Source: a virus. From it: a DNA stretch of 57,239 bases. The notes beneath the pieces are model-generated. The model saw only the letters and a list, made by a program, of their open reading frames with translations. It was not told the DNA's origin and searched no databases. Shown piece by piece: positions 1-57,239 of this stretch (the stretch's first letter is position 1; each line of letters opens with the position of its first letter). Where the stretch lies: the IMG/VR virus record IMGVR_UViG_3300039159_000385, positions 1 through 57,239 of that record. The stretch is one strand, 5' to 3'. The position numbers were made by a program, and so were the translations under genes.

Positions 1-115
1 GCTCGGTGCCGGGGCCGGGGCCGGTGCTCGGTGCTCGGTGCTCGGTGCTCGGTGCTCGGTGCTCGGTGCTCGGTGCTCGGTGCTCGGTGCTCGGCACCGG
101 GGCCGGTGCTCGGGG
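1..115. repeat. GC-rich minisatellite (GCTCGGT heptamer array with GGGGCC units)
   Basis: No gene is visible here. A heptamer GCTCGGT is repeated about ten times between 25 and 97, flanked by GGGGCC-type units. The window also ends in the same heptamer, so both ends would merge into one array if the molecule is circular or was cut inside the repeat. With the last 237 bases of the window it forms a gene-free stretch of about 420 bases that holds this array, a terminator-like hairpin and a promoter-like element. Confidence 0.9.
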
Positions 116-135
116 CCGGGGCCGGAACGAACGAC

Positions 136-160
136 GGCCGGAGCTCGTGAGGCTCCGGCC
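136..160 (-). terminator. Hairpin behind the radC unit (terminator-like)
   Basis: GGCCGGAGC and GCTCCGGCC form a perfect 9-bp stem around the 7-base loop TCGTGAG, 25 bases past the stop of the 106-residue gene. A near-identical hairpin lies at 1254-1278, also just past the end of a minus-strand unit. No clear T-run follows, so this could be a terminator without a U tract or an mRNA-end stabiliser. Confidence 0.55.
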
Positions 161-184
161 GCTCGCCCACTGTCACGGCCGGGG

Positions 185-505
185 CTACAACCACTCGGCC
201 AACGCTATCCGGCCGAGACAGTCCCGGCCGAGTCCCGGCACGCTCAACCCGGCCGGTGGCATGTCATTCACGGCCGCCCACACTGTCGGTACGTCGGCCA
301 CGTATTCCACATATAAATAGTCGCCGAGTTGGGGGGCTACTACACAATACTTCGCCCACGCCGGGGCCGGGGCTACGCAATCGTCTCCGACATCGGCCAC
401 ACGGACGGCCAGAGTCTCGCCGGAGTTGCTGCCATACGTGCCGTCGGTCTGCCACTTCGGGCTATCGCCGATCATACTCTCCCGGCCCACGCTCCCGGCC
501 TTCAT
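185..505 (-). CDS. Hypothetical protein, coupled to radC
   Basis: Unknown 106-residue protein. Its ATG shares bases with the radC stop codon (ATGA, 502-505), so the two are almost certainly co-translated. It has no membrane segment and no zinc-binding cluster. The middle third (about residues 33-82) alternates hydrophobic and polar residues as in a small beta-rich domain. It is the last gene of its unit and is followed by a hairpin. I do not recognise a family. The coding strand contains no CGC trinucleotide, as in all genes of this region. Confidence 0.6.
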   Translation of the reverse strand: MKAGSVGRESMIGDSPKWQTDGTYGSNSGETLAVRVADVGDDCVAPAPAWAKYCVVAPQLGDYLYVEYVADVPTVWAAVNDMPPAGLSVPGLGRDCLGRIALAEWL

Positions 506-993
506 AGGATCCCCATTTCAGCAAACGAACGGTAATTCCCACCACCTACCACTACGTGGTCATTTACCGGGATCCCAAGCAATAGCCCGGCCGCTACCAG
601 TTGGGTAGTTACCGCCCGATCCTGTCGGCTCGGATCCGGGTCGCCGCTCGGGTGATTATGGGCCACCACAATAGCCGCCGAACCGACTAGGATCGCTGGC
701 CGGAACACTTCCCTAGGATGGACTAGGCTTGAATCAAGTATCCCACGAGTGATTAGCACCGGATCCCCGATTACCCTGTGCTGTACGTCCAACATTATCA
801 CGTAGAAAGCTTCGGCCGTTTCGGACATAAAAATACCCGCCATGATAGCCGCCGCATCCCGTGGCCCACGCACACTCTGCCGCTCGGTCGTGGCCGGTGA
901 TCCTTCCCGGACTAGCCGCAGGGTACCGGCCGCCGGAGTCTGTAGCACGTACAGCTCGGCCAGCCCACGGACTACCTTTCTCGACATTGCCAT
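502..993 (-). CDS. radC: RadC-like JAB/MPN-domain protein
   Basis: This is a 163-residue member of the RadC family of JAMM metallo-domain proteins, common on phages, plasmids and integrative elements and often near anti-restriction genes. The JAMM motif H-x-H-x7-S-x2-D is intact: H112, H114, S122 and D125, within the stretch HNHPSGDPDPSRQD. The DNA-binding HhH part of full-length chromosomal RadC is missing, which is usual for mobile-element versions. I chose the ATG at 993 because GGGGGA lies 4 bases upstream; a second ATG is at 987, and an in-frame start at 1080 would run through the promoter-like element. That element (1045-1062) lies about 50 bases upstream. The biochemical role of RadC proteins remains unclear. 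Confidence 0.85.
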   Translation of the reverse strand: MAMSRKVVRGLAELYVLQTPAAGTLRLVREGSPATTERQSVRGPRDAAAIMAGIFMSETAEAFYVIMLDVQHRVIGDPVLITRGILDSSLVHPREVFRPAILVGSAAIVVAHNHPSGDPDPSRQDRAVTTQLVAAGLLLGIPVNDHVVVGGGNYRSFAEMGIL

Positions 994-1044
994 TCTATCC
1001 CCCGGCCGCCGCCGGTTAGTGTGAACCTGAACAACCATTACTAG

Positions 1045-1062
1045 TGTATACATATTACTACA
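1045..1062 (-). promoter_or_regulatory. Promoter/operator-like element, copy 1 (radC unit)
   Basis: On the minus strand this reads TGTAGTAATATGTATACA. Near-identical 18-mers stand before the other units of the region (4723-4740, 5124-5141, 57074-57091). The right half contains the palindrome TGTATACA. It lies 51 bases upstream of the radC ATG in a short AT-rich window inside very GC-rich DNA. It could be a promoter core, an operator, or both. Confidence 0.6.
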
Positions 1063-1080
1063 GTAACCGACGGGCCGCAA

Positions 1081-1253
1081 GTAGGGGCCGGGGCCGGGGC
1101 TCGGGGCCGGGGCCGATTGTCTAAGTGTCTACCAGGGTATGCACCGGCAAGGATTGCCTAGTCCGTGGCCGGGGCTCGGGGCCGGGGCTCGGGGCCGGGG
1201 CTCGGGGCCGGGGCCGGGGCCGGGGGCCGCAGCTCGGGGCCGGAACGGACAAC
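1081..1253. repeat. Intergenic cassette A: GGGGCC/GCTC array plus conserved 65-bp block
   Basis: Positions 1081-1118 and about 1165-1245 are tandem GGGGCCGGGGCTC units. Between them, 1113-1178 is a block nearly repeated at 5176-5240; the shared parts include ACCAGGGT, CCGGCAAG and CCTAGTCCGTGGCCGGGG. Both copies can fold a small stem GGCAA/TTGCC with different loops (GGA here, GCT there). The order hairpin, array, block, 18-bp element, gene is the same at both places. Confidence 0.8.
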
Positions 1254-1278
1254 GGCCGGAGCTTGTGAGGCTCCGGCC
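1254..1278 (-). terminator. Hairpin behind the 328-residue gene (terminator-like)
   Basis: GGCCGGAGC/GCTCCGGCC stem of 9 bp around TTGTGAG, 28 bases past a stop codon. It is the twin of the hairpin at 136-160, differing by one loop base. The flanks GGGGCCGGAACG are also shared, so the whole end-of-unit segment looks duplicated. Confidence 0.55.
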
Positions 1279-1305
1279 GTCCGTTCCGTTCCGCTCCGCT
1301 CCGGG

Positions 1306-2292
1306 CTACTTCACCACCGACAGCCCCCCACGCTTGCCGGTAGGCTTGGGCTTGCCGGTACGCTTGGCCGTCTCGGCCGCCGGGGCCGGGGCCGTCCCAA
1401 CAATCAAATAATCGTCACTCGGGGCCGGGGCCGTCTCGGCCGTCATCCCGTCCGGCCGCACATTGGCCGCCCAACCGTCAAGTACCGCCACCGCCCGCAA
1501 CCGCACAACGTCACCGGCCGCCATTACACCGACAGACACGTTATCGGTCCACGCCCCGGCACACTCCGCAGGCCAGAGGGCCGCCGGGTCCCCGAGTATT
1601 TCCCCGTAGCCGTCCGGCAGACACACCACTACGCCACCGGCCCCGATATAGACCCGAAAAAACTCGGACGGGTCGTCGTGCTCCGCCGATACGTCCGGGG
1701 CATCCAGCACGATACCCGTACGGTACACCGGACGGCCGCCGGGCCGGGCCTTGAGCATGGAAAGCACCGCCCCACGCACCCGGCCGTCAGAATCGCTGTC
1801 ACCGGCCACAGTCACGAGGTCCAGACGATCGGCCAGCCCCAGCACGGCCGCCGTCCGCTCGGTCCACCGCCGGAGCTTGGCCGGATCGTGCAAAATTGCC
1901 CGTTCGCTCGGACGAAACAGGGAGACACGAGCCGCCCACCGGCCAGTTGAAATGACACCATCGCCCACGAGGGACACAAAGTTACCGGGAGTGCCACGGA
2001 GCATATCGGGATTGAGCAACCGGCCGCCGGACTGTGCCGGATCGCCGGGCCGGTGACTGTCCGGGCTCGCCGTCCCGGCCGCCGGATCGGTCCAGACGGC
2101 CGGGAGCAATCCGGCCGCCGTATTCACATTACCGGGCTTGAGCACATGCACCAGGGTCCCGGCCGGGAGAGATGTCCCGTAGTCGGGGAAATGTACCCGG
2201 CCGGGGCCGGAGACGGCCGCCGGGGCCGTCTCGGCCACCGGCACGGCCGCCGTTCCCTTCCCTTTCCCTTTCGCTTTCGTCGTCGTCGTCAT
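1306..2292 (-). CDS. Hypothetical protein, 328 residues
   Basis: Not recognised. The N-terminus is basic and repetitive (Lys-Gly pairs), followed by an Ala/Pro/Thr linker containing AETAPAA. The centre (about residues 95-250) looks globular, with patterns such as GRWAARVSLFRPSERAIL. The C-terminus is again basic with ETAPA-type linkers and Lys/Gly repeats. The two basic, disordered ends suggest nucleic-acid binding, but no motif proves it. The ATG at 2292 has a GGGGG run 8 bases upstream; an in-frame GTG lies two codons earlier. It is the last gene of the unit that starts at 4676. Confidence 0.65.
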   Translation of the reverse strand: MTTTTKAKGKGKGTAAVPVAETAPAAVSGPGRVHFPDYGTSLPAGTLVHVLKPGNVNTAAGLLPAVWTDPAAGTASPDSHRPGDPAQSGGRLLNPDMLRGTPGNFVSLVGDGVISTGRWAARVSLFRPSERAILHDPAKLRRWTERTAAVLGLADRLDLVTVAGDSDSDGRVRGAVLSMLKARPGGRPVYRTGIVLDAPDVSAEHDDPSEFFRVYIGAGGVVVCLPDGYGEILGDPAALWPAECAGAWTDNVSVGVMAAGDVVRLRAVAVLDGWAANVRPDGMTAETAPAPSDDYLIVGTAPAPAAETAKRTGKPKPTGKRGGLSVVK

Positions 2293-2306
2293 CGTCACAA
2301 CCCCCG

Positions 2307-3221
2307 TTAGAACGTAAGGAACGAACCGGCCGGGCTATCCGTCCGGGTAACCGTCACGGCCGCCGCCGCTTCCAACCGCACCGCTCGCACCGCTCGCACC
2401 GCTTGAGCCGCCGTAGCTTGTCCGTCCGCTACCGCTACCACCGCCCGAGTTACTGACGCCTCCCTAGCCGCCCGGAGCACTTGGGCCGCCGTTCCTTTCC
2501 CGTTCACCGTCGCATATATTGCCCTGTCTAGGGCCGCCTCTCGGGCCGCCTGTAGGGCCGCCGCCGCCGCCGCCGCCGCTACCGGGTGAATCGGGATCCC
2601 TACACCCGTCCGCTCGCCTTTCGCATTGCCTACCCGACTCGCCGGGGCCGCCGGGGCCGTCTCGGCCGATTCCAGAGACGTTAGAAACGCCTCGGCCCGC
2701 TCGGCTAAATCGGACGCCGCCGCCGCCGTCACTTTGCTTCGAGCTTTCGCCACACTCCCCCCCGTTGTTGTTGGTTGTGCCCACGGGTCCCGGCCGTCGG
2801 CCGTCCGGCCCATCCGTTCGTACACCGCCGCCCACTTGTCCCGCCGGGCTTCCCGATCGTCGGCCCGCCGTGCTTCGTCGGCCCGTATTGCTTTGATGTC
2901 CACCGTAGCCACTCCCCAACGGGATTGCCCGTAGTCGGTCGCTAGGTCACGGTGGTCGTACCACCAATTCCAACCGGTATTGTCCAGAGTGTACCGGCCT
3001 TCCGGCCAGTCTGCCGGGTCGTGTGGGCAATCGGTACCGGGGCCGGTGACGGGCTCCGGCAATAGCTCTAGGCCGTAGCCGTTCCCGTTATGCCGCACGT
3101 CGTCGGCCCGTAGCCGAGTACACTGTGCCGCTAGGGCCGTGGCCCGTTGAGCCGTCGTATACTCGTTGAGCCGCTTGATCGTCAAGCCCTGATTGTATCG
3201 GCTTGTGGTGTGCTTCTTCAC
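2307..3221 (-). CDS. Hypothetical Ala-rich protein, 304 residues
   Basis: Unknown. I start it at the GTG at 3221, which overlaps the stop of the preceding gene as GTGA, a junction used throughout this genome. Residues about 60-120 are rich in Trp, Asp and Gly (TLDNTGWNWWYDHRDL); a stretch of about 30 charged residues (ADEARRADDREARRDKW) follows, probably helical. The C-terminal half is Ala-rich with imperfect repeats of the type AAREAALDRAI and AAREASVTRAV. That pattern suggests helical repeats. Fourteen bases separate it from the next gene. Confidence 0.6.
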   Translation of the reverse strand: MKKHTTSRYNQGLTIKRLNEYTTAQRATALAAQCTRLRADDVRHNGNGYGLELLPEPVTGPGTDCPHDPADWPEGRYTLDNTGWNWWYDHRDLATDYGQSRWGVATVDIKAIRADEARRADDREARRDKWAAVYERMGRTADGRDPWAQPTTTGGSVAKARSKVTAAAASDLAERAEAFLTSLESAETAPAAPASRVGNAKGERTGVGIPIHPVAAAAAAAALQAAREAALDRAIYATVNGKGTAAQVLRAAREASVTRAVVAVADGQATAAQAVRAVRAVRLEAAAAVTVTRTDSPAGSFLTF

Positions 3222-3712
3222 GACACACCACCGGCCGCCGGGGCCGTCTCGGGTAGGGGCTCGGGGACTACCACATAGTCGGGCCGGTACTCCACCGCAG
3301 TGTCCCGCAGTAGGGAAAGCACGGCCGCCACCGTCGCCCAATTAACGCCGTATATCTTACGGCCCGCCTCGGTCGTCAAGCCGAACACCGACGCCACCGC
3401 TAGGCACGCCGCCTCACGGCTACCGCACAGTAGGACGCCCGGCAGATAGGGAGCCGACACTATCCAAGCAACCCACGCCGGGAGCCCGCTACTACCAACC
3501 CACCAACTAGCCGATAGGCCGCCCACGGGCACGGCCGTTAGTACCGGATCCGCACTGTGACACACGATATTGGAATATCGGCCGCTCGCCTTGAGCACGC
3601 CCGGCAAGTCTCGGAACGCACACGCTAGGACGGCCGAACCGCCACGGATCGGGACGCTACCGGGCACGGCCGGGGCTCCGGGCACGGCCGCCGCTTCGGC
3701 CGCCGTCAACAT
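3218..3712 (-). CDS. Tandem paralog family, member 3 (164 residues)
   Basis: Unknown function. It is a diverged relative of the two genes just upstream. The shared core is Pro-x-Trp-x-x-Trp, a short loop, a hydrophobic strand with VLLC, Ser/Thr-x-x-Ala-Ala/Arg, then LAxASVFGL. Here it reads GLPAWVAWIVSAPYLPG and then VLLCGSREAACLAVASVFGL. The C-terminus PAAGGVS matches the PAAGGVPC end of the next paralog. No signal peptide or clear membrane anchor. Its ATG overlaps the upstream stop by 7 bases. Confidence 0.6.
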   Translation of the reverse strand: MLTAAEAAAVPGAPAVPGSVPIRGGSAVLACAFRDLPGVLKASGRYSNIVCHSADPVLTAVPVGGLSASWWVGSSGLPAWVAWIVSAPYLPGVLLCGSREAACLAVASVFGLTTEAGRKIYGVNWATVAAVLSLLRDTAVEYRPDYVVVPEPLPETAPAAGGVS

Positions 3713-4242
3713 GGCACACCACCGGCCGCCGGGGCCACGATCGCCGGGGTGACGACCGATACCCGGCCGTAGCCGCAGGACGCCACGGCCGCCGCTATCG
3801 CCTCACGGGCCGGAAGGTCCACGGCCGCCCGCTCACGTACGCCCCAGAACGTCGCCACGAGGATTCGGGCCGATTGAACCGACTCAGTCCAATAGTCGCC
3901 CGCTTCCATCGTCATTACGTACACTCCGGCCCACGCCGGGATAGTCGGCACATATGCCGGGTTCCCGTACCAACTCGGCACGATCGACACCGGCACGCCG
4001 ACCGCTACCGCACGGCCGCCGCTGTCGGCCACGAGCCCGTGGGCTTCCATCATCCGGAGCTCTAGGCCACGATCGCACAGACCGACGGCCGGTGAAAGCT
4101 CACGCCCGGCCGCCACGAGGGCCGGGACGGCCGCCACCGTCACCGGGGCCGCCGACGGTGGCAGTAGGATACGACGGCCGCCCGTCGGCAGTACCGGAAT
4201 GATCCGGAGCCGTGGCCCCATCGTCAACCGCCGGGCCGTCAC
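3706..4242 (-). CDS. Tandem paralog family, member 2 (178 residues)
   Basis: Unknown function, the middle of three tandem relatives. The shared core reads IPAWAGVYVM, then SVQSARILVATFWGV about 15 residues later. An upstream part (PSWYGNPAYVPTIPAW) is specific to this copy. The GTG at 4242 overlaps the upstream TGA as GTGA; there is no better start. The product is slightly longer than its neighbours because of an N-terminal extension rich in Arg and Pro. Confidence 0.6.
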   Translation of the reverse strand: MTARRLTMGPRLRIIPVLPTGGRRILLPPSAAPVTVAAVPALVAAGRELSPAVGLCDRGLELRMMEAHGLVADSGGRAVAVGVPVSIVPSWYGNPAYVPTIPAWAGVYVMTMEAGDYWTESVQSARILVATFWGVRERAAVDLPAREAIAAAVASCGYGRVSVVTPAIVAPAAGGVPC

Positions 4243-4676
4243 GACAACACCTCGCACCGGCCGCCGGTAAGAGCCGCCACGATCGCCGCATATCCGGCCA
4301 GCTCGGCCGCCGTCGGGAACGTCTCGGCCTCGCCTTCCAATGCCCACACGAACGCCAACGCCATCCGGGCCGTCGCTTCGGTATTGCACACGAGTACACC
4401 GGCACCGTCTAGCCACTCGGCACCGGCCGCCCACGACGCCCACGACGGCATGGGCCGGAGCCCGGTAACATCCCATTTCTGGCCGTCGGCATCATAGGCC
4501 GACATAGCCCACGCCGAGCCGAGAGACGACACGTTCCCCAGAGCCGCACCGAAGTAGGCCCAACACTCCGGCCGGGCTTCCTCGGCCGTGGCCGTACCCA
4601 CAACACGGGCCACTTTCGCCACCGCCGCCACCGCCGCCGCCGTCATTACCATTTCCAACCGCTTGACTTGTCCCAT
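4239..4676 (-). CDS. Tandem paralog family, member 1 (145 residues)
   Basis: First gene of the unit 4676-1306 and first of three tandem paralogs. It has an Ala/Val-rich N-terminal helix (about residues 10-30), then the family core: MPSWASWAAGAEWLDG followed by VLVCNTEATARMALAFVWAL. The ATG at 4676 is preceded by a run of seven G, consistent with a G-run ribosome binding site. The 18-bp promoter-like element lies 46 bases upstream. No known domain is recognisable. Confidence 0.65.
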   Translation of the reverse strand: MGQVKRLEMVMTAAAVAAVAKVARVVGTATAEEARPECWAYFGAALGNVSSLGSAWAMSAYDADGQKWDVTGLRPMPSWASWAAGAEWLDGAGVLVCNTEATARMALAFVWALEGEAETFPTAAELAGYAAIVAALTGGRCEVLS

Positions 4677-4722
4677 AATCCCCCCCGGAGTGTATGAAAG
4701 CAACCGCCAACCACCAACCACA

Positions 4723-4740
4723 TGTAAACATATTACTACA
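4723..4740 (-). promoter_or_regulatory. Promoter/operator-like element, copy 2
   Basis: The minus strand reads TGTAGTAATATGTTTACA, differing from copy 1 at one position. It heads the six-gene unit 4676-1306 and is 46 bases from the start codon. It is the only copy in this region without a GGGGCC array next to it. Confidence 0.6.
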
Positions 4741-4770
4741 CTACCGCACTGCCGTCAATCCCCCCAGACG

Positions 4771-5082
4771 TTACCCGGCCCGACACTGTGGGCAATCGTC
4801 GCACACCCCGGAGCCGTCTAGCACGCCGATTGCTCCGTGATCGCACACGCCGACGCACCCGGCTACCGGGGCCGGGGCCGCCACCGGGGCCGGACTACGC
4901 CGGACGCCGACTATAGTACGCCGACGCCCGGCCGATCGCTTTTCCGGTACCGGCACCACTTCGGCCCGATAGGGCCACCACCGGGCCAGATCATCGACAT
5001 ACCCGGCCGCTTCACGTTCCGTGTCCCAAGGTCCGACCCGGCACGGGCCACCACTACACACCGTCACCACATAGTAAAGCAT
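4771..5082 (-). CDS. Small protein with C-terminal zinc-ribbon-like cysteines
   Basis: 103 residues, unknown. The N-terminal half (YYVVTVCSGGPCRVGPWDTE, then a Tyr/Trp-rich helix) looks like a compact domain. A Pro/Ala linker leads to a C-terminal cluster Cys-Val-Gly-Val-Cys-Asp-His...Cys-Asp-Asp-Cys-Pro-Gln-Cys, which could bind one zinc ion. The ATG follows a G-run (GGGGGGGC). It is a single-gene unit with its own copy of the 18-bp element 41 bases upstream. Confidence 0.6.
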   Translation of the reverse strand: MLYYVVTVCSGGPCRVGPWDTEREAAGYVDDLARWWPYRAEVVPVPEKRSAGRRRTIVGVRRSPAPVAAPAPVAGCVGVCDHGAIGVLDGSGVCDDCPQCRAG

Positions 5083-5123
5083 GCCCCCCCCGTCCGCCGA
5101 CGGTTAGTGTTCTCGTTGTCCTC

Positions 5124-5141
5124 TGTTTACAGACTACTACA
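5124..5141 (-). promoter_or_regulatory. Promoter/operator-like element, copy 3
   Basis: The minus strand reads TGTAGTAGTCTGTAAACA. The TGTAGTA half and the TGTNNACA half are kept, the middle differs. The shared downstream stretch ACACTAACCGBCGG also follows copy 1 before its gene, so the conserved upstream region is longer than the 18-mer. Confidence 0.6.
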
Positions 5142-5175
5142 CCAGGCCACGGAACGCAACGGCTCTGGGGCCGGG

Positions 5176-5300
5176 CCGATTGTCCAGGATGTTTACCAGG
5201 GTTGCATCCGGCAAGCTTTGCCTAGTCCGTGGCCGGGGCTCGGGGCCGGGGCCGGGGCTCGTGGCCGTGGCTCGGGGCCGGGGCTCGGGGCCGTCTCGGC
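5176..5300. repeat. Intergenic cassette B: conserved block plus GGGGCC/GCTC array
   Basis: 5176-5240 repeats the block at 1113-1178, including CCTAGTCCGTGGCCGGGG and the small GGCAA/TTGCC stem. It is followed by GGGGCCGGGGCTC-type units and a copy of GGCCGTCTCGGCC (5289-5301). The array ends where the GCG-free composition ends (first GCG at 5308). Confidence 0.8.
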
Positions 5301-5305
5301 CAGGC

Positions 5306-5322
5306 CCGCGCGCCGCGCGCGG
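5306..5322 (-). terminator. Hairpin behind the recU-like gene (terminator-like)
   Basis: CCGCGCG and CGCGCGG form a perfect 7-bp stem with a 3-base loop, 13 bases past the last stop of the early operon. It occupies the place of the GGCCGGAGC hairpins of the neighbouring region but is made of the very trinucleotides missing there. No T-run follows. Confidence 0.45.
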
Positions 5323-5334
5323 AACCGGCGGCCG

Positions 5335-6030
5335 CTAGGTCGGTGTCGGCTCGGCCAGGACGCGCGCCCAGTCCCAAAACGGGCGGCCGCGCGCCACTTC
5401 GACGAGCGGGGTTGGGTACACGACCCGGTGCGGCGTTTCGATGCGCCGATCCGCGCCCCGGCCCACGATCGCGCGCACCGGCACCTCGCCGTCGTCGTTC
5501 AGGAGCGGCGCTAACGCGCTCGCGGGCACCAGGAACACCGCGCCCCCATCCGGCGCACATTCGGCGTCCAGGCAGGCGTAGAACGCGATCCCGCCCGCCT
5601 CCGCAAACCGCATGAGCCAGGCGACTTGCCCCCGGATCCGGCGCACATCGCGCGGGTCGAGCTTCGGCGCGAGGACCGCGATGGTCAGCTTTGCTTTGCC
5701 GGTCGCGCCCTTGGCGTCGAACGCGACCGGCCGGGGCGCGCCGTTGACGGTCACGAGGCCGACAAAATCGGGCGCGAGCCCGCTTGCCGTCCGGCGCACG
5801 TTGCCAGGCGCGCCGCGCGTCTTTTCGCCCACGGCCGCGATCACCGCCACCCCGTCATGCGCGTAGCGCAGATGGGCGCGGTTCAGCATTTCCTCGAACC
5901 GCTCGCCGGAGCGGTTGCCGGCCGCTCCGGCGTGGGCGCGGGTCGCCGTATCAAGCGCACTCACCGGGTCGAGCGCGTACCCACCGCGCGGCAGCGCCAC
6001 CGTTGCCGGCATAAAGCGTCGAGCGCGCAT
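5335..6030 (-). CDS. recU: RecU-like Holliday junction resolvase
   Basis: 231 residues with the layout of the RecU family of PD-(D/E)xK nucleases, which cut four-way junctions in recombination and phage replication. Visible signatures are GERFEEMLN (42-50) with a Tyr-containing helix and DGVAVI after it; D88 in APDFVGLV; the VAFDAKG core (D105, K107) after a beta strand; and a helix with Gln and AGGIAFYAC. The ATG at 6030 overlaps the upstream TAA as TAATG. It is the last gene of the long early operon. RecT in the same operon supports a recombination role. Confidence 0.75.
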   Translation of the reverse strand: MRARRFMPATVALPRGGYALDPVSALDTATRAHAGAAGNRSGERFEEMLNRAHLRYAHDGVAVIAAVGEKTRGAPGNVRRTASGLAPDFVGLVTVNGAPRPVAFDAKGATGKAKLTIAVLAPKLDPRDVRRIRGQVAWLMRFAEAGGIAFYACLDAECAPDGGAVFLVPASALAPLLNDDGEVPVRAIVGRGADRRIETPHRVVYPTPLVEVARGRPFWDWARVLAEPTPT

Positions 6031-6545
6031 TACAGCGCCCGGTCCGTGTGACTCTGTGCCCGCAGCCGTTCTAGGGCGCGCCGTTCCTGCCGCGACGGCT
6101 GGCGCATGATCGGCGACAGCGGCGCCGGCGGTTCGTCCTCCGCAAACGCGTTCACCGCATCCACGAGCCGCAGGACGGCGAGCGGCCCGTGGGCGGCCGT
6201 CGAACCGGGCAGCGGTTCGATCACGCCGTGCTCGTTCACGCACCGCGCGTCGAGAAAGGCGTCGAGCGCCGTGGAGCCCACGAGGAGCAGCGTTTCGACC
6301 ATCGCCACCGGGAGCGTGCAGTTCGCGGCGCCCTCCAGGAGTGCGTTTTGCGACTGCGCCAGCAGTGCCCGGAGCCCCAACCGGGCGACGTTCAGGCTGT
6401 GCAGCCGTCGCTCCATCTGCTCGGCATCGCCGCCGGGCGGGGCGTCCAGGTCGGGCAGCCGGGTCGCGGGGTGCGCATTTGGTGCACCGGGTGCGGGCGG
6501 GGCCGACACGGGGCGGCCGTTGGCGTCAAAGATCATCGGGTACAC
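6030..6545 (-). CDS. Hypothetical protein, 171 residues
   Basis: Unknown. The N-terminal 40 residues are Pro/Ala-rich and probably disordered. Residues about 42-105 look helical with a leucine-rich pattern (RRLHSLNVARLGLRALLAQ). The C-terminus is basic. It overlaps the end of the DUF1376 gene by about 20 bases and the start of the recU-like gene by the TAATG junction. An alternative start is the ATG three codons later. Confidence 0.6.
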   Translation of the reverse strand: MYPMIFDANGRPVSAPPAPGAPNAHPATRLPDLDAPPGGDAEQMERRLHSLNVARLGLRALLAQSQNALLEGAANCTLPVAMVETLLLVGSTALDAFLDARCVNEHGVIEPLPGSTAAHGPLAVLRLVDAVNAFAEDEPPAPLSPIMRQPSRQERRALERLRAQSHTDRAL

Positions 6546-7512
6546 CGGGGGTTTTTGAGAGTGAAAACGTCGCCAAAATGGCGGCGACCGAGTGCAGCGG
6601 CGCGCCGACCCGTTGCGGGGTGCGAGGTGCGGTATTCCAGCCCAAATCAGCGGGCGGATCGTGGATTTGGTGCTTTTGGTGCACCGGGTGCGGCGTGTGC
6701 AACTCGCGCGGCATCGGCAACGGGCGGAGGTCGAGCCGTGGCCCGGTGCCCAGGCCGGGGCCGGGGCTGTGGCTGTGGCTGGTGGTCGATTCCCCGAGCG
6801 GCGGCGGTGGCGGCGCGCCCTGCAAGGGAGCGCAAGCCGGCGACGACGACGCGGACTTTTCCTCCCGCGCGTTGTTGCTGTTGCGGTTTGAGATCGCTAA
6901 TCCGCTTGGGCTCTTTGGCAGAGCCCGCGTATTAGCTCTTTCTGTTGTTCTTACTTCTGTAGGCGCTATGCGAGATGCTATGGAAGATGCTTTGCGACTT
7001 GCATTGCGAGTTGCTTTGGAAGTTGCATTGCGAGTTGCAATGCTCGGCGGTTCGGGCGGGTTCTCGCCTCCCTCATGTGATACGTGAAGGGGTTCAGGTA
7101 ATGTGTCACGTGAGGCGTCACCGGCCGCGTCGTCAGGCGTGTCTGCGGTGTCATTTCCCCTATGACGCGCCGCCCAACCGCCCGACGCGCCGGCGGCCGC
7201 CCGCTTCTCGTATTTCTCGCGCTGTTCGTCGAACACCTCGGCCACCAGCGCCGCGATGCGCCACCCTGCTTCGGTCACCGGGAAGTGCAATAAAACGCTC
7301 TCGCGATGGCGCTTCCACCGGGCCGAACCGAGTCCACTTACGACGCTCAAAATCGCGTCAGAATCCGGCAAATGTGCGGGATAGTCGGCGTTCACCCAGG
7401 CCGCGCAGTTGAGCCGCATAATCGCGGCTTGCGCTTCCGGGGCGAGCAGTTGCGTCCGTTCCAGCCATTCGGTCGGGTTGAACGGCCACCAGGTCAGTAA
7501 GGGCCGTTTCAC
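6526..7512 (-). CDS. DUF1376-type replication-associated protein
   Basis: 328 residues. The N-terminal 105 residues match the pattern of DUF1376 (YdaU-like) proteins, which often sit at the place of replication initiators in phages: Trp-Trp-Pro-Phe, a helix ending in CAAWVN, LPDSDAIL, then ARWKRHRESVLLHF and a basic helix near residue 95. The rest is low-complexity, rich in Ala, Thr, Ser, Asn and Pro, with short repeats (ATRNATSKATRNASRKAS) encoded by a degenerate GCAATGCGAGTTGC-type DNA repeat at 6961-7050. The GTG start overlaps the upstream TGA as GTGA. It would act early, perhaps binding the phage origin. Confidence 0.7.
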   Translation of the reverse strand: MKRPLLTWWPFNPTEWLERTQLLAPEAQAAIMRLNCAAWVNADYPAHLPDSDAILSVVSGLGSARWKRHRESVLLHFPVTEAGWRIAALVAEVFDEQREKYEKRAAAGASGGWAARHRGNDTADTPDDAAGDASRDTLPEPLHVSHEGGENPPEPPSIATRNATSKATRNASRKASSIASRIAPTEVRTTERANTRALPKSPSGLAISNRNSNNAREEKSASSSPACAPLQGAPPPPPLGESTTSHSHSPGPGLGTGPRLDLRPLPMPRELHTPHPVHQKHQIHDPPADLGWNTAPRTPQRVGAPLHSVAAILATFSLSKTPGVPDDL

Positions 7513-8045
7513 GGCGCGTCCCCCGTATCCGGGCTGTTGTGTGGGCTGTCCGAGGATTCGGCCAGCGAGGACTCGTACCACGCGCGCAAGGCCACGCGCT
7601 GCGCCAGCGTCGGCGGCTGGGTGGGGTCGTTCAGGACGATCACCACGCGTTTGCCGGCCTTCGGCGCCGGCGTAGCTCCTTTCACGCCCGCCATTGTGAT
7701 GCGGTTGTACACGCGCGCGCCCACCGTCAGGGGCTCCGGCTCCGGAAGCGGGTCGAGCGTGGACCCGCCCGGCGGCAACTCGATGGTAATGCGCGGCCGC
7801 TCCTTCTGTCCCGCCAGATATTCCCGCGTCGCTTTCATGCGGATCGCGTGTGTGCGCTTCTTCGACGGCGGCCGGACGCCCACCCGCTGACACGCCGTAC
7901 ACACCGACGAAATCGCAACGCCGCACGCGGCCGCCGCTTGCGTCGCCGTCGCCCCGGCCGCCACCATGCCCACCGCCCGGTCGATCACCTCCGGCGCGAT
8001 CTGGCGCCTCGGTCCTCGGGGCGGGTGGTTCTCCCCGGTCGTCAC
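7509..8045 (-). CDS. HTH DNA-binding protein
   Basis: 178 residues. Residues about 17-58 form a resolvase/transposase-type helix-turn-helix: IAPEVIDRAVGMVAAGATAT, QAAAACGVAISSVCTACQRVGV, with the typical Ala-x3-Gly turn. A basic linker and a Pro/Leu-rich C-terminal domain (about 90-178) with KRVVIVLND follow. GTG start, GTGA overlap with the small membrane gene upstream. Probably a regulator of the early operon or a replication accessory; no target is visible. Confidence 0.6.
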   Translation of the reverse strand: MTTGENHPPRGPRRQIAPEVIDRAVGMVAAGATATQAAAACGVAISSVCTACQRVGVRPPSKKRTHAIRMKATREYLAGQKERPRITIELPPGGSTLDPLPEPEPLTVGARVYNRITMAGVKGATPAPKAGKRVVIVLNDPTQPPTLAQRVALRAWYESSLAESSDSPHNSPDTGDAP

Positions 8046-8224
8046 GGTTGGACCGCCCGTAGCACGCTCACGGCCGCCGCCCACACCAGCCACCACGCGG
8101 CCAGGCCGGCACCCACAATCAGCGCCCACACCACCGCGATTTTCAGCGCGTCCAGCCGCCGGACGCGCCAGTAATGGGCTACAGCCGTCGCACCCTTCGG
8201 CTTGCCTTTCGATGTGGCGCTCAT
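8042..8224 (-). CDS. Small single-span membrane protein
   Basis: 60 residues. A basic N-terminus (SKGKPKG, RVRR) is followed by one hydrophobic segment, about residues 27-55 (IAVVWALIVGAGLAAWWLVW). The positive-inside rule predicts a cytoplasmic N-terminus. ATGA junction upstream and GTGA junction downstream, so it is translated within the early operon. Function unknown. Confidence 0.6.
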   Translation of the reverse strand: MSATSKGKPKGATAVAHYWRVRRLDALKIAVVWALIVGAGLAAWWLVWAAAVSVLRAVQP

Positions 8225-8820
8225 TTCGCCACCTCGGTCGTGTACCGGCGGCCGTGCGTCGCGGGTTCCGTCGCGCCCTGCTGCCGGGCCGCCTTGGCCG
8301 CCTCCATCGCGCGCTGCGTCCGGTACGGCACTGTCAGGGCGAACACGACCGGCGGCCGGCCACCGCGCGGCGTCGTCAGCCCAGACGGCTGCGCCTCCAC
8401 CACCTCGGCATGCACCAGGTTGTACAGAATCAGACTCGTCTGATACCGCGACAGGCAGATCAGGAGCGCGATTTCCGGCACACTCAACCCTGCGTCGCTC
8501 CGGGGCTCCAAAATGTCGATGATTTCGCGTTCCCGCGCGGCTTTCGATTTGATCGACAGCGGGCGGCGCCGGCCACGACCGTCCGGGTTGGGCAAGCGCG
8601 GGGCGTCGTCGTCAGCAAAGGCGATCGGATCGGGCAACGTGGGCATGAGACACAGGGCGAGGGGGACGCGGCCGGCAGGGAAGGGGCGCCGCTCCACAGC
8701 ATCTATGCACTTCTGTGCATAACGTGTAGCGGAACCCGCATAAACTACCCTGTTGCGCTCGCCGCGCCAACTGTGGCCCGGTTCCTCGCACTTTGTGACG
8801 CCGATCACGGCGCGCGTCAC
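8221..8820 (-). CDS. Winged-helix protein (start uncertain)
   Basis: The certain part is residues encoded from 8646 to 8221: IKSKAAREREIIDIL, then LSVPEIALLICLSRYQTSLI and GGRPPVVFALT, the pattern of a winged helix with its wing. The GTG at 8820 makes the usual GTGA overlap and gives 199 residues. The ATG at 8646 gives 141 residues, lacks an evident ribosome binding site, but stands just downstream of a perfect palindrome (8704-8721). If the palindrome is an operator, the short form may be made from its own promoter. Confidence 0.6.
   Translation of the reverse strand: MTRAVIGVTKCEEPGHSWRGERNRVVYAGSATRYAQKCIDAVERRPFPAGRVPLALCLMPTLPDPIAFADDDAPRLPNPDGRGRRRPLSIKSKAAREREIIDILEPRSDAGLSVPEIALLICLSRYQTSLILYNLVHAEVVEAQPSGLTTPRGGRPPVVFALTVPYRTQRAMEAAKAARQQGATEPATHGRRYTTEVAK
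8704..8721. promoter_or_regulatory. Perfect palindrome, possible operator
   Basis: TATGCAC TTCT GTGCATA is a 7-bp perfect inverted repeat with a 4-base spacer in a locally AT-rich stretch. It lies 57 bases upstream of the internal ATG at 8646 and inside the longer reading frame. It looks like a binding site for a dimeric regulator rather than a terminator (no T-run). Confidence 0.4.
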
Positions 8821-9233
8821 GGCGCCGCCTCGAAGATCGGCGAGCGGCCCCGGCGCTCGTCCGTCCTTCGGACACACCCGTCGTGCATCAGCGTGAACAC
8901 CGCCGCTCGCACGCCATGAAACCCACAACCCACGGCCGCCGCCAGGTCGTACATCGTCATTGCTCCGTTGAGTTCTAACCGCGCCAGCACTGCATCGCGG
9001 CGCCGCGTTTCTTCCCAAATCGTGACCGCATCATGCGTGCCCACCGGCTGATACGCTACCCCCGCTTGGCGTAACGCGTGCCGCACCATGCCGCGCGTCG
9101 CCCCAGGCACCGCCATGAGCCGCCGAGGATCCGTCTCCCCGGCGTCCGCCATCTCGCGCAACCGCTGCCCCAGCGGCGACGGACGCCGCCCAGGCGCACC
9201 GCGATCAAGCGCCTTGCGTTCGTGGCGGCTCAT
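8817..9233 (-). CDS. Winged-helix DNA-binding protein
   Basis: 138 residues. The C-terminal half (about 75-138) is a winged-helix pattern: RRRDAVLARLELNGAMTMYD, LAAAVGCGFHGVRAAVFTLM, then DGCVRRTD and a wing ending in SPIFEAA. The N-terminal half is basic and contains a second helical segment (DPRRLMAVPGATRGMVRHAL) that may be another HTH. The next gene also encodes a winged helix; the pair may be old duplicates. It overlaps the upstream DUF3310 gene by 4 bases. Confidence 0.6.
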   Translation of the reverse strand: MSRHERKALDRGAPGRRPSPLGQRLREMADAGETDPRRLMAVPGATRGMVRHALRQAGVAYQPVGTHDAVTIWEETRRRDAVLARLELNGAMTMYDLAAAVGCGFHGVRAAVFTLMHDGCVRRTDERRGRSPIFEAAP

Positions 9234-9478
9234 GGTGCCCCGCGCGGGTCCGCGTGCCGGTCAGGCGCGAGCACATGCGCTGCCATCTGCGTGTACCACG
9301 CGGCCTTCGCCGCATCTTGCGCCGCGTCGTCCTTCGCGCCCGTGCGCCATGCGTATTTGATGGCGTTGCCTCGGCAAAACGCGACGAACCCGGCCTGTCC
9401 GAGCGCGGACCGAATGGCGTCAATGCACTCGATTGACCCCTGCGTATAATGGGCAGGGCGGTTGATGGCGTCGCTCAT
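9230..9478 (-). CDS. DUF3310 family protein
   Basis: 82 residues matching the DUF3310 family of small phage proteins: NRPAHYTQGSIECIDAIRSA, then FCRGNAIKYAWRTGAKD and a helix with AAWYTQMAAH. DUF3310 proteins are common in early phage operons beside nucleotide-metabolism or methylation genes; no enzymatic activity is established. The ATG at 9478 overlaps the methyltransferase stop as ATGA. Confidence 0.8.
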   Translation of the reverse strand: MSDAINRPAHYTQGSIECIDAIRSALGQAGFVAFCRGNAIKYAWRTGAKDDAAQDAAKAAWYTQMAAHVLAPDRHADPRGAP

Positions 9479-10932
9479 GGCGTCGGTCCGAGTGCCGCTA
9501 TAAAGCGGCGTCCGATCCACTCCGTGACGACCGACCCGACGCCATTGCCGCACAGCCTGTACCGTGCCGTATCGCTGAGGGCGTATGGGGTGCCGTCCTC
9601 GCGGGTGCCGGTCGCCGTGTGCCCATCCGCCCACGACATCAGTCTTTCGCACTCGCGCGGCGTCAGGCGACGCGGGCGGGGGTAGAGTGCCAAGGTAGTG
9701 TTGCCCACGACGATCGGATGCGACGAACCGACGCCGGGTGTCCGCAACGCCGGAACCTCGATGCTGCACTCCGCCATGCTGCCGCCCGCACGGCCACGAA
9801 GCGCCACCACGATCGGTGTCCCGCGTCCCGTGCCGTCCTCGCTCGCGTCGCACCCCTCGCTCGTCAGCGCGTGCGTGATGTCGCCGGTGGCGCTGACGAC
9901 GCCCATCCCCGAAGAGGTGACGCCCAAGCACGGCGTTGCCTCGACTGCGCTAACCGGGTCTTGTGTCAGGTGAAACGCGATGGCCAGGACCACCGGCGTA
10001 TTGTCGTAGCTGTCGCCCGCGCCCTTATCTCTGCCACCAACGACCAGCGTCTGCACGATCGCCTGCTGCGGGACGACATGCGGCGCCGCATCGCCCGCCT
10101 TCCCGACACTTGCCGTCAGTGCCACCAGATCAGATGGCGCACCGACAGTCTTGTTGTCTCTCGTGTAGTATCGCGGCTCAAACGCGAAGACCGCCTGCTG
10201 CGCCCCAGCCTGCAACGGGACCACCTGGATGCCGCCACTCAACTCGAAATCCGTGCCTAATCCGCCGCCACCTTGAGTGCGTGCGCTAAGGCTGCCGGTA
10301 ACAGCTTCCCGCGACTGCTCGCGCGGCGAAGGATGCCCGCACAGGCTTTCGGCGAGAGCCAGTACTTCGGCGGGATCGACGCCGCCGGTTCGAGCAGCGA
10401 CGACAAAGACGCGACGCCGCCGCTGGGGCGGTCCGAAGTGCTGCAAGTCGAGCACACGCCACGCGGCCACTCCGGTCGCGCCAGCAACCACACCCGCGCT
10501 TGTCCATTGTTTGGCAGGGGCAGCGACGGGGGATCCCACGAGGGCTGATAGGATGGCGGCGAAATCTTCGCCTTTGCTGGATGACAGGGCTCCACTGACA
10601 TTCTCCCAAAGAAAGTAAGGCGCTTGGGTCTCTTCCCATGCGCGAATCTGTTCGTAAAACAATCCCGATCGTGCGCCCGCGAGCCCGGCGCGCTTCCCAG
10701 CGACGCTCAGGTCTTGGCAGGGCGAGCCGCCCGCGACGAGACCCACGCGGCCGGCGTACTGCGTCCAATCCACTTTCGCGACATCACCGTGCAGCGGCAC
10801 ATCCGGCCAGTGGTGCCGGAGCACGGCGCGGGCGTGCGGCTCTATCTCCGCATGGGCGACGGCGGTCATGCCTGCGGATTCGAGCCCGATGCTCAGGCCG
10901 CCAGCGCCCGCAAACAATTCGATGTATCTCAC
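9475..10932 (-). CDS. C5-cytosine DNA methyltransferase
   Basis: 485 residues with the ordered motifs of C5 methyltransferases: motif I FAGAGGLSIG (7-16), SAM-ribose acidic residues in EIEPHA, motif IV GGSPCQDLS with the catalytic Cys at 72, ENV (110-112), QRRRRVF (170-176), and the C-terminal GNGVGSVVTEWIG. The long variable region (about 180-430) holds the target recognition domain and ASEDGTGRGTP-like segments typical of phage enzymes. No endonuclease gene is next to it, so it is probably an orphan enzyme protecting phage DNA. GTG start, GTGA overlap. A fragment of a close relative lies at 47380-47586. Confidence 0.92.
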   Translation of the reverse strand: MRYIELFAGAGGLSIGLESAGMTAVAHAEIEPHARAVLRHHWPDVPLHGDVAKVDWTQYAGRVGLVAGGSPCQDLSVAGKRAGLAGARSGLFYEQIRAWEETQAPYFLWENVSGALSSSKGEDFAAILSALVGSPVAAPAKQWTSAGVVAGATGVAAWRVLDLQHFGPPQRRRRVFVVAARTGGVDPAEVLALAESLCGHPSPREQSREAVTGSLSARTQGGGGLGTDFELSGGIQVVPLQAGAQQAVFAFEPRYYTRDNKTVGAPSDLVALTASVGKAGDAAPHVVPQQAIVQTLVVGGRDKGAGDSYDNTPVVLAIAFHLTQDPVSAVEATPCLGVTSSGMGVVSATGDITHALTSEGCDASEDGTGRGTPIVVALRGRAGGSMAECSIEVPALRTPGVGSSHPIVVGNTTLALYPRPRRLTPRECERLMSWADGHTATGTREDGTPYALSDTARYRLCGNGVGSVVTEWIGRRFIAALGPTP

Positions 10933-11207
10933 GGCGTCGCCTCGTTGTCAGCGGTGGTTGCCTGCCGCATCAACGCAAACACATCATCACGGATCGGGGA
11001 GCAATAGACCGTCTCTCCGGGCCCGTTGAACGCCTCGCACGCGCAGACCGGCCCGCACGGTGTCACGCGCTTGGTCTCGACGCATACGCCCGATCCCTCG
11101 GCGGCTTCTTGCAGCCACCAGCCGTCGATGTCGCCACGCTCCCCGCCGTGCCACTGCGTCAAGACGGCGAGGGCGAACGATTGTAGTGCGATCTGTGCGT
11201 CGGTCAT
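10929..11207 (-). CDS. Hypothetical protein, 92 residues
   Basis: Unknown small soluble protein in the early operon. An N-terminal helix (DAQIALQSFALAVLTQW) is followed by a Gly/Trp turn and a segment with several Cys (VCVETKRVTPCGPVCACEAF) that might bind metal or be a compact disulfide-free fold. ATGA overlap with the gene upstream and GTGA with the methyltransferase downstream. Confidence 0.55.
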   Translation of the reverse strand: MTDAQIALQSFALAVLTQWHGGERGDIDGWWLQEAAEGSGVCVETKRVTPCGPVCACEAFNGPGETVYCSPIRDDVFALMRQATTADNEATP

Positions 11208-11533
11208 AGTCCGCCCCCCGCTTCCGCCCGTGCGGCGGCAAGGAATACCCGAGCACCGTCTCCCGCGACGGTCAGGTAGTGCGCTCGCACCGTGCCGCCG
11301 AAGGGGTCCACCGGGTCGGGCTGGCTGAGGTACAGCGCAAACGCCATCAGCTCCAACCACGCAGCCGGCGGGTCCTCGCAATCGGCTAGCGTGATGGCGA
11401 TCGACGGCACGTGCGGGGCGTCTGTACTGAACATCGTGTCAAATCGTTCCGGTGTTTCTAACTCGTCAACGAATCCGTATACACCGCCGTCGTTGTCAAT
11501 CACGCATCGCTGCGCCTTCACGCGCTTACTCAT
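11204..11533 (-). CDS. Hypothetical protein, 109 residues
   Basis: Unknown. I chose the ATG at 11533 with GGAGG four bases upstream, one of the few canonical ribosome binding sites in the operon; a GTG directly precedes it. The sequence is acidic in the middle (DELETPERFDTMF) and has an amphipathic helix AAWLELMAFALYLSQPDP. It overlaps its upstream neighbour by 8 bases. Confidence 0.55.
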   Translation of the reverse strand: MSKRVKAQRCVIDNDGGVYGFVDELETPERFDTMFSTDAPHVPSIAITLADCEDPPAAWLELMAFALYLSQPDPVDPFGGTVRAHYLTVAGDGARVFLAAARAEAGGGL

Positions 11534-12056
11534 CACACCTCCGACTATCGGTTATTGGTGTCGCCGCCGGCCCATCGCACCACCGGCCACGCCCGGCGTT
11601 GTGCTGGCTCTCGCGCGACCGACACCGCTCCACCTCACCCCAGGTGCCGATCACGCGGCCACTGAGCGTCAGATTGTCACCGACACGCCGCACACGCTCG
11701 ATTACGCGCCCGTGCATCAGCACATCGTGCCAGGTGACACGCGGCGGCCCGATCGGGTGCTGACTTTGTACGCCGGCGTTTTGGCACCACAGCGACGCTT
11801 GGCCTTTACTGACGCCGACCGAGCGCGCCACCTCCGTGATCGCTTCCCCCTGCGCCACTCGATCCACAACCGCCTCGCGGAACGCACACGTGTACCGCAC
11901 ATAGCGGTGCGGCGGTGCCACGCCCGCCTCGCGTCCCCACCGCCGTACCGTGTCGCTATCGAGCGCCAACGACTGCGCGACCGTCGCCACCGGCGTGCCC
12001 TCACGCAGCGCGCCCACGACGCGCTGCTGCAACGCGCGCAACCAGGGCGTCGTCAT
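11526..12056 (-). CDS. Double helix-turn-helix protein
   Basis: 176 residues with two tandem HTH segments: ALREGTPVATVAQSLALDSD (about 14-33, then TVRRWGREAGV) and the related FREAVVDRVAQGEAITEVAR (about 55-74, then SVGVSKGQASLWCQNAGV). Such duplicated HTH units resemble transposase or Hin-type DNA-binding parts without a catalytic domain, so this is most likely a regulator. The C-terminal third contains a HDVLMHGRVIERVRRVGDNL stretch that could be a small beta domain. ATGA overlap upstream. Confidence 0.6.
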   Translation of the reverse strand: MTTPWLRALQQRVVGALREGTPVATVAQSLALDSDTVRRWGREAGVAPPHRYVRYTCAFREAVVDRVAQGEAITEVARSVGVSKGQASLWCQNAGVQSQHPIGPPRVTWHDVLMHGRVIERVRRVGDNLTLSGRVIGTWGEVERCRSRESQHNAGRGRWCDGPAATPITDSRRCDE

Positions 12057-12397
12057 ATTCCCTTCTCGCCGGGCCGGGCCGGCCGGTACAGCACGACGCA
12101 CCCAATGCGCTGCAACGCGTACACCATGCATCGCAGCGGCAACTGCACCACGCCGCACACAAGCGCCAGCCCTAACGACACCACGACCGGGCAAACGATA
12201 AGTACGGTCAGCACCGAATCGACGACGTACCCCCCGCGAGCGCGCACGCGCCGCGCCACCTTGCCGCGCCGGTCTAGGTCGTCCTCACTCGCGGCCATCT
12301 GGTAATCGTGCATTTTGCTTCGCGCGTCCACCACGGCAACACGCACCGCTTCAATCACCGAAAACAAATCGTACCTTCTTCTGTTGAACGCGATCAT
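12053..12397 (-). CDS. Small membrane protein
   Basis: 114 residues. Basic N-terminal half with a central acidic turn (ASEDDLDRRG), then a hydrophobic segment of about 35 residues (VDSVLTVLIVCPVVVSLGLA and onward) that may cross the membrane once or as a hairpin, and a basic tail (RPARPGEKG). ATG at 12397 overlaps the upstream TGA. Function unknown. Confidence 0.55.
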   Translation of the reverse strand: MIAFNRRRYDLFSVIEAVRVAVVDARSKMHDYQMAASEDDLDRRGKVARRVRARGGYVVDSVLTVLIVCPVVVSLGLALVCGVVQLPLRCMVYALQRIGCVVLYRPARPGEKGI

Positions 12398-12942
12398 GGC
12401 GCACGCTCCGCTCGATCGCACACCTCACGGCCGGCACCCCGCGTCTGATCCGTCTCGGCGTCGGGCAGAATGAGGATGCGGACGGGGTTGGAGATCTTCG
12501 ACCACGGCTCGGAGTGCAGGAGTGAATCTTGCGGCCTCGCGGACGGGAAGGAGATATACCGCTTCTGCTCCACCGCGCCCATCGTCACGAGTTGCGCGAC
12601 CAGCGATGCGACGGTGACGGGCGTGTCGGCGGGTGTCTCCGGCCGGGCCTGTAACGCCAACGCGATCGCGTCCAGCTTGCGCGTTAAGTTCTCAGCCCGC
12701 TCGCGCTCACGTTCAGCCGCTACCCGCCAGCGCAGCTCACTGGCCGTTAGCTCGATCACACGATCCGCGTTGACGGCGGCGAGGTACGGGTCGTGGATGG
12801 TGCGTCTTTTTTCGTCCAGTGCCCCACGCAAGAGCATGATGCAGTCGCGCAGCCCGCGGTGACGCGCACTGCCGGTTCCCAAGTCTATGAATGGCCCGTC
12901 CGACAGGCCGCAGAAGGCGCACGTTGTTTCGGTGTCGGTCAT
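12394..12942 (-). CDS. Hypothetical protein with N-terminal Cys pair and coiled coil
   Basis: 182 residues. The N-terminus (TTCAFCGLSDGPFIDLGTG) has a C-x2-C knuckle and, further on, a Cys in LRDCIMLLRG; it resembles half of a treble-clef zinc site. Residues about 60-100 form a charged helix (AAERERERAENLTRKLDAIA), likely a coiled coil. The C-terminal part ends with an acidic and Arg-rich tail. ATGA overlaps on both sides. Confidence 0.55.
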   Translation of the reverse strand: MTDTETTCAFCGLSDGPFIDLGTGSARHRGLRDCIMLLRGALDEKRRTIHDPYLAAVNADRVIELTASELRWRVAAERERERAENLTRKLDAIALALQARPETPADTPVTVASLVAQLVTMGAVEQKRYISFPSARPQDSLLHSEPWSKISNPVRILILPDAETDQTRGAGREVCDRAERAP

Positions 12943-13775
12943 ACGTCCCGTCCCACCGCACACATGCGGCGCACCAGATCCTGCGCGGACGCTTGCATGG
13001 TGACGACTGTCGGGGCGAGTGCAGTCAGTGCCGCAGCCCATGCCGCAGCCAGTGCCGCAGCCAGTGCCGCATCCGATGCCGCATCCGATGCCGCATCCGA
13101 TGCCGCAGCCGATGCCGCAGCCCATGCCGCAGCCAGTGCCGCATCCGATGCCGCCTCCGCTGCCGCATCCGATGCCGCCTCCGATGCGGCATCGGAGGCC
13201 GCAGCCCATGCCGCATCCGATGCCGCCTCCCATGCCGCAGCCAGTGCCGCAGCCCGTGCCGCATCCGATGCCGGGGCCCGTACCGCGCGCCCGTCCGCAG
13301 CCAGTGCCGCCTCCGATGCCGCAGCCGATGCCGCACCCGCTGCCGCATCCCGAACGACCTGCGACTGTAAAAGCGCGGCCGAGTCGGTGAGTGGTGGCAG
13401 TGCCGCCAGCGCGTCCGCGTGCGTGACGAGTGCAGGCGTCAGGCGCAGAAATGCGGGCAGGTGTGTACGACACAGCCAGTCCAGCGCCAGAAACCCACGC
13501 GCCTGAGTGTCTGCGTCCGTTGTCCGCGTCCCGATCACGCCCGGCAGGAGCGGGCCAATCAACCGCGTGCGGCTCGCTTCGTCTGGGAGCACGTCGTTCC
13601 AGTAGCGCAAAAATGCGTTAATGCTCCGGCAACTGCACGCGGGGTCATCGCTCCACGGCTCGCCTGCCACGTACGCGACCAGCTGCATCGCACACATCGC
13701 GGAGTGGTCGCCGTGCTCTCCTTGCGCCAGCGGCGTTGTCGTCAGCGTCGTGATTTGTTCAGGGGTAAGTGTCAT
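12939..13775 (-). CDS. Ala-rich repeat protein of a phage/bacterial unknown family
   Basis: 278 residues. The N-terminal 130 residues contain a conserved-looking module (HSAMCAMQLVAYVAG, SINAFLRYWNDVLPDEAS, RTRLIGPLLPGVIGTR, DWLCRTHLPAFLRL) followed by about 110 residues of Ala repeats of the form A-A-x-D-A-A, then APTVVTMQASAQDLVRRM. I recall this overall design in phage and bacterial hypothetical proteins, but their function is unknown. The repeats are encoded by a degenerate GCCGCATCCGATGCC unit at 13019-13370. The start at 13775 has GGAG about 10 bases upstream; earlier in-frame ATGs exist. Confidence 0.65.
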   Translation of the reverse strand: MTLTPEQITTLTTTPLAQGEHGDHSAMCAMQLVAYVAGEPWSDDPACSCRSINAFLRYWNDVLPDEASRTRLIGPLLPGVIGTRTTDADTQARGFLALDWLCRTHLPAFLRLTPALVTHADALAALPPLTDSAALLQSQVVRDAAAGAASAAASEAALAADGRAVRAPASDAARAAALAAAWEAASDAAWAAASDAASEAASDAAAEAASDAALAAAWAAASAAASDAASDAASDAALAAALAAAWAAALTALAPTVVTMQASAQDLVRRMCAVGRDV

Positions 13776-13956
13776 TCCCAAAATCTCCGGCTGCTCGGGG
13801 TTCATGTCGCGCCGCATCGCGCGTTCGAGGCGGCGGCTGGCGGACCATCCGGGCATACCGGCGTAGCCAGTGCTCACGCTGCGCGCGGGTGGGCGTGAGC
13901 CCGATCAAAAACAAAACGCCGAGGACGGTCAGGGTCACTGTGGCGGTCGTGCTCAT
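13759..13956 (-). CDS. Small membrane protein
   Basis: 65 residues with one N-terminal hydrophobic segment (about 4-22, ATVTLTVLGVLFLIGL) followed by a strongly basic soluble part (REHWLRRYARMVRQPPPRTR). The segment is uncleaved-signal-like. It overlaps the next gene by 17 bases and its ATG overlaps the stop of a possible 12-codon mini-gene (TGA at 13953). Confidence 0.5.
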   Translation of the reverse strand: MSTTATVTLTVLGVLFLIGLTPTRAQREHWLRRYARMVRQPPPRTRDAARHEPRAAGDFGNDTYP

Positions 13957-13991
13957 GCGGCACCGCCGCCCGGCTTCGTCGCTGGCTCCAT
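13953..13991 (-). CDS. Possible 12-codon mini-gene
   Basis: MEPATKPGGGAA. The ATG has a strong G-rich ribosome binding site (GGGGGAG, 4 bases upstream), overlaps the preceding stop (TGATG at 13991) and its own stop overlaps the next ATG (ATGA). It bridges what would otherwise be the only small gap in this part of the operon. It may exist only to pass ribosomes on by coupling. Confidence 0.3.
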   Translation of the reverse strand: MEPATKPGGGAA

Positions 13992-14233
13992 CACTCCCCC
14001 GCCTCTCGTGTTGGTTTCGTGCCCACGCGCCGCGTCGTTGCGTCGAATGGATTGCCCTGCCCGCCCGCCTCGTTGCCCTGCACCGCAAACCCGCGCGTCG
14101 CGTGATCGGCCGCGTGCGCCTCGGCCTCTGCGTACAGCCGCCGCATTTCCTGACAGGTCACCAGGAGCCCCGCCAGCAGCAGCCACGCGCACACGCGATA
14201 CACATGCAATGCGCGCCGCTCCCGGCCGCTCAC
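13991..14233 (-). CDS. Small membrane-anchored protein
   Basis: 80 residues. A hydrophobic segment near the N-terminus (about 11-26, VYRVCAWLLLAGLLVTCQEM) is followed by an Ala/Glu helix and a polar tail. The segment is short for a membrane span but has a basic N-terminal flank (GRERRA). GTG start at 14233 with GTGA overlap. Confidence 0.5.
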   Translation of the reverse strand: MSGRERRALHVYRVCAWLLLAGLLVTCQEMRRLYAEAEAHAADHATRGFAVQGNEAGGQGNPFDATTRRVGTKPTREAGE

Positions 14234-14568
14234 GCCGACACCGCGACGCGCGTCGCGATCACGCGCGTCCAGAGCGTTTTTTTTGTCGTGAATCCCACGA
14301 GCGATCGCGTCACCAATCCCCGCTTTTCCAACCGGCGCAGGGCAAGCGTCACGCTTGACATATTCAGCGGCCCCTCCTGCCGCAGCAGCGCCGCCAGCAC
14401 CGCCGTCGTGTGCGGCCGCTGTCCCAGGTATTCCAGCACATGCGCCTCGTTCGGCGTGATCTGTGGCGGCACTCCGCCGAGCGTGATCTGTGGCGGCACT
14501 CCGCCGAGCGTGATCTGGTCGGTGTCGTACAGCGTGCGCCCCGGCCGGCCGATCGGTTTCGGAATCAT
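14230..14568 (-). CDS. Winged-helix regulator with 9-residue tandem repeat
   Basis: 112 residues. Residues about 42-100 are a winged helix of MarR-like pattern: ITPNEAHVLEYLGQ, TTAVLAALLRQEGPLNMSSV, LALRRLEKRGLVTRS, then a wing. The N-terminus contains QITLGGVPP twice in a row, encoded by an exact 27-bp duplication (14454-14507). The repeat precedes the DNA-binding domain and looks recent because the DNA copies are identical. Confidence 0.6.
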   Translation of the reverse strand: MIPKPIGRPGRTLYDTDQITLGGVPPQITLGGVPPQITPNEAHVLEYLGQRPHTTAVLAALLRQEGPLNMSSVTLALRRLEKRGLVTRSLVGFTTKKTLWTRVIATRVAVSA

Positions 14569-14903
14569 CGGCCGCCTCGCGATCCGGCGTTGTATCCGGC
14601 GCCGGGCGGGATCGCACGCGCTGGGTAGCGGCCATCGGTCACCGACAGATCCCCAGAGCGGGCCGAGCACCACGCAAAATGCGGGGTGCCCTGCCCTCCC
14701 TCGGTCGCCGTGGGCGCCTGGCCGCTGCACCCAGACTCCACGTTGACCGGCACGCGCTTGAGCCCCTTGGTGGCCCAATAAATGCGGCCCCCACAGTGTT
14801 TGCAGGTGCCCGGACGCTCGCCCGCCTGCACTTCGAGCGGTTCCATGCGCGCGTCGTCCATGCGCGGCACCGGCTGTATCCGACGGGCTCGATTCGACAG
14901 CAT
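14565..14903 (-). CDS. Zinc-ribbon-type hypothetical protein
   Basis: 112 residues. A GTCKHCGGRIYWATKGLKRV segment (about 32-51) gives one C-x2-C knuckle of the kind found in small phage zinc-ribbon proteins; two further Cys occur at CSGQ and WCSA. The rest is polar and Gly/Arg-rich. It follows the DUF2303 gene by three bases and overlaps the next gene by ATGA. Confidence 0.6.
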   Translation of the reverse strand: MLSNRARRIQPVPRMDDARMEPLEVQAGERPGTCKHCGGRIYWATKGLKRVPVNVESGCSGQAPTATEGGQGTPHFAWCSARSGDLSVTDGRYPARAIPPGAGYNAGSRGGR

Positions 14904-14906
14904 CGC

Positions 14907-15869
14907 CTAGACCCGCGCCGCGCCGAACCACACCGGCAACTCGGTGTCTTGCGCGATCACCAGCGCATTTTGGGCCGCGATGTGCTGCACCAGCGCGTCG
15001 GGGCGGTATAGCTCGTACTGCCATTCAATGCGGCCTCCGTTGACGCGGTACGCGAGCCGCGCCGGGACCGTGTAGGACGGTCCCCGGTAAAACACCGGGA
15101 TTTGTACGGCGAACAGCGTCGGCACCTTGAGCGGCACGCCCGCCTGCGCGGCTTCGTGTTTCTCCTGGAACGTCACGCTCACCTCACCCGTGGCCGTCGT
15201 CACGGCTTCATGCACCGTGGCGTCCACCTTGACGCTCAACTGCCGCGCCATGCGCAGCATGTCGGCCGGGCGGCCGATGCTCGTCTCCAACCGCGACGCC
15301 AGATCGGCCAGCGTCGGATCCCCGTTGCCGTCCACAAGCTCCAACGCGCGCGCTTCGATGAACCGCGCAAACTCACCCTGCTTCATCCACGAACCGGCGC
15401 CCTTGTGCCACACCAAAAACTCCGGCGCGTACGTCATCGCGAACCGGGCTAGGTGCTGCTGAAAGCTCGGCGCGTTGCCACCGGCGTGGTCGTACACGCA
15501 GGTAAACGTCGGCGTCGCCGGGTACGTCCCCGCGCAGTAGATCGCGCTGTCGTCACGCTTAAACCGCTCCACATGCTGCACGAACGACACCAGATCGTCG
15601 AGCACCGTCACCCCGAGGTGCGCGCGCGGCTGTGTCGGCAGGTTCGCCACCAGCGGCGCCAACGATTGGAGGCGCCGGCCCTCCGGCAACACGATGAAGT
15701 GCGCGCCCTCGGTCGGACTGTTGCCGTTGGTCGTGACCCGCGCGTACTCGGCGCGGCTCAATCGCTCGAACACGTGCGCCATCGCGGCCGCCTCGGTCGT
15801 GCCGTGTTCGTCCTCCATCGCGTCCGCGTCGATGGAGCTGAGGGGCTGGTGCTCTATGTTGCTGCTCAC
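14907..15869 (-). CDS. DUF2303 (YfdQ-like) protein
   Basis: 320 residues. It resembles DUF2303 proteins of prophages, which are typically encoded close to RecT or exonuclease genes as here. Recognisable elements are the N-terminal helix AMAHVFERLSRAEY, LPEGRRLQSLAPL, the DDLVSFVQHVERFK helix with SAIYCAG and TFTCVYDHA, EFLVWHKGAGSWMKQGEFAR, and a C-terminal beta-rich part with VTFQEKHEAAQ and IPVFYRGPSYTVPARL. The function of the family is unknown; a nucleic-acid or recombination role is inferred only from context. GTG start at 15869 (GTGA). Confidence 0.75.
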   Translation of the reverse strand: MSSNIEHQPLSSIDADAMEDEHGTTEAAAMAHVFERLSRAEYARVTTNGNSPTEGAHFIVLPEGRRLQSLAPLVANLPTQPRAHLGVTVLDDLVSFVQHVERFKRDDSAIYCAGTYPATPTFTCVYDHAGGNAPSFQQHLARFAMTYAPEFLVWHKGAGSWMKQGEFARFIEARALELVDGNGDPTLADLASRLETSIGRPADMLRMARQLSVKVDATVHEAVTTATGEVSVTFQEKHEAAQAGVPLKVPTLFAVQIPVFYRGPSYTVPARLAYRVNGGRIEWQYELYRPDALVQHIAAQNALVIAQDTELPVWFGAARV

Positions 15870-16474
15870 GGCATGACTCGCATTTTCGGGGCGTCCGGAA
15901 CCGTCTCGGCCGGGAGTGGCGCGGGCTCGGGGGACGCGACAGGAACAGGAACAGGAACCGGGGCCGCGATCGGGCTCGGGACCGGCGGCGCGGCGACCGG
16001 CGACGGCATCGGCATCGCAGCCACCGGGGCCGTGCCGTAGACCGTTTCGACCGCCATCCCGGCCGGCGTGTAGGCGTAGGACGCGCCTTCGACCGTCGCG
16101 GCTTCGATCAGCGCCGGGCGCACCTCGTCGGGTGTGAACATCTCCGACTGACGGCCCTTCGCGCCCGCTTCCAGGACGCCCTTCGCCGAGGCGAACAGGA
16201 GCGTACCGGGGCGCTTCGACTTCGGCAGATCGGTCTTGAGCGCCGTCACGCAAATATCCACCGTCGAGCGGTCCATCTGGATCGAGAACGCCAGCGACAG
16301 CTTGCCCTTCGGCTTGTCGATCCCGTGCCGCTCGGCGCGGTGACAGGCGGCCACCACCTCGGCGATCTTCGTCGTGACATCCCGGAGGAACTGCCCGCCT
16401 TCGAGCGCGGCAAACAACTCGTCCGCTTGCATCCCGTCCGTTTCCGTCGCCGGGAACACCGGGAGGCGGCTCAC
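15866..16474 (-). CDS. Hypothetical protein, 202 residues, Pro-rich tail
   Basis: Unknown. Residues about 15-115 are globular: a helix ELFAALEGGQFLRDVTTKIA, then KGKLSLAFSIQMDRSTVDI, which looks like a beta strand pair, and a Lys-rich loop. Residues 140-195 are Pro/Ala/Val repeats (PVPSPIAAPVPVPVPVA), probably a linker. It sits between DUF2303 and the RecT side of the operon, so a recombination accessory role is possible but unproven. GTG start at 16474 (GTGA). Confidence 0.55.
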   Translation of the reverse strand: MSRLPVFPATETDGMQADELFAALEGGQFLRDVTTKIAEVVAACHRAERHGIDKPKGKLSLAFSIQMDRSTVDICVTALKTDLPKSKRPGTLLFASAKGVLEAGAKGRQSEMFTPDEVRPALIEAATVEGASYAYTPAGMAVETVYGTAPVAAMPMPSPVAAPPVPSPIAAPVPVPVPVASPEPAPLPAETVPDAPKMRVMP

Positions 16475-16944
16475 GGGCGCACCCGGCCACGGCCGGAACG
16501 GGCGGCGTGCGTCGGGGCCGGCGCATCGAACAGGCTCCCGCTCAGGTACGCCGCATCAAACCCGGCCGACGCATACGGGGCGACATCCTGCCACCACGGC
16601 GCGCCCGCGCGCTCGGGGCCGTCGCCCAAGAGCGCGGCCGTGACGGCATCGCTCACCACGGCGCACATCGCCGGCCCACACTGACCGTCCGGCCCGACCG
16701 TGATCTGAAACCCGGCGCCCGTCTCAAGCGCCCGGCGCGCCCACGCCACGGCCAGCACCGTCTGTCCCAACCACTCCACCAGGGCCGCCATCATCGGCGT
16801 GTGCTCCCCGTGATCGAGTGACGCGGCGATGTCCGGGGCACCGATCCCGGCCTGCCGCGCCAGTTGCTCCCACACCGCGCGCGGTGCGAGGTCGAGCGGG
16901 CGCAACGCGCTCGCCGTTGAAGCGGCGCGGGCATCAATCCGCAT
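16471..16944 (-). CDS. Hypothetical protein, 157 residues
   Basis: Unknown, mostly helical. It contains PRAVWEQLARQAGIGAPDIA, MMAALVEWLGQTVLAVAWAR and a Cys-containing CGPAMCAVVSDAVTAALLG helix; the C-terminus is basic (SGRGRVRP). The ATG at 16944 lies inside the last codons of the upstream gene. Confidence 0.5.
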   Translation of the reverse strand: MRIDARAASTASALRPLDLAPRAVWEQLARQAGIGAPDIAASLDHGEHTPMMAALVEWLGQTVLAVAWARRALETGAGFQITVGPDGQCGPAMCAVVSDAVTAALLGDGPERAGAPWWQDVAPYASAGFDAAYLSGSLFDAPAPTHAARSGRGRVRP

Positions 16945-17239
16945 CGGACACCCCGGCGGCGGCCGACACTGCGTTCTCTTGCGTACGCTCGACTTCGGCC
17001 AGCAACTGCCGGGCGATCGACACACACGTACGAATTGCGGACTCGTCGATCCGGCCGGGCAACTCGGCCGTGCCGGCCAGGATCGCGGCCGCCGCGTCGG
17101 CGACCATGTACACGTTCTGGCTGAGCGGGAGCGCGGTGGCGCCGATCATCTCGCCGATCGGATCGGCGGCCAGTAGCGCGTCTACTTCGGTGTTCTGTTC
17201 GAGACTCGGGTCGATCGGGGACTCAGTGCGGCTTGGCAT
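16934..17239 (-). CDS. Hypothetical acidic protein, 101 residues
   Basis: Unknown. An acidic N-terminus (ESPIDPSLEQNTEVDALLAA) is followed by helices with VYMVADAAAAILAGTAELPG and SIARQLLAEVERTQENA. The start is not certain: the ATG at 17239 lacks a clear ribosome binding site, and a GTG at 17278 would add 13 residues. 52 bases separate it from the upstream gene. Confidence 0.5.
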   Translation of the reverse strand: MPSRTESPIDPSLEQNTEVDALLAADPIGEMIGATALPLSQNVYMVADAAAAILAGTAELPGRIDESAIRTCVSIARQLLAEVERTQENAVSAAAGVSDAD

Positions 17240-17291
17240 TGTGTGCAACTCGGAAGGAGGGAAACCAACAGGGACCACCAGGGACAGCGAC

Positions 17292-17774
17292 CTACAACGG
17301 ACACGAACGGGCGCGCCAGATCGCGGCGCATTGCCTTACATACTCCCGCACCACGAGCGGCGACGTACCGAGCGGCAACAGGTCGGCCGAGAGCGGATCT
17401 ATCTGCGGCACCGCCGGCAGGGTCGCGTCGCTCACCACCGGCATCGAGTGCCCCGGACGAAGGCGCGTCACCATCGCGCCCACCATGACGCGCTCCCACG
17501 CGGGGCCGGACACAATGCCGTCCGTCACCGGCTCCCCTTCCAGCAAATCGCGCAGCAGGAACGCCGCCAGGAACAGCCGCTCCGTCGTCGAAAGCGGCTC
17601 CAACGACCGCGCGCCGGGCGCGGCCGGGCGGCGCGCGCACTTGCTGCACGTTTCCGGGTACGGTTTCTGTGGCAGCAGCCACCCGCACGCCGGACAGGTG
17701 CGCGATTGCGCGCCGATCCGGGGCGGGCGGGGGGCCACGCTCCCCGTGTCGTCGGTGTCAGAAGGGAAGCCCAT
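17292..17774 (-). CDS. Zinc-finger-containing hypothetical protein
   Basis: 160 residues. CPACGWLLPQKPYPETCSKC (about 26-45) is a four-Cys zinc ribbon. After a Pro/Arg linker comes a helical part, TTERLFLAAFLLRDLLEGE, and a hydrophobic C-terminal half. The ATG at 17774 overlaps the recT end by 17 bases in another frame. Being coupled directly behind recT, it may assist recombination, but there is no direct evidence. Confidence 0.55.
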   Translation of the reverse strand: MGFPSDTDDTGSVAPRPPRIGAQSRTCPACGWLLPQKPYPETCSKCARRPAAPGARSLEPLSTTERLFLAAFLLRDLLEGEPVTDGIVSGPAWERVMVGAMVTRLRPGHSMPVVSDATLPAVPQIDPLSADLLPLGTSPLVVREYVRQCAAIWRARSCPL

Positions 17775-18828
17775 CTTCTCCGTCGGCGAGAATGTCGGCC
17801 GTGCTTCGGCCCGCATGGGGCGCCCCAACCGGCACCGGGGCGCCCCGTTCCGGCACCGGGGCGCCCCGTTCCGGCCACGGCTTCGCGGGCGGCGTATTGT
17901 CGTACTTCCGGTACTCGGGCGACCGGCCCGACGGCTTCTCGAACGACCGCACTTCACCGGCCAGGGCATATTCGCGCGGCGTGCGGGCTTCCACCCCATC
18001 CGGCGCGCTGATGTGGCTCCCGGACGGCAGCACGAGACGACTCGACGCGCGGCGCACCCGCACGCCCCCCTCGGCCGGCGGCGTGGCGCCCGGATCCTCC
18101 ACCGGCTCCGATCGCATCGCGGCGTCCGCGTCGGCCATCGTCAGCAGCTCGCCCGGCCGTTCGTCGTATCGGTTCGCCAGGTAGAGGCCGAGCGTTTGCG
18201 GTAAATACTTTTGCAGCGCGCGCACCGGCGTCTTGCGCGCCCACCAGGGCCGCATGGGGCCGGCCGCCCACTTTTTGCTATGCTCCCGCCGAATCGCTTC
18301 GAGCTGCGCGGCCGACATCACTTCGCTGATAACCGAGCCGCCCCGCATCACGGCCACCGCATAGCTGCCGACGATCGCCGCTGTTTGATCGCGCCAGCCG
18401 ACGCGATGCACGATCTTGGGCTCCGTGCCCGCCCACACCTCGAAGTGCTCGCCGTCGCGGATCACGTTCGCGAACACGCTCTGCACCTGACCCGTGGCGA
18501 TCGCCAGCTCGACGTAGCCCCGGTAATGCACGATCATCGTGCAGGTTTTCTTCGCGGCGTCGCGCTCCTTGAAGGGCACGAGGAACACCGTGCGGCCGAG
18601 CGTCAGCCCGGTCTGCGCGGCTTGCACCAGCGCCGTGAGGATCGACGTACTCGAACACTCGTAAATGTCCGAGTTATTCATAGCCGTCACGAGCGCGCCC
18701 CACATCAGTTGCTCGTACGTCACTTCGTGCGGTAGAAACGGCTCGACCGTCTCGCGCATCTTTTCCAGGCGCGTGCGCAGTCCTTTCTGCGCAACACTCT
18801 CCTGCTCGGCTGTGAGTTGCTGTGCCAT
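17758..18828 (-). CDS. recT: RecT-family single-strand annealing protein
   Basis: 356 residues. The annealing core (about 1-230) has the RecT signatures SILTALVQAAQTGLTLG, VFLVPF, MIVHYRGYVELAIATGQV, GEHFEVWAGTEPKIVH, and GSYAVAVMRGG. The C-terminal 110 residues are disordered, Pro-rich and contain an exact GAPVPER-type duplication. The last residues DILADGEDGLPF resemble the acidic, Pro-Phe-ended tail of SSB proteins, the docking peptide for replication partners. I see no separate SSB and no recognisable RecE- or lambda-type exonuclease. The ATG at 18828 has GGGGGGAG just upstream. Confidence 0.88.
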   Translation of the reverse strand: MAQQLTAEQESVAQKGLRTRLEKMRETVEPFLPHEVTYEQLMWGALVTAMNNSDIYECSSTSILTALVQAAQTGLTLGRTVFLVPFKERDAAKKTCTMIVHYRGYVELAIATGQVQSVFANVIRDGEHFEVWAGTEPKIVHRVGWRDQTAAIVGSYAVAVMRGGSVISEVMSAAQLEAIRREHSKKWAAGPMRPWWARKTPVRALQKYLPQTLGLYLANRYDERPGELLTMADADAAMRSEPVEDPGATPPAEGGVRVRRASSRLVLPSGSHISAPDGVEARTPREYALAGEVRSFEKPSGRSPEYRKYDNTPPAKPWPERGAPVPERGAPVPVGAPHAGRSTADILADGEDGLPF

Positions 18829-18863
18829 TACTCCCCCCGTCACGCGCCCGGCTCTTGTTGCCC

Positions 18864-18892
18864 CCTAGCGGCGCCGAACGCCCCGCGCTAGG
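18864..18892. promoter_or_regulatory. Inverted repeat between the first early gene and recT
   Basis: CCTAGCG and CGCTAGG form a perfect 7-bp stem with a 15-base spacer in the 115-bp gap 18829-18943. CTAG is rare in this part of the genome, and both arms contain it. It lies 36 bases upstream of the recT ATG; it could be an operator or an mRNA structure that sets the ratio of recT to the gene before it. Confidence 0.4.
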
Positions 18893-18943
18893 TTCTTCGG
18901 TGTGCCCGATGGCAAACGCCGTCGTCTCACACCCCCCGCCCCA

Positions 18944-19369
18944 TCAGATGCCGCCGCGTCTGGTGGGGCTTGGTGTTTGTGCCCTCGACGCGGCGACCTG
19001 CGCGGCCGGTCGTACCACGGAACGCCACACCGGCCGACGCGCCGGATGTTCGAGCTTCCAGACCTCCCACAACGCGCGCGCCTCGATCACCTCGCCACGC
19101 CGCCCCGCGTGCCACGCCACGCGAACCGGCGTCGGTACCTTGGGACCGTCGGGCCACGCCTCGCCAATCGCCGCCCCAGCCGCCCCGGCCGCCCAGGCCA
19201 TCACAAGCGGCTGCGGTCGGTGCCCGCTCAGAATCCGCGACGCATGTTGTACCGAGTAGCCCGTCGCCGCCGCCACCCGCTCGACCGCGCCCCGGCCCAT
19301 CGCAATCCGCCAGGCGATTGACCGCAGCAGCGCGGCGGGTAAGTTTGTAGGGTCGATATTGATATTCAT
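18944..19369 (-). CDS. Early leftward HTH regulator (Cro-like position)
   Basis: 141 residues. Residues about 26-50 look like an HTH: GAVERVAAATGYSVQHASRI, then LSGHRPQPL. The rest is Trp/Arg/Ala-rich. It is the first gene of the leftward early operon and diverges from the plus-strand repressor, the place where Cro-type proteins sit in temperate phages. Only 49 bases separate the two start codons, and no ribosome binding site precedes the ATG, so the message may be leaderless. Confidence 0.6.
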   Translation of the reverse strand: MNINIDPTNLPAALLRSIAWRIAMGRGAVERVAAATGYSVQHASRILSGHRPQPLVMAWAAGAAGAAIGEAWPDGPKVPTPVRVAWHAGRRGEVIEARALWEVWKLEHPARRPVWRSVVRPAAQVAASRAQTPSPTRRGGI

Positions 19370-19418
19370 GGTGGTAGTATGCAGTCACGCATAGTATTAC
19401 GCAAGGGGGAAGTGAGAC
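19370..19418. promoter_or_regulatory. Divergent control region between repressor and early operon
   Basis: This 49-bp gap must hold both promoters or their operators. TAGTAT occurs twice in direct orientation 17 bp apart (19375-19380, 19392-19397). TATGC/GCATA form an inverted repeat (19378-19382, 19389-19393) across the centre. A possible -35 TTGATA lies at the left edge for the rightward promoter. The arrangement fits a two-protein switch, but no operator can be assigned to a protein from sequence alone. Confidence 0.5.
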
Positions 19419-19943
19419 ATGCACACGACAACACGGGGGGATATGCGTTCACGGCTGTCGTCCTTCGCGGCGCGACTGCGCTCGGCGAGGCTCGCGCTCG
19501 GCGCCCGGCGCGGCGCGGCGGTCAGTCAAACGGAGTTCTCGGCGCTCGCGCAGCCGTACCTCGGTGCGACGCTCCATCAGCACCGGCTCTCGCGCTTGGA
19601 ATCCGGCAACGCGCTGCCGAGCATTGACGAGGCGTTGGCGCTGGCCGTGGCGGCCGAAGTGTCGGTGAGCTGGCTCGCCTACGGGCTTGATGTGCAGCTC
19701 CACATCGGGGACGACGGGCGCGTGGAGCCCGATGTGGCGGCGCTCCAGGTGGCCGAGGCCGAAGCGTTTATGACGCGGCCCGACGGGCGCCCGAGCCCGA
19801 CGCGCCCACGCGAGCGGCACCCACCGCCGGTCGCATTACCAAGGCCGGGCGCGCCGTTACCCCCGGTTACAGCCCCGCTCGCACGCGTTGCAGCACGCGA
19901 CGAGCCGCCTCCAAGCGGAGCCGTTCACCGGCGAGCGCCGTAA
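19419..19943 (+). CDS. XRE-type repressor, the only clear plus-strand gene
   Basis: 174 residues. Residues about 10-90 match an XRE helix-turn-helix: LRSARLALGARRGAAVSQTE, FSALAQPYLG, HRLSRLESGNALPSIDEALA, then AAEVSVSWLAYG. The C-terminal half is disordered and Pro/Arg-rich, with no LexA-like peptidase domain, so control is probably by an antagonist rather than self-cleavage. GGGGGA lies 8 bases before the ATG. Its orientation and divergent partner suggest an immunity repressor, which is odd in a genome without a visible integrase. Confidence 0.7.
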   Translation: MHTTTRGDMRSRLSSFAARLRSARLALGARRGAAVSQTEFSALAQPYLGATLHQHRLSRLESGNALPSIDEALALAVAAEVSVSWLAYGLDVQLHIGDDGRVEPDVAALQVAEAEAFMTRPDGRPSPTRPRERHPPPVALPRPGAPLPPVTAPLARVAARDEPPPSGAVHRRAP

Positions 19944-20142
19944 GCGGTTCGTCGCGGAGCGGGAACGTCCCGATCAGTTGGTCGTGCAGGTAGCACCGCG
20001 CCGATCGGGTGACGGGGGGGGCATCCGAGAGGGACGCGCAGGACGCGGATCGAGCGAGCGACATGGAGGGGCGTGGTGGGACGGTGGGCGGGCCGTGACG
20101 GGGCACCAGGTTGTGCCGCAGGTTATGCTGCCAGTTTAGCAA
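19867..20142 (-). CDS. Possible small gene overlapping the repressor end
   Basis: 91 residues from a TTG preceded by AAGGGGTAGAGG, a good ribosome binding site; an internal ATG at 20064 would give 65 residues. The sequence ends in a helix with LTALAGERLRLEAARRVLQR. It runs against the 3' end of the repressor gene over about 77 bases. The frame could be a real antisense-overlapping gene or chance; opposite-strand frames are open here too. Confidence 0.35.
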   Translation of the reverse strand: MLNWQHNLRHNLVPRHGPPTVPPRPSMSLARSASCASLSDAPPVTRSARCYLHDQLIGTFPLRDEPLTALAGERLRLEAARRVLQRVRAGL

Positions 20143-20215
20143 CCTCTACCCCTTAAGAGCAATAGCGAGCGCGAGCGCACCTTGTGAATAAATCTCGAAT
20201 AAAATCGCGCCTGTT

Positions 20216-20629
20216 TTACCACACCGCCAGCATTGCCTGCGCGTCCGGGATCACCAGCAGCGGCCAGGCAATCGACCAGCTCGGGCCGTCCGCGCGCGCC
20301 CACAACGTGGCCGGGCCACTGACCGTCATCGGCCGCAGCGCATCGAGCACCGCGCGGGCCGGCATCTCGCGCGAGTAAAGCGCCGTCAGCACTTCGGTCG
20401 CCCGGCCATACAGCGCGCGATGGACCGGCGCTTGGGCCTCCGGCGTCGCATAGATGCCCATTTCCACCGGCATCCGGGCCAGCAGTGCCCCATTGCGGGC
20501 CAACGTCCCCATGACCAAGCAGTAGCCGCCCGTGTTGCCCTGCGCCTTTTCGCGCACGGCCGCCAGCGCGAGCGCGATCGGCGCCCGGCCGCGCTCGATG
20601 TGGAGCGGGATCCGGATGAAATCACGCAT
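20216..20629 (-). CDS. Hypothetical tail-region protein, 137 residues
   Basis: Unknown, last gene of the tail/lysis region. It opens with MRDFIRIPLHIERGRAPIAL and contains a helix with VHRALYGRATEVLTALYSRE. The end (SWSIAWPLLVIPDAQAMLAVW) is hydrophobic. It overlaps the upstream gene by 8 bases. Past its stop is an AT-rich stretch (20160-20215) before the control region, which may hold its transcription end. Confidence 0.5.
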   Translation of the reverse strand: MRDFIRIPLHIERGRAPIALALAAVREKAQGNTGGYCLVMGTLARNGALLARMPVEMGIYATPEAQAPVHRALYGRATEVLTALYSREMPARAVLDALRPMTVSGPATLWARADGPSWSIAWPLLVIPDAQAMLAVW

Positions 20630-20987
20630 CGCCCGGCCCTTCGAGCGGCAAATCTTCCAGGATGTTGACCTCGGCCCAGCGGCGCAGGTTTTGCGCCTCG
20701 CGCACCATCAGGTAAATCGGCGTCCCGACATACGCCCCGGCGTGCGTCGTGATGTGGTGCCCTTCCAGGGTGAACTTGTACGCGACGACGCCCACGCGCT
20801 CCGGGCTCGTGGCGCTCGCCGGGATCGTGTACGTGCCGTACACCGGCACCACCGTGAGATTGGCATGGATCGCGGTCGCGACTTGTGTATTGGCGACCGA
20901 GAGAAACACCGAAAGCGTGAGCAGATCGGCCAGGTTCTCCAGGTACCCGTCGTAATCGTTATCCTTCGCGAGGTTGATCGTGAGCAT
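20622..20987 (-). CDS. Hypothetical tail-region protein, 121 residues
   Basis: Unknown. MLTINLAKDNDYDGYLENLA is followed by a helix LLTLSVFLSVANTQVATAIH and a beta-rich part with VPVYGTYTIPASAT and VVAYKFTLEGHHITT. The pattern fits a small structural or adaptor protein. The ATG at 20987 follows the repeat-protein gene by 37 bases without an evident ribosome binding site. Confidence 0.5.
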   Translation of the reverse strand: MLTINLAKDNDYDGYLENLADLLTLSVFLSVANTQVATAIHANLTVVPVYGTYTIPASATSPERVGVVAYKFTLEGHHITTHAGAYVGTPIYLMVREAQNLRRWAEVNILEDLPLEGPGDA

Positions 20988-21024
20988 GTGCGGATCGCCT
21001 GAGTGAGAGAAGAAAGGGACGCCG

Positions 21025-22281
21025 CTACTGCGGCATTGTGAACGTGGGCGGCCTCGGCACATGCCGCATCGTGAGCGTTGCCCGCTGCACCGACTGCACC
21101 GCGAGCGTCGGCGCCGTCTGATGGCCGGCCGTGAGCGCCGCCCGCTGCACCGACTGCACCGCGAGCGTCGGCGCCGTCTGATGGCCGGCCGTGAGCGCCG
21201 GGCTGGTCGGTTGCGCACGCAACAGCGGACGCAGCCAACCAGCACGCCCGATCGGCGCATCGGTGAGCGTGCCGGACGCTGACAGCGACAGCGCCGACGC
21301 CGCCGCGAGGGCCGCCGACGAGCCGCGCAGGAGCGCGGACGCGGTGACCGAGAGCGCAGCCACACCGGCCAGGGCCGCCGAAACGCCACTAAGGAGACCG
21401 ACACTGGTCAGGCTGAGCGTCGCCGCGCCGGCCAACGGCTTGAGTACCGTCAGCGCGCCGGCCGTTGTCACGCTGAGCGTCGCCGCACCGACGAGCGCGG
21501 CCGCCGCACCCGTCAGGGTGCCCGTGCCCGTCACGGCTAGGGTGGCGCCGCCCGACAGCGCCGCCGACGCACCGCGTAGGGTGCTGGTCGTCGTCACCGT
21601 AAGCGTCGCCGCGCCCGCCAACGGCTTCGCGACCGTCAGCGCACCGGCCGTTGTCACGCTGAGCGTCGCCGAGGCCGACAACCCGGCCGTCGCACCGGTC
21701 AGCGTCGCCGCTGTTGTCAGCGCGAGCGTCGCGACACCCGACAGGGCGGCCGTCGATCCGCGCAGGGTGCTGGTGGTGGTGACGGCCAACGGCGCCGCAC
21801 CGGCGAGTACGGCCGACACCCCGCGCAAGACCGCCGTCGTCGTCAGTTCGAGCGTCGCGGCCCCGGCCAGTGCGGGCGTTGACGAGCGGAGCACGCCGTC
21901 CGCCGTCACGCTCAGTGTCGCCGCGCCTGCCAGCGCCGCGCCGGGGACGATCAGCGACTCCTCGACTTCCATCGCGAGGTAATCGACCTCGATGCGGTTG
22001 GCGTCACCCCGCTTCGTCAGCGTGACGGTCAGCGCCGCTTCGTCAACAATCGCGCCGTACTCACCTGCCGTGAGCACAAACGAGTAATCGTCCCACGTTG
22101 TCGTCAGTGGCAGCGTGCGCGTTGCAATGACGGTTGCGCCTTCGCGCAGTTCGACCACGAGCTGCGCGTCGCCGAACGTGCCGCTTGACAGCGGCGCACT
22201 CGCGAGTGTTCCGTGCCATCCCCACTCAGTCGGGCGATGGCGAAGCGGGACGAACTCCGCGATAAACCCGAGCAACGACAC
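21025..22281 (-). CDS. Tail appendage with about twelve 20-residue tandem repeats
   Basis: 418 residues. The N-terminal 110 residues form a beta-rich domain (WGWHGTLASAPLSSGTFGDA; LVVELREGATVIATRTLPLT; DYSFVLTAGEYGAIVDEAAL; RIEVDYLAMEVEE), reminiscent of carbohydrate-binding or lectin-like folds. Then come about twelve repeats of the type ALAGAATLSVTTxGxLRGxS, each about 20 residues, likely a beta-solenoid. The C-terminus repeats ALTAGHQTAPTLAVQSVQR twice, encoded by an exact 60-bp duplication (21081-21200). Together with its place behind the tip genes this suggests a fibre or surface-exposed tail protein. GTG start. Confidence 0.6.
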   Translation of the reverse strand: MSLLGFIAEFVPLRHRPTEWGWHGTLASAPLSSGTFGDAQLVVELREGATVIATRTLPLTTTWDDYSFVLTAGEYGAIVDEAALTVTLTKRGDANRIEVDYLAMEVEESLIVPGAALAGAATLSVTADGVLRSSTPALAGAATLELTTTAVLRGVSAVLAGAAPLAVTTTSTLRGSTAALSGVATLALTTAATLTGATAGLSASATLSVTTAGALTVAKPLAGAATLTVTTTSTLRGASAALSGGATLAVTGTGTLTGAAAALVGAATLSVTTAGALTVLKPLAGAATLSLTSVGLLSGVSAALAGVAALSVTASALLRGSSAALAAASALSLSASGTLTDAPIGRAGWLRPLLRAQPTSPALTAGHQTAPTLAVQSVQRAALTAGHQTAPTLAVQSVQRATLTMRHVPRPPTFTMPQ

Positions 22282-22286
22282 GGTGC

Positions 22287-23114
22287 TTACGGCGGGCTAG
22301 AGATCAGTTGCGCGCCGCCCGTGAGTGTGCCGGTGCTTGTGGTTGAGGGAATCGTGACCCACCACAGACACGCCTCGGCGTGGATGCGCGGGAGGCCGAG
22401 CATCGCCCAATCCACCGTCTCGCCGCTATTCGCGAGCCCGAGCGCGACCGCCGCAAGACGACGACCCGCCGTCACCCCGAAGTTGCCCGCCGTGCCCGTC
22501 GAAACGCTGAGCGTCACCGTGTCCACCGATTTGATCCAACGACCCGCCACCGCTGACAGGATCGGGAGGATGCGAGACGCGCGCGTGGTGGCCGGTACTG
22601 CAACCACGATATTGCCCGTGGAGTTGTCGTCGTACGTGACGGCGCAGGTCGCGTTGGCGGCAGTCGCGCCCGTGTCCGTGTACCACTCCAAAAACCACAT
22701 GACGCTCGAAAAATCGGCATCGCCTTTGCGGGCGGCGAAGTTGTTCGCGGTTGAGTCGGCCGTCACGCCTGCGGTCTGCCCGGTCGTGACGTTGCCCACC
22801 AGACCGCCGCGATGACTGAGCCGATCAAAGAGCTGTACGTCTGTGCCGCTGTTCGATGACACGAGAAACGCGCGCACCACGTGCATTTCCTGCGTCGCGC
22901 CCACTTCATCGTATCGCGAGGAGCCGGTCAATCCATTGGCGCACACCGCCACCGTCGTCGGGATCGCGGCCTGTGCCGGTTGTCCAATGGAGCGCCACAT
23001 TGAGTGCAGTTGCCCCGCCACGGAGTTCCCCAAGCTGCTCTTGCTCACCTGCAACAACTGCGACCGCTGCGTCATGCCTGCGACGATGTCGTTGACGCTC
23101 AAAATACTGGGCAT
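22287..23114 (-). CDS. Tail-region structural protein, 275 residues
   Basis: Function not recognised. The start MPSILSVNDIVAGMTQRSQL with QLHSMWRSIGQPAQAAIPTT is helical; the rest is Gly/Ser/Thr-rich beta sequence (VRAFLVSSNSGTDVQLFDRL; VMWFLEWYTDTGATAANATC; RRLAAVALGLANSGETVDWA) as in tip or fibre proteins. It sits in a run of small tail-appendage genes and is 3 bases from the next one upstream. Confidence 0.5.
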   Translation of the reverse strand: MPSILSVNDIVAGMTQRSQLLQVSKSSLGNSVAGQLHSMWRSIGQPAQAAIPTTVAVCANGLTGSSRYDEVGATQEMHVVRAFLVSSNSGTDVQLFDRLSHRGGLVGNVTTGQTAGVTADSTANNFAARKGDADFSSVMWFLEWYTDTGATAANATCAVTYDDNSTGNIVVAVPATTRASRILPILSAVAGRWIKSVDTVTLSVSTGTAGNFGVTAGRRLAAVALGLANSGETVDWAMLGLPRIHAEACLWWVTIPSTTSTGTLTGGAQLISSPP

Positions 23115-23117
23115 TGG

Positions 23118-23387
23118 TTACACCACGCGCCGAGCGCGAATGTGGAGAGTGGCGGCAGCGACCGTGCCGAATAACGCGGGCGGATTGAGCGACACTTCGC
23201 ACACCGCACCATCGAGTAGCGCAAACGCGAGGGCGCTATCGGCGGCGTTGAGTGACTCGTGAATCGTCGCCGCGTTCGACGCGGTCCACGAGCCAGCGGA
23301 CACCGTGCTGTCGGGCACCCACCACGGGGCACCTGCGGGCCAAATCGCCTCCGCTTGCGCGATAAGCGCCGGGACGCCTTGCGCCAT
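23118..23387 (-). CDS. Small tail-region protein, 89 residues
   Basis: Unknown. VPALIAQAEAIWPAGAPWWV is followed by beta strands (ALLDGAVCEVSLNPPALFGT, ATLHIRARRVV). The ATG overlaps the stop of the upstream gene (TGATG). Probably part of the tail-tip appendage set. Confidence 0.5.
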   Translation of the reverse strand: MAQGVPALIAQAEAIWPAGAPWWVPDSTVSAGSWTASNAATIHESLNAADSALAFALLDGAVCEVSLNPPALFGTVAAATLHIRARRVV

Positions 23388-23734
23388 CAGCCGTCAATCC
23401 GTTCAATCGCCCACGGAATCGCGCGCCCCGTGCCGCCTTCCTGCCGGATGCCGACGCGGATCTCAACGCCCACCGCCGCGCCGAAGAACGGCGTCTCGAC
23501 GACCCCGCTGCTCGCGTGCGCGGCCATGCCGATGCGAAACAACTCGCGGCGCGTGTCGGTGCTGCGCGTCTCACGTTCCACGTAAGCGTACAGTGTTTCG
23601 CCGTTCGCGAGTGCGGCGGCGTCCACCACAAGCGCGTAGGTCGCGCCCCCCGTGGGGGCGTCCCATGTTTGCAGCGCGTGATCCGTGGCAAGTGTGCAGG
23701 TTTGCGATCCTGAATAGACGACGGTGCGTGCCAT
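23387..23734 (-). CDS. Small beta-rich tail-region protein, 115 residues
   Basis: The sequence is strongly beta-like: ARTVVYSGSQTCTLATDHAL, YALVVDAAALANGETLYAYV, FRIGMAAHASSGVVETPFFG, VGVEIRVGIRQEGG. This pattern is typical of small phage tail or head-decoration proteins. No specific family name can be given with confidence. One base separates it from the gene upstream. Confidence 0.5.
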   Translation of the reverse strand: MARTVVYSGSQTCTLATDHALQTWDAPTGGATYALVVDAAALANGETLYAYVERETRSTDTRRELFRIGMAAHASSGVVETPFFGAAVGVEIRVGIRQEGGTGRAIPWAIERIDG

Positions 23735-23735
23735 A

Positions 23736-24569
23736 TTACGCGTACCCGATGAGTGTGGCGTACATTTGATTTGGTGAGTTCCCGCCGTTCAATCCAGCGC
23801 ACAGCCGTGTGCCGCGCGGGACGAACAGCGGCATGTACGACAACCACTGGTCCGCTGGGGTAGGGACGGTGGCCCCGAACTGTGCATTGATAGCCTGTCG
23901 GCTGATGCAGCGAAACTCGGAGCCCGCCGGGCCGGTCCAAAACGTGAGCTGCGAACCGAACACGAGCGATCCCCCAACGGCGGGATCGCCCGCCACGAGT
24001 GCCTGCACCGCGAGATAATCACGCGCAGTCGATGCGATCAGCTCGTGTCGCGACGGATCACTCGCGTAGGTCTGTGTGACCAATGTCGGGTAGCGGTGCG
24101 TGGCCGTGTTGTAGCCAATCACGGTGGCGGTTTTGTATCCGACCGGTGTGTGCGACCCTTCGGGATGGAGGTGCATCCAAAAGTTGAGCGCCTGACCTGC
24201 TCCCGCAGTCACGAGGTTGCGGACACGTACACTGATGCGCGTATTCGCGGGGAGATGGAGCGGGAAAAACCCCTGTTGCGTGTCGCACCGGTACCGCGCA
24301 CAGCACAGATGAAACGGTCCGAGCACCACGACCTCCGATCCTGCGGCCCCGACGGCAATCTCAAGAGCGAAAATGTTCGAGATGTCAGCAGTCGTCGAGA
24401 GCGTAAAGCCTCGCGCAGCGTACGGCACGCCCGCTGTAAACTCTGTCCACGCGCTGACATCGTTGACCGTGGACGGGACAGTCAGGAAGACTCGGTTTTC
24501 GTCTCTCAGGTCGAGGTCAGCGGGCTCTCGCGGTCCGAGCCGGTGCGTCTGCACGGGTGCGAAACTCAC
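23736..24569 (-). CDS. Tail-region structural protein, 277 residues
   Basis: Unknown. The protein is beta-rich throughout (RVFLTVPSTVNDVSAWTEFT; EVVVLGPFHLCCARYRCDTQ; LHLPANTRISVRVRNLVTAG; YMPLFVPRGTRLCAGLNGGN). Motifs such as LPANTRISVRV are reminiscent of receptor-binding or capsid-like jelly-roll segments. GTG start overlapping the upstream TGA (GTGA). Confidence 0.5.
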   Translation of the reverse strand: MSFAPVQTHRLGPREPADLDLRDENRVFLTVPSTVNDVSAWTEFTAGVPYAARGFTLSTTADISNIFALEIAVGAAGSEVVVLGPFHLCCARYRCDTQQGFFPLHLPANTRISVRVRNLVTAGAGQALNFWMHLHPEGSHTPVGYKTATVIGYNTATHRYPTLVTQTYASDPSRHELIASTARDYLAVQALVAGDPAVGGSLVFGSQLTFWTGPAGSEFRCISRQAINAQFGATVPTPADQWLSYMPLFVPRGTRLCAGLNGGNSPNQMYATLIGYA

Positions 24570-25012
24570 GGCGCACCGCCGACGATTGGCGCAAGCACCG
24601 CCGTCACCCATGCCGCGCGATGGCGCGCGGCGAGCACGCCAGCCGACAGCAGCGCATCGGCCCACGCGTTGACCGCAGACACGACCGCCGCTGACGACAC
24701 GTCGGCATCAGCGGTGCGCGTCAGCAGTGCCGACGGGATGCGGAGCGCGGGCGTTGTTTCCTTCGCCACTTCAATCGCAACCTGTTCGGCGTGCGTCAAG
24801 CGCGCGATGAACTCCTCGGCGCTCAACACCGTGCGCTGCGACGGGCCACGAAGCACGAGCGTCCTTGTCACGGCGTCCCACTCGTAGGTGCCCAACAGGG
24901 AGTACTCGACATCGAGCGTGTACAGCGTGAGTCCATCCGGCACACTTCCCGGCACTTGCGAGCCGATCGAGCGCGCGGCGCCGATCGCGGTGTCGTAGAC
25001 GACGACAATCAT
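24566..25012 (-). CDS. Tail-region protein, paralog of the 29711-30187 gene
   Basis: 148 residues. The N-terminal half opens MIVVVYDTAIGAARSIGSQV and contains a TLYTLDVEYSLLGTYEW segment. The C-terminal half, SAEEFIARLTHAEQVAIEVA and ALLSAGVLAARHRAAWVTAV, matches the second gene (FTDAETVALEMALES, LVAVGVLAARDTQARR) in order and spacing. Both lie next to tail-tip genes, so they may be small subunits of the tip or fibre attachment. Overlaps the sigma-factor gene by 4 bases. Confidence 0.5.
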   Translation of the reverse strand: MIVVVYDTAIGAARSIGSQVPGSVPDGLTLYTLDVEYSLLGTYEWDAVTRTLVLRGPSQRTVLSAEEFIARLTHAEQVAIEVAKETTPALRIPSALLTRTADADVSSAAVVSAVNAWADALLSAGVLAARHRAAWVTAVLAPIVGGAP

Positions 25013-25608
25013 AGGGGTGCTCTCGCCAGAGGATTGATACGCGGATCGCGCAGCATACGCGCCCGTAGTGCCGTGCGCCCGTTTGACGCGATCATGCGGA
25101 GGTGATCGGTGCGAATCTCCGGTGTCCCCAATCGTGCGCCAATCTCGCTGTACGGCACGCCCTGCACATGATGCAGCCACAGCACGCGGCGCTGTCGTTT
25201 GTTGATGCGCCCCAAGTGATGACGCAACGCCGCGAGTTCGTCGGCGCGCTCCATCTCGCGCAGCGGTTCCGGCATGGGGGCGTCGCGAAACACATCGCCC
25301 CACGACACGCGGCTCTGCTGCTGATCGGGGCGCTCGTGATTCAATACGCTGCACGGTCTCCGGATCCCCTCGTGCAGCTTATTCGACGCGACGCGGTACA
25401 GCCATGCGCTGAGGGAATCGACGCACGGATTCGTCTCGATGGCGCGCAGCACGGCGTGCGCCACCGCGTCATTGCACACATCAAGTGAGACCGCCCGACG
25501 TGTGCGGAACCGCGCGTGCAGCGTCGCCGCCATCTCGCGCAGCAGGGCGTCCGTCACGCCAAACACGGGCGACGGCATCTCATGCGCGAGCGGCGGCGTG
25601 GTCATCAC
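25009..25608 (-). CDS. ECF-like RNA polymerase sigma factor
   Basis: 199 residues with the two-domain plan of extracytoplasmic-function sigma factors. Region 2 (about 38-83): SLDVCNDAVAHAVLRAIETN with DSLSAWLYRVASNKLHEGIR, the core-binding and -10 part. Region 4 (about 125-185): LGRINKRQRRVLWLHHVQGV, PYSEIGARLGTPEIRTDHLR, the -35-binding HTH. A linker with DAPMPEPLREMERADELAAL joins them. It is embedded between tail-appendage genes and a lipoprotein gene, joined by GTGATG/TGA overlaps, so it is probably made late. Its promoters could be the phage's own late ones or host genes. The start may be GTG 25608 or ATG 25605. Confidence 0.78.
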   Translation of the reverse strand: MMTTPPLAHEMPSPVFGVTDALLREMAATLHARFRTRRAVSLDVCNDAVAHAVLRAIETNPCVDSLSAWLYRVASNKLHEGIRRPCSVLNHERPDQQQSRVSWGDVFRDAPMPEPLREMERADELAALRHHLGRINKRQRRVLWLHHVQGVPYSEIGARLGTPEIRTDHLRMIASNGRTALRARMLRDPRINPLARAPL

Positions 25609-26516
25609 GCGCCCTTGTCGGCAGGCTTCGCCGGAACCGCGCGCACGGTTTCACTACGGAACGTGATCGAGTCGGCGAAGAATCGCACGGGCGGTTTCGT
25701 GGCATAGGCAACCGACACACTCGCGCCGCACCGATCTTTGTAGCGTCCGAGTTGCGCCGTTGTCGGGTATCCATTGAGTGGCACCACCACGAGCGGTGTC
25801 GAGTCTGATGTCAGAAACACGACACCGCACGTGACGGTCGCGTACCCGAGGGTCAGCGAGTCCGCGCCGGCGGCCTTCGCGAGTGGCAGACTGTCCACCC
25901 ACAGATCGCCGAGGCTGTCGCTTGCCACGGCGTACTGGTACACGCCGAACATCACGCGCAATCCGGCGTGCAGCGAGTCGAGCAGCGGCGGCGTCACGGG
26001 CGGGATGTTAAGCGAGTCCCACCGAATCGAATCGACAGCGGGCGGTGGTGCGTCTGGGGATTCAATGGTGCGACACGCGGAGCGCGCTTCTGAGGCGAGC
26101 CCGCGACGGACGGCGACCACATAAATACAAATCGTGCGCGGCATCCCGATTTCCGGGAGCGCCACGCGCACACTATCACGCGGCACGAGCACGGTGACAT
26201 CGCGCAGCACCGCCGATGCCGGTGTGTTGTCGCGCGACTCGGGCGTGCGCGTGCCGTTCGTGGCGATCGCCCATGTGACGCGGTACGCGTCCGCGCAGCC
26301 GAGCGCATTGCACGCCGGTTTCCACGACACGGGCACTACGAGCGAATCGGCGACGGCGTACGAGCGGCCCCACGCAAGAGTGTCGGCGGCGTCGGCGGTG
26401 CGGCAGCCGGTGAGCGCAAACAGCGCGACGGCCCAGAACGCCACGAGGAATGAGATGATTCCAACCGACGACCAGTTGAGGCGGCGGCGAAAGTCCGGCG
26501 GCGTGATCGGCGTCAT
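25605..26516 (-). CDS. Phage lipoprotein with membrane anchor
   Basis: 303 residues. The N-terminus has a basic stretch, a hydrophobic segment (about 17-36, VGIISFLVAFWAVALFAL) and a lipobox LTGC with Cys at 38. The mature part contains Asp-Ser pairs (ADSLVVPV, VDSIRWDSLN, DSLPLAKAAGADSLTL) and a fibronectin-like first half (AYRVTWAIATNG, TICIYVVAVRRG). It would be anchored to a host membrane. It could block superinfection, protect the receptor, or act in lysis. It is co-transcribed with the sigma factor directly downstream. Confidence 0.7.
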   Translation of the reverse strand: MTPITPPDFRRRLNWSSVGIISFLVAFWAVALFALTGCRTADAADTLAWGRSYAVADSLVVPVSWKPACNALGCADAYRVTWAIATNGTRTPESRDNTPASAVLRDVTVLVPRDSVRVALPEIGMPRTICIYVVAVRRGLASEARSACRTIESPDAPPPAVDSIRWDSLNIPPVTPPLLDSLHAGLRVMFGVYQYAVASDSLGDLWVDSLPLAKAAGADSLTLGYATVTCGVVFLTSDSTPLVVVPLNGYPTTAQLGRYKDRCGASVSVAYATKPPVRFFADSITFRSETVRAVPAKPADKGA

Positions 26517-26830
26517 GGCGCAACCTCTGACAACAGGGTGGACAGGATTTCAGCGAGGAACACGAACTCCAAATCGGCGTCGGTCGAGGCGTCCCCGGCG
26601 GCCGCCACGGTCGCGTTGAGCCCGAGCCGCCACTGCACGCGCGTGGCTTCGCCGTAGGCGGCATCCTTGTTGCCGAGGATCGCGAGCGCCCACACGCGGC
26701 GCGCCGCGTAGTTGGGCGTGTCCGTCGCCTCGTTGCTGATGTTGTACGCGGTGTCCTGCATGATCTGCGCGAGGCGCGTGCGCAAGTTTTCACTGTTGCG
26801 CATCGCCCACTTTTCGAGGAGGGTCGCCAT
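26513..26830 (-). CDS. Hypothetical protein, 105 residues
   Basis: Unknown, mainly helical: LLEKWAMRNSENLRTRLAQI, YAARRVWALAILGNKDAAYG, LEFVFLAEILSTLLSEVAP. Its ATG is 7 bases from the upstream stop and its TGA overlaps the lipoprotein ATG. It may be a tail-tip chaperone or small structural part. Confidence 0.5.
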   Translation of the reverse strand: MATLLEKWAMRNSENLRTRLAQIMQDTAYNISNEATDTPNYAARRVWALAILGNKDAAYGEATRVQWRLGLNATVAAAGDASTDADLEFVFLAEILSTLLSEVAP

Positions 26831-26836
26831 GATCGG

Positions 26837-27247
26837 TTAGGCGAAGGTGATGTCGAGCGCGCCGATCGCGAACTCCGGCGCGGCGTCCCCGTTGTTGATG
26901 ACACGCGAGGCCGAGAGCGCGCCCCAGATGAGCAGGTTGCCAGCGGTCGAGGCGTCGAAAATCCCGAAGTGCGTGACGGTGCCCCAGTTCGCCGTCGGTG
27001 CGGCAAACGTGATGACGGCCGCGTTGTCGGTCAGCCCGTCGGTGGAGGACGCGGCCGTCCAGTTGGCGTCCAGCGGGGCGCGCGCGACACGCGCATAGGA
27101 GCCGCCGGAGACTTCCGTGCCGCCGCCCGTGTCGCTCGGCGCGGCGGTGTACAGCCCAATCCACAACCCGGCGGGCTTCGTGAAGCTGGCCGTACGGAAC
27201 AGGTGGGCACGGAGCTGCCCTTCGAGATAGTCACTCATTTGCGACAT
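26837..27247 (-). CDS. Conserved phage tail-fibre-type protein
   Basis: 136 residues. The pattern IGLYTAAPSDTGGGTEVSGG, followed by SYARV, NAAVITFAAPTANWGTVTHF and GIFDASTAGNLLIWGAL, is a widely shared phage tail-associated module. It is beta-rich and Gly/Thr-rich. Such proteins are encoded near tail-tip and fibre genes. The ATG at 27247 has AAGGA 7 bases upstream; a second ATG is three codons later. Confidence 0.6.
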   Translation of the reverse strand: MSQMSDYLEGQLRAHLFRTASFTKPAGLWIGLYTAAPSDTGGGTEVSGGSYARVARAPLDANWTAASSTDGLTDNAAVITFAAPTANWGTVTHFGIFDASTAGNLLIWGALSASRVINNGDAAPEFAIGALDITFA

Positions 27248-27291
27248 GGATCAATCCTTGGGTGAGGCGTGAACGGGAGGTGTCCGGGCGA

Positions 27292-27486
27292 CTACTGCGG
27301 CTGAGGCCGGGGGCCGACCATGCGCGTGATGATCTGTTCCGCGATGCCGGAAAACGTGGCAATGCGCACCGACACGCCGAGCACGCGGATCGTCATGGGG
27401 CGCACCATCTCGTAGAGCGACCACACGAACAGCGCCCGCATTTGGGCGTCGATTCCTGCATAACCGGCTTCGGACAGCGCACTCAT
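27292..27486 (-). CDS. Small hypothetical protein, 64 residues
   Basis: Unknown. The hydrophobic middle (ALFVWSLYEMVRPMTIRVLG, VSVRIATFSGIAEQIITRMV) may be membrane-associated or a packed helix. It is the first gene after a strong hairpin terminator (27510-27540) and after a copy of the late GTGCGNAAC element, so it heads a new transcription unit or is controlled by read-through. Confidence 0.45.
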   Translation of the reverse strand: MSALSEAGYAGIDAQMRALFVWSLYEMVRPMTIRVLGVSVRIATFSGIAEQIITRMVGPRPQPQ

Positions 27487-27509
27487 GGACGACCTCAGTG
27501 GACGCAAAA

Positions 27510-27540
27510 GGGGGTGCGCTCCGGTGTGGAACGCACCCCC
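27510..27540 (-). terminator. Intrinsic terminator behind the lysis cassette
   Basis: On the minus strand GGGGGTGCG-T-TCC pairs with GGA-G-CGCACCCCC around a 5-base loop and is followed by TTTT. This is a clear rho-independent signal 54 bases past the endolysin stop. The late-type element at 27569-27577 lies before the hairpin and the next gene after it, so the hairpin could also act as an attenuator. Confidence 0.8.
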
Positions 27541-27568
27541 TACAGTGCGCCGGACCGAGCCCGGCAGC

Positions 27569-27577
27569 GTGCGGAAC
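27569..27577 (-). promoter_or_regulatory. Late-type GTGCGNAAC element, copy f
   Basis: GTGCGGAAC in plus orientation (GTTCCGCAC on the transcribed side). It is 82 bases upstream of the ATG at 27486 with a terminator hairpin between, unlike the copies 33-34 bases from a start codon. Confidence 0.4.
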
Positions 27578-27594
27578 CTGCGTACCGCTCGCGT

Positions 27595-28245
27595 CTACTC
27601 CGCGCCCTCGCCGCTGTCGGCCCCAGGGTCAGTCCCGAGGCCGGGGGCGGGGCCGTCGTCCGCGCGCCACGCCGGGAGCGCGAAAATGTCCAGCATCCCC
27701 CACGCCGCAGGCACGAGGCGTTGGAAGTCGGCCCAGGTGCGGACCACCGGGTAGCCGGGGAACGCGCTGCGCCATCGCACACAGAACCCCGGCGCCGGGA
27801 ACCGCTTCGACGGCAGCGCAACATGGATGAACCCGCGATCGACGTAATAAATCGCCTGCCCGCACACGATCCGGCCCGCCACCGCCAACTGCCACAGGCG
27901 CACCCATGCGGCGAGCTGCGACACGACGACCGGCACGACATCGGCCGCCTCGCCGGGCACATGCTGCGAGGTGGGCGAGCCGCCCACGGCGTCGTTGAGC
28001 GCGCGGGAGCGATACCCGCTGATGATCCGCAGCGGCCCGATCGCGTCGCGCCACGGCTGCATGATCGTCTGCGCGTGACGCTCGACGGTGGGCCGAATGG
28101 CCGTCGGCACGCCGGTCGCCAGGTGCGGGTGGGCGCTGGACACGTTGTATTCGGCGAGCGTGAAATGGCGTGAGACGCGCGCCACGCGCTCGGCCGAGTT
28201 GAGCACCGTTTGTGCCGTCGTCTGCGGGCCGGCGGGCTCGCTCAT
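27595..28245 (-). CDS. M15-family peptidase endolysin
   Basis: 216 residues. The pattern HFTLAEYNVSS, RPTVERHAQTIMQPWRDAIG, PLRIISGYRSRALNDAVGGS, PTSQHVPGEAADV is that of M15-type D-Ala-D-Ala peptidases used as phage endolysins. The likely zinc ligands are H95, D102 and H141 (FIHVAL). The last 30 residues are an acidic Gly/Ala tail. No signal peptide, so export depends on the holin-like gene beside it. It overlaps that gene by ATGA. Confidence 0.82.
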   Translation of the reverse strand: MSEPAGPQTTAQTVLNSAERVARVSRHFTLAEYNVSSAHPHLATGVPTAIRPTVERHAQTIMQPWRDAIGPLRIISGYRSRALNDAVGGSPTSQHVPGEAADVVPVVVSQLAAWVRLWQLAVAGRIVCGQAIYYVDRGFIHVALPSKRFPAPGFCVRWRSAFPGYPVVRTWADFQRLVPAAWGMLDIFALPAWRADDGPAPGLGTDPGADSGEGAE

Positions 28246-28700
28246 ACCCCGCGCCCCCCGGACGGATACCGTGGCGTCGGCGGGTCGATCTGCATCGGGT
28301 TGATGCCCGACGACTCCATCTCACGCGCCAGCGCGCCGATCGCGGCTCGATGGGCGCCCGCCAAGACCGCCGCGTTCTCCACCGCGAGCACTTCGGCCGC
28401 CTTCGCTTTTCGCCCGGCGTGCGTCGCAAACGCGATGCCGCTCGACAGCAACAGGTTCACCTCCGCGTGCGTCCAGGCGGACGGGTCGGCGCCAAGCTCG
28501 ACGCCGATCGCCGTCGCCACGCCGGTCAGGAGCGCCGAGAGGACCACGACCATGAACTGCTGCACTTCGCGCGCGCCCGTGCCCGTCGGCTTGCCGAGCT
28601 TCTTCAGGGCGTTCATCAGGTACGGCAGCACCAGCCCAATCACCAGCGGCTGTAATCCCTGTACCAGCATATCCACCAGACTCAGATTGAACACCTTCAT
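28242..28700 (-). CDS. Putative holin (two membrane segments)
   Basis: 152 residues. Two hydrophobic segments, about residues 8-28 (VDMLVQGLQPLVIGLVLPYL) and 48-66 (FMVVVLSALLTGVATAIGVE), are separated by a basic loop (NALKKLGKPTGTGARE). The rest is a charged and Ala-rich cytoplasmic tail. Its place directly before the endolysin gene with an ATGA overlap suggests the holin. Sequence alone cannot prove it. Confidence 0.55.
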   Translation of the reverse strand: MKVFNLSLVDMLVQGLQPLVIGLVLPYLMNALKKLGKPTGTGAREVQQFMVVVLSALLTGVATAIGVELGADPSAWTHAEVNLLLSSGIAFATHAGRKAKAAEVLAVENAAVLAGAHRAAIGALAREMESSGINPMQIDPPTPRYPSGGRGV

Positions 28701-29182
28701 GTGTCGCCTCGCGCGTCGCGCGTCATAAGGTTGGCCCGCTGCACTAAGTCCTTCACCCCGCTCAGCGATTCCACGAGCGCGAGCGTGCGCGAATCGAGCG
28801 CGCGCAATACCTCCCGGTCGTGCTCCCCGCGCTCGACCAACTGGCCGATGAGGTGCCGCAGGCCGCCGCGCTGATCGGTGTCCCACAGCACTTGCTCGAT
28901 GCGCTGAAACCGCGTCTCGGCCTGCGCCGTTTGCGCCGTGATTTGGGCCGTCACCTGTGCCCGTTGGCTCTCGGTCGCGGCGTTCATCGCGGCAAATCGG
29001 GCGTCTATGTCGCGTTGGAGCGCGCCAATCTGCGCCACCACATCGCGCAGCCCCGGTCCGACCTGATCTTCGATCTTTTTGGCCGACCGCCACTTCGCGG
29101 CGACCCACGACACGATGCCGGTCGCGATGGTTATCACGACCAAACGTTCTACCGTCAGCCAATGGTCTGGTATGGGAATCAT
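28697..29182 (-). CDS. Membrane-anchored coiled-coil protein of the lysis cassette
   Basis: 161 residues. One hydrophobic segment (about 14-30, LVVITIATGIVSWVAAK) is followed by a long helix rich in Gln, Ala and charged residues (VAQIGALQRDIDARFAAMNA; TAQTAQAETRFQRIEQVLWD). The design fits a spanin-like or holin-partner protein. The TTAGGG just before the ATG may be a weak ribosome binding site. A late-type element starts 33 bases upstream. First gene of the lysis cassette. Confidence 0.5.
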   Translation of the reverse strand: MIPIPDHWLTVERLVVITIATGIVSWVAAKWRSAKKIEDQVGPGLRDVVAQIGALQRDIDARFAAMNAATESQRAQVTAQITAQTAQAETRFQRIEQVLWDTDQRGGLRHLIGQLVERGEHDREVLRALDSRTLALVESLSGVKDLVQRANLMTRDARGDT

Positions 29183-29214
29183 CCCTAAGGCTAAGGGCAC
29201 CAGCCTGCGGCAGG

Positions 29215-29235
29215 GTGCGTAACCGGGTGCGTGGA
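29215..29235 (-). promoter_or_regulatory. Late-type GTGCGNAAC element, copy e
   Basis: GTGCGTAAC and a second GTGCGTGGA 12 bp further, in the only sizeable gap (29183-29264) of the tail region. The near edge is 33 bases from the ATG of the lysis cassette. The spacer CGG between the two half-units matches copy d. Confidence 0.5.
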
Positions 29236-29264
29236 TCGGCGGCGTGGCCGGCCGGCGCCGCTCG

Positions 29265-29714
29265 CTACCAGCGCGGCCCGAACCAGCGCACGCCGCGCCC
29301 CAGGACTGAGGCCCGCCACGGGGCCGCTCCATCGCTTAGCAGCGCCAGTTCGAGCGTCGCGTGGACCTCGGCCGACGGACGCACACGGCGGCGACATTCG
29401 TCGTCATGCAGCATCGTCGCGCGCCGGAACTCGGGACGCTCACGCGAGCCCACGACGCGGCCTACCAGCTCTGGGAAGCTCGCCCCGTCGCTGATCTCGC
29501 CCGGCTCCACCGTCAGGATCCGGCCCGACGCCGTGCGGAAGCGCAACCGCCGCAGGTTGACGATCCGGTACGGGCGATCGCTCACGTGCCGGAACACAAA
29601 GGGGTCCAGCCAGGCGCCATGTGGCGTAATGTGCGGGCCGCTCGATGCGACCACCGTGAAGGCCAGCGCCGTCCCCTCGGCGTACGTGCGCGCCGTGACG
29701 GTGGGCGCGCTCAC
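29265..29714 (-). CDS. DUF1353 family protein
   Basis: 149 residues. The C-terminal half matches the DUF1353 pattern: ISDGASFPELVGRVVG, then EFRRATMLHDDECRRR, SAEVHATLELALLSDG and RASVLGRGVRWFG. These small proteins occur in many phages near tail-tip or lysis genes and their role is unknown; the conserved DGAS and HD residues could bind metal. It overlaps its upstream neighbour by 4 bases and ends just before the late-type element of the lysis cassette. Confidence 0.65.
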   Translation of the reverse strand: MSAPTVTARTYAEGTALAFTVVASSGPHITPHGAWLDPFVFRHVSDRPYRIVNLRRLRFRTASGRILTVEPGEISDGASFPELVGRVVGSRERPEFRRATMLHDDECRRRVRPSAEVHATLELALLSDGAAPWRASVLGRGVRWFGPRW

Positions 29715-30187
29715 GGGAGGGGCGCCGGTGGTTCGGTGAGCCCCAGCACGGCCGCGCGCCGGGCTTGCGTGTCGCGCGCGGCCAGCACCCCGACCGCCAC
29801 CAGCACATGCAGGCGCGTGGTCACCGCGTCGATCGTCCGTGGATCGTCGAGCGTGACCAGCGGCCCGCGCGTCAGGTGCTTTTCCGCGAGACGCAACGCG
29901 GCGCGTGTCGGCGCGTCGGCCGATTCCAGCGCCATTTCGAGCGCCACCGTCTCGGCGTCCGTGAAGCGCGTCGCCATCAGCGCCGGACTGATCGGCGCCG
30001 GGCGCGGATCCACCGGCACCGGCACGATCCAGTCGAGCGCGTCAGTGCTCCACACGTACGGCCAGGGCGGTGGCGCGTCCCACGCGGGGCGATGCACCAC
30101 CGCGCCGTTGGCGGGCACCACCAGCGCGTCGATGTCTTGATTCCAGCTCAGCAGCGCGCCGCGTGGGCTGACGACCACGTAGAGCAT
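29711..30187 (-). CDS. Tail-tip associated protein, paralog of the 24566-25012 gene
   Basis: 158 residues. LYVVVSPRGALLSWNQDIDA opens a beta-rich N-terminal half with Trp/Pro clusters (RPAWDAPPPWPYVWSTDALD). The C-terminal half has the helical region shared with the second paralog (FTDAETVALEMALESADAPT; LVAVGVLAARDTQARRA). Its ATG overlaps the upstream stop (TGATG). Confidence 0.5.
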   Translation of the reverse strand: MLYVVVSPRGALLSWNQDIDALVVPANGAVVHRPAWDAPPPWPYVWSTDALDWIVPVPVDPRPAPISPALMATRFTDAETVALEMALESADAPTRAALRLAEKHLTRGPLVTLDDPRTIDAVTTRLHVLVAVGVLAARDTQARRAAVLGLTEPPAPLP

Positions 30188-30951
30188 CAGCGGATCGCCA
30201 ACAGTGTCGCAAGCGGCGGCGTGCCGTTCACGATTTTTACCACATGGAAGCACGCCCCGGCCGCCGGGTTCTCCGTGTCGCCGCGTGCGTTCAGCCGCAC
30301 TCGCGCCTCGCTCCCCCACGCCGTCGTCAGCGCGAGCGCGGCGGCCGTCGCGGTGGTCTCGGCCGCGTCGTTGATGCTCTGCCAGAGCGTCACCACGCCG
30401 GTGGCGCTCAGGGTCCACCGCAGGCGCACGCGCTGACCGCTGGTTGGCTGCCCGACGGTCAGGGTTGCGGTGCGCGTAATCGTGCCGTCCGACCAGTTGA
30501 TCCGGTAGTAGGTGCCGCTCGTGTCCAGCCAGAGCCGGGCGCCGCTGACCGCGTCGTTGCAGATCGCGAACAGCGTGGCCCCGGCGGTGCCCACGCGCGC
30601 GCCGGTTTCGACCATTTCGAGGTAGCCGCTGAGCTCCGAAATCGGCGGCGGATCGGCAAACACGAGACGGTCGCTCGGCCCCATCCGGATCCCGGCACGC
30701 ATGGCACCGCTCGCGTCGAGGCGCGATTCGTACGCCACCTGTGCATCGACCGCCGTGTAACTCACGGCGTTGTTGTCGAGCACGCCGGCGAGCGTCGCGC
30801 CGCGCGAGAACACGCCGAGGTGTCCCGACTCCGCGCGCAGCAATCCGTCGCTCGTTTCCTCCATCGCCGCGACATCGAGAAAGAACCCGCAGCGCGACAC
30901 GACTTCGAGCGCCGCCGCCGAGAGCGGGGACCCAAACGGTGGGAAACTCAT
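30187..30951 (-). CDS. Tail-tip protein with LamG/concanavalin-like pattern
   Basis: 254 residues. FPPFGSPLSAAALEVVSRCG is followed by alternating strands (SRLDASGAMRAGIRMGPSDR; SGYLEMVETGARVGTAGATL; GARLWLDTSGTYYRINWSDG; VRLRWTLSATGVVTLWQSIN). This fits a jelly-roll carbohydrate-binding fold of the kind found in tail tips. Direct neighbour of the Dit-like gene. Confidence 0.5.
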   Translation of the reverse strand: MSFPPFGSPLSAAALEVVSRCGFFLDVAAMEETSDGLLRAESGHLGVFSRGATLAGVLDNNAVSYTAVDAQVAYESRLDASGAMRAGIRMGPSDRLVFADPPPISELSGYLEMVETGARVGTAGATLFAICNDAVSGARLWLDTSGTYYRINWSDGTITRTATLTVGQPTSGQRVRLRWTLSATGVVTLWQSINDAAETTATAAALALTTAWGSEARVRLNARGDTENPAAGACFHVVKIVNGTPPLATLLAIR

Positions 30952-30952
30952 C

Positions 30953-31756
30953 TCAAAATCTCCACGCCAAACGGTGACGGTACTGCGCCGTCCCGGCCGA
31001 CATGGCCAGCGACGGATACATGCCGCGTGATCGGTCCACATCCGTCGCGTTCGGTGCGAACCAATCGCCGCCCGTCAGCCAGTGGTACACATTCGTGCGC
31101 ACACCGCTCGCACTGACGCGCGTGACACGCCACCGCGCCAGGTCGATGCGCAGATGTTCGCCCGCTGCAAACGTGTCCGTGGCCGGGACGAAAATCGTCA
31201 GCGAACCGTACACGATGCCATTCGCGCCGCGATACACGAGGACGCGCGAACCACTCCACCCACCCGGCATGGTGATAACGCCGAGCGACGGCAGTGTCCC
31301 GACGATGATCGGCGTCGGCGTCGTGGTCAGTGCAATGATCGTCGGGCTGATGTCGTAGCTCGCCGCATCATACGCGCGAAACTGTAGCGACAGCTTGAGC
31401 GACGGCAACACAAAATGTGTCGCACTCGCAAACGCTTCGACCGTCGCCCCCAGGTATTCCGCGCGCACCACCTTCGTCGCGCTATCCATGCGCGTGATAC
31501 GCACGATGCCCGTGAGCCAATCCGCGATCGCGTTCTGCTTGGCTTCGCGCTCCTCGATCGTATCGGCCCGCAGCAACGTGTGCAGCACCAGGTCGCGCGG
31601 CTCCGTGCGGGCGCGCGTGTTGGGGCGGCTCGCCATGTAGTCAACCACCGACTCACTCGTGCGATCCACGCGCGGCGTGTGAAACCAGTTATCAAACGGC
31701 GGCAACAGCGCGAGACTGAAATCGCCCAGGCTGCGGCCCTGCAACGTGATTGGCAT
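30953..31756 (-). CDS. Distal tail (Dit)-like protein
   Basis: 267 residues, encoded directly after the tip protein and two genes after the tape measure, the usual place of Dit. Typical elements are the LGDFSLALLPPFDNWFHTPR opening, RPNTRARTEPRDLVLHTLLR, EEREAKQNAIADWLTG, LQFRAYDAASYDISPTII and a second beta domain with VITMPGGWSGSRVLVYRG. Dit forms the ring joining the tail tube to the baseplate. TAATG overlap with the upstream gene. Confidence 0.6.
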   Translation of the reverse strand: MPITLQGRSLGDFSLALLPPFDNWFHTPRVDRTSESVVDYMASRPNTRARTEPRDLVLHTLLRADTIEEREAKQNAIADWLTGIVRITRMDSATKVVRAEYLGATVEAFASATHFVLPSLKLSLQFRAYDAASYDISPTIIALTTTPTPIIVGTLPSLGVITMPGGWSGSRVLVYRGANGIVYGSLTIFVPATDTFAAGEHLRIDLARWRVTRVSASGVRTNVYHWLTGGDWFAPNATDVDRSRGMYPSLAMSAGTAQYRHRLAWRF

Positions 31757-34074
31757 TACAACCGCTCCGCAAGTAGTCGAGTCATGCGCGTCGAGCGCCC
31801 ATCGAGCACCGCGCGCGAGTTGTCCGGGTTCACCAGGTCGAGCCTGAGCGCCACGACGCGCGGATACACACCCGCGTCGCCCAGATCGAGCCGGCCGCCG
31901 AGCGTCAACCGCTCCGTCGTGATGTCATAGCCGGCCGCAATCGACAGATCAAAGTACGTGACTTCGATGTTCTCGCCGTCGTGCTGGCGTGCCAGCAGTT
32001 CGCGGTTCGCGCGCTGCCACAGCAGCGTGCCCCACGAGCCGTCATAGATCGGCACGCCTTGGCTCAGGCCGAGCCACAGGTTGACCCAGCGCACCATCTG
32101 GAACATCGTCGTGAGGCCGGGGAGCAGCCCAACCGTGACCGTGCGGTCGGCCGTGAGCGTGGCGGCAATCTCGACGGTTTCGTGATACACCACCGGTCCG
32201 ACGGGGATGAGCCCCCAGACCATGCCATGCGCAAGCACTGTCGGCGTGGATGTCACGTCGAGCAGGAGCACCCCCGGCAACTCTTTCCGCGCATAGTTCG
32301 GGAAGATGGCGACCGCATCCGCAAACAACTGCGGGTTGTTCGAGTGAACCCACGTGCTGCCGTCAAAGTATTCATTCCCGCGCACGAGGGCGGTCCCATT
32401 GGTGATCGTGAACCCGACCGAGGCGTTGACCTGCTGCGTGCCGCCGCCCACCTTGACCGCGACGCTGGGCGCGCGCAGTTGGTTATGACCGACCACGGGC
32501 GGCCACGCAGTGCTCGACTGCGTGGTGGCAAAGCGGAGCATGAACCCGGCCACGGTGCGCACACGCGGCTCGTCCGGCATCGTCGCGTTGCTCGGCCGGA
32601 CCGGGCCGAACGTCTTGTTCGGCGGCGCAAACGGGTAGATGGTCGCTAGTTGCATGACGCGACCGGCCGGAATCGAAGCCGGACACGGCGTGATCGGGAG
32701 CGTGATGGCGCCAAAGGCGTCCGCCGTATGTACGGTCCCGGTCACGGTCACGGGGATACTGCCGATCGTCGAGCGGAGCACTTCCGTGCCGTAGAAGCGC
32801 GCCCCGGCGGTCGTCCCTTCGATCGCGATCGACGTGGCGTTCAGCGCCGTCACGCCGACCGTCGTCCCGCCTTCATCGCCCGACGCCTCCGGCCGCCGGT
32901 AGCGCGCGACCAGACACGTTCCCACGACCGTCCAGCCACCGACCGGCGTGCCGTCGTCCACCCATTCGACCCATGTCGCATTGGGGACCAGATTGCGCTC
33001 CCCGCGCACCGTGTCCACCGCAATCGTGCGCGCGATCCGGCGCGTGTTGGGCGCCGTCAACTCCACCAGGCGCTTGCCCGTCGCGGTGAGGACAAACTGC
33101 ACGCGCTGACCGACCACAAAGCCCGTATTACTCGCCACCTCCACCGCTTGGTCGATGATCCGTGAGCCGGTGATCGCGACCGTCACGCCGTCGTCGCGCA
33201 TGAGGCGCGCCCCGACATCGACCAACTGTCCATCGAACGCCAGCGGTCCCTCGCGGCCTTGCACATCGGCGAGCGTGAGCCAGGCGGGCGCGGTGCCGAT
33301 GATGCTCGTGAGCGTCCACACCGCGTCGGCAATCGTCGGGCCGCGCTCGGCGCCCGTCGGCACTTGGCCCATGATCGTGATCGCCGTCGCGCGCTCGCCG
33401 ATGTCGGTCTGTCGCGTGCGCGTGCGCAGGTTGCGACCCCACCGGATCACCGGGCGCGGCGCCCCCGCGCCTAACTCGGCTACCAGGTCCAGCGCGAACG
33501 CCGTCCCGCCGACGCGACGAAGCCCAAGCTCCAACCCTTGATCGGCTTGCAGCGCGCGCACGATTTCGAGCGGCGTGACCCCGGTCGCCCCGAATTGCAG
33601 CACCATCCATTCGTCCGATTCAATCGTGCCCGGCGTCCACCACGTTTGCCCGCGCGCGTCCATCCAGTCGCACACATACTGGACCCACTGCGTGATCGTC
33701 AACTCGGCGCCAGCATCGAACACCGGCAGCAGCCCCAGCGTATCGACAATAATGCCGACATCGGCCAGCTCCATCAGCGGCGACTCGCCCGTGAACTCAT
33801 ACACGTCGCTCTCGCTCGCGCCCTCGACAATCCGCACGCCCGCGACGCGGAACTCGCGCACCACGCCGGTCAAATCGACGACCCGATGCACCTCACCCGT
33901 CACGATGTCGCGCCCGATGTCCACCGGCACGCGCAGTCGGTACGATTGCGGCTCGTCAATCGCGTCGCTGATTTCACATTCGTCGTACACGCCGACCAGC
34001 CCGATCGGCACGCCGCCCGCGCACTCGTAGTCCGTCCACCGCGACACGCGGCCCGGCACATCGGTCAGCGGCAT
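31756..34074 (-). CDS. Tail-tip hub / Tal-like protein
   Basis: 772 residues, encoded between the tape measure and Dit. The first about 370 residues contain a hub-like domain set (PQSYRLRVPVDIGRDIVTGE; VVREFRVAGVRIVEG; ELTITQWVQYVCDWMDARGQ; LEIVRALQADQGLELGLRRV). The middle and C-terminal parts are beta-rich (RFYGTEVLRSTIGSIPVTVT; VEIAATLTADRTVTVGLLPG). No catalytic lysozyme motif is evident. The place and size fit the tail tip lysin/adaptor of long-tailed phages. Confidence 0.65.
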   Translation of the reverse strand: MPLTDVPGRVSRWTDYECAGGVPIGLVGVYDECEISDAIDEPQSYRLRVPVDIGRDIVTGEVHRVVDLTGVVREFRVAGVRIVEGASESDVYEFTGESPLMELADVGIIVDTLGLLPVFDAGAELTITQWVQYVCDWMDARGQTWWTPGTIESDEWMVLQFGATGVTPLEIVRALQADQGLELGLRRVGGTAFALDLVAELGAGAPRPVIRWGRNLRTRTRQTDIGERATAITIMGQVPTGAERGPTIADAVWTLTSIIGTAPAWLTLADVQGREGPLAFDGQLVDVGARLMRDDGVTVAITGSRIIDQAVEVASNTGFVVGQRVQFVLTATGKRLVELTAPNTRRIARTIAVDTVRGERNLVPNATWVEWVDDGTPVGGWTVVGTCLVARYRRPEASGDEGGTTVGVTALNATSIAIEGTTAGARFYGTEVLRSTIGSIPVTVTGTVHTADAFGAITLPITPCPASIPAGRVMQLATIYPFAPPNKTFGPVRPSNATMPDEPRVRTVAGFMLRFATTQSSTAWPPVVGHNQLRAPSVAVKVGGGTQQVNASVGFTITNGTALVRGNEYFDGSTWVHSNNPQLFADAVAIFPNYARKELPGVLLLDVTSTPTVLAHGMVWGLIPVGPVVYHETVEIAATLTADRTVTVGLLPGLTTMFQMVRWVNLWLGLSQGVPIYDGSWGTLLWQRANRELLARQHDGENIEVTYFDLSIAAGYDITTERLTLGGRLDLGDAGVYPRVVALRLDLVNPDNSRAVLDGRSTRMTRLLAERL

Positions 34075-34080
34075 CGACGA

Positions 34081-37000
34081 TCAGCTCGTGATCGCCACAT
34101 TACCCGTCTCGCGCGTGAGGCGCCCCGCCTGTCGTCCCAGAATCTCATCCACGGCCGGCGCCACCTGGCGCGCGATCGTGTTGCCCGCGTCACGCGCCGT
34201 CATGCCGTTGAGCGACGCACCCGACACGGTGACGTTGACCGTCACGCCGCCGCTTGATGCGCCACCCGATTTTTGGTCGATCGAGCGCAACACCAACAAC
34301 TGCGACAGACTGATGTCCACGAGGCGCATCGCCGTGCCTTCGCTGATCGTTTGCACGCCCGTGCGCGAGTAGTTCATCGTCACGCCACCGGCGCCGCTCG
34401 TGCGATCCGCCTGGCGCACCGCCTCCGCTTCGCGATCCGTAATCGCAGCCTGCGATTCGTTGAACGATTGCGCGCGCGACGACGCTTGAAAGTATTGCGC
34501 AATCTTGTCGTTCATCGCCATCTGCGCCGCTGTCAACTCCACACCCGGCGTCGCACGCGTGAACAGCGCGCGGATCGCGCCTTCGTCCATGCCACCGAAT
34601 CCGAGCAGTGATTTCGTGTCCGCGAGTTGTTCGTTGGCGTCGGCGCCGAACACCGCCCACTGCTGATTGAGCGTCGTCAGGTTGGCCTGCATGATGCGCG
34701 CCGCTTCTTCGGCCGCGAACGCCGTTTCGAGCAACGCCGGCGCCACGCTGTCGCGCAATGTTTTCGCGAACGCCTCAAACGCTTCGCTCGTGATCGTGCC
34801 TTCGTCCACCAACACTTTCGCCGCACGGATGCGCTGCTCGACGTTCGTCGTTTGCTCAAGCGCGCCCGCCGCAAACCGATCCGATGCACTGCCCGTCAGC
34901 GACGCCGCCGCGTTCGCTGCGTCCACCGCGAAACCTTCTTGCGAACGCAGCACGTTCTCGCGCGCTATCGCAACCAAACGCTCGCGCTTTTCGCCCCACG
35001 CGGTTTCAATCGCGGCAAACTCAGCATCCGTAATCACGCCCGCACTCAACAGGTCGCGGTAGCCGGCGAGCGCCTGCTGCATCTGCAACCCGCTCGACAA
35101 AATCGCGCTCTCGATCGGATTGCGCGCCAACTCGGCATTGAGCCCGGCGAGGCCATCCTGAAACTGCTGGCGCAGCCCGGCAATAAAGAGCGCCATTTCC
35201 GCGCCGCTGCGCCGGATCTCGTTGGCCGTTTCCGTCACCCGTTCATCATTCGTAAGTGTCGTGTCCTGCTGAATCGCGCGCACCGCAAGCGCCGTCGCCG
35301 TCGCCATGCCGGCCAACTGGCCCGCCACCGGGCCGCCGACGATCGCCGCGTCACGCTGGAACCCGCTCAGGTTGCGATCGGTTCGCGCGTTCGCGTCGGC
35401 CTGCGCACGCTGCTGCTGCACCTGTATCCATTCCAACTCTTGCGCGATCAACAACTGCGTCACATCACGATTCGCTTCGCGCGCCTCGGCCAACTCGTTT
35501 TCGTACTGGTTGGTACGCCGCGCATCCTCGGCGGCGCGCGGATTGTTGCCCGCGTCCAGGATCCGGCCCGCGTTGTTCGTATCGAACGCCACCGCCGCGC
35601 GCTGCGCCTGCGCCTCGGCCAGCGCCGCCGCCTTGTTGATTTCGTCGATTGCTTTCGTGTGGATCACCCCGCTCTTGCGCACCGCCTCCGCGTACGCGTC
35701 CGTCGTGAGTTCGCCCGCGTCGAGAAACACTTTCAGATTCGCCAGGCGATCCTGCAACTGCCGGCCGGCTTCCGCGATCGCCACGAGCGCGCCCTGCCCG
35801 GTCGCTTGGAGATAGTCGACGTTCAGCGCCTCCATGACGACCGGCACGAGCGCCTTGATCCGCGCCTCAAGCGCGTCCACCACTTGGGCTAGCCCTTGGG
35901 CGAACTTGATGAGCTTCACGCCCTCTATGTCGTTGGTTGCGTTCCCGTCGCGCAGCAGCCCCTGCCCGCGCGTCCGGATCGCATCGACGTTCTGGCGCGT
36001 CAGATACTCCTCGGGCCGGCGGCCCGCTTGGAGATTGACCCCCGTCGCGGCCGCCAACCCGGTGACCAACGTGCCCGCGTCGCGCGTCAGGGCCTTGATG
36101 CTCGCCTGCACGGAGGACAGCACCTCGCCCGCGCGCGCAAACTCGTCGAGCGCCCGGTTGAACTGTGCGGCCGCCGCTTCCATCTGCCGTGCCCGCTCCT
36201 TCGCCCGCGTCCCGAACACGTCGAACGCATCAGCGACCGCCGCCACGCCAATGATGACGGCGCCCACGCCGCTGAGCGCCGCCACCCCAGCCGCCGCGCC
36301 CGCGCCGCCGGAGAGGGCCTTCCCGACGCTCACCGCCTCGCCTGCCCCATTCTTGAGGCCTTGGAGTGCGACGACCCCTTGGAGCGCGCCGGTCGCGCCC
36401 TGCAACCCTTGGCGCGCCTCGGGCGAGAGTTGCCGCGCCAGGCTCGCGAGCTGCGTCAACACGCCGAGCCCCTGCGCGAGCGTCTCCACCCACTGGCCGG
36501 ATTCCTTGTTCACCTCGGCCTGCGCGTCCAGCACCCGGCGCTGCTGCTTCACGATCTCGTCAGCCATCGCGGTCTCGCGGGCGGCATTGATGCCGCCCGC
36601 GACCAGCGTGCCCGTGACGCGCTGCTTTTCCTCGAAATCGTCGATCTTCGCCTGAAACGCGTCGGCGCCTTTCTGGCCGAGCACGGGCACCAGGTCCGTC
36701 TGGATCGCACGGGCGCGCTCCGCGCGGTCGGCCTCGCGCGTCAACTCGGCGATGTCCTTTTGCACGGCCCAGAGCGTTTTCATTTTCTCGACCAACCGAT
36801 CCACGCGCACCCCGGTCGTTGCTTGCGCGGTCGCGTTCAGGGCGTCCTTCGCCGTGTCCGCCCACCCGGCCAGCTCGGCCAACTGTTCGCGGTACATGAT
36901 GAGCCCTTCGACGTGCAGCGCCTTCGCCGTGCGCGTCTCAATCTCGGCGGCCGACAGGCCCGCCTTTTTCCACTCCGCTTGCGTCGCCTTGAGCTTCGTC

Positions 37001-38526
37001 AAGAACTGTTCGAGCGACGTCACATCGCGGTAGCTGTCCATCAGCTCGTCGTTCGCGCGGCGCAGCCCTTTGGCTTCTTTCGCGGCCTCCTTCATGGCCT
37101 CCGCTTTCTTTTCGAGTGCGGCCGTGGCGGCGGCGGCCTCCCCCTCAAGTATCGCTTTGGTTTGCGACGCCGTGACTCGATTATCGACCGTCGGCTGCCG
37201 GGTCGATGGGTCGCTGAACACCTTGAACGGACTGCGAATACCCGGCCCCGTGGGCGCGAAGAAATCAACCGACCCCACAGGAATGATGCCCGTATTCGGG
37301 CGCGCGATCCCAAACCGCTCCAACGACTTCGAGGTCAGCGCCGCGCCTACGATCTGGTTCCGCGCGTTCGTGGTCACGGCGTCCATCGCTTTATTGACCC
37401 CCAACACCTGATCCTTTACGTTCCCCAACTGGTTTCCAAGCCGGCCGAGCGCCGTCGTGTGCCGGTCCCACCCCTTTTCAAGCCCCTTCGCGTCGAACAG
37501 CACCAACGCTTTCCCCAACTGCAACCACCCGCCCAACGCACCCAACGTCGGCCCGACGACTCCCGCGATTTCGCGCATGACCGCGACCAGCACCAGGTAA
37601 TGCTTGACCGTCGCGTCTAACAGGATCCCCGTGCGAGTCAGCGGATCCTCGTTTTCCTTGACCTTTTGCGCCATCTGCTTGAGCGCATCGGCGTACGCAA
37701 ACACGAGCGTCGTGTAGGCGGGCTGAAACACGGCGCCCAGGGCGACGCCCAGATCCTCCGTGTACCGCTGCGTCGAGCGCATCTGTTTGGCCGCCGAGGT
37801 CATGGACGCCTCGTACAGTCCCTCAAGCGTCGCGGCCTGCTTTAGCACCGAGTTCATGCGCGACTGTACTTTTTCCTTCGCCGTCAGCTCGTTCTGCGTT
37901 TTGTTCAACGACTTCGCGAGCGTCTTGTACCCGGCCTCAAACTGCACATTGATGCCGATCGTGCGCAGCACTTCCGTTTGCCCGGACACAATGCCGTGCG
38001 TCATGCGCGCGAGCGCGTCGGAGGAGTTGAGCTGGCCCACCACCGCGACATCCTGCGCCGCGCGGGCGAGCTTCGTCGCCTGCGTCAGATCGAGATTGGC
38101 CTGCATCATCTTGAGAAGCGATTGCCGCGACTGAAGCGCGCTGATGCCCGTCTTTTGCAGATCCTTTTCCAGCCCGGCGAGCTGCGGGCGACTGTACCCG
38201 ACGTTTCGGCCGACCGCCGTCAGCGCCACATCCAGCTCGTCGAACCGCGCCGCGAGACTGTTCACCTCGCGCACCATGCCGACGATGCCAAGCGCGGCCA
38301 TGACGACCGCCACCCCCTTGAACGCCATGCCGACCGACGCCATGCCCGAGGCGACCGGCCCAAGCGCGCGGTTGAGCTGCTGGGCTTGCCCCTGCACCCG
38401 CGTCGTGGCCTGCGTGAACTGGTTGGCCCCGGCCACGGCGCGCGACGCGTCAATGCCGAGCATCAACGTCGCGTAATCCGCGCCGGTGCCGCTCGTTTGC
38501 CCGCCGCTCCCGCTGAAATCAAACAT
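34081..38526 (-). CDS. Tape measure protein
   Basis: 1481 residues, the largest gene. Long helical stretches rich in Ala, Gln, Glu and Lys alternate with two hydrophobic segments, near residue 60 (MAFKGVAVVMAALGIVGMVR) and near residue 760 (VGAVIIGVAAVADAF). The N-terminal part (ATRVQGQAQQLNRALGPVAS; LVKMMQ-like helices; LNKTQNELTAKEKVQSRMN) is typical of tape measures. At about 0.15 nm per residue it would set a tail of roughly 200 nm. It follows the chaperone genes, as in lambda-like gene order. Confidence 0.92.
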   Translation of the reverse strand: MFDFSGSGGQTSGTGADYATLMLGIDASRAVAGANQFTQATTRVQGQAQQLNRALGPVASGMASVGMAFKGVAVVMAALGIVGMVREVNSLAARFDELDVALTAVGRNVGYSRPQLAGLEKDLQKTGISALQSRQSLLKMMQANLDLTQATKLARAAQDVAVVGQLNSSDALARMTHGIVSGQTEVLRTIGINVQFEAGYKTLAKSLNKTQNELTAKEKVQSRMNSVLKQAATLEGLYEASMTSAAKQMRSTQRYTEDLGVALGAVFQPAYTTLVFAYADALKQMAQKVKENEDPLTRTGILLDATVKHYLVLVAVMREIAGVVGPTLGALGGWLQLGKALVLFDAKGLEKGWDRHTTALGRLGNQLGNVKDQVLGVNKAMDAVTTNARNQIVGAALTSKSLERFGIARPNTGIIPVGSVDFFAPTGPGIRSPFKVFSDPSTRQPTVDNRVTASQTKAILEGEAAAATAALEKKAEAMKEAAKEAKGLRRANDELMDSYRDVTSLEQFLTKLKATQAEWKKAGLSAAEIETRTAKALHVEGLIMYREQLAELAGWADTAKDALNATAQATTGVRVDRLVEKMKTLWAVQKDIAELTREADRAERARAIQTDLVPVLGQKGADAFQAKIDDFEEKQRVTGTLVAGGINAARETAMADEIVKQQRRVLDAQAEVNKESGQWVETLAQGLGVLTQLASLARQLSPEARQGLQGATGALQGVVALQGLKNGAGEAVSVGKALSGGAGAAAGVAALSGVGAVIIGVAAVADAFDVFGTRAKERARQMEAAAAQFNRALDEFARAGEVLSSVQASIKALTRDAGTLVTGLAAATGVNLQAGRRPEEYLTRQNVDAIRTRGQGLLRDGNATNDIEGVKLIKFAQGLAQVVDALEARIKALVPVVMEALNVDYLQATGQGALVAIAEAGRQLQDRLANLKVFLDAGELTTDAYAEAVRKSGVIHTKAIDEINKAAALAEAQAQRAAVAFDTNNAGRILDAGNNPRAAEDARRTNQYENELAEAREANRDVTQLLIAQELEWIQVQQQRAQADANARTDRNLSGFQRDAAIVGGPVAGQLAGMATATALAVRAIQQDTTLTNDERVTETANEIRRSGAEMALFIAGLRQQFQDGLAGLNAELARNPIESAILSSGLQMQQALAGYRDLLSAGVITDAEFAAIETAWGEKRERLVAIARENVLRSQEGFAVDAANAAASLTGSASDRFAAGALEQTTNVEQRIRAAKVLVDEGTITSEAFEAFAKTLRDSVAPALLETAFAAEEAARIMQANLTTLNQQWAVFGADANEQLADTKSLLGFGGMDEGAIRALFTRATPGVELTAAQMAMNDKIAQYFQASSRAQSFNESQAAITDREAEAVRQADRTSGAGGVTMNYSRTGVQTISEGTAMRLVDISLSQLLVLRSIDQKSGGASSGGVTVNVTVSGASLNGMTARDAGNTIARQVAPAVDEILGRQAGRLTRETGNVAITS

Positions 38527-38559
38527 GCGCCGTCTCTCTCCCGTGACCCGTGTGTTCTG

Positions 38560-38973
38560 CTACGCCTCGTCGTCGTCCTCCTCGTGTGACGCGTCGGCGT
38601 CCTCGTCCTCATCCTCGTCGTCCGCAAATCCGTCGTGCATCCCTTCGAGGTAGTGCGCATCGCCGAGCAGGAGCAGCGCCAGTTCGCCCGGCGTCGGGCG
38701 CCGCCGCATCAACTCGGCCCACGCCCGGATCTCCGACCACAACAGCGGACCCAACCCGAACCCGTTACTGCCGCGCTGCGCATTGATCTCCTGCCACCAG
38801 CCAAACAACTCGATCGCGTCGCCCGGCACCTCTGGCCCGTCCAACAGCGCAGCCGCTTCATCACTGCCACCGGCCGCCGCCGCCGTCAACGTGTCGCGCA
38901 GTCGATCCTGACCACCATCGGGGCGCTTCTCGGCACTGCTGTCTACGGCGAGCAGCGCCCCGCAATGCCGCAT
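38560..38973 (-). CDS. Tail assembly chaperone, T part (frameshift product)
   Basis: 137 residues if started at its own ATG, but the frame is open without stop back into the preceding gene. It is reached by a -1 slip at GGGAAAA (38997-39003), giving a G-T fusion as in lambda. The domain DAIELFGWWQEINAQRGSNG with LLWSEIRAWAELMRRRPTPG and a very acidic tail (FADDEDEDEDADASHEEDDD) fits a chaperone binding the tape measure. It lies directly before the tape measure gene. Confidence 0.75.
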   Translation of the reverse strand: MRHCGALLAVDSSAEKRPDGGQDRLRDTLTAAAAGGSDEAAALLDGPEVPGDAIELFGWWQEINAQRGSNGFGLGPLLWSEIRAWAELMRRRPTPGELALLLLGDAHYLEGMHDGFADDEDEDEDADASHEEDDDEA

Positions 38974-39479
38974 TACGCGGCAGTACCGCCGTCGGATTTT
39001 CCCAAGCGTTCCTCGCGGTCGCGCAAAAACTCACTGAGCTGATCGCGCAGCCAGGACACCGCATCGAGCAACATTTCCGCGTTGCCCACACTGTAGGCCA
39101 GCGGCTCCCCGCTCCACATGACGCCCTTCCAGCCGGCCATCGCGCGGGCGAGCACATTGATCGTGTACTTCGTGCCGGCGCCGCCGACTTTCTTTTTCTT
39201 TTGGTTCGTCGCGAGCACGCGCTGCGCGTAGTCCTCGGCCCGGCGATACTCGGGCGTGTCCTCACCGAACAGGTAAAACTCGGTGCCCACGATCGGCGTG
39301 CCGTCGATCGGGCTCTGCGGCACAAACGTGTGTGTCGTGGTGTCGCGCGACTGCGCAAAATCAAACGGCCCGGACGGCGCGGTGACCGCGTGTGCGGGGG
39401 CCGTGTCCGTGATCGTCGGCGTGGCGATCGGTGCGCTCGCGCGGGCGGGGACTTCGTGCGTCGTGATGTCGTCGTCCAT
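38973..39479 (-). CDS. Tail assembly chaperone, G part
   Basis: 168 residues. N-terminal 60 residues are Thr/Ala/Pro-rich; the globular part has VGTEFYLFGEDTPEYRRAED, RVLATNQKKKKVGGAGTKYT, NVLARAMAGWKGVMWSGEP and NAEMLLDAVSWLRDQL. The last codons TTG GGA AAA contain the slippery heptamer, eight codons before the stop. It is preceded by an 11-bp minisatellite (39535-39589). Start chosen at the ATG at 39479; longer starts would translate the minisatellite. Confidence 0.72.
   Translation of the reverse strand: MDDDITTHEVPARASAPIATPTITDTAPAHAVTAPSGPFDFAQSRDTTTHTFVPQSPIDGTPIVGTEFYLFGEDTPEYRRAEDYAQRVLATNQKKKKVGGAGTKYTINVLARAMAGWKGVMWSGEPLAYSVGNAEMLLDAVSWLRDQLSEFLRDREERLGKSDGGTAA
38997..39003 (-). 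promoter_or_regulatory. Programmed -1 frameshift site (G GGA AAA)
   Basis: On the minus strand the heptamer G GGA AAA stands in the correct phase (TTG GGA AAA TCC) of the G gene. After a -1 slip, ten sense codons lead in frame through the ATG of the downstream T gene. Lambda uses GGGAAAG in the same gene pair. Confidence 0.75.
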
Positions 39480-39534
39480 GTGCAACACTCTCAAGTGAAA
39501 TGGTGGGTGGTCCAGCGTGTGGTCGTGCATCGTG

Positions 39535-39589
39535 CCATGTGCAAGCCATGTGCAAGCCATGTGCAAGCCATGTGCAAGCCATGTTCAAG
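39535..39589. repeat. 11-bp minisatellite CCATGTGCAAG
   Basis: Five tandem copies (the last with one change, GTTCAAG) in the 288-bp gap between the tail tube gene and the chaperone gene. No gene is visible in the gap 39480-39767. The rest of it is GC-rich, with a small inverted pair GCACCC/GGTGCG near 39670. The repeats might be a length-variable leader. Confidence 0.85.
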
Positions 39590-39767
39590 CGACCGCGCGA
39601 GCGACACGAGGGTGGTTCGCTTCCGCGCCCCCCCAGGGCGCAGCCTCCCTTACTCGCCCGGCGATGCGGCGACGCACCCGAAGGTGCGGAGGTGTGGACG
39701 AATGGCCCGCCGGATTGCGTTGCCCACCCGCGCGATCGCTCAAACATCGCCTCAAACCGGCGCCCGG

Positions 39768-40697
39768 TTAGTCGGTCGCCGTGATCTGGAAGGAGCTGCT
39801 GGTCGCGTCGAACAGCGCGTCAAACGCGAACGTCTCCGTCAACGCCGTCGAACCGCGCACGCCGTCGAGCTTGCCCGCGCTGTACTTGATGAGCGGGAGC
39901 GTGAACAGGTAGTGCGCCGTCGTGGAGCCGCCGATGCGCAACGTAAACACGCTCGACGTTTGGCCCAGAAACTTGTTGAGCAGCACCGCGTCGCGCTTGT
40001 AGACCGACAGCGATCCCTTGAGACGGAACCGCCCGGCATACAACGCCAGCGGATCGGCCGTCAGCAGCGACGGCAGCTCAATCAGGTCGTTGGTGATGGA
40101 CAGCGACACGTTCGTGCAGCCGACGATGGCCGCGCCCGCGTCGGTGAGCGCCTGCACCGACGCGATCGGGCTCATGACCGGCGCCAAGTTCGCTGCCGCT
40201 ACCGTGCCGATCGCCGACGCACTCGCGACCACGCCCGCCCGCGACGAGGCCGAGAACCCAAACGTGATGCGCTGGCCGGTACGCACGCCGATGTTGAATC
40301 CCGTGACGATCGCGCCGTTATACGACGTGAAATGATTCGTCGGCGCCATAATCGGATGCTCTTCCTGAAACGTCAGCGACTTGAGCGTTTTGCCGACGCG
40401 CATCACGCGCGTCGTCGTGCCGGTGACCGTGCCGCCGAGCGCGGCGATCATAATCGCCTCGTACTGGTTGTACGACATTTCGCCTTCCACCTGGATCATG
40501 CCCTTGCGGGACACGGCGACCACATCAGACGTTTCGCGGTGGGCGGCGGTGATCTCCTCGCTCTCGGTGACCTGTTGATCCGTGGAGAGGTCGGCCGACA
40601 CTATGCGCAGGAACCGCGCGCCGGTCGTGACCGGGACGCCCCACGTCGTTTCGGCGTTCACGGACAGGCGATAGTCAGTACTCAGGGCGAACGTCAT
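39768..40697 (-). CDS. Major tail tube protein
   Basis: 309 residues with the order and pattern of TTP_2-like tail tube proteins: STDYRLSVNAETTWGVPVTT, GARFLRIVSADLSTDQQVTE, SEEITAAHRETSDVVAVSRK, GMIQVEGEMSYNQYEAIMIA, LTFQEEHPIM. The C-terminal half carries a second beta domain (LSVYKRDAVLLNKFLGQTSS; HYLFTLPLIKYSAGKLDG). ACGAGGA about 10 bases upstream of the ATG serves as ribosome binding site. It is placed between the tail terminator and the chaperones. Confidence 0.8.
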   Translation of the reverse strand: MTFALSTDYRLSVNAETTWGVPVTTGARFLRIVSADLSTDQQVTESEEITAAHRETSDVVAVSRKGMIQVEGEMSYNQYEAIMIAALGGTVTGTTTRVMRVGKTLKSLTFQEEHPIMAPTNHFTSYNGAIVTGFNIGVRTGQRITFGFSASSRAGVVASASAIGTVAAANLAPVMSPIASVQALTDAGAAIVGCTNVSLSITNDLIELPSLLTADPLALYAGRFRLKGSLSVYKRDAVLLNKFLGQTSSVFTLRIGGSTTAHYLFTLPLIKYSAGKLDGVRGSTALTETFAFDALFDATSSSFQITATD

Positions 40698-40774
40698 GGT
40701 GGTCGATCCTCGTTAAACGGTGTGGAGAAGGCGGTGGTCGTGGAAGCCCAACGACATGAACGTCATGCGGGGCG

Positions 40775-41248
40775 CTACGTGTAGCTCGTGAACGTGTGCT
40801 GTAGATCAACGGTGACCAGTGCGACAAACCAGCCAGCCGCGCGTGCTTGCGCCGTGCCCGGCGACGCGCGTTCCATCACGAACGCGCGGCCGTCGTACGT
40901 CAGCGTGAGCCCCGGCGCGAACTGCTGCGCCAGCGTATCGGCCCACGTCTCGGCCACCAGGAGCGGCGACGCGAGCGTGCTCGCCGGCGTATTGCGCGAC
41001 GTGCCGAGCCGGGGGGCCGGCGCCCACACTTCGAGCAGGAGCTGCGCCAAGGTTTCCGAATGTCGCACCGGCGTGCCGAGTGAAATCACCCGCGTCGCGC
41101 CCGGCGCCGTCCGCAGCGTCTCGCGCAGATGCAGCGTCGTCGGCGGCTCGAACGTCTCCCCTTCCCACAACACCGTCGGCACCCCCGACAGCGCCAGCAA
41201 GCGCGTGCGCAAGGCACCACGCATGGCCGCGCGTAACGTGTCGGGCAT
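40775..41248 (-). CDS. Tail terminator-like protein (DUF4128 pattern)
   Basis: 157 residues. RTRLLALSGVPTVLWEGETF, EPPTTLHLRETLRTAPG, VRHSETLAQLLLEVWAPA, WADTLAQQFAPGLTLTYDGR and WFVALVTVDLQHTFTSY follow the layout of tail terminators encoded between neck proteins and the tube. It would cap the tail tube before joining the head. Three bases from the upstream gene. Confidence 0.65.
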   Translation of the reverse strand: MPDTLRAAMRGALRTRLLALSGVPTVLWEGETFEPPTTLHLRETLRTAPGATRVISLGTPVRHSETLAQLLLEVWAPAPRLGTSRNTPASTLASPLLVAETWADTLAQQFAPGLTLTYDGRAFVMERASPGTAQARAAGWFVALVTVDLQHTFTSYT

Positions 41249-41251
41249 AGA

Positions 41252-41626
41252 TCACCGCACCCGACTCGCGAGCGCCGCGAGCCCGATCGCGCGCAGCCCG
41301 TCGCGTTGGATGTCCTTCCAGTGCAGAGCCACGAGTCCGCGAAATCCGTCTGGCGCTTGCCGCGAGTGGCCGCGCTCCAACGCCGCGATGTACGGCACGC
41401 GGTTGGCAAACGTCTCCACGACCCGCCCGCGCGTGCGGACCCATCCCGCGCGCGCCACGCCCGTGTCGATTGGCGTGCCCGGCGAATATGCGCCGCCCAC
41501 CGTCAGATTCGTTTCCACGATGTCCGAGGTGGCCGTGAGCCACTGCGGGACCATCGACTGATGCGCCACGCCCGTCTGTCTCACTTTCGCGATGAAATCG
41601 GGCAGGTTCTCCACCGTAGTGCTCAT
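41252..41626 (-). CDS. HK97 gp10-like neck/tail completion protein
   Basis: 124 residues. The pattern VAHQSMVPQWLTATSDIVET, GGAYSPGTPIDTGVARAGW, ANRVPYIAALERGHSRQAPD is that of gp10-type tail-completion proteins. It is encoded between head-closure and tail terminator genes. ATG at 41626 overlaps the upstream stop (ATGA). Confidence 0.7.
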   Translation of the reverse strand: MSTTVENLPDFIAKVRQTGVAHQSMVPQWLTATSDIVETNLTVGGAYSPGTPIDTGVARAGWVRTRGRVVETFANRVPYIAALERGHSRQAPDGFRGLVALHWKDIQRDGLRAIGLAALASRVR

Positions 41627-42024
41627 CGGCTGCACGCACACGTGTAGACGACCGCGTTACTGTCCGCGCCCACCGCGCGCACGTTCTGCACGGGGAAGAT
41701 CACACCGTAGGGGTCCGTGATCGTGTCCTCGGGCTGCGGCGCCCAAGGGAGCCCTTCGGCCGAGAGCGTGAACGCCACGCCTTCCGCCAATAGCTTTGTG
41801 CCCGGCACCATCGACTCGCCCGCGCCGATCCCGGCGAGCGGCACATAATCTTTGCGCACCATCGGCACGGCAACCGTACTCACCACATCGGGCGTGCGCA
41901 ACTGCGTCACCGGGTTGAACGTGCCACGTGTAATACGCGACAACACGCACAGACCGCCTTCCTTGGCGATCATGCGCGTGGCGAGCTTCAAGGCGCGGGC
42001 TCCGGTGGCCGTCATGGGGGGCAT
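41623..42024 (-). CDS. Head-closure (stopper)-like protein
   Basis: 133 residues. Basic N-terminus, then VLSRITRGTFNPVTQLRTPD, KDYVPLAGIGAGESMVPGTK and a C-terminal beta part with DTITDPYGVIFPVQNVRAVG, a layout of small phage stopper proteins. Two ATGs (42024, 42015) are possible. The late-type element ends exactly 33 bases before the ATG at 42024, which favours that start. Confidence 0.6.
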   Translation of the reverse strand: MPPMTATGARALKLATRMIAKEGGLCVLSRITRGTFNPVTQLRTPDVVSTVAVPMVRKDYVPLAGIGAGESMVPGTKLLAEGVAFTLSAEGLPWAPQPEDTITDPYGVIFPVQNVRAVGADSNAVVYTCACSR

Positions 42025-42057
42025 ACGCCCACAGTGCGCGTGCGGGCGCCCTTCGTA

Positions 42058-42078
42058 GTGCGGAACCGGGTGCGAAGC
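42058..42078 (-). promoter_or_regulatory. Late-type GTGCGNAAC element, copy d
   Basis: GTGCGGAAC and GTGCGAAGC, 12 bp apart, in the 69-bp gap upstream of the head-closure gene. The near edge is 34 bases from the ATG at 42024. The downstream stretch GCACTGTGGGCGTATG resembles the one before the portal ATG (GCACTGTGCGCGCATG). Confidence 0.55.
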
Positions 42079-42093
42079 CGGGTCGCGGCCAGG

Positions 42094-42735
42094 CTACCCG
42101 GCCGGGATCGTTTCGCTCAGGTCGCCGCCGAGGAACCCGAGCGCGCTCCCATCGCTGAACGTGCCCGCGCGCAGCGCCGCGTCGTTCACCGGATCGTCGC
42201 GCTGCACGACCACGCGGAACTCGGCGTCCTCCAACTCGTCGCGCTGATCGCGCAGCAGTGACGACAGCATGGCATGTACGTCTTGATGCACCGTGTACAG
42301 CGGCGCGCCGTTGATATACGTCACGCTCGCCACGCCTGAGAGTGATTCGCTCGCAATCTGCCCATCCCGACCAACCGGCGGCTTGAGCGACGCGCCCTCC
42401 CGCATGGCGACAATCGCACGCGGCGCGAGGATCGCGGCCGCGTCCGCCAAGAGCGCCGGCACGATCGCATCCGGCAGCACGGCGCCGCGCCGATACGACA
42501 CGCCCGTACGGCCCCAGGGCAAGCGTCCACCGAGCCGCGTGCCGCGATACTTGAACTGCCCCTCGTCACAGAGGTAATCCGTGGCGAGCACCACGCCCGC
42601 CGTTTGCTCGGGCACGGTGGCGCCCGTCCAAATCGCATTGCCACCGCGCAGCGCGTGAAAGTCCGTCACCGACGCGACCGTGCAGAGCGCGTTCGCGTTC
42701 ACGAGGCCCGTCCCATCTTCAACGACCAGCGTCAC
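42094..42735 (-). CDS. Head-tail adaptor (DnaT-like annotated family)
   Basis: 213 residues. The opening TLVVEDGTGLVNANALCTVA with DFHALRGGNAIW, VVLATDYLCDEGQFKYRGTR and LPWGRTGVSY matches a phage family often labelled DnaT-like but acting as head-tail connector, judged by its gene position. A Gly-rich C-terminus follows. It overlaps the upstream gene by 17 bases. Confidence 0.65.
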   Translation of the reverse strand: MTLVVEDGTGLVNANALCTVASVTDFHALRGGNAIWTGATVPEQTAGVVLATDYLCDEGQFKYRGTRLGGRLPWGRTGVSYRRGAVLPDAIVPALLADAAAILAPRAIVAMREGASLKPPVGRDGQIASESLSGVASVTYINGAPLYTVHQDVHAMLSSLLRDQRDELEDAEFRVVVQRDDPVNDAALRAGTFSDGSALGFLGGDLSETIPAG

Positions 42736-43219
42736 CGATCACCCCCTGCGGCGTTGTCTCCACGCCCGTTGACGCTACTTGCGCAGCGATGTGGTCGAGT
42801 CGCGGTGCGTCCACGAGCGCGATATGCACGTAGCGCGCCGCGTACATGCGGCGCAGTACGTGCGCGTCCAACAGCATCACCCGATCGCTCGTCAGCGGCA
42901 CGCCCATGACACACGGTTCCCCGGCAAGCATGAAATCACTCAGCGGCGTCACGCGCCAGCCCGCCGGCGCCGTAATCTCCGGGCTACTGTACCGCTCGCG
43001 CAGCACCGGCGTCCACGGCATCAAATCATGCGCCGTCGCGTCGTCCGGGATCGCCGCCGCCGCCGCTTCCGCCGCCTTATGCGGTTCCACCAGGGAAGCA
43101 GACGACGGGGCGGGATCCGGTGCCGTCTCCTGAACGCGCAACGCCGAGGCATCGCGCGTGGGCGCTGCATCGGCGGGTGATTCGGGCGGTGGCGCGGACT
43201 TCGGTTTGGGCTTGGTCAT
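42719..43219 (-). CDS. Hypothetical head-region protein, 166 residues
   Basis: Unknown. The first 65 residues are disordered (Lys/Pro/Ala/Glu). The second half is globular: DLMPWTPVLRERYSSPEITA, GWRVTPLSDFMLAGEPCVMG, RVMLLDAHVLRRMYAARYVH. It stands between the capsid terminator and the adaptor gene and may be a minor head or connector part. Confidence 0.5.
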   Translation of the reverse strand: MTKPKPKSAPPPESPADAAPTRDASALRVQETAPDPAPSSASLVEPHKAAEAAAAAIPDDATAHDLMPWTPVLRERYSSPEITAPAGWRVTPLSDFMLAGEPCVMGVPLTSDRVMLLDAHVLRRMYAARYVHIALVDAPRLDHIAAQVASTGVETTPQGVIGDAGR

Positions 43220-43260
43220 CAGCGTGCGAGGGTGGGGCTCGACGTTCCAACGAACACAAC

Positions 43261-43300
43261 ACGGGCACTGAGGCGCGATCCTCGGCGCCTCAGTGCCCGT
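43261..43300 (-). terminator. Strong hairpin behind the major capsid gene
   Basis: ACGGGCACTGAGGCGC pairs perfectly over 16 bp with GCGCCTCAGTGCCCGT around an 8-base loop, immediately past the capsid stop. A GT-rich stretch (GTTGTGTTCG) follows on the minus strand. It should end or strongly reduce transcription after the capsid gene and stabilise its mRNA. Confidence 0.8.
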
Positions 43301-43307
43301 TCACAGA

Positions 43308-44306
43308 TCAGGGAATCGCGTTTGCGCCGAACATCGCCATATCGGCCGCCACCACGCGCATCTCGTACGCCAGATCCGACTGAATGTAATCGGTCCGCGC
43401 GGGACCATCGCGCCAGCGGGAAATCACTTCCCCGAGGTTCGGACCCTGACCGGGCAGGAAGCCCGTCCACGCGAACGTGTAGAACGCGCTCGGCAGCATG
43501 ATCGACGGGCGCTCCTGCGTGTACGAGAGCAGGAACCCCTTGGAGCCGATGAACGAAATGGCGTCCGGCGAGCCTTCGGCGGCCGTGTTCTGCACCGCGT
43601 TCATCACATTCACCTCGTCCACCTCGAACAACTGCGCGAGCGTGCGTGTGTTGACCTCAGCGGGTGCGCCCGGCGTCTGACCGTACTTGATACGGTCCAC
43701 GATTTCCGGGTGATCGACCAGCGCGTCATACACGCCGCGCTGCAACGTGAGCTTGTTGGGCTCGAAGCCGGTCGCTTCCAGCATCTCGCGCTTGATGGTG
43801 CGAATGACGCGGATCGGCACCGACGCCGTGTCCGTGAAATGCAGGAACTGCGAGGCGTTCGGCGCTGCCGCCACGCCGGTGCGGTTGAAACTCCACACGC
43901 CGGGCTTGAAGAACTTGTTCACAAACTCAAGCTCGCGCTGAAGGAGCCCCTGCTGCGTGAGGAACACCGTGGTGTCGCGGTCCAGGTTGACCGGCGGCGC
44001 CTGATTCACGCGGTCCTCGTCGGCGATCGGCTTCGCGAGCGCGTACGTCTCCGCGAAATACGTCTGCGAGTTGTCGATCTGGAAATCCGCGACCGTCGCG
44101 CGCGTGCCCTTGGCGCGCTTGCGCATGGCGCTGCGCATGAACGCGCCCTTCGGGTACGTGACGTAGCGGTCGCTCTGCTTCGACACCGGCACCGACCCCG
44201 CCAGGCGGCCAGCGACGAACGCCGATGCGCTCTGAATGTACGCGATCGAGAGATTCGTCAGCGGCGTGCTCACGTAAATCTCGTTCCCCTGCGGTGAAAA
44301 TGGCAT
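43308..44306 (-). CDS. Major capsid protein
   Basis: 332 residues. The pattern EIYVSTPLTNLSIAYIQSAS, FVAGRLAGSVPVSKQSDRYV, YPKGAFMRSAMRKRAKGTRA, SQTYFAETYALAKPIADEDR, FVNKFFKPGVWSF, QRGVYDALVDHPEIVDRIKY is that of HK97-fold major capsid proteins encoded after scaffold and decoration genes. It is flanked by its own strong terminator hairpin. No proteolytic delta domain is evident, in keeping with a separate scaffold gene. Confidence 0.85.
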   Translation of the reverse strand: MPFSPQGNEIYVSTPLTNLSIAYIQSASAFVAGRLAGSVPVSKQSDRYVTYPKGAFMRSAMRKRAKGTRATVADFQIDNSQTYFAETYALAKPIADEDRVNQAPPVNLDRDTTVFLTQQGLLQRELEFVNKFFKPGVWSFNRTGVAAAPNASQFLHFTDTASVPIRVIRTIKREMLEATGFEPNKLTLQRGVYDALVDHPEIVDRIKYGQTPGAPAEVNTRTLAQLFEVDEVNVMNAVQNTAAEGSPDAISFIGSKGFLLSYTQERPSIMLPSAFYTFAWTGFLPGQGPNLGEVISRWRDGPARTDYIQSDLAYEMRVVAADMAMFGANAIP

Positions 44307-44384
44307 GTGTCGTTCCGGTCAGAAGTGGCGTGGGCGGTGGAGGAGCAACAACAACGAATAGCCGAACAACGGACCGCGTGAGAC

Positions 44385-44789
44385 TTACGCGGCCGTCGTC
44401 GGGAGCAGACCCATCGGGATCGTGAGCATTTCAACTGAGCCGTTCGCGACGCCCGCCGTGAGGGCGATGCCCACCGCGTAGGAACCGACGACGGTCGCGG
44501 CGGACACAGAGGTCGCGGCGGCATCACGCACCGTGCCGTCCGTGTGCGACTTGAGGAACGCGCCGGCCGTGACCGTGGCGCTCGCGATAACGCGGTGAAT
44601 GTTGCCCACCCCGCCCAACGTGACCGCGCGGCCGCTCGCGCCGCCTACCACGATCGGGAGTCCAAACTGGCCCAACCCGGCCAGCACCCAGCCCGTCGAG
44701 GTCGGGCGTGCAATGCGTCCTTCCATGCCGGTCAGGTCGGCGCCGGCAATCCCACTGATCGGCGCGACCTGGAGAAGTTCATTTGCCAT
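44385..44789 (-). CDS. Capsid decoration / DUF2190-like protein
   Basis: 134 residues, beta-rich: MANELLQVAPISGIAGADLT, GLPIVVGGASGRAVTLGGVG, IHRVIASATVTAGAFLKSHT, SYAVGIALTAGVANGSVEML. Its place between scaffold and capsid and the pattern of small barrel-like strands fit head decoration or cement proteins. Confidence 0.65.
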   Translation of the reverse strand: MANELLQVAPISGIAGADLTGMEGRIARPTSTGWVLAGLGQFGLPIVVGGASGRAVTLGGVGNIHRVIASATVTAGAFLKSHTDGTVRDAAATSVSAATVVGSYAVGIALTAGVANGSVEMLTIPMGLLPTTAA

Positions 44790-44826
44790 GTTCGTATGCT
44801 CGGTAAGTGACGAAACTCAAGAAGAA

Positions 44827-44849
44827 GCGCCGGGCGGGTCGCCCGGCGC
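44827..44849 (-). terminator. Hairpin behind the scaffold gene
   Basis: GCGCCGGGC and GCCCGGCGC form a perfect 9-bp stem with a 5-base loop just past the scaffold stop, followed on the minus strand by TTCTTCTTGAG. It separates scaffold from decoration/capsid transcription or protects mRNA ends. Confidence 0.65.
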
Positions 44850-44853
44850 ACGG

Positions 44854-45876
44854 TTAGCGGTTGTCGGGCGCCTGATCGCGGTCCGACGCCATCACACGCG
44901 CGGCCAGCTCGGGGTGCAGATCGAGCGCCTTCGCGTACGCGGCGTGGAACGTCGAGCCGCTGGCCGCCATCGCCGCCTTGGCGATCGCGTCCAGCTCGGC
45001 CGCCGCACCCGTCGCGGGCGCCGAGCGGGTCCGCCCAACGCTCTTGAACAGTTGCGCATCGTCGGCCGCCGCGCGGGCGAACGCCGTGACGCTCGTGAGC
45101 GCGGCGCGCTCCGTGTCGTCGGCCTTCGCGAGCAGCGTCATCAGGGCCGGCGCGTGATCGGGCGTCACCGGCACGCTCGCAAACACGTTCGCAAACTGCG
45201 TCTTCAGCACCGCGTCCTTCTCGGCCTTTTCCAACAGCGCGAGGCGCGCGCCGAGTGCTTCGTTCTGCGTCGTCAGCTCGGCCGACTTCGCAATCTGTTC
45301 CGCGACACGCGCATTGACAGCATCGTCGATTTGCTTCTGAATATCGGCCGGCGCGGGCGCCGTGGTGGCAGTCTGGGACATCGTGTGGGACTCCTGGCCG
45401 GTTGCGGCCACAGGGACAAGAGGAACAGCGTGGGCACCCGCGACGGCCGGAGCCGTCTTCGACATCACCGCCGACTCGCTCGCCGCCATCGCGGCCGCTT
45501 CGGCGGCTTTCTTCTTTTTCTTCGCGGCCATTTCTTCGGGCGAGCAATAGGCGTCGCCGGCCTTCTCGACCGACCCCAGCGACGGCATGGCCGTTGCGGC
45601 GTCCGCGAGCCCGGCGTCGATCTCGGCGTGCGTCTCGGCGTCGGATGGGCCACCGGGCGCCATCTTCGCCAGCACGGCCGTCATGGCGCGTTTGATGCCG
45701 CTCAGGAACCCGCCGGTCGCATCAGACGCCGCGTCGTCGGCGCTCTTGCGCGCCAGAATGTCGGCGTACTGATTGCCGCCGGACGGCACCAGACTGATTT
45801 CCCCGATTACCAAGCTGTCGAGCATGGACGCGGTGACCGTCGCGCTGTCCGGCATCGTTGTGTTGGGCGTTGTCAT
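44854..45876 (-). CDS. Scaffold protein with possible nested start
   Basis: 340 residues. N-terminal part: SMLDSLVIGEISLVPSGGNQ, followed by an Asp/Ala-rich region and a Lys cluster (EEMAAKKKKKAAEAAAMAAS). The C-terminal half is a long coiled coil (DDAVNARVAEQIAKSAELTT; LGARLALLEKAEKDAVLKTQ), typical of head scaffolds. An internal ATG (MSQTATTAPAPADIQKQIDD) at about residue 165 has GGAGT 9 bases upstream, so a short scaffold could be made from within, as with lambda Nu3. Late-type element 34 bases upstream. Confidence 0.7.
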   Translation of the reverse strand: MTTPNTTMPDSATVTASMLDSLVIGEISLVPSGGNQYADILARKSADDAASDATGGFLSGIKRAMTAVLAKMAPGGPSDAETHAEIDAGLADAATAMPSLGSVEKAGDAYCSPEEMAAKKKKKAAEAAAMAASESAVMSKTAPAVAGAHAVPLVPVAATGQESHTMSQTATTAPAPADIQKQIDDAVNARVAEQIAKSAELTTQNEALGARLALLEKAEKDAVLKTQFANVFASVPVTPDHAPALMTLLAKADDTERAALTSVTAFARAAADDAQLFKSVGRTRSAPATGAAAELDAIAKAAMAASGSTFHAAYAKALDLHPELAARVMASDRDQAPDNR

Positions 45877-45909
45877 ACCGCGACACTACCGCCCCGCCCG
45901 CACCCCATA

Positions 45910-45930
45910 GTGCGAAACTCGGCGCGAAAC
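45910..45930 (-). promoter_or_regulatory. Late-type GTGCGNAAC element, copy c
   Basis: GTGCGAAAC and GCGCGAAAC, 12 bp apart, in the 80-bp gap before the scaffold gene. The near edge is 34 bases from its ATG. Confidence 0.55.
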
Positions 45931-45956
45931 GCCGACAGCGCCCCCGACCCGGCCAC

Positions 45957-47042
45957 CTACGGGGCCACCATCTCGCGTGGCAACGACACCGCGCGACGCG
46001 TCGCGCGGCCGCCAATCGAAAACATCTTGAACGTGCCCGCCTCCGTCGCCTTCCATGCCGACGCGTGACTCACGTGCATCGTGATCGCGAAGCCGTGCGG
46101 CGTGTCGGCCGGCAGCCCCAGCACCGCCTTGACCACCGGCGTCACGATCAGCCCCTCGATCACCTGGCCGACGCGCACCGGCTCCATGACGCCCGCCGCG
46201 TTCGGGAGCTGCATGTGGACGATACCGCCCGTGCGATCGGTGCGCATGTAATCGTGCGCGGCCTTCGTGATGTCGGCCATGCGGATCACATCGCCCTGCC
46301 GATCGACCACAATGCGGCCCTGCGCATCGCTCACCACCGACGCCCACCCCATCGCCAACTGTTGCGCGTCGGCCTTGCGCACCTCGCCCGGCCCCATTCC
46401 GCGACGCAACGCCGCAATGATGTGCGGCGTGCGCTGCTCCAACTGCGCCGCGATCGTGAGCTGTTTCACAATCATCGCTTGCGCCTCCGGCGTGCGATCA
46501 TTCTGCATCAGCGTCGCGATCTGCTTGGCAAACACATCGCCGCCGATCGGGCCATGACGCTCCGGGCCGAACCGCAACGCGAAGTCGGGCAACGGCACGC
46601 GCTGCCACTGCACACTGGCGCCGTCATACGTGAGCGTGATGTGCGGCTTATACGTCTCGTCCGGGTAGCTGCTCACCGCGCCCGCTTTTTGCAGCGCCGC
46701 GTACCGCGCACCGAGTTGGTCGTCACGCACATGCAACACGACCGCGCCCTTCGAGCCGAGCGGCGCGATGTGCGTGAACTGCTCCGGGTAGATCGTGTGT
46801 CCCCACCGCACGGAGTGCTCGCCCCGTGTATCGTCGCGCGTCTCCGCGCGCACGCTCACCGTGGAATGACAGAGCGTGATGTGCGGATGCGCATCGCACG
46901 CAATGCCATGCTCCGCGCACCACGCGCGCAACTGTGCATGGTTCTCCAACGGGCGCCCGATGTAGCACCCGGCGTCTGCCTTCGTGAGCGAATCAATGCG
47001 CATCGTGTGTGCCGGTGTGAGTGTGTGAGTGCGCGCGTTCAT
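45957..47042 (-). CDS. Acb1-like 2H phosphoesterase fused to XkdF-like prohead protease
   Basis: 361 residues, two domains. Residues about 25-155 form a 2H phosphoesterase with both catalytic motifs: H54-I-T56 in HPHITLCHS and H134-I-T136 in KPHITLTYD, plus CYIGRPLENHAQLRAWCAEH and IAPLGSKGAVVLHVRDDQLG. This is the pattern of anti-CBASS Acb1, which cleaves cyclic oligonucleotide alarm signals. Residues about 210-361 match XkdF-type phage proteases: QQLAMGWASVVSDAQGRIVV, DRQGDVIRMADI, VVKAVLGLPADTPHGFAITM, FSIGGRATRRA. The protein would mature the head and also blunt host immunity. The start is uncertain (ATG 47042 or 47003); neither has a clear ribosome binding site. Confidence 0.75.
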   Translation of the reverse strand: MNARTHTLTPAHTMRIDSLTKADAGCYIGRPLENHAQLRAWCAEHGIACDAHPHITLCHSTVSVRAETRDDTRGEHSVRWGHTIYPEQFTHIAPLGSKGAVVLHVRDDQLGARYAALQKAGAVSSYPDETYKPHITLTYDGASVQWQRVPLPDFALRFGPERHGPIGGDVFAKQIATLMQNDRTPEAQAMIVKQLTIAAQLEQRTPHIIAALRRGMGPGEVRKADAQQLAMGWASVVSDAQGRIVVDRQGDVIRMADITKAAHDYMRTDRTGGIVHMQLPNAAGVMEPVRVGQVIEGLIVTPVVKAVLGLPADTPHGFAITMHVSHASAWKATEAGTFKMFSIGGRATRRAVSLPREMVAP

Positions 47043-47050
47043 GTGCGTGC

Positions 47051-47383
47051 TTACGCGCGTGTCGTCGGGCGCGTCCAGCGATCGCGCTCGTGCGTGGTGT
47101 CGCCGTCATCGTCGTCGTCGTCGGACTCGACCGGCATCCCCGTGTGCAGGAAGTGCGCGAGCATGTCCTGCGTCAGATCCACCGCCATGTGCTCCGGCAT
47201 CCCGTGCGCGATCGCGCCGACGTAATACTGCGCCGTCATCGCGCCCAGGTGATACGACGCGGCACCCGCTTGCTCCAACGCCGACGCCATGCGCGCTGCA
47301 ATGATTTCAAGCGCGCGTGCGTCCTCGTTCGTCGGAATCACCATCGGCCGGGGCCGGCCGCGTGGGCGGCCGCTGCGACTCAT
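47051..47383 (-). CDS. Hypothetical protein, 110 residues, acidic C-terminus
   Basis: Unknown. Arg/Pro-rich N-terminus (SRSGRPRGRPRPMVIPTNE), a central helix ALEIIAARMASALEQAGAAS with a Tyr/His-rich stretch, and a run of Asp (SDDDDDDGD). ATGA overlap with the methyltransferase fragment upstream. Place between portal and protease suggests a head-related role. Confidence 0.5.
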   Translation of the reverse strand: MSRSGRPRGRPRPMVIPTNEDARALEIIAARMASALEQAGAASYHLGAMTAQYYVGAIAHGMPEHMAVDLTQDMLAHFLHTGMPVESDDDDDDGDTTHERDRWTRPTTRA

Positions 47384-47586
47384 GCAAGCCCCAACGCGGC
47401 CGCGTCCACCGCGAGGAGCCACTGCGCGTCTATCACGTTGCCCAGCAAATCGACGCCCGGCCAGCGCGCGCGCAGCACGCCGCACGCGTGCGGCTCAATC
47501 TCGGCGTGTGCCAGGCATGTCATGCCGGCGCGCCGTAATCCCATCGACAACCCACCCGCGCCGGCGAACAGCTCGACGTAGCGCAC
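47380..47586 (-). CDS. N-terminal fragment of a C5 DNA methyltransferase
   Basis: 68 residues, about two-thirds identical over its first 56 residues to the full enzyme at 9475-10932. It keeps motif I (FAGAGGLSMG) and the ribose-binding EIEPHA region, but stops before the catalytic PCQ motif and target domain. It is not obviously decayed: a GTG start overlaps the portal stop (TAGTG), the stop overlaps the next ATG, and no frameshift is seen in it. It could be a recombination remnant or a domesticated SAM-binding peptide. It cannot methylate alone. Confidence 0.75.
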   Translation of the reverse strand: MRYVELFAGAGGLSMGLRRAGMTCLAHAEIEPHACGVLRARWPGVDLLGNVIDAQWLLAVDAAALGLA

Positions 47587-49034
47587 TACCGCACCTTCCG
47601 CTTGCCTACGCGCGGCGCCTTCGGCACGCTCGGTGCTTCGGCCGTGTTCGTGTCGGGATCCTCGGGCGCGATCGCACCCGCGCCCGGCAGCTCGCGCGTC
47701 GTCGCTTCGTCACGCGGCGGCAGTCCGGCATACGTGCGCAGGAACGTTTCGAGGTTGTCGTCGGGCCGGATCACGCCGACTTGGCTCAACGCTTGCACAA
47801 AGCCCGCGATCGCCGGCAACTCCGCTTCTTCGACATCGCCCGCGACTAGCATCGGCTGGAACGCCGGATCCCCGCCGCGACGCGCCCACCACCGCTTGAG
47901 TGTTCCCGTCATCTCGGCCCCGAACACTTCGACGAAGCCGTAGAACGCGAGCGTGAACAGTTGCGTCTTTGTTTTGCCGAGCGCGAACGAACCCGTCGCC
48001 TGCTGCCCGAGCAACATGAAGTCCGCGAGCACCGCGCCCGCCATGCGCCGATCAAGGCGCTCGATCAGCGGCGTCATATCACCCGAGCGGCGCCCGTCGG
48101 CTAACAGATACTGCATCGTGAACATCGGCGCCTTGCTCTCCGGGTCTACATCACTCGGCAACACCACCGCGCTCTTGCGATCGCTCGACACCGCTTCCAC
48201 CACGGCCAGGATGCTATTGAGCTGCGCCTTCTCGTCGGGCGACGCGGTGCGCGACAGCAACCGATTCGGAACCGTCGCCACCACGAGCCCCGCCTGACGC
48301 ACGGCGGCGCGCGCTTCGGCTTCTTCGATGACGCGCTTCTTCATCCACGTGGTGTAGCTCGTGCGCAGCACCGAGCGCCCTTCCGGGTTGTCGAGCTTCG
48401 CCGTTGTGCGAAACAGCGCGAGACGCGAACGCGGGATCAACACCTCGTAGTTTTCGCCGACATTCACCTCGCGGTACGCGTCCTGCTGCCACATCCCCAC
48501 GCACTCGCCCGTGTCAATATCGAACTGCCAGCGCGCGACCGTCTGCTGATCGCGCAGCGCCATCTTTCGGATCACGAGCCCCTGCACCGGGTCGATGCCG
48601 TACACCACTTCACACGGCGCGTACCCATACTGAAACATCGTCGCCGCTTCGCCCACCACCTCACTGAACGGGCGCTGCATGTCGGTGAACAGCATGGCGG
48701 TCGTTTGCTCGCGCACCGCGATCCCTTCGGGTGTGTCGCGTACCGCCGCCGGCAGCTCGACCTTGAACGGCACGCGGCGCAGCATCATCTCAAACGCGAA
48801 CATGATCCCGCCCAGGAGCGGATCGTTGTTCGCCATTTCCGTGTACACGCGCGCCGCACTCAAGCCGTTCAACTGCGGCAGGAAGTCGGCCATGATGTAG
48901 TCACCGCTGCGCCGCAACCCGGTCGAACCGAGCTCCGTCGTCACGTCGCTCATCTCGCGGGTTTCGCTCGTCACACCACTCGGGGGGAGCGCCGGGCCGC
49001 CTGTCGCCGGCGTTATCGCATAGGGGGAAGTCAT
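47586..49034 (-). CDS. Portal protein
   Basis: 482 residues. The pattern LRRSGDYIMADFLPQLNGLS, ARVYTEMANNDPLLGGIMFA, EMMLRRVPFKVEL, FQYGYAPCEVVYGI, KMALRDQQTVARWQFDIDTG, TYTT-MKKRVIEEAEARA, VVLPSDVDPESKAPMFTMQY and DRRMAGAVLADFMLLGQQAT is that of DUF935-like/Mu-gp29-type portals. The C-terminus is disordered (Pro, Glu, Arg). The second copy of the late-type element lies 34 bases upstream of the ATG at 49034, which supports this start. Confidence 0.85.
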   Translation of the reverse strand: MTSPYAITPATGGPALPPSGVTSETREMSDVTTELGSTGLRRSGDYIMADFLPQLNGLSAARVYTEMANNDPLLGGIMFAFEMMLRRVPFKVELPAAVRDTPEGIAVREQTTAMLFTDMQRPFSEVVGEAATMFQYGYAPCEVVYGIDPVQGLVIRKMALRDQQTVARWQFDIDTGECVGMWQQDAYREVNVGENYEVLIPRSRLALFRTTAKLDNPEGRSVLRTSYTTWMKKRVIEEAEARAAVRQAGLVVATVPNRLLSRTASPDEKAQLNSILAVVEAVSSDRKSAVVLPSDVDPESKAPMFTMQYLLADGRRSGDMTPLIERLDRRMAGAVLADFMLLGQQATGSFALGKTKTQLFTLAFYGFVEVFGAEMTGTLKRWWARRGGDPAFQPMLVAGDVEEAELPAIAGFVQALSQVGVIRPDDNLETFLRTYAGLPPRDEATTRELPGAGAIAPEDPDTNTAEAPSVPKAPRVGKRKVR

Positions 49035-49047
49035 GCGCGCACAGTGC

Positions 49048-49076
49048 GTGCGAAACCCGCGTCAGTCGTGCGAAAC
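49048..49076 (-). promoter_or_regulatory. Late-type GTGCGNAAC element, copy b
   Basis: GTGCGAAAC occurs twice, 20 bp apart (49048-49056, 49068-49076). The distal copy begins 34 bases from the portal ATG. The same gap also carries the 12-bp minisatellite. Confidence 0.5.
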
Positions 49077-49078
49077 CT

Positions 49079-49138
49079 GCATAGCCTGCGGCATAGCCTG
49101 CGGCATAGCCTGCGGCATAGCCTGCGGCATAGCCTGCG
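49079..49138. repeat. 12-bp minisatellite GCATAGCCTGCG
   Basis: Five tandem copies between the end of the terminase gene and the portal promoter-like element. It is followed by a duplicated 13-bp segment (TCACTCGTCGCTC) that carries the terminase stop codon. The gap 49035-49156 has no gene. Confidence 0.85.
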
Positions 49139-49156
49139 GCCTCTCACTCGTCGCTC

Positions 49157-50977
49157 TCACTCGTCGCTCTCGGCGTCCATCTCCCCGAACACCGCGACGC
49201 CGCCGAAGTGTGTCGAGCGGCCGAGCTGCTGGAAGCGATCGGCCGGGATCACGCCCGGCACCGCCAGCGCCTCGGACTCCGTGTAGCCGATGCTCCGCAC
49301 CTCCACATCCACGCGCCCGCCGATCGCGTCGGAACACTTGACGAACGCGCCGACGGTCGAGTCCCAATAGTCGTCGTGCGCCGCGTAGGGAAACCCACAG
49401 ATTTCCTCGAACAGCTCCGCGTTCCAGTCCCCCACCACATAGGCCACGTTCCGCGCCTCGGCCTGATCCCGCAGCGGCTCACCGCGCAGCTCCTTCGACA
49501 TGCCCAGCGGCGCCTCCGTGCGCACCCGGTGCCCGGCCAGCTTGCCCACGAGGGCCTTCGTGCGATCACGCCCACCGCCCCCGCTGTCGCGCTCAAGCCA
49601 GGTCGTCACGAAGTTTTGCCCGAACCGCGCCGCGTCGTCGGCCGTGACTTTGACGATATGGTCATCCCGCTTCTTCGGGCTCATCTGGCCGCCCGTCGCG
49701 TCGGCAATCACGAACAGCGTCAGCTTACTGCCGTTCTCGGCCGTGTCGCTCCCCGCGTCCATCGTCACCGCCAGCATCAGCGTCGAGCGCGTAAAGTCCG
49801 GGTCGTGCTCCGTGGCGTCCTCCTTCGCCGTCGCCGCCAAATCCCAATAGCGCACCGCCGCGAGGATCCCCACCTTCGGCATCGCGTGCAGCGCGCGGAA
49901 CCACTCGCGTTTGAGCAGAATACCGGCCTTCGGCTTCGGCCGCGCTTGATACATCGCCGACCAGTAGTAGGCGCCCATGCTCTGCCGCTTTCTGAGCAGC
50001 ACCGTGCGCGGGTACCGCTCCTCGCACAGCGCCTCCCCCTCGGCGCGCGGATCGGGTTCGAGCGTACACGTGGGCGGCACGAAAAACTTCTCACTTGTGT
50101 CGCGCAGCGCGTCGAGCGCGATAATGTGCCACCGCTCCGGGTACGTGCCCTCGCCCGACGTTTCGCGCCGGAGCAGCCAGTTCGCCAGGTCATCCTCGTG
50201 CCACGGCGTCATCACGATCACGATCGACGCGTTTGGCTCGGCGCGCGTCGAGAACGTGCCCTGCCACCACTCTTTTTGCTTCTCGCGGATCGTGACCGAC
50301 TGCGATTCCTCGGAGTTTTTGAGCGGGTCGTCAATGATCCCCAGGTGGAACCCCTTACCCGTGATCGGCCCCCCCACGCCCGCCGCCCACATGCCGCCCG
50401 ACGCGGCCGTGCCGATCGTGCGCACCGCCGTCTCGTCGCGCAGCGCGCCGAGCTTCCCGCCCGCGCGCACGAAGTTGTCGCGCGCCGAGCGCGCCAGCAT
50501 CCCCGCCAGGTCCGACCCGTAGCTACAGAGTCCCACCCACCGATGCGGGAAGCGGTACTGGTAGTAGGCCGAGAACAGGCGCGACACCAGTTCCGACTTC
50601 CCGTGGCGCGGCGGCGCGAAGATCATCAGACGCGACAGGCGGCCCTCAATCACATCCATCAGCCGCGCCTCGATCCGCTCGCCATAGTCGTACCAGCGGT
50701 AATCCGGCTTCGCGCGCGCCACAAACTCGCGGAACGGAATCGGATCGGGCGCCGGGGCGACATGCGCCAGCAGCCGACCCATTTCGATCTTGAACGCCGG
50801 CGGCAGGAGCGGCAGCAGCACCCCCATGCGCGCCAGGTGCGCAGCACTAAACTGCCGACGCTCTAACTGGCCGATCAAATCCGACGCCTCCACCAACGCC
50901 GCGCGCGTCGCCGCCTCGGCCGCCCGGTCCGCCTCGCGCCTCTGGGCCTGCCGCCCCGCCGCACTCACCCGCACCAT
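49157..50977 (-). CDS. terL: Terminase large subunit
   Basis: 606 residues. ATPase: Walker A APPRHGKSE (121-129), Walker B HLGIIDDP (211-218), coupling motif IVMTP (254-258). Nuclease: RYWDLAATAKEDATEHDPDF with Asp at 379, and downstream acidic residues near DYWDSTVGAF. The N-terminal 80 residues are an Ala/Arg-rich extension that may contact the small subunit. It packages DNA into the prohead. It follows the small subunit gene by two bases. Confidence 0.93.
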   Translation of the reverse strand: MVRVSAAGRQAQRREADRAAEAATRAALVEASDLIGQLERRQFSAAHLARMGVLLPLLPPAFKIEMGRLLAHVAPAPDPIPFREFVARAKPDYRWYDYGERIEARLMDVIEGRLSRLMIFAPPRHGKSELVSRLFSAYYQYRFPHRWVGLCSYGSDLAGMLARSARDNFVRAGGKLGALRDETAVRTIGTAASGGMWAAGVGGPITGKGFHLGIIDDPLKNSEESQSVTIREKQKEWWQGTFSTRAEPNASIVIVMTPWHEDDLANWLLRRETSGEGTYPERWHIIALDALRDTSEKFFVPPTCTLEPDPRAEGEALCEERYPRTVLLRKRQSMGAYYWSAMYQARPKPKAGILLKREWFRALHAMPKVGILAAVRYWDLAATAKEDATEHDPDFTRSTLMLAVTMDAGSDTAENGSKLTLFVIADATGGQMSPKKRDDHIVKVTADDAARFGQNFVTTWLERDSGGGGRDRTKALVGKLAGHRVRTEAPLGMSKELRGEPLRDQAEARNVAYVVGDWNAELFEEICGFPYAAHDDYWDSTVGAFVKCSDAIGGRVDVEVRSIGYTESEALAVPGVIPADRFQQLGRSTHFGGVAVFGEMDAESDE

Positions 50978-50979
50978 GC

Positions 50980-51807
50980 CTACGCGTCCGCTTCTTCGGT
51001 CGTCAGTGCCACCGACGCGACCACCGACGCCTGCTTGTCGGCCAGCGTCCGCAGGCGCGCCAGGAGGTCGTCATCACTCAGAAACGCGTTCGTGCGCGTC
51101 TCCACCGGCCCGCCGTCCGCGCCCGTCATCTCGACACGCTGGTTTGGCTGGTACCCGAGCACACGTTCCTCAAAAAACCGCGCGTGCCCAAGCGAACCCA
51201 TCACCGCCTGCTGATAGACCGCCTGACGAACCCGGCTCTTGGCGATCGCGAGCCCGTGCGCGCGGAAGCTCTGCACCTTCTCCAAGTGCGCGTGCAACGT
51301 CTGTTCACTGATCCCCAGGAGCACGCTCGTCTCGTCGATGGACATGCCGAAACCGGCGTAGGCCATGATCTGCTCTTTTTCGGCCTCGGACGGCTCCCAC
51401 GCCGGCACCCCGTCGGCACCGGGCGCCTTGACGTATTCCTCAGTCGTTTTTGCGCGCGGACCACGCCGCCGCCGTTCTTTCTCCTTCGCACGCCGCGCGC
51501 GCTCGTCGCGTTTCTTCGCGTTGCGGATCGCGCGACGCATCGTGTCCTTCTCCTCCTTCGTCAGCCGCGCCCCGACGCCGCCGCCGTGCGCCGCGAGGCC
51601 CACCGCACGCGCGGCCAGTTCCTCGGCGCTGTACGAGGCGCGTTTCCGGCGATCGGGCTTTCCGGGTGCGGGCTCCCCGCCGGCGACGGGAACGACCGAT
51701 GCCCCGGCCGAATCCGCGTTGTTTTGCGGCTCGACCGGGGCGCTCAGGTCCGTCTCTGCTTCCGCACCAGGTGCGGGTGCTACTTCGTCATCCGTCTCGT
51801 CACTCAC
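50980..51807 (-). CDS. Terminase small subunit-like DNA-binding protein
   Basis: 275 residues. N-terminal 60 residues are acidic and disordered; a Lys/Arg-rich stretch follows (KKRDERARRAKEKERRRRG). Residues about 138-205 hold an HTH with oligomerising helices: SEAEKEQIMAYAGFGMSIDE, TSVLLGISEQTLHAHLEKV, SRVRQAVYQQAVMGSLGHAR, the small-terminase layout. GTG start. It recognises phage DNA for packaging; the site is unknown. Confidence 0.75.
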   Translation of the reverse strand: MSDETDDEVAPAPGAEAETDLSAPVEPQNNADSAGASVVPVAGGEPAPGKPDRRKRASYSAEELAARAVGLAAHGGGVGARLTKEEKDTMRRAIRNAKKRDERARRAKEKERRRRGPRAKTTEEYVKAPGADGVPAWEPSEAEKEQIMAYAGFGMSIDETSVLLGISEQTLHAHLEKVQSFRAHGLAIAKSRVRQAVYQQAVMGSLGHARFFEERVLGYQPNQRVEMTGADGGPVETRTNAFLSDDDLLARLRTLADKQASVVASVALTTEEADA

Positions 51808-51881
51808 GCCGCGCGTTGGTTAAAGGGCCGCGTGCCTTCCCATTGGCAGCCCCGTCCCCCTCCGCGCGATGCGACCTCGAC

Positions 51882-52133
51882 TCAGGAGTCGTTGACCGCC
51901 ATCAAGCGGGAGTTGGGTCCACTGGTCAGCGGAACCAACTGGAACCGGCGACGACCGCGCATGACGATCGCGCCCGGCTGATTACGACCGCCACGCTCGA
52001 TGATGCCCTCACTCCGCGCCGAACGCCGGTTCGCCGTCACCGAGCGGTTGAACGCGCCTTCCTGCCGGCCAACATTGCGGCGGCCCCGAACGCCCAAAAC
52101 GCGGTTGACCGCGCGGCTTCTGCCTCGTGCCAT
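51882..52133 (-). CDS. Small Arg-rich protein
   Basis: 83 residues, very basic (many Arg), with no hydrophobic core. The N-terminus MARGRSRAVNRVLGVRGRRN could bind nucleic acid. GAGGGG lies about 8 bases upstream of the ATG. It is the first gene before the terminase pair; 74 bases separate it from the small subunit gene. Confidence 0.45.
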   Translation of the reverse strand: MARGRSRAVNRVLGVRGRRNVGRQEGAFNRSVTANRRSARSEGIIERGGRNQPGAIVMRGRRRFQLVPLTSGPNSRLMAVNDS

Positions 52134-52317
52134 GATGCACCCCTCGCGACATCGGTCGCGGGTTATGTGTGTCAGGCGGCGCGTGCGTTCTCAGTGGCTC
52201 TCCGCACTCGGCCGGTGCCACTCGCATACGCGAATCGCCCGCCCAAGTGACCCCATGCTACAGGGCACCAGGCGAGCGATAGTGCGAAACGTGCAAACAA
52301 ACGCGGTGCGATCGCCC
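52134..52317 (-). promoter_or_regulatory. Upstream region of the packaging operon with late-type element, copy a
   Basis: No established gene. GTGCGAAAC (52282-52290) lies about 150 bases upstream of the Arg-rich gene, with an adjacent GTGCAAAC. A possible 21-codon frame (52191-52256) starts 26 bases past the element. This gap separates the lipoprotein unit from the late operon and is the likely start of the packaging transcripts. Confidence 0.4.
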
Positions 52318-52818
52318 CTACTCGTCGCGGCGCCACCGATACGAGGCCCCGAGCGGCGGGGGCAGCACCGTCCGGCCGGCGCCGTCGCGTGTCAGATCAA
52401 CGAACGGCGCGTCATTCGGGTACGTCGTCACGAAGCGCCCCCCGTCCACGAGGCCGGGGAACGCGGCATCGTCCGCGCTGAACGTTACCTGCGACCCCTG
52501 CCGGCGGTACGTGCCGCGCCGAACGATCGTGTTCAGCGCCACCAGGCCCGCCACCCCGCCCGCGCGATGCTCGACCCGGAGCACATGCGTAAACGCACCG
52601 TCGCGGCGCAGATCGAGCACGCCGCCCACCACGCGCGTTATGCCCGGCGGCGCGCCGAACGACACCCACGCCCCAGGCACCGGCCCCCCGTCCACCGACA
52701 CCATCGTGTACTGCCCGGCCATCGCGTCACTGCTCGGCGCCGTTGTGCCACCACACGCGGCGGCCATCGTCGCCATGATCCCCGCCGCGAGTGCGCCCGC
52801 TCTGCTCGGTCCCATCAT
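52318..52818 (-). CDS. Small phage lipoprotein
   Basis: 166 residues. Signal segment SRAGALAAGIMATMAAACGG with the lipobox Cys at about 22. The mature domain QYTMVSVDGGPVPGAWVSFG, GGVLDLRRDGAFTHVLRVEH, GTYRRQGSQVTFSADDAAFP resembles lipocalin-like small beta-barrel lipoproteins. GGGGGTGG precedes the ATGATG. As a separate unit in front of the late genes it could be a lysogenic-conversion or superinfection-exclusion factor; this is inference. Confidence 0.65.
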   Translation of the reverse strand: MMGPSRAGALAAGIMATMAAACGGTTAPSSDAMAGQYTMVSVDGGPVPGAWVSFGAPPGITRVVGGVLDLRRDGAFTHVLRVEHRAGGVAGLVALNTIVRRGTYRRQGSQVTFSADDAAFPGLVDGGRFVTTYPNDAPFVDLTRDGAGRTVLPPPLGASYRWRRDE

Positions 52819-52837
52819 CCACCCCCATGCGTGAGAA

Positions 52838-52860
52838 CGGGGCGCCGTCGTGGCGCCCCG
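52838..52860 (-). terminator. Hairpin behind the accessory module
   Basis: CGGGGCGCC and GGCGCCCCG form a perfect 9-bp stem with a 5-base loop, 10 bases past the stop of the 204-residue gene, followed by TTCTCAC on the minus strand. It would end the 57002-52870 transcript. Confidence 0.65.
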
Positions 52861-52869
52861 CGTCCTTCC

Positions 52870-53484
52870 CTACTCGAACCGTGGGTCAAACCCCTCGGGG
52901 ACGCCCGGTTCCGGCGGCTCCGGCACTTCCAGCGCCAGCTCCGCCCACTGCTCCAACACGTTGCCGCTCGGGTCCGTCAGGTTCGTGCGCGGGATCGGAT
53001 GCCCGATCGCGTCGGCGAACTCGTAGCCGTCGGCCCACTGCCCGATCCACTCCACATCATCCGGCACCTTGCTCAAAAACAGCTCCAAATCGGCAGTATT
53101 GGCGAACACCAGGCCCACCCAATACGAAATCTCCGTGGCTTGCGTGCGGCGCGCCTGCTCCTTCCGCTTCTTCTCGTAAAACTCGGCGGCCGTCAACTTC
53201 GTCGCGAGCTTCGGGTCATCAAACTGCGCCTGCAACTCCTCCAACTCCTCCCGGTCCTCGACCTCGATCGCCAGCGGCTCGCCCGGCGGCCGCTTCGTCA
53301 TGTCCGGCATCGACGCCGTGATCGGCCCCTGCGTGTTTACACGGCCCGACAGGCTCACCGAGCCCGCCCCGAGCGACATCGGACCCGCCCCGAGCGACAT
53401 CGGCCCGCCGCCGAGCGACATCGGCCCGCCGCCCAGCGCGTTCCCCTTCGGCGTGATCGTGCTCGGCCGTTTCATCTTCGCCAT
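52870..53484 (-). CDS. Hypothetical protein with GGGPMSL repeats
   Basis: 204 residues. The N-terminus repeats GGGPMSLG/GAGPMSLG about four times, encoded by near-identical 24-bp units. The rest has a charged helix (EVEDREELEELQAQFDDPKL), TAAEFYEKKRKEQARRTQAT and an acidic part with YEFADAIGHPIPRTNL. Not recognised. It is the last gene of the accessory module, next to the PP-loop gene, which may be its partner. Confidence 0.55.
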   Translation of the reverse strand: MAKMKRPSTITPKGNALGGGPMSLGGGPMSLGAGPMSLGAGSVSLSGRVNTQGPITASMPDMTKRPPGEPLAIEVEDREELEELQAQFDDPKLATKLTAAEFYEKKRKEQARRTQATEISYWVGLVFANTADLELFLSKVPDDVEWIGQWADGYEFADAIGHPIPRTNLTDPSGNVLEQWAELALEVPEPPEPGVPEGFDPRFE

Positions 53485-53496
53485 GTTCGCCGCTCC

Positions 53497-54345
53497 CTAC
53501 AGTGTGAAGGTTGACGCTTGGCGCATCGCGCGCTCTTGCGCCTTGAAACTGAACTCGTACCGCAACAGCTCGGCCTCGATCGCCGGAAACAGGCGCAACA
53601 CCCGCGCGTAGTCGTCCGGGTAGTGTTTGCGCAGCGGCGCCAGGAACCGATAGTCCAACCCGTCACCGCTGAACGAGCGGCCGAAGATGCGGTAATCCGT
53701 CAGGAGCCGCGTCTGCGTCTCAATCAATGCCTGCCGCAGCCGCTCGCGCGACCAGTCGAATACCGGATACAGCACGTTGCGCGTGCGCTGGTACACGCCC
53801 GATTTCTTCAAGCTCGCCGCGCGGAAAATGGAATCGTCCATGCGGATCCCGACGACGGTCGGCACGGACTTGCCCCACCCCAGGTCACGCCGCACTTCGC
53901 GCGAAATCGAATCGAACGACGGCGGCTCGGTCGGCTCCCACCGATGAATCAACGGGATGCGGTGGAACGGCTGATACGCATAGAAGCCGAGGCGCGTCAT
54001 AATCCCGCGACCCTGCACACGCGTGATCCGCGTATCCCATAGCGCCTCGTAGTACGCCAGCCCCTCCTCCATGATGCGCAGGCCGGGCACAATGTACATG
54101 TGGTACAGGTGCAAGTCAGTAAACCCCGCCTTTCGCAGCGCCAGGACACACCCTACCGCGTCCTTGCCGGCCGAGAACGACACGAGCGCGCGGCCCTTGT
54201 AAATGTCGCACAGAATCGGCAGCGCCTCGTCGCTCGACATCTCGTGAATGTTCATCGGGACATCCACCCCGAACCGGGGCGTCACCCGGCCCTTCTGCAC
54301 AATCGTCGTCGGCGCCGCGCCGCCCGCCTTCGATCCCTCACCCAT
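53497..54345 (-). CDS. PAPS reductase-like PP-loop protein
   Basis: 282 residues. A PP-loop SFSAGKDAV (56-64) in the place of the SGGKDS nucleotide-binding loop, followed by LALRKAGFTDLHLYHMYIVP, HRIPLIHRWEP, VPTVVGIRMDDSIFR, PVFDWSRERLRQALI and RIFGRSFSGDGLDYRFLAPL. This is the phage branch of PAPS-reductase/ATP-pyrophosphatase-like enzymes, which may modify nucleotides or DNA rather than reduce sulfate. There is no Dnd-type partner here. It overlaps its upstream neighbour by 8 bases. Confidence 0.72.
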   Translation of the reverse strand: MGEGSKAGGAAPTTIVQKGRVTPRFGVDVPMNIHEMSSDEALPILCDIYKGRALVSFSAGKDAVGCVLALRKAGFTDLHLYHMYIVPGLRIMEEGLAYYEALWDTRITRVQGRGIMTRLGFYAYQPFHRIPLIHRWEPTEPPSFDSISREVRRDLGWGKSVPTVVGIRMDDSIFRAASLKKSGVYQRTRNVLYPVFDWSRERLRQALIETQTRLLTDYRIFGRSFSGDGLDYRFLAPLRKHYPDDYARVLRLFPAIEAELLRYEFSFKAQERAMRQASTFTL

Positions 54346-54973
54346 CGCACACCTCACCCTCGACACGCGTCGCGTACCACGCCGCGTCACGCGGTGTGTA
54401 CAACATGCCCACGCCCTCGCCCTCGCGCACCACGAGCGGCCCGGCACGCTCGGATTCCAGTAGATCGACCACCGCGTACAACTCCGCGAGCGACAGCCCC
54501 TTGAACAGCGCGGCCGCCTCGGCATCCCGCTCGGGGAACGCCATCGACGCAAACGCCCACAGCATCCCCACCTGCTTGTCACTCGAAAACGACACGCCAT
54601 CGCACGCCAGGCGCAGCTTCGCCAGCCATGCCGGATCAAGCGCCCCGAGGCGCACCCGCAGCGCCTCGCTCACCACATCAAGCATTTCGTAGTACCGCAG
54701 CAAGTCCCGGCGCACCACCGACGGCGCCGGCATCAGCGATGTCGCCCGCGCGCCCACCGGGATCGCAAAGTCGGCCAGGCGCAGCGAAATCACCGCATCC
54801 CGCGCCAGCAGCTCCACCGGCGACACCTCGCCCGTAATGGGTGCCGCACGCGGCAATCGCTGCGGGCGCACCGACACCACCGGGCGCCCCTTGCCCGATG
54901 GTTTTCCGGCTCGTTTCTTCGTTGTAGTTTTCATACCGTACAAGATAGGCCCCGTGTCGGTTGTCGTCAACAT
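54338..54973 (-). CDS. Hypothetical protein, 211 residues
   Basis: Unknown. Basic N-terminus (KTTTKKRAGKPSGKG) then a mostly helical domain: RDLLRYYEMLDVVSEALRVR, LGALDPAWLAKLRLACDGVS, VGMLWAFASMAFPERDAEAA, LSLAELYAVVDLLESERAGP. It is coupled to the PP-loop gene by an 8-base overlap, suggesting joint function. An alternative start is the ATG at 54934. Confidence 0.55.
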   Translation of the reverse strand: MLTTTDTGPILYGMKTTTKKRAGKPSGKGRPVVSVRPQRLPRAAPITGEVSPVELLARDAVISLRLADFAIPVGARATSLMPAPSVVRRDLLRYYEMLDVVSEALRVRLGALDPAWLAKLRLACDGVSFSSDKQVGMLWAFASMAFPERDAEAAALFKGLSLAELYAVVDLLESERAGPLVVREGEGVGMLYTPRDAAWYATRVEGEVCDG

Positions 54974-54977
54974 GGCA

Positions 54978-55487
54978 TTACCCTACGTGAACGACGCGCA
55001 ACAGGCGCATCTCGGTGTAGCCGGTCGAACAGTCGGCGCCGTCACGCTCGCCGTGCTCGTAGTGGTCGCAGTGCGACTCTCTCGTGTCCGGCATCGACGC
55101 CCACTCCGCGAACGTGCGTAGCTCGGCCGTCTCACGCGGCTCGGCGTCCAGCCACTCGCCCGTCACCCGATCCGCACGCACCTCGAACACCGGGTAGAGG
55201 CGCGGAGGCATGAACAGCGACAACGGCAACACCGTGCGCGACCACCCCGAGGGGATGCCAGGCTTGTCCACGCCGTTGTACTGCACCGGCACCTCGCGGC
55301 CCACCACCTCGCGCATCGTGGCGACCGCGTAGCGCAGCGCGTCCACCCCCTCACTCACCGGCACGCTCGACGCGCCGTCCAGCTCCACGTAGTTGAAACG
55401 GGGCACCACCATGTAGCGATTGGGCAAATACTGGCCCTCCTGCGGCTCGAAGCGCACTAGGATGTTATTGGCGTCCGTCGGTTGCAT
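54978..55487 (-). CDS. Hypothetical protein, 169 residues
   Basis: Unknown. The N-terminal part is beta-like (NNILVRFEPQEGQYLPNRYM, VPRFNYVELDG), the middle YAVATMREVVGREVPVQYNG, and the C-terminus has His and Cys residues (SHCDHYEHGERDGADC) that could bind metal. ATG overlaps the DUF3560 stop (TGATG). Confidence 0.5.
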   Translation of the reverse strand: MQPTDANNILVRFEPQEGQYLPNRYMVVPRFNYVELDGASSVPVSEGVDALRYAVATMREVVGREVPVQYNGVDKPGIPSGWSRTVLPLSLFMPPRLYPVFEVRADRVTGEWLDAEPRETAELRTFAEWASMPDTRESHCDHYEHGERDGADCSTGYTEMRLLRVVHVG

Positions 55488-56272
55488 CACTCCCCCCCTC
55501 CAATCAGCCCGGCCAGGCGCCGGGCGTGCCACTCGGCACTATTGCCGAGCTTGCGCGTGAACCCGCCCCGCGTCGGGCTCCACAGGAACCCCGCCGAGCG
55601 CATCAACTTGTAGTGCTCCGTGCTCAAGCGCGCCGGGAACACCAGCGTCACCCGGTTATCGTCCGGGTCGATCGTCAGCACCACGCCGCCGGCCAGCTCG
55701 TCCCGGCTCGCCTCGACCGCCCGCGTCTCCTCAATCACCTCGACCCGCTTGGCCGCCGCGCGAATCCGGGCGCCCACGTTCGATAGCGACCAGGCCGGGA
55801 AAGGCTGCTTCTCCCACGAATACGCCGCCTCGATCACCGGCGCCCACGCCGCCAGCCCCTTCCCCGTCGCGGCGATCAGCCCGGCGTCGTCCTGCTTCTT
55901 CCACGCCGCATTGGCCGCCTTCATCTGGTCCCGTTTCCGTTCCAGGTCCGTCCGCTTGTCCGTCAACTTCTCCACCGCCTCCGGGTCGTCCGACGAAATG
56001 CCGGCCGACCCGACCGACGCCGCGCGTCGTTCCAGCTCGTCGGCCTCCTTCGCCCGGTCGCACGCCTTCCGCAGCCGGGCGTCCGACTTCGCCAGCGCGC
56101 CCCGGTGCCGCTTCTCGGAATGGTGCCCTACGAGAATCGGCTGCCCGAACGGGATCCCCGCCACAGCGTCGCGGCTGGCCTGAAACGCCGCGTCGCTCTC
56201 GGCTCTCGCCCGCTCGGCCGCCCGTTCCAGGCGCGCCCGGCGGCGCTCTTGGGTTGCCTCGTAGGCGTTCAC
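55487..56272 (-). CDS. DUF3560 family protein
   Basis: 261 residues matching the DUF3560 pattern known from plasmids and phages: EATQERRRARLERAAERAR, VAGIPFGQPILVGHHSEKRH, RGALAKSDARLRKACDRAKE, ELERRAASVGSAGISSDDPE, RKRDQMKAANAAWKK, AAYSWEKQPFPAWSLSNVGA. The GHHSEKRHR region is its hallmark. The C-terminal 80 residues (LTIDPDDNRVTLVFPARLST and HYKLMRSAGFLWSPTRGGF) form an extra domain also common with DUF3560. Function unknown. GTG start (GTGA). Confidence 0.8.
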   Translation of the reverse strand: MNAYEATQERRRARLERAAERARAESDAAFQASRDAVAGIPFGQPILVGHHSEKRHRGALAKSDARLRKACDRAKEADELERRAASVGSAGISSDDPEAVEKLTDKRTDLERKRDQMKAANAAWKKQDDAGLIAATGKGLAAWAPVIEAAYSWEKQPFPAWSLSNVGARIRAAAKRVEVIEETRAVEASRDELAGGVVLTIDPDDNRVTLVFPARLSTEHYKLMRSAGFLWSPTRGGFTRKLGNSAEWHARRLAGLIGGGE

Positions 56273-56691
56273 GGCGCCACCTTCGCCGTCAACGCCGCCA
56301 GGGTCGCCGCCACTTCCGCGCTCGCCGGGTCCACCAGATACGCAGCCGCCAGCGCCCACGCGTCCGTCAGGATCGCCGCCGCCACGCTCCCCGTCGCCTT
56401 GTCGCTCCGCCGCGCTGCGGCTCGGAGCACCCGGCTCAGCGGCTTGTCGCGCGGCTCGGGGCAAAACATCACGAACGTTTCCGACTCCAACCCGCCAACC
56501 GGCTGCGACACCCGCGCCGGCTGCACATGCAGCATGATCCCGCGCCGCACCGAGTGGTACACCCGTACGGTTACCGCCCGCGTCCCCTCGTCGGTTACGT
56601 CTCCCGCGTCGAGCACCCGCACGCGCCAGGTCGGCCCCTCGCCCCGCATCGACTGCTCGACGCGCCACGGCGCCACGCTCCCGGCCATCAT
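56269..56691 (-). CDS. Hypothetical protein, 140 residues
   Basis: Unknown. The N-terminal half is beta-like (PTWRVRVLDAGDVTDEGTRA, VTVRVYHSVRRGIMLHV), the C-terminal half helical and Ala-rich (LSRVLRAAARRSDKATGSVA; AYLVDPASAEVAATLAALTA). ATGATG start overlapping the upstream TGA. Second gene of the accessory module. Confidence 0.55.
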   Translation of the reverse strand: MMAGSVAPWRVEQSMRGEGPTWRVRVLDAGDVTDEGTRAVTVRVYHSVRRGIMLHVQPARVSQPVGGLESETFVMFCPEPRDKPLSRVLRAAARRSDKATGSVAAAILTDAWALAAAYLVDPASAEVAATLAALTAKVAP

Positions 56692-57002
56692 CGGGCGGCC
56701 CGCTTCGTGCCCAGCAACGCATTGGCCGCGCGCGCCGTGTCGAACAGCCAGAACGAAAAATCGTCCACGCCCTCGAACACATTCGGGTGCGCCTTGAGCG
56801 TCGCCTGAAATAACTCGCGCTGCGCGAACAGCCACGACGCCGCCGCCAGGCCCATCGCCGCGTCGGTCGTCGCGGCGCCGTACTCGGCGCCGATCGAATA
56901 CTCGTAATAGTGCTGGTGCCGCACCACGCCCGCGTCTTTCAACTCGTGCGGAAACAGCAACCGCCCGCGTCGGCCAGGTGCCGCCTTGCTCGTTTTCGTC
57001 AT
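56688..57002 (-). CDS. Hypothetical protein, 104 residues, first gene of the accessory module
   Basis: Unknown. Basic start (TKTSKAAPGRRGRLLFPHEL), then HQHYYEYSIGAEYGAATTDA, GLAAASWLFAQRELFQATLK and FSFWLFDTARAANALLG. The ATG at 57002 has GGGGTGGG just upstream. A divergent copy of the 18-bp promoter-like element is 71 bases upstream. The last plus-strand GCG trinucleotide of the window (57032-57034) lies between that element and this gene. Confidence 0.55.
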   Translation of the reverse strand: MTKTSKAAPGRRGRLLFPHELKDAGVVRHQHYYEYSIGAEYGAATTDAAMGLAAASWLFAQRELFQATLKAHPNVFEGVDDFSFWLFDTARAANALLGTKRAAR

Positions 57003-57073
57003 CGCCCACCCCGGAAAAAAACGTGAATCCTGCGCTCGCCAGGCTCGCCGCCCGACGCAAGCCGTACGGCTTG

Positions 57074-57091
57074 TGTGTACAATGTAATACA
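57074..57091 (-). promoter_or_regulatory. Promoter/operator-like element, copy 4
   Basis: The minus strand reads TGTATTACATTGTACACA, identical to copy 1 at 13 of 18 positions and keeping both TGTA and ACA ends. It lies before the accessory module that starts at 57002 and inside the GCG-free zone. Confidence 0.5.
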
Positions 57092-57120
57092 TAAACCGAC
57101 CGAACGCAATACCGGCCGTC

Positions 57121-57239
57121 GCCGGGGCCGTCGCCTATCGTCCAGGGTGTCGGCTACCGTCCAGACCGCCGGGGCCGGGGCCGGTGCTCGGGGCCGGTGC
57201 CGGGGCCGGTGCTCGGTGCTCGGTGCTCGGTGCTCGGTG
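57121..57239. repeat. Intergenic cassette C: GGGGCC units and GCTCGGT array at the window end
   Basis: 57136-57163 has GTCCAGGGTGT and GTCCAG stretches resembling the block of cassettes A and B, followed by GGGGCC units and the heptamer GCTCGGT up to the last base. It would continue into the array at 1-115. No gene is visible. Confidence 0.75.

Follow-up and report, generated by a model that had tools for sequence, protein, structure and literature searches.

Prohead proteases work within procapsids. Acb1 has so far been studied as a free enzyme which is made after infection; the proteins of T4 and of the Erwinia phage FBB1 (PDB 7t26, 7t27) stand alone and comprise 140 to 152 aa. The roles of the ligand-contacting residues of T4 Acb1 have been described (PMC9117128). 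The P1 protein DarA serves counter-defence, is cut by the prohead protease, retained in the head and ejected (PMC12810830), and the internal proteins of T4 as well as Alt are also cut and retained (PMC7411985). Polyvalent proteins with an assemblin-like peptidase as their C-terminal part were described by Iyer et al. in 2017, along with 2H domains fused to MuF and portal proteins, for which a role as RNases or as degraders of defence nucleotides was proposed (PMC5512222). Head-borne 2H polyvalent proteins are already known, and by these portal and MuF fusions and their possible action against nucleotide signalling the counter-defence idea pursued here is partly anticipated. However, the study names 2H on MuF and portal without mentioning XkdF and predates the identification of Acb1. 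Enzymatic cargo on a portal-proximal head protein is also familiar from the MuF polymorphic toxins (PMC5576092).

The gene analyzed here is located on the minus strand of a viral contig of 57,239 bases (the whole stretch, in the following called the window) and joins an Acb1-family domain to an XkdF-type prohead protease. It shares with T4 and FBB1 Acb1 the 2H fold, the HxT/HxT tetrad and the conserved tyrosine (Y12 in T4), and with T4 Acb1 also an aromatic residue at the position of F107. What separates it from these stand-alone enzymes is the fusion to a head protease and the lack of W74, E141 and W147. It fits the polyvalent layout, a conflict-related enzyme domain fused to a virion-processing domain, with the effector first and the virion-assembly peptidase at the C-terminus. 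DarA and the T4 internal proteins, which the prohead protease cleaves and which remain in the head until ejection, are close parallels for the fate proposed below, but they are encoded by separate genes while the Acb1 domain of the window is covalently part of the protease. The MuF toxins, on the other hand, act on the cell and are carried by MuF, whereas the window possesses a counter-defence enzyme on the protease.

Genomic Context and Coding Potential

The head module of the window, all on the minus strand, comprises the following genes:

49157..50977, minus strand: terminase large subunit, TerL (PF03237)
47586..49034, minus strand: Mu-type portal protein (PF06074, E = 1.3e-20; phrog_113), without an Acb1 domain of its own
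45957..47042, minus strand: Acb1-XkdF fusion gene (361 aa; alternative start possible at Met14, position 47003)
44854..45876, minus strand: next gene downstream of the fusion, in the place of a scaffold gene (weak phrog_17741 match only; role inferred from position)
44385..44789, minus strand: small gene at the decoration-protein position (assigned by position; no Pfam match)
43308..44306, minus strand: major capsid protein of the phage_cap_E type (phrog_1005, E = 1.4e-72; PF03864)

With this order (TerL, portal, fusion, scaffold, capsid), the fusion gene occupies the customary location of the prohead protease between the portal and the scaffold and capsid genes. Small open reading frames lie between portal and fusion gene. 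One of them (47380-47586, minus strand; 68 aa, beginning with VELFAGAGGLSMGLRRAGM) looks like a truncated C5 cytosine DNA methyltransferase of which only the N-terminal stump is left. Between the TerL and portal genes, a 12-base tandem repeat occurs five times (49081-49140; GCCGCAGGCTAT on the minus strand). A PAPS-reductase-like gene (53497-54639) and a primase-like gene (55487-56782), both on the minus strand, lie upstream of the head genes. Two other minus-strand reading frames of 1481 aa (34081-38526) and 772 aa (31756-34074) gave no PHROG match at E 0.001.

The fusion reading frame starts with ATG, ends with TAG and has no internal stop codon. Its third-position GC content is 0.82-0.90, and the codon-position GC is alike in all three sections of the gene (Acb1, linker, XkdF) and agrees with that of the nearby TerL, portal and capsid genes; an overlapping plus-strand reading frame of 455 aa does not exhibit this pattern. 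From the domain matches, the uninterrupted frame and the codon-position GC it therefore follows that this is a real gene and a true in-frame fusion. A chance or mis-assembled reading frame was ruled out by the codon-position signal and by independent fusions on other contigs. No ribosome site sets Met216, close to the domain boundary, apart as an internal start for the protease. In PHROGs, the protein matched phrog_755, labelled 'RNA ligase' like T4 57B, and phrog_1530, a family which contains XkdF and carries the label 'DNA methyltransferase'.

The Acb1 Domain

46542..46970, minus strand: Acb1-family 2H phosphoesterase domain, residues 25-167 (PF23474; PDB 7t26 by sequence and fold)
46875..46883, minus strand: first HxT motif, H54-I-T56 (aligned to H44/T46 of T4)
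46635..46643, minus strand: second HxT motif, H134-I-T136 (aligned to H113/T115 of T4)

Both H-I-T motifs had been attributed in the initial annotation to a 2H enzyme of the Acb1 pattern, which was borne out by the profile searches. With hmmscan, residues 25-167 matched PF23474 (Acb1) with 53.9 bits at a cut-off of 27 (E = 2.1e-14), a genome-level search gave 56.2 bits for Acb1 at the same location, and hhalign of the domain against an alignment of phage Acb1 proteins gave 98.7%. By contrast, the generic 2H models of Pfam remained below their own cut-offs (2_5_RNA_ligase2, 20.6 bits). The sole PDB match by sequence was 7t26, Acb1 of FBB1. A structure predicted from an alignment of 12 fusions had a mean pLDDT of 73, with most of the Acb1 part at 85-93, and a pTM of 0.45, the relative placement of the two domains being uncertain. 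The structural comparison with Acb1 suggested in the same annotation agreed with the sequence data, since the top PDB matches of this AlphaFold model in Foldseek were the Acb1 entries 7t27 and 7t26 (E about 2e-6 and 3e-6, TM 0.70-0.73 on target), followed by another phage Acb1-type phosphodiesterase and only later by LigT. Among predicted viral structures, the matches were Acb1 proteins and XkdF proteins. Since the matches to LigT and RNA ligases were weaker than those to Acb1 in sequence and in fold, a generic enzyme of either type was rejected.

The alignment with T4 Acb1 placed Y27 and Y126 of the window protein at the positions of Y12 and F107, but A93, G164 and V170 at those of W74, E141 and W147. 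Due to the absence of these three ligand residues, the substrate range may differ. The W74 and E141 positions are also variable in other head-fused Acb1 domains, thus their loss is not peculiar to the window copy; the lid tryptophan, however, is retained in several head-fused domains and absent from this one. Altogether, the window domain is divergent, with a Pfam score that is low for the family and a very long branch on the Acb1 tree.

Linker and Protease Domain

46377..46541, minus strand: linker, residues 168-222 (predicted structure)
45996..46376, minus strand: XkdF-type (Peptidase_S78_2) prohead protease domain, residues 223-349 (PF14550)
46215-46217, minus strand: conserved His276, presumed catalytic, invariant in 12 fusions
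46017-46019, minus strand: conserved Ser342, presumed catalytic, invariant in 12 fusions

The XkdF-like protease which the initial annotation had placed behind the Acb1 domain is near-complete. PF14550 matched with 34.8 bits (cut-off 24, E = 1.9e-8) over profile positions 8-124 of 126, and His276 and Ser342 are intact. In the predicted model, the linker begins with a low-confidence stretch (171-183) which is followed by two helices (185-204 and 206-213). A cut within the linker would part the two domains; no cleavage motif or site was identified.

XkdF proteases in general (L010-L089) have highly variable N-termini comprising ChaB, TUDOR-like and other unassigned parts, suggesting that the N-terminus of XkdF is a general attachment site for additional domains. 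These proteins contain the same protease as the window and differ in their N-terminal additions. The same protease is also found in Rhizobium phages, where it is annotated 'DNA methyltransferase/prohead protease'. None of the 80 nearest XkdF loci contained Acb1.

Acb1-XkdF Fusions in Other Phages

To collect relatives, an alignment of Acb1 sequences, both protease-borne and related ones, was used to scan viral contigs, and the hits were classified by HMMs; a scan with the window protein alone returned none. Eighteen reading frames with both Acb1 and XkdF were obtained, 14 after removal of near-copies and including the window (examples are L239-L242, L246, L249, L252, L263, L274 and L301). In 12 aligned fusions, H54, T56, H134, T136, His276 and Ser342 are all invariant although the other proteins are only 23-30% identical to that of the window, a pattern expected under selection on both activities. 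Wherever the independent contigs extend far enough, the gene order is TerL, portal, in some cases MuF, fusion and, further on, capsid. One contig (L238) even encodes Portal_Mu, Acb1 and XkdF in a single reading frame of 851 aa, and two (L283, L221) encode NUDIX-Acb1-XkdF proteins.

The domain is not invariably an active enzyme, as can be inferred from several motif losses. L221, in which the second histidine is lost, and L231 have HxT/NxT, and gp24 of the cultured Caulobacter phage Sansa (L321:33-1223), which is related to L274 over the full length (28% identity, E = 8e-34), has lost both HxT motifs while the two-domain layout is retained. To judge from these losses, the 2H domain of Sansa gp24 is dead or repurposed and no working Acb1. 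An HxS motif was seen in several portal-Acb1 proteins of Xanthomonas and rhizobia. None of the cultured phages searched possesses an intact Acb1-XkdF fusion.

In the tree of Acb1 domains, a single origin of the XkdF-linked domains was not rejected (p-AU 0.645), with weak support and a long window branch. In the tree of XkdF domains, the window protease lies among unfused XkdF proteins, within a starred set of 19 unfused proteases and itself, its nearest unfused relative (L010) being 45% identical, and a single clade of fused XkdF proteins was rejected (p-AU 0.006). Therefore, Acb1 and the protease were joined, separated or exchanged more than once. Since the Acb1 tree allows a single origin, the case for repeated joining comes from the protease tree and from the variety of partner families.

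Acb1 on Other Head Proteins

The scan of viral contigs described above, in which the PHIT motif was used, yielded 80 loci, a sample chosen by likeness to the window protein and not a census, in 71 of which Acb1 is fused to a portal protein, a head protease or MuF. Its protease partners belong to three Pfam families (XkdF, Peptidase_S78 and DUF2213). Acb1 lies N-terminal to Peptidase_S78 in L210 (Xanthobacter) and L264, and N-terminal to DUF2213, which PHROGs lists as head maturation protease, in L208, L222, L228, L260, L299 and L307. Acb1 is also located C-terminal to portal proteins of three families (PF06381, PF06074 and PF04860), on either side of MuF (L243, L254, L257, L302) and between portal and MuF (L271). 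The three protease families and three portal families point in the same direction as the protease tree, towards events of joining, separation or exchange on more than one occasion.

Portal-Acb1 fusions (Phage_portal_3, PF06381, phrog_146) occur in phiPSA1, RHEph04, Ssp-JY40 and Pam3 and have in common with the window that Acb1 is tied to a head protein in a phage of 40-60 kb. However, their Acb1 is situated at the C-terminus of the portal, whereas in the window it is at the N-terminus of the protease and the portal is devoid of it. In the Pam3 portal structure (PDB 8hds; 621 aa, 12 chains), the phage Acb1 profile matched residues 466-619 (E = 5e-37); Pfam confirmed Acb1 in the corresponding gene (L319:1606-3471), whose motifs are HxT/HxS. 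Hence, in a phage of solved structure the portal is formed by a portal-Acb1 polypeptide. This is the closest, if indirect, physical evidence on packaging, albeit from an architecture other than that of the window. Among the cultured phages listed, those with portal-Acb1 have genomes of about 40-60 kb, while T4-like and jumbo phages encode free Acb1. In bacterial genomes the family is rare, with 1 of 369 and 2 of 385 above cut-off, centre genomes counted. One protein combines Acb1 with an ADP-ribosyltransferase (ART-PolyVal; L261:3251-4657). Acb1 was also found within phage proteins of more than 2,200 aa (L250:1334-8500 and L317:1250-8053), one of them with a methyltransferase domain, which by their composition are putative giant polyvalent proteins.

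Discussion

The most probable role of the fusion, to which we assign a probability of about 0.6, is that of a head-borne polyvalent effector, an anti-CBASS enzyme which would be cut from the head protease and would clear the signal from assembling or incoming heads. Acb1-family 2H phosphodiesterases cut CBASS cyclic oligonucleotides, and the N-terminal domain of the window protein is predicted to do the same. Joined by the helical linker to the XkdF-type protease and encoded among the late head genes, it would be brought into the procapsid by the protease part, and a proteolytic cut within or close to the linker would most likely part the two domains there. The freed Acb1 might then clear the signal in the cell assembling the heads, or it might be kept inside the head and enter the next cell together with the DNA, provided that it is packaged and ejected. 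The link between structure and counter-defence drawn in the initial annotation is strengthened by the recurrent joining of Acb1-family domains to head proteins across phages. This repeated attachment suggests a counter-defence that forms part of the virus particle and is perhaps delivered by it.

It is conceivable, though rather unlikely, that Acb1 is an ordinary cytoplasmic anti-CBASS enzyme which became fused to adjacent proteins when stop codons were lost, gains only late co-expression from this and undergoes neither packaging nor ejection. Acb1 of the T4 type is a free enzyme, and in every state the domain is near the same portal-protease junction, be it at the C-terminal end of the portal, on the protease, on MuF, in one reading frame between portal and protease (L238) or alone as in Edwardsiella phage ZHS, where it lies between TerL and portal. 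However, mere proximity does not match the many different head-protein partners in both orientations nor the predominance of fused over merely adjacent genes in the loci scanned, and the deposited structure of phage Pam3 has portal-Acb1 as its portal. It is improbable that the domain targets RNA or 2′-5′ and 2′,3′-cyclic nucleotides outside CBASS, with a function as RNase, in RNA-end processing or in other signalling. In its favour are the breadth of the 2H superfamily, the LigT structures that come after Acb1 among the fold matches, the RNase role which Iyer et al. (PMC5512222) considered for 2H on MuF and portal, and the lack of three base-contacting residues of T4 in the window copy. Against this, Acb1 ranks first among the families in sequence as well as in fold, and nine of nine further Acb1 homologues cut 3′3′-cGAMP and cAAA (2022, PMC9117128).

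Sansa gp24, with its two-domain layout and dead HxT motifs, and the highly variable XkdF N-termini would also be compatible with a 2H domain that has turned into a structural or targeting part of the protease, similar to a propeptide or a scaffold-binding part, for which catalysis is dispensable. This is very improbable for the window protein, as HxT/HxT is invariant in the 12 divergent fusions and the nearest unfused XkdF proteins (L010) manage without a 2H domain. The head-borne anti-CBASS enzyme might, on the other hand, be coupled to the alarm itself. As related in PMC11312562 and PMC12409349, a prohead protease was published in 2024 as an activator of type I CBASS. Acb1 might thus be carried on the very protease that triggers the alarm and, after autocleavage in the procapsid, also be shipped in the virion, disarming CBASS prior to gene expression. 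We regard this extension as possible but doubtful; no report of an XkdF protease as CBASS trigger was found in the literature searched.

No published description of Acb1 joined to a capsid or prohead protease was found in the literature searched, which included few of the subscription journals. The repeated link between Acb1 and capsid proteases and its possible tie to the sensing of prohead proteases appear to be new. If Acb1 is a built-in part of portals and proteases in many phages of 40-60 kb, counter-defence would be coupled to head assembly and the anti-CBASS enzyme may arrive with the particle. Two questions would then become testable: at which stage, entry or assembly, CBASS is disarmed by small and temperate phages, and whether phages were driven to arm the head protease because CBASS senses this protein.

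The analysis also calls for a correction of annotations. Gp129 of Roseobacter phage DSS3P8 (L002:3989-4441) and ZHS_4 of Edwardsiella phage ZHS (L003:2116-2715) are annotated 'prohead protease' but consist of an Acb1 domain only. They were rejected as cultured examples of the fusion, and the label 'prohead protease' of these Acb1-only genes is a misannotation.
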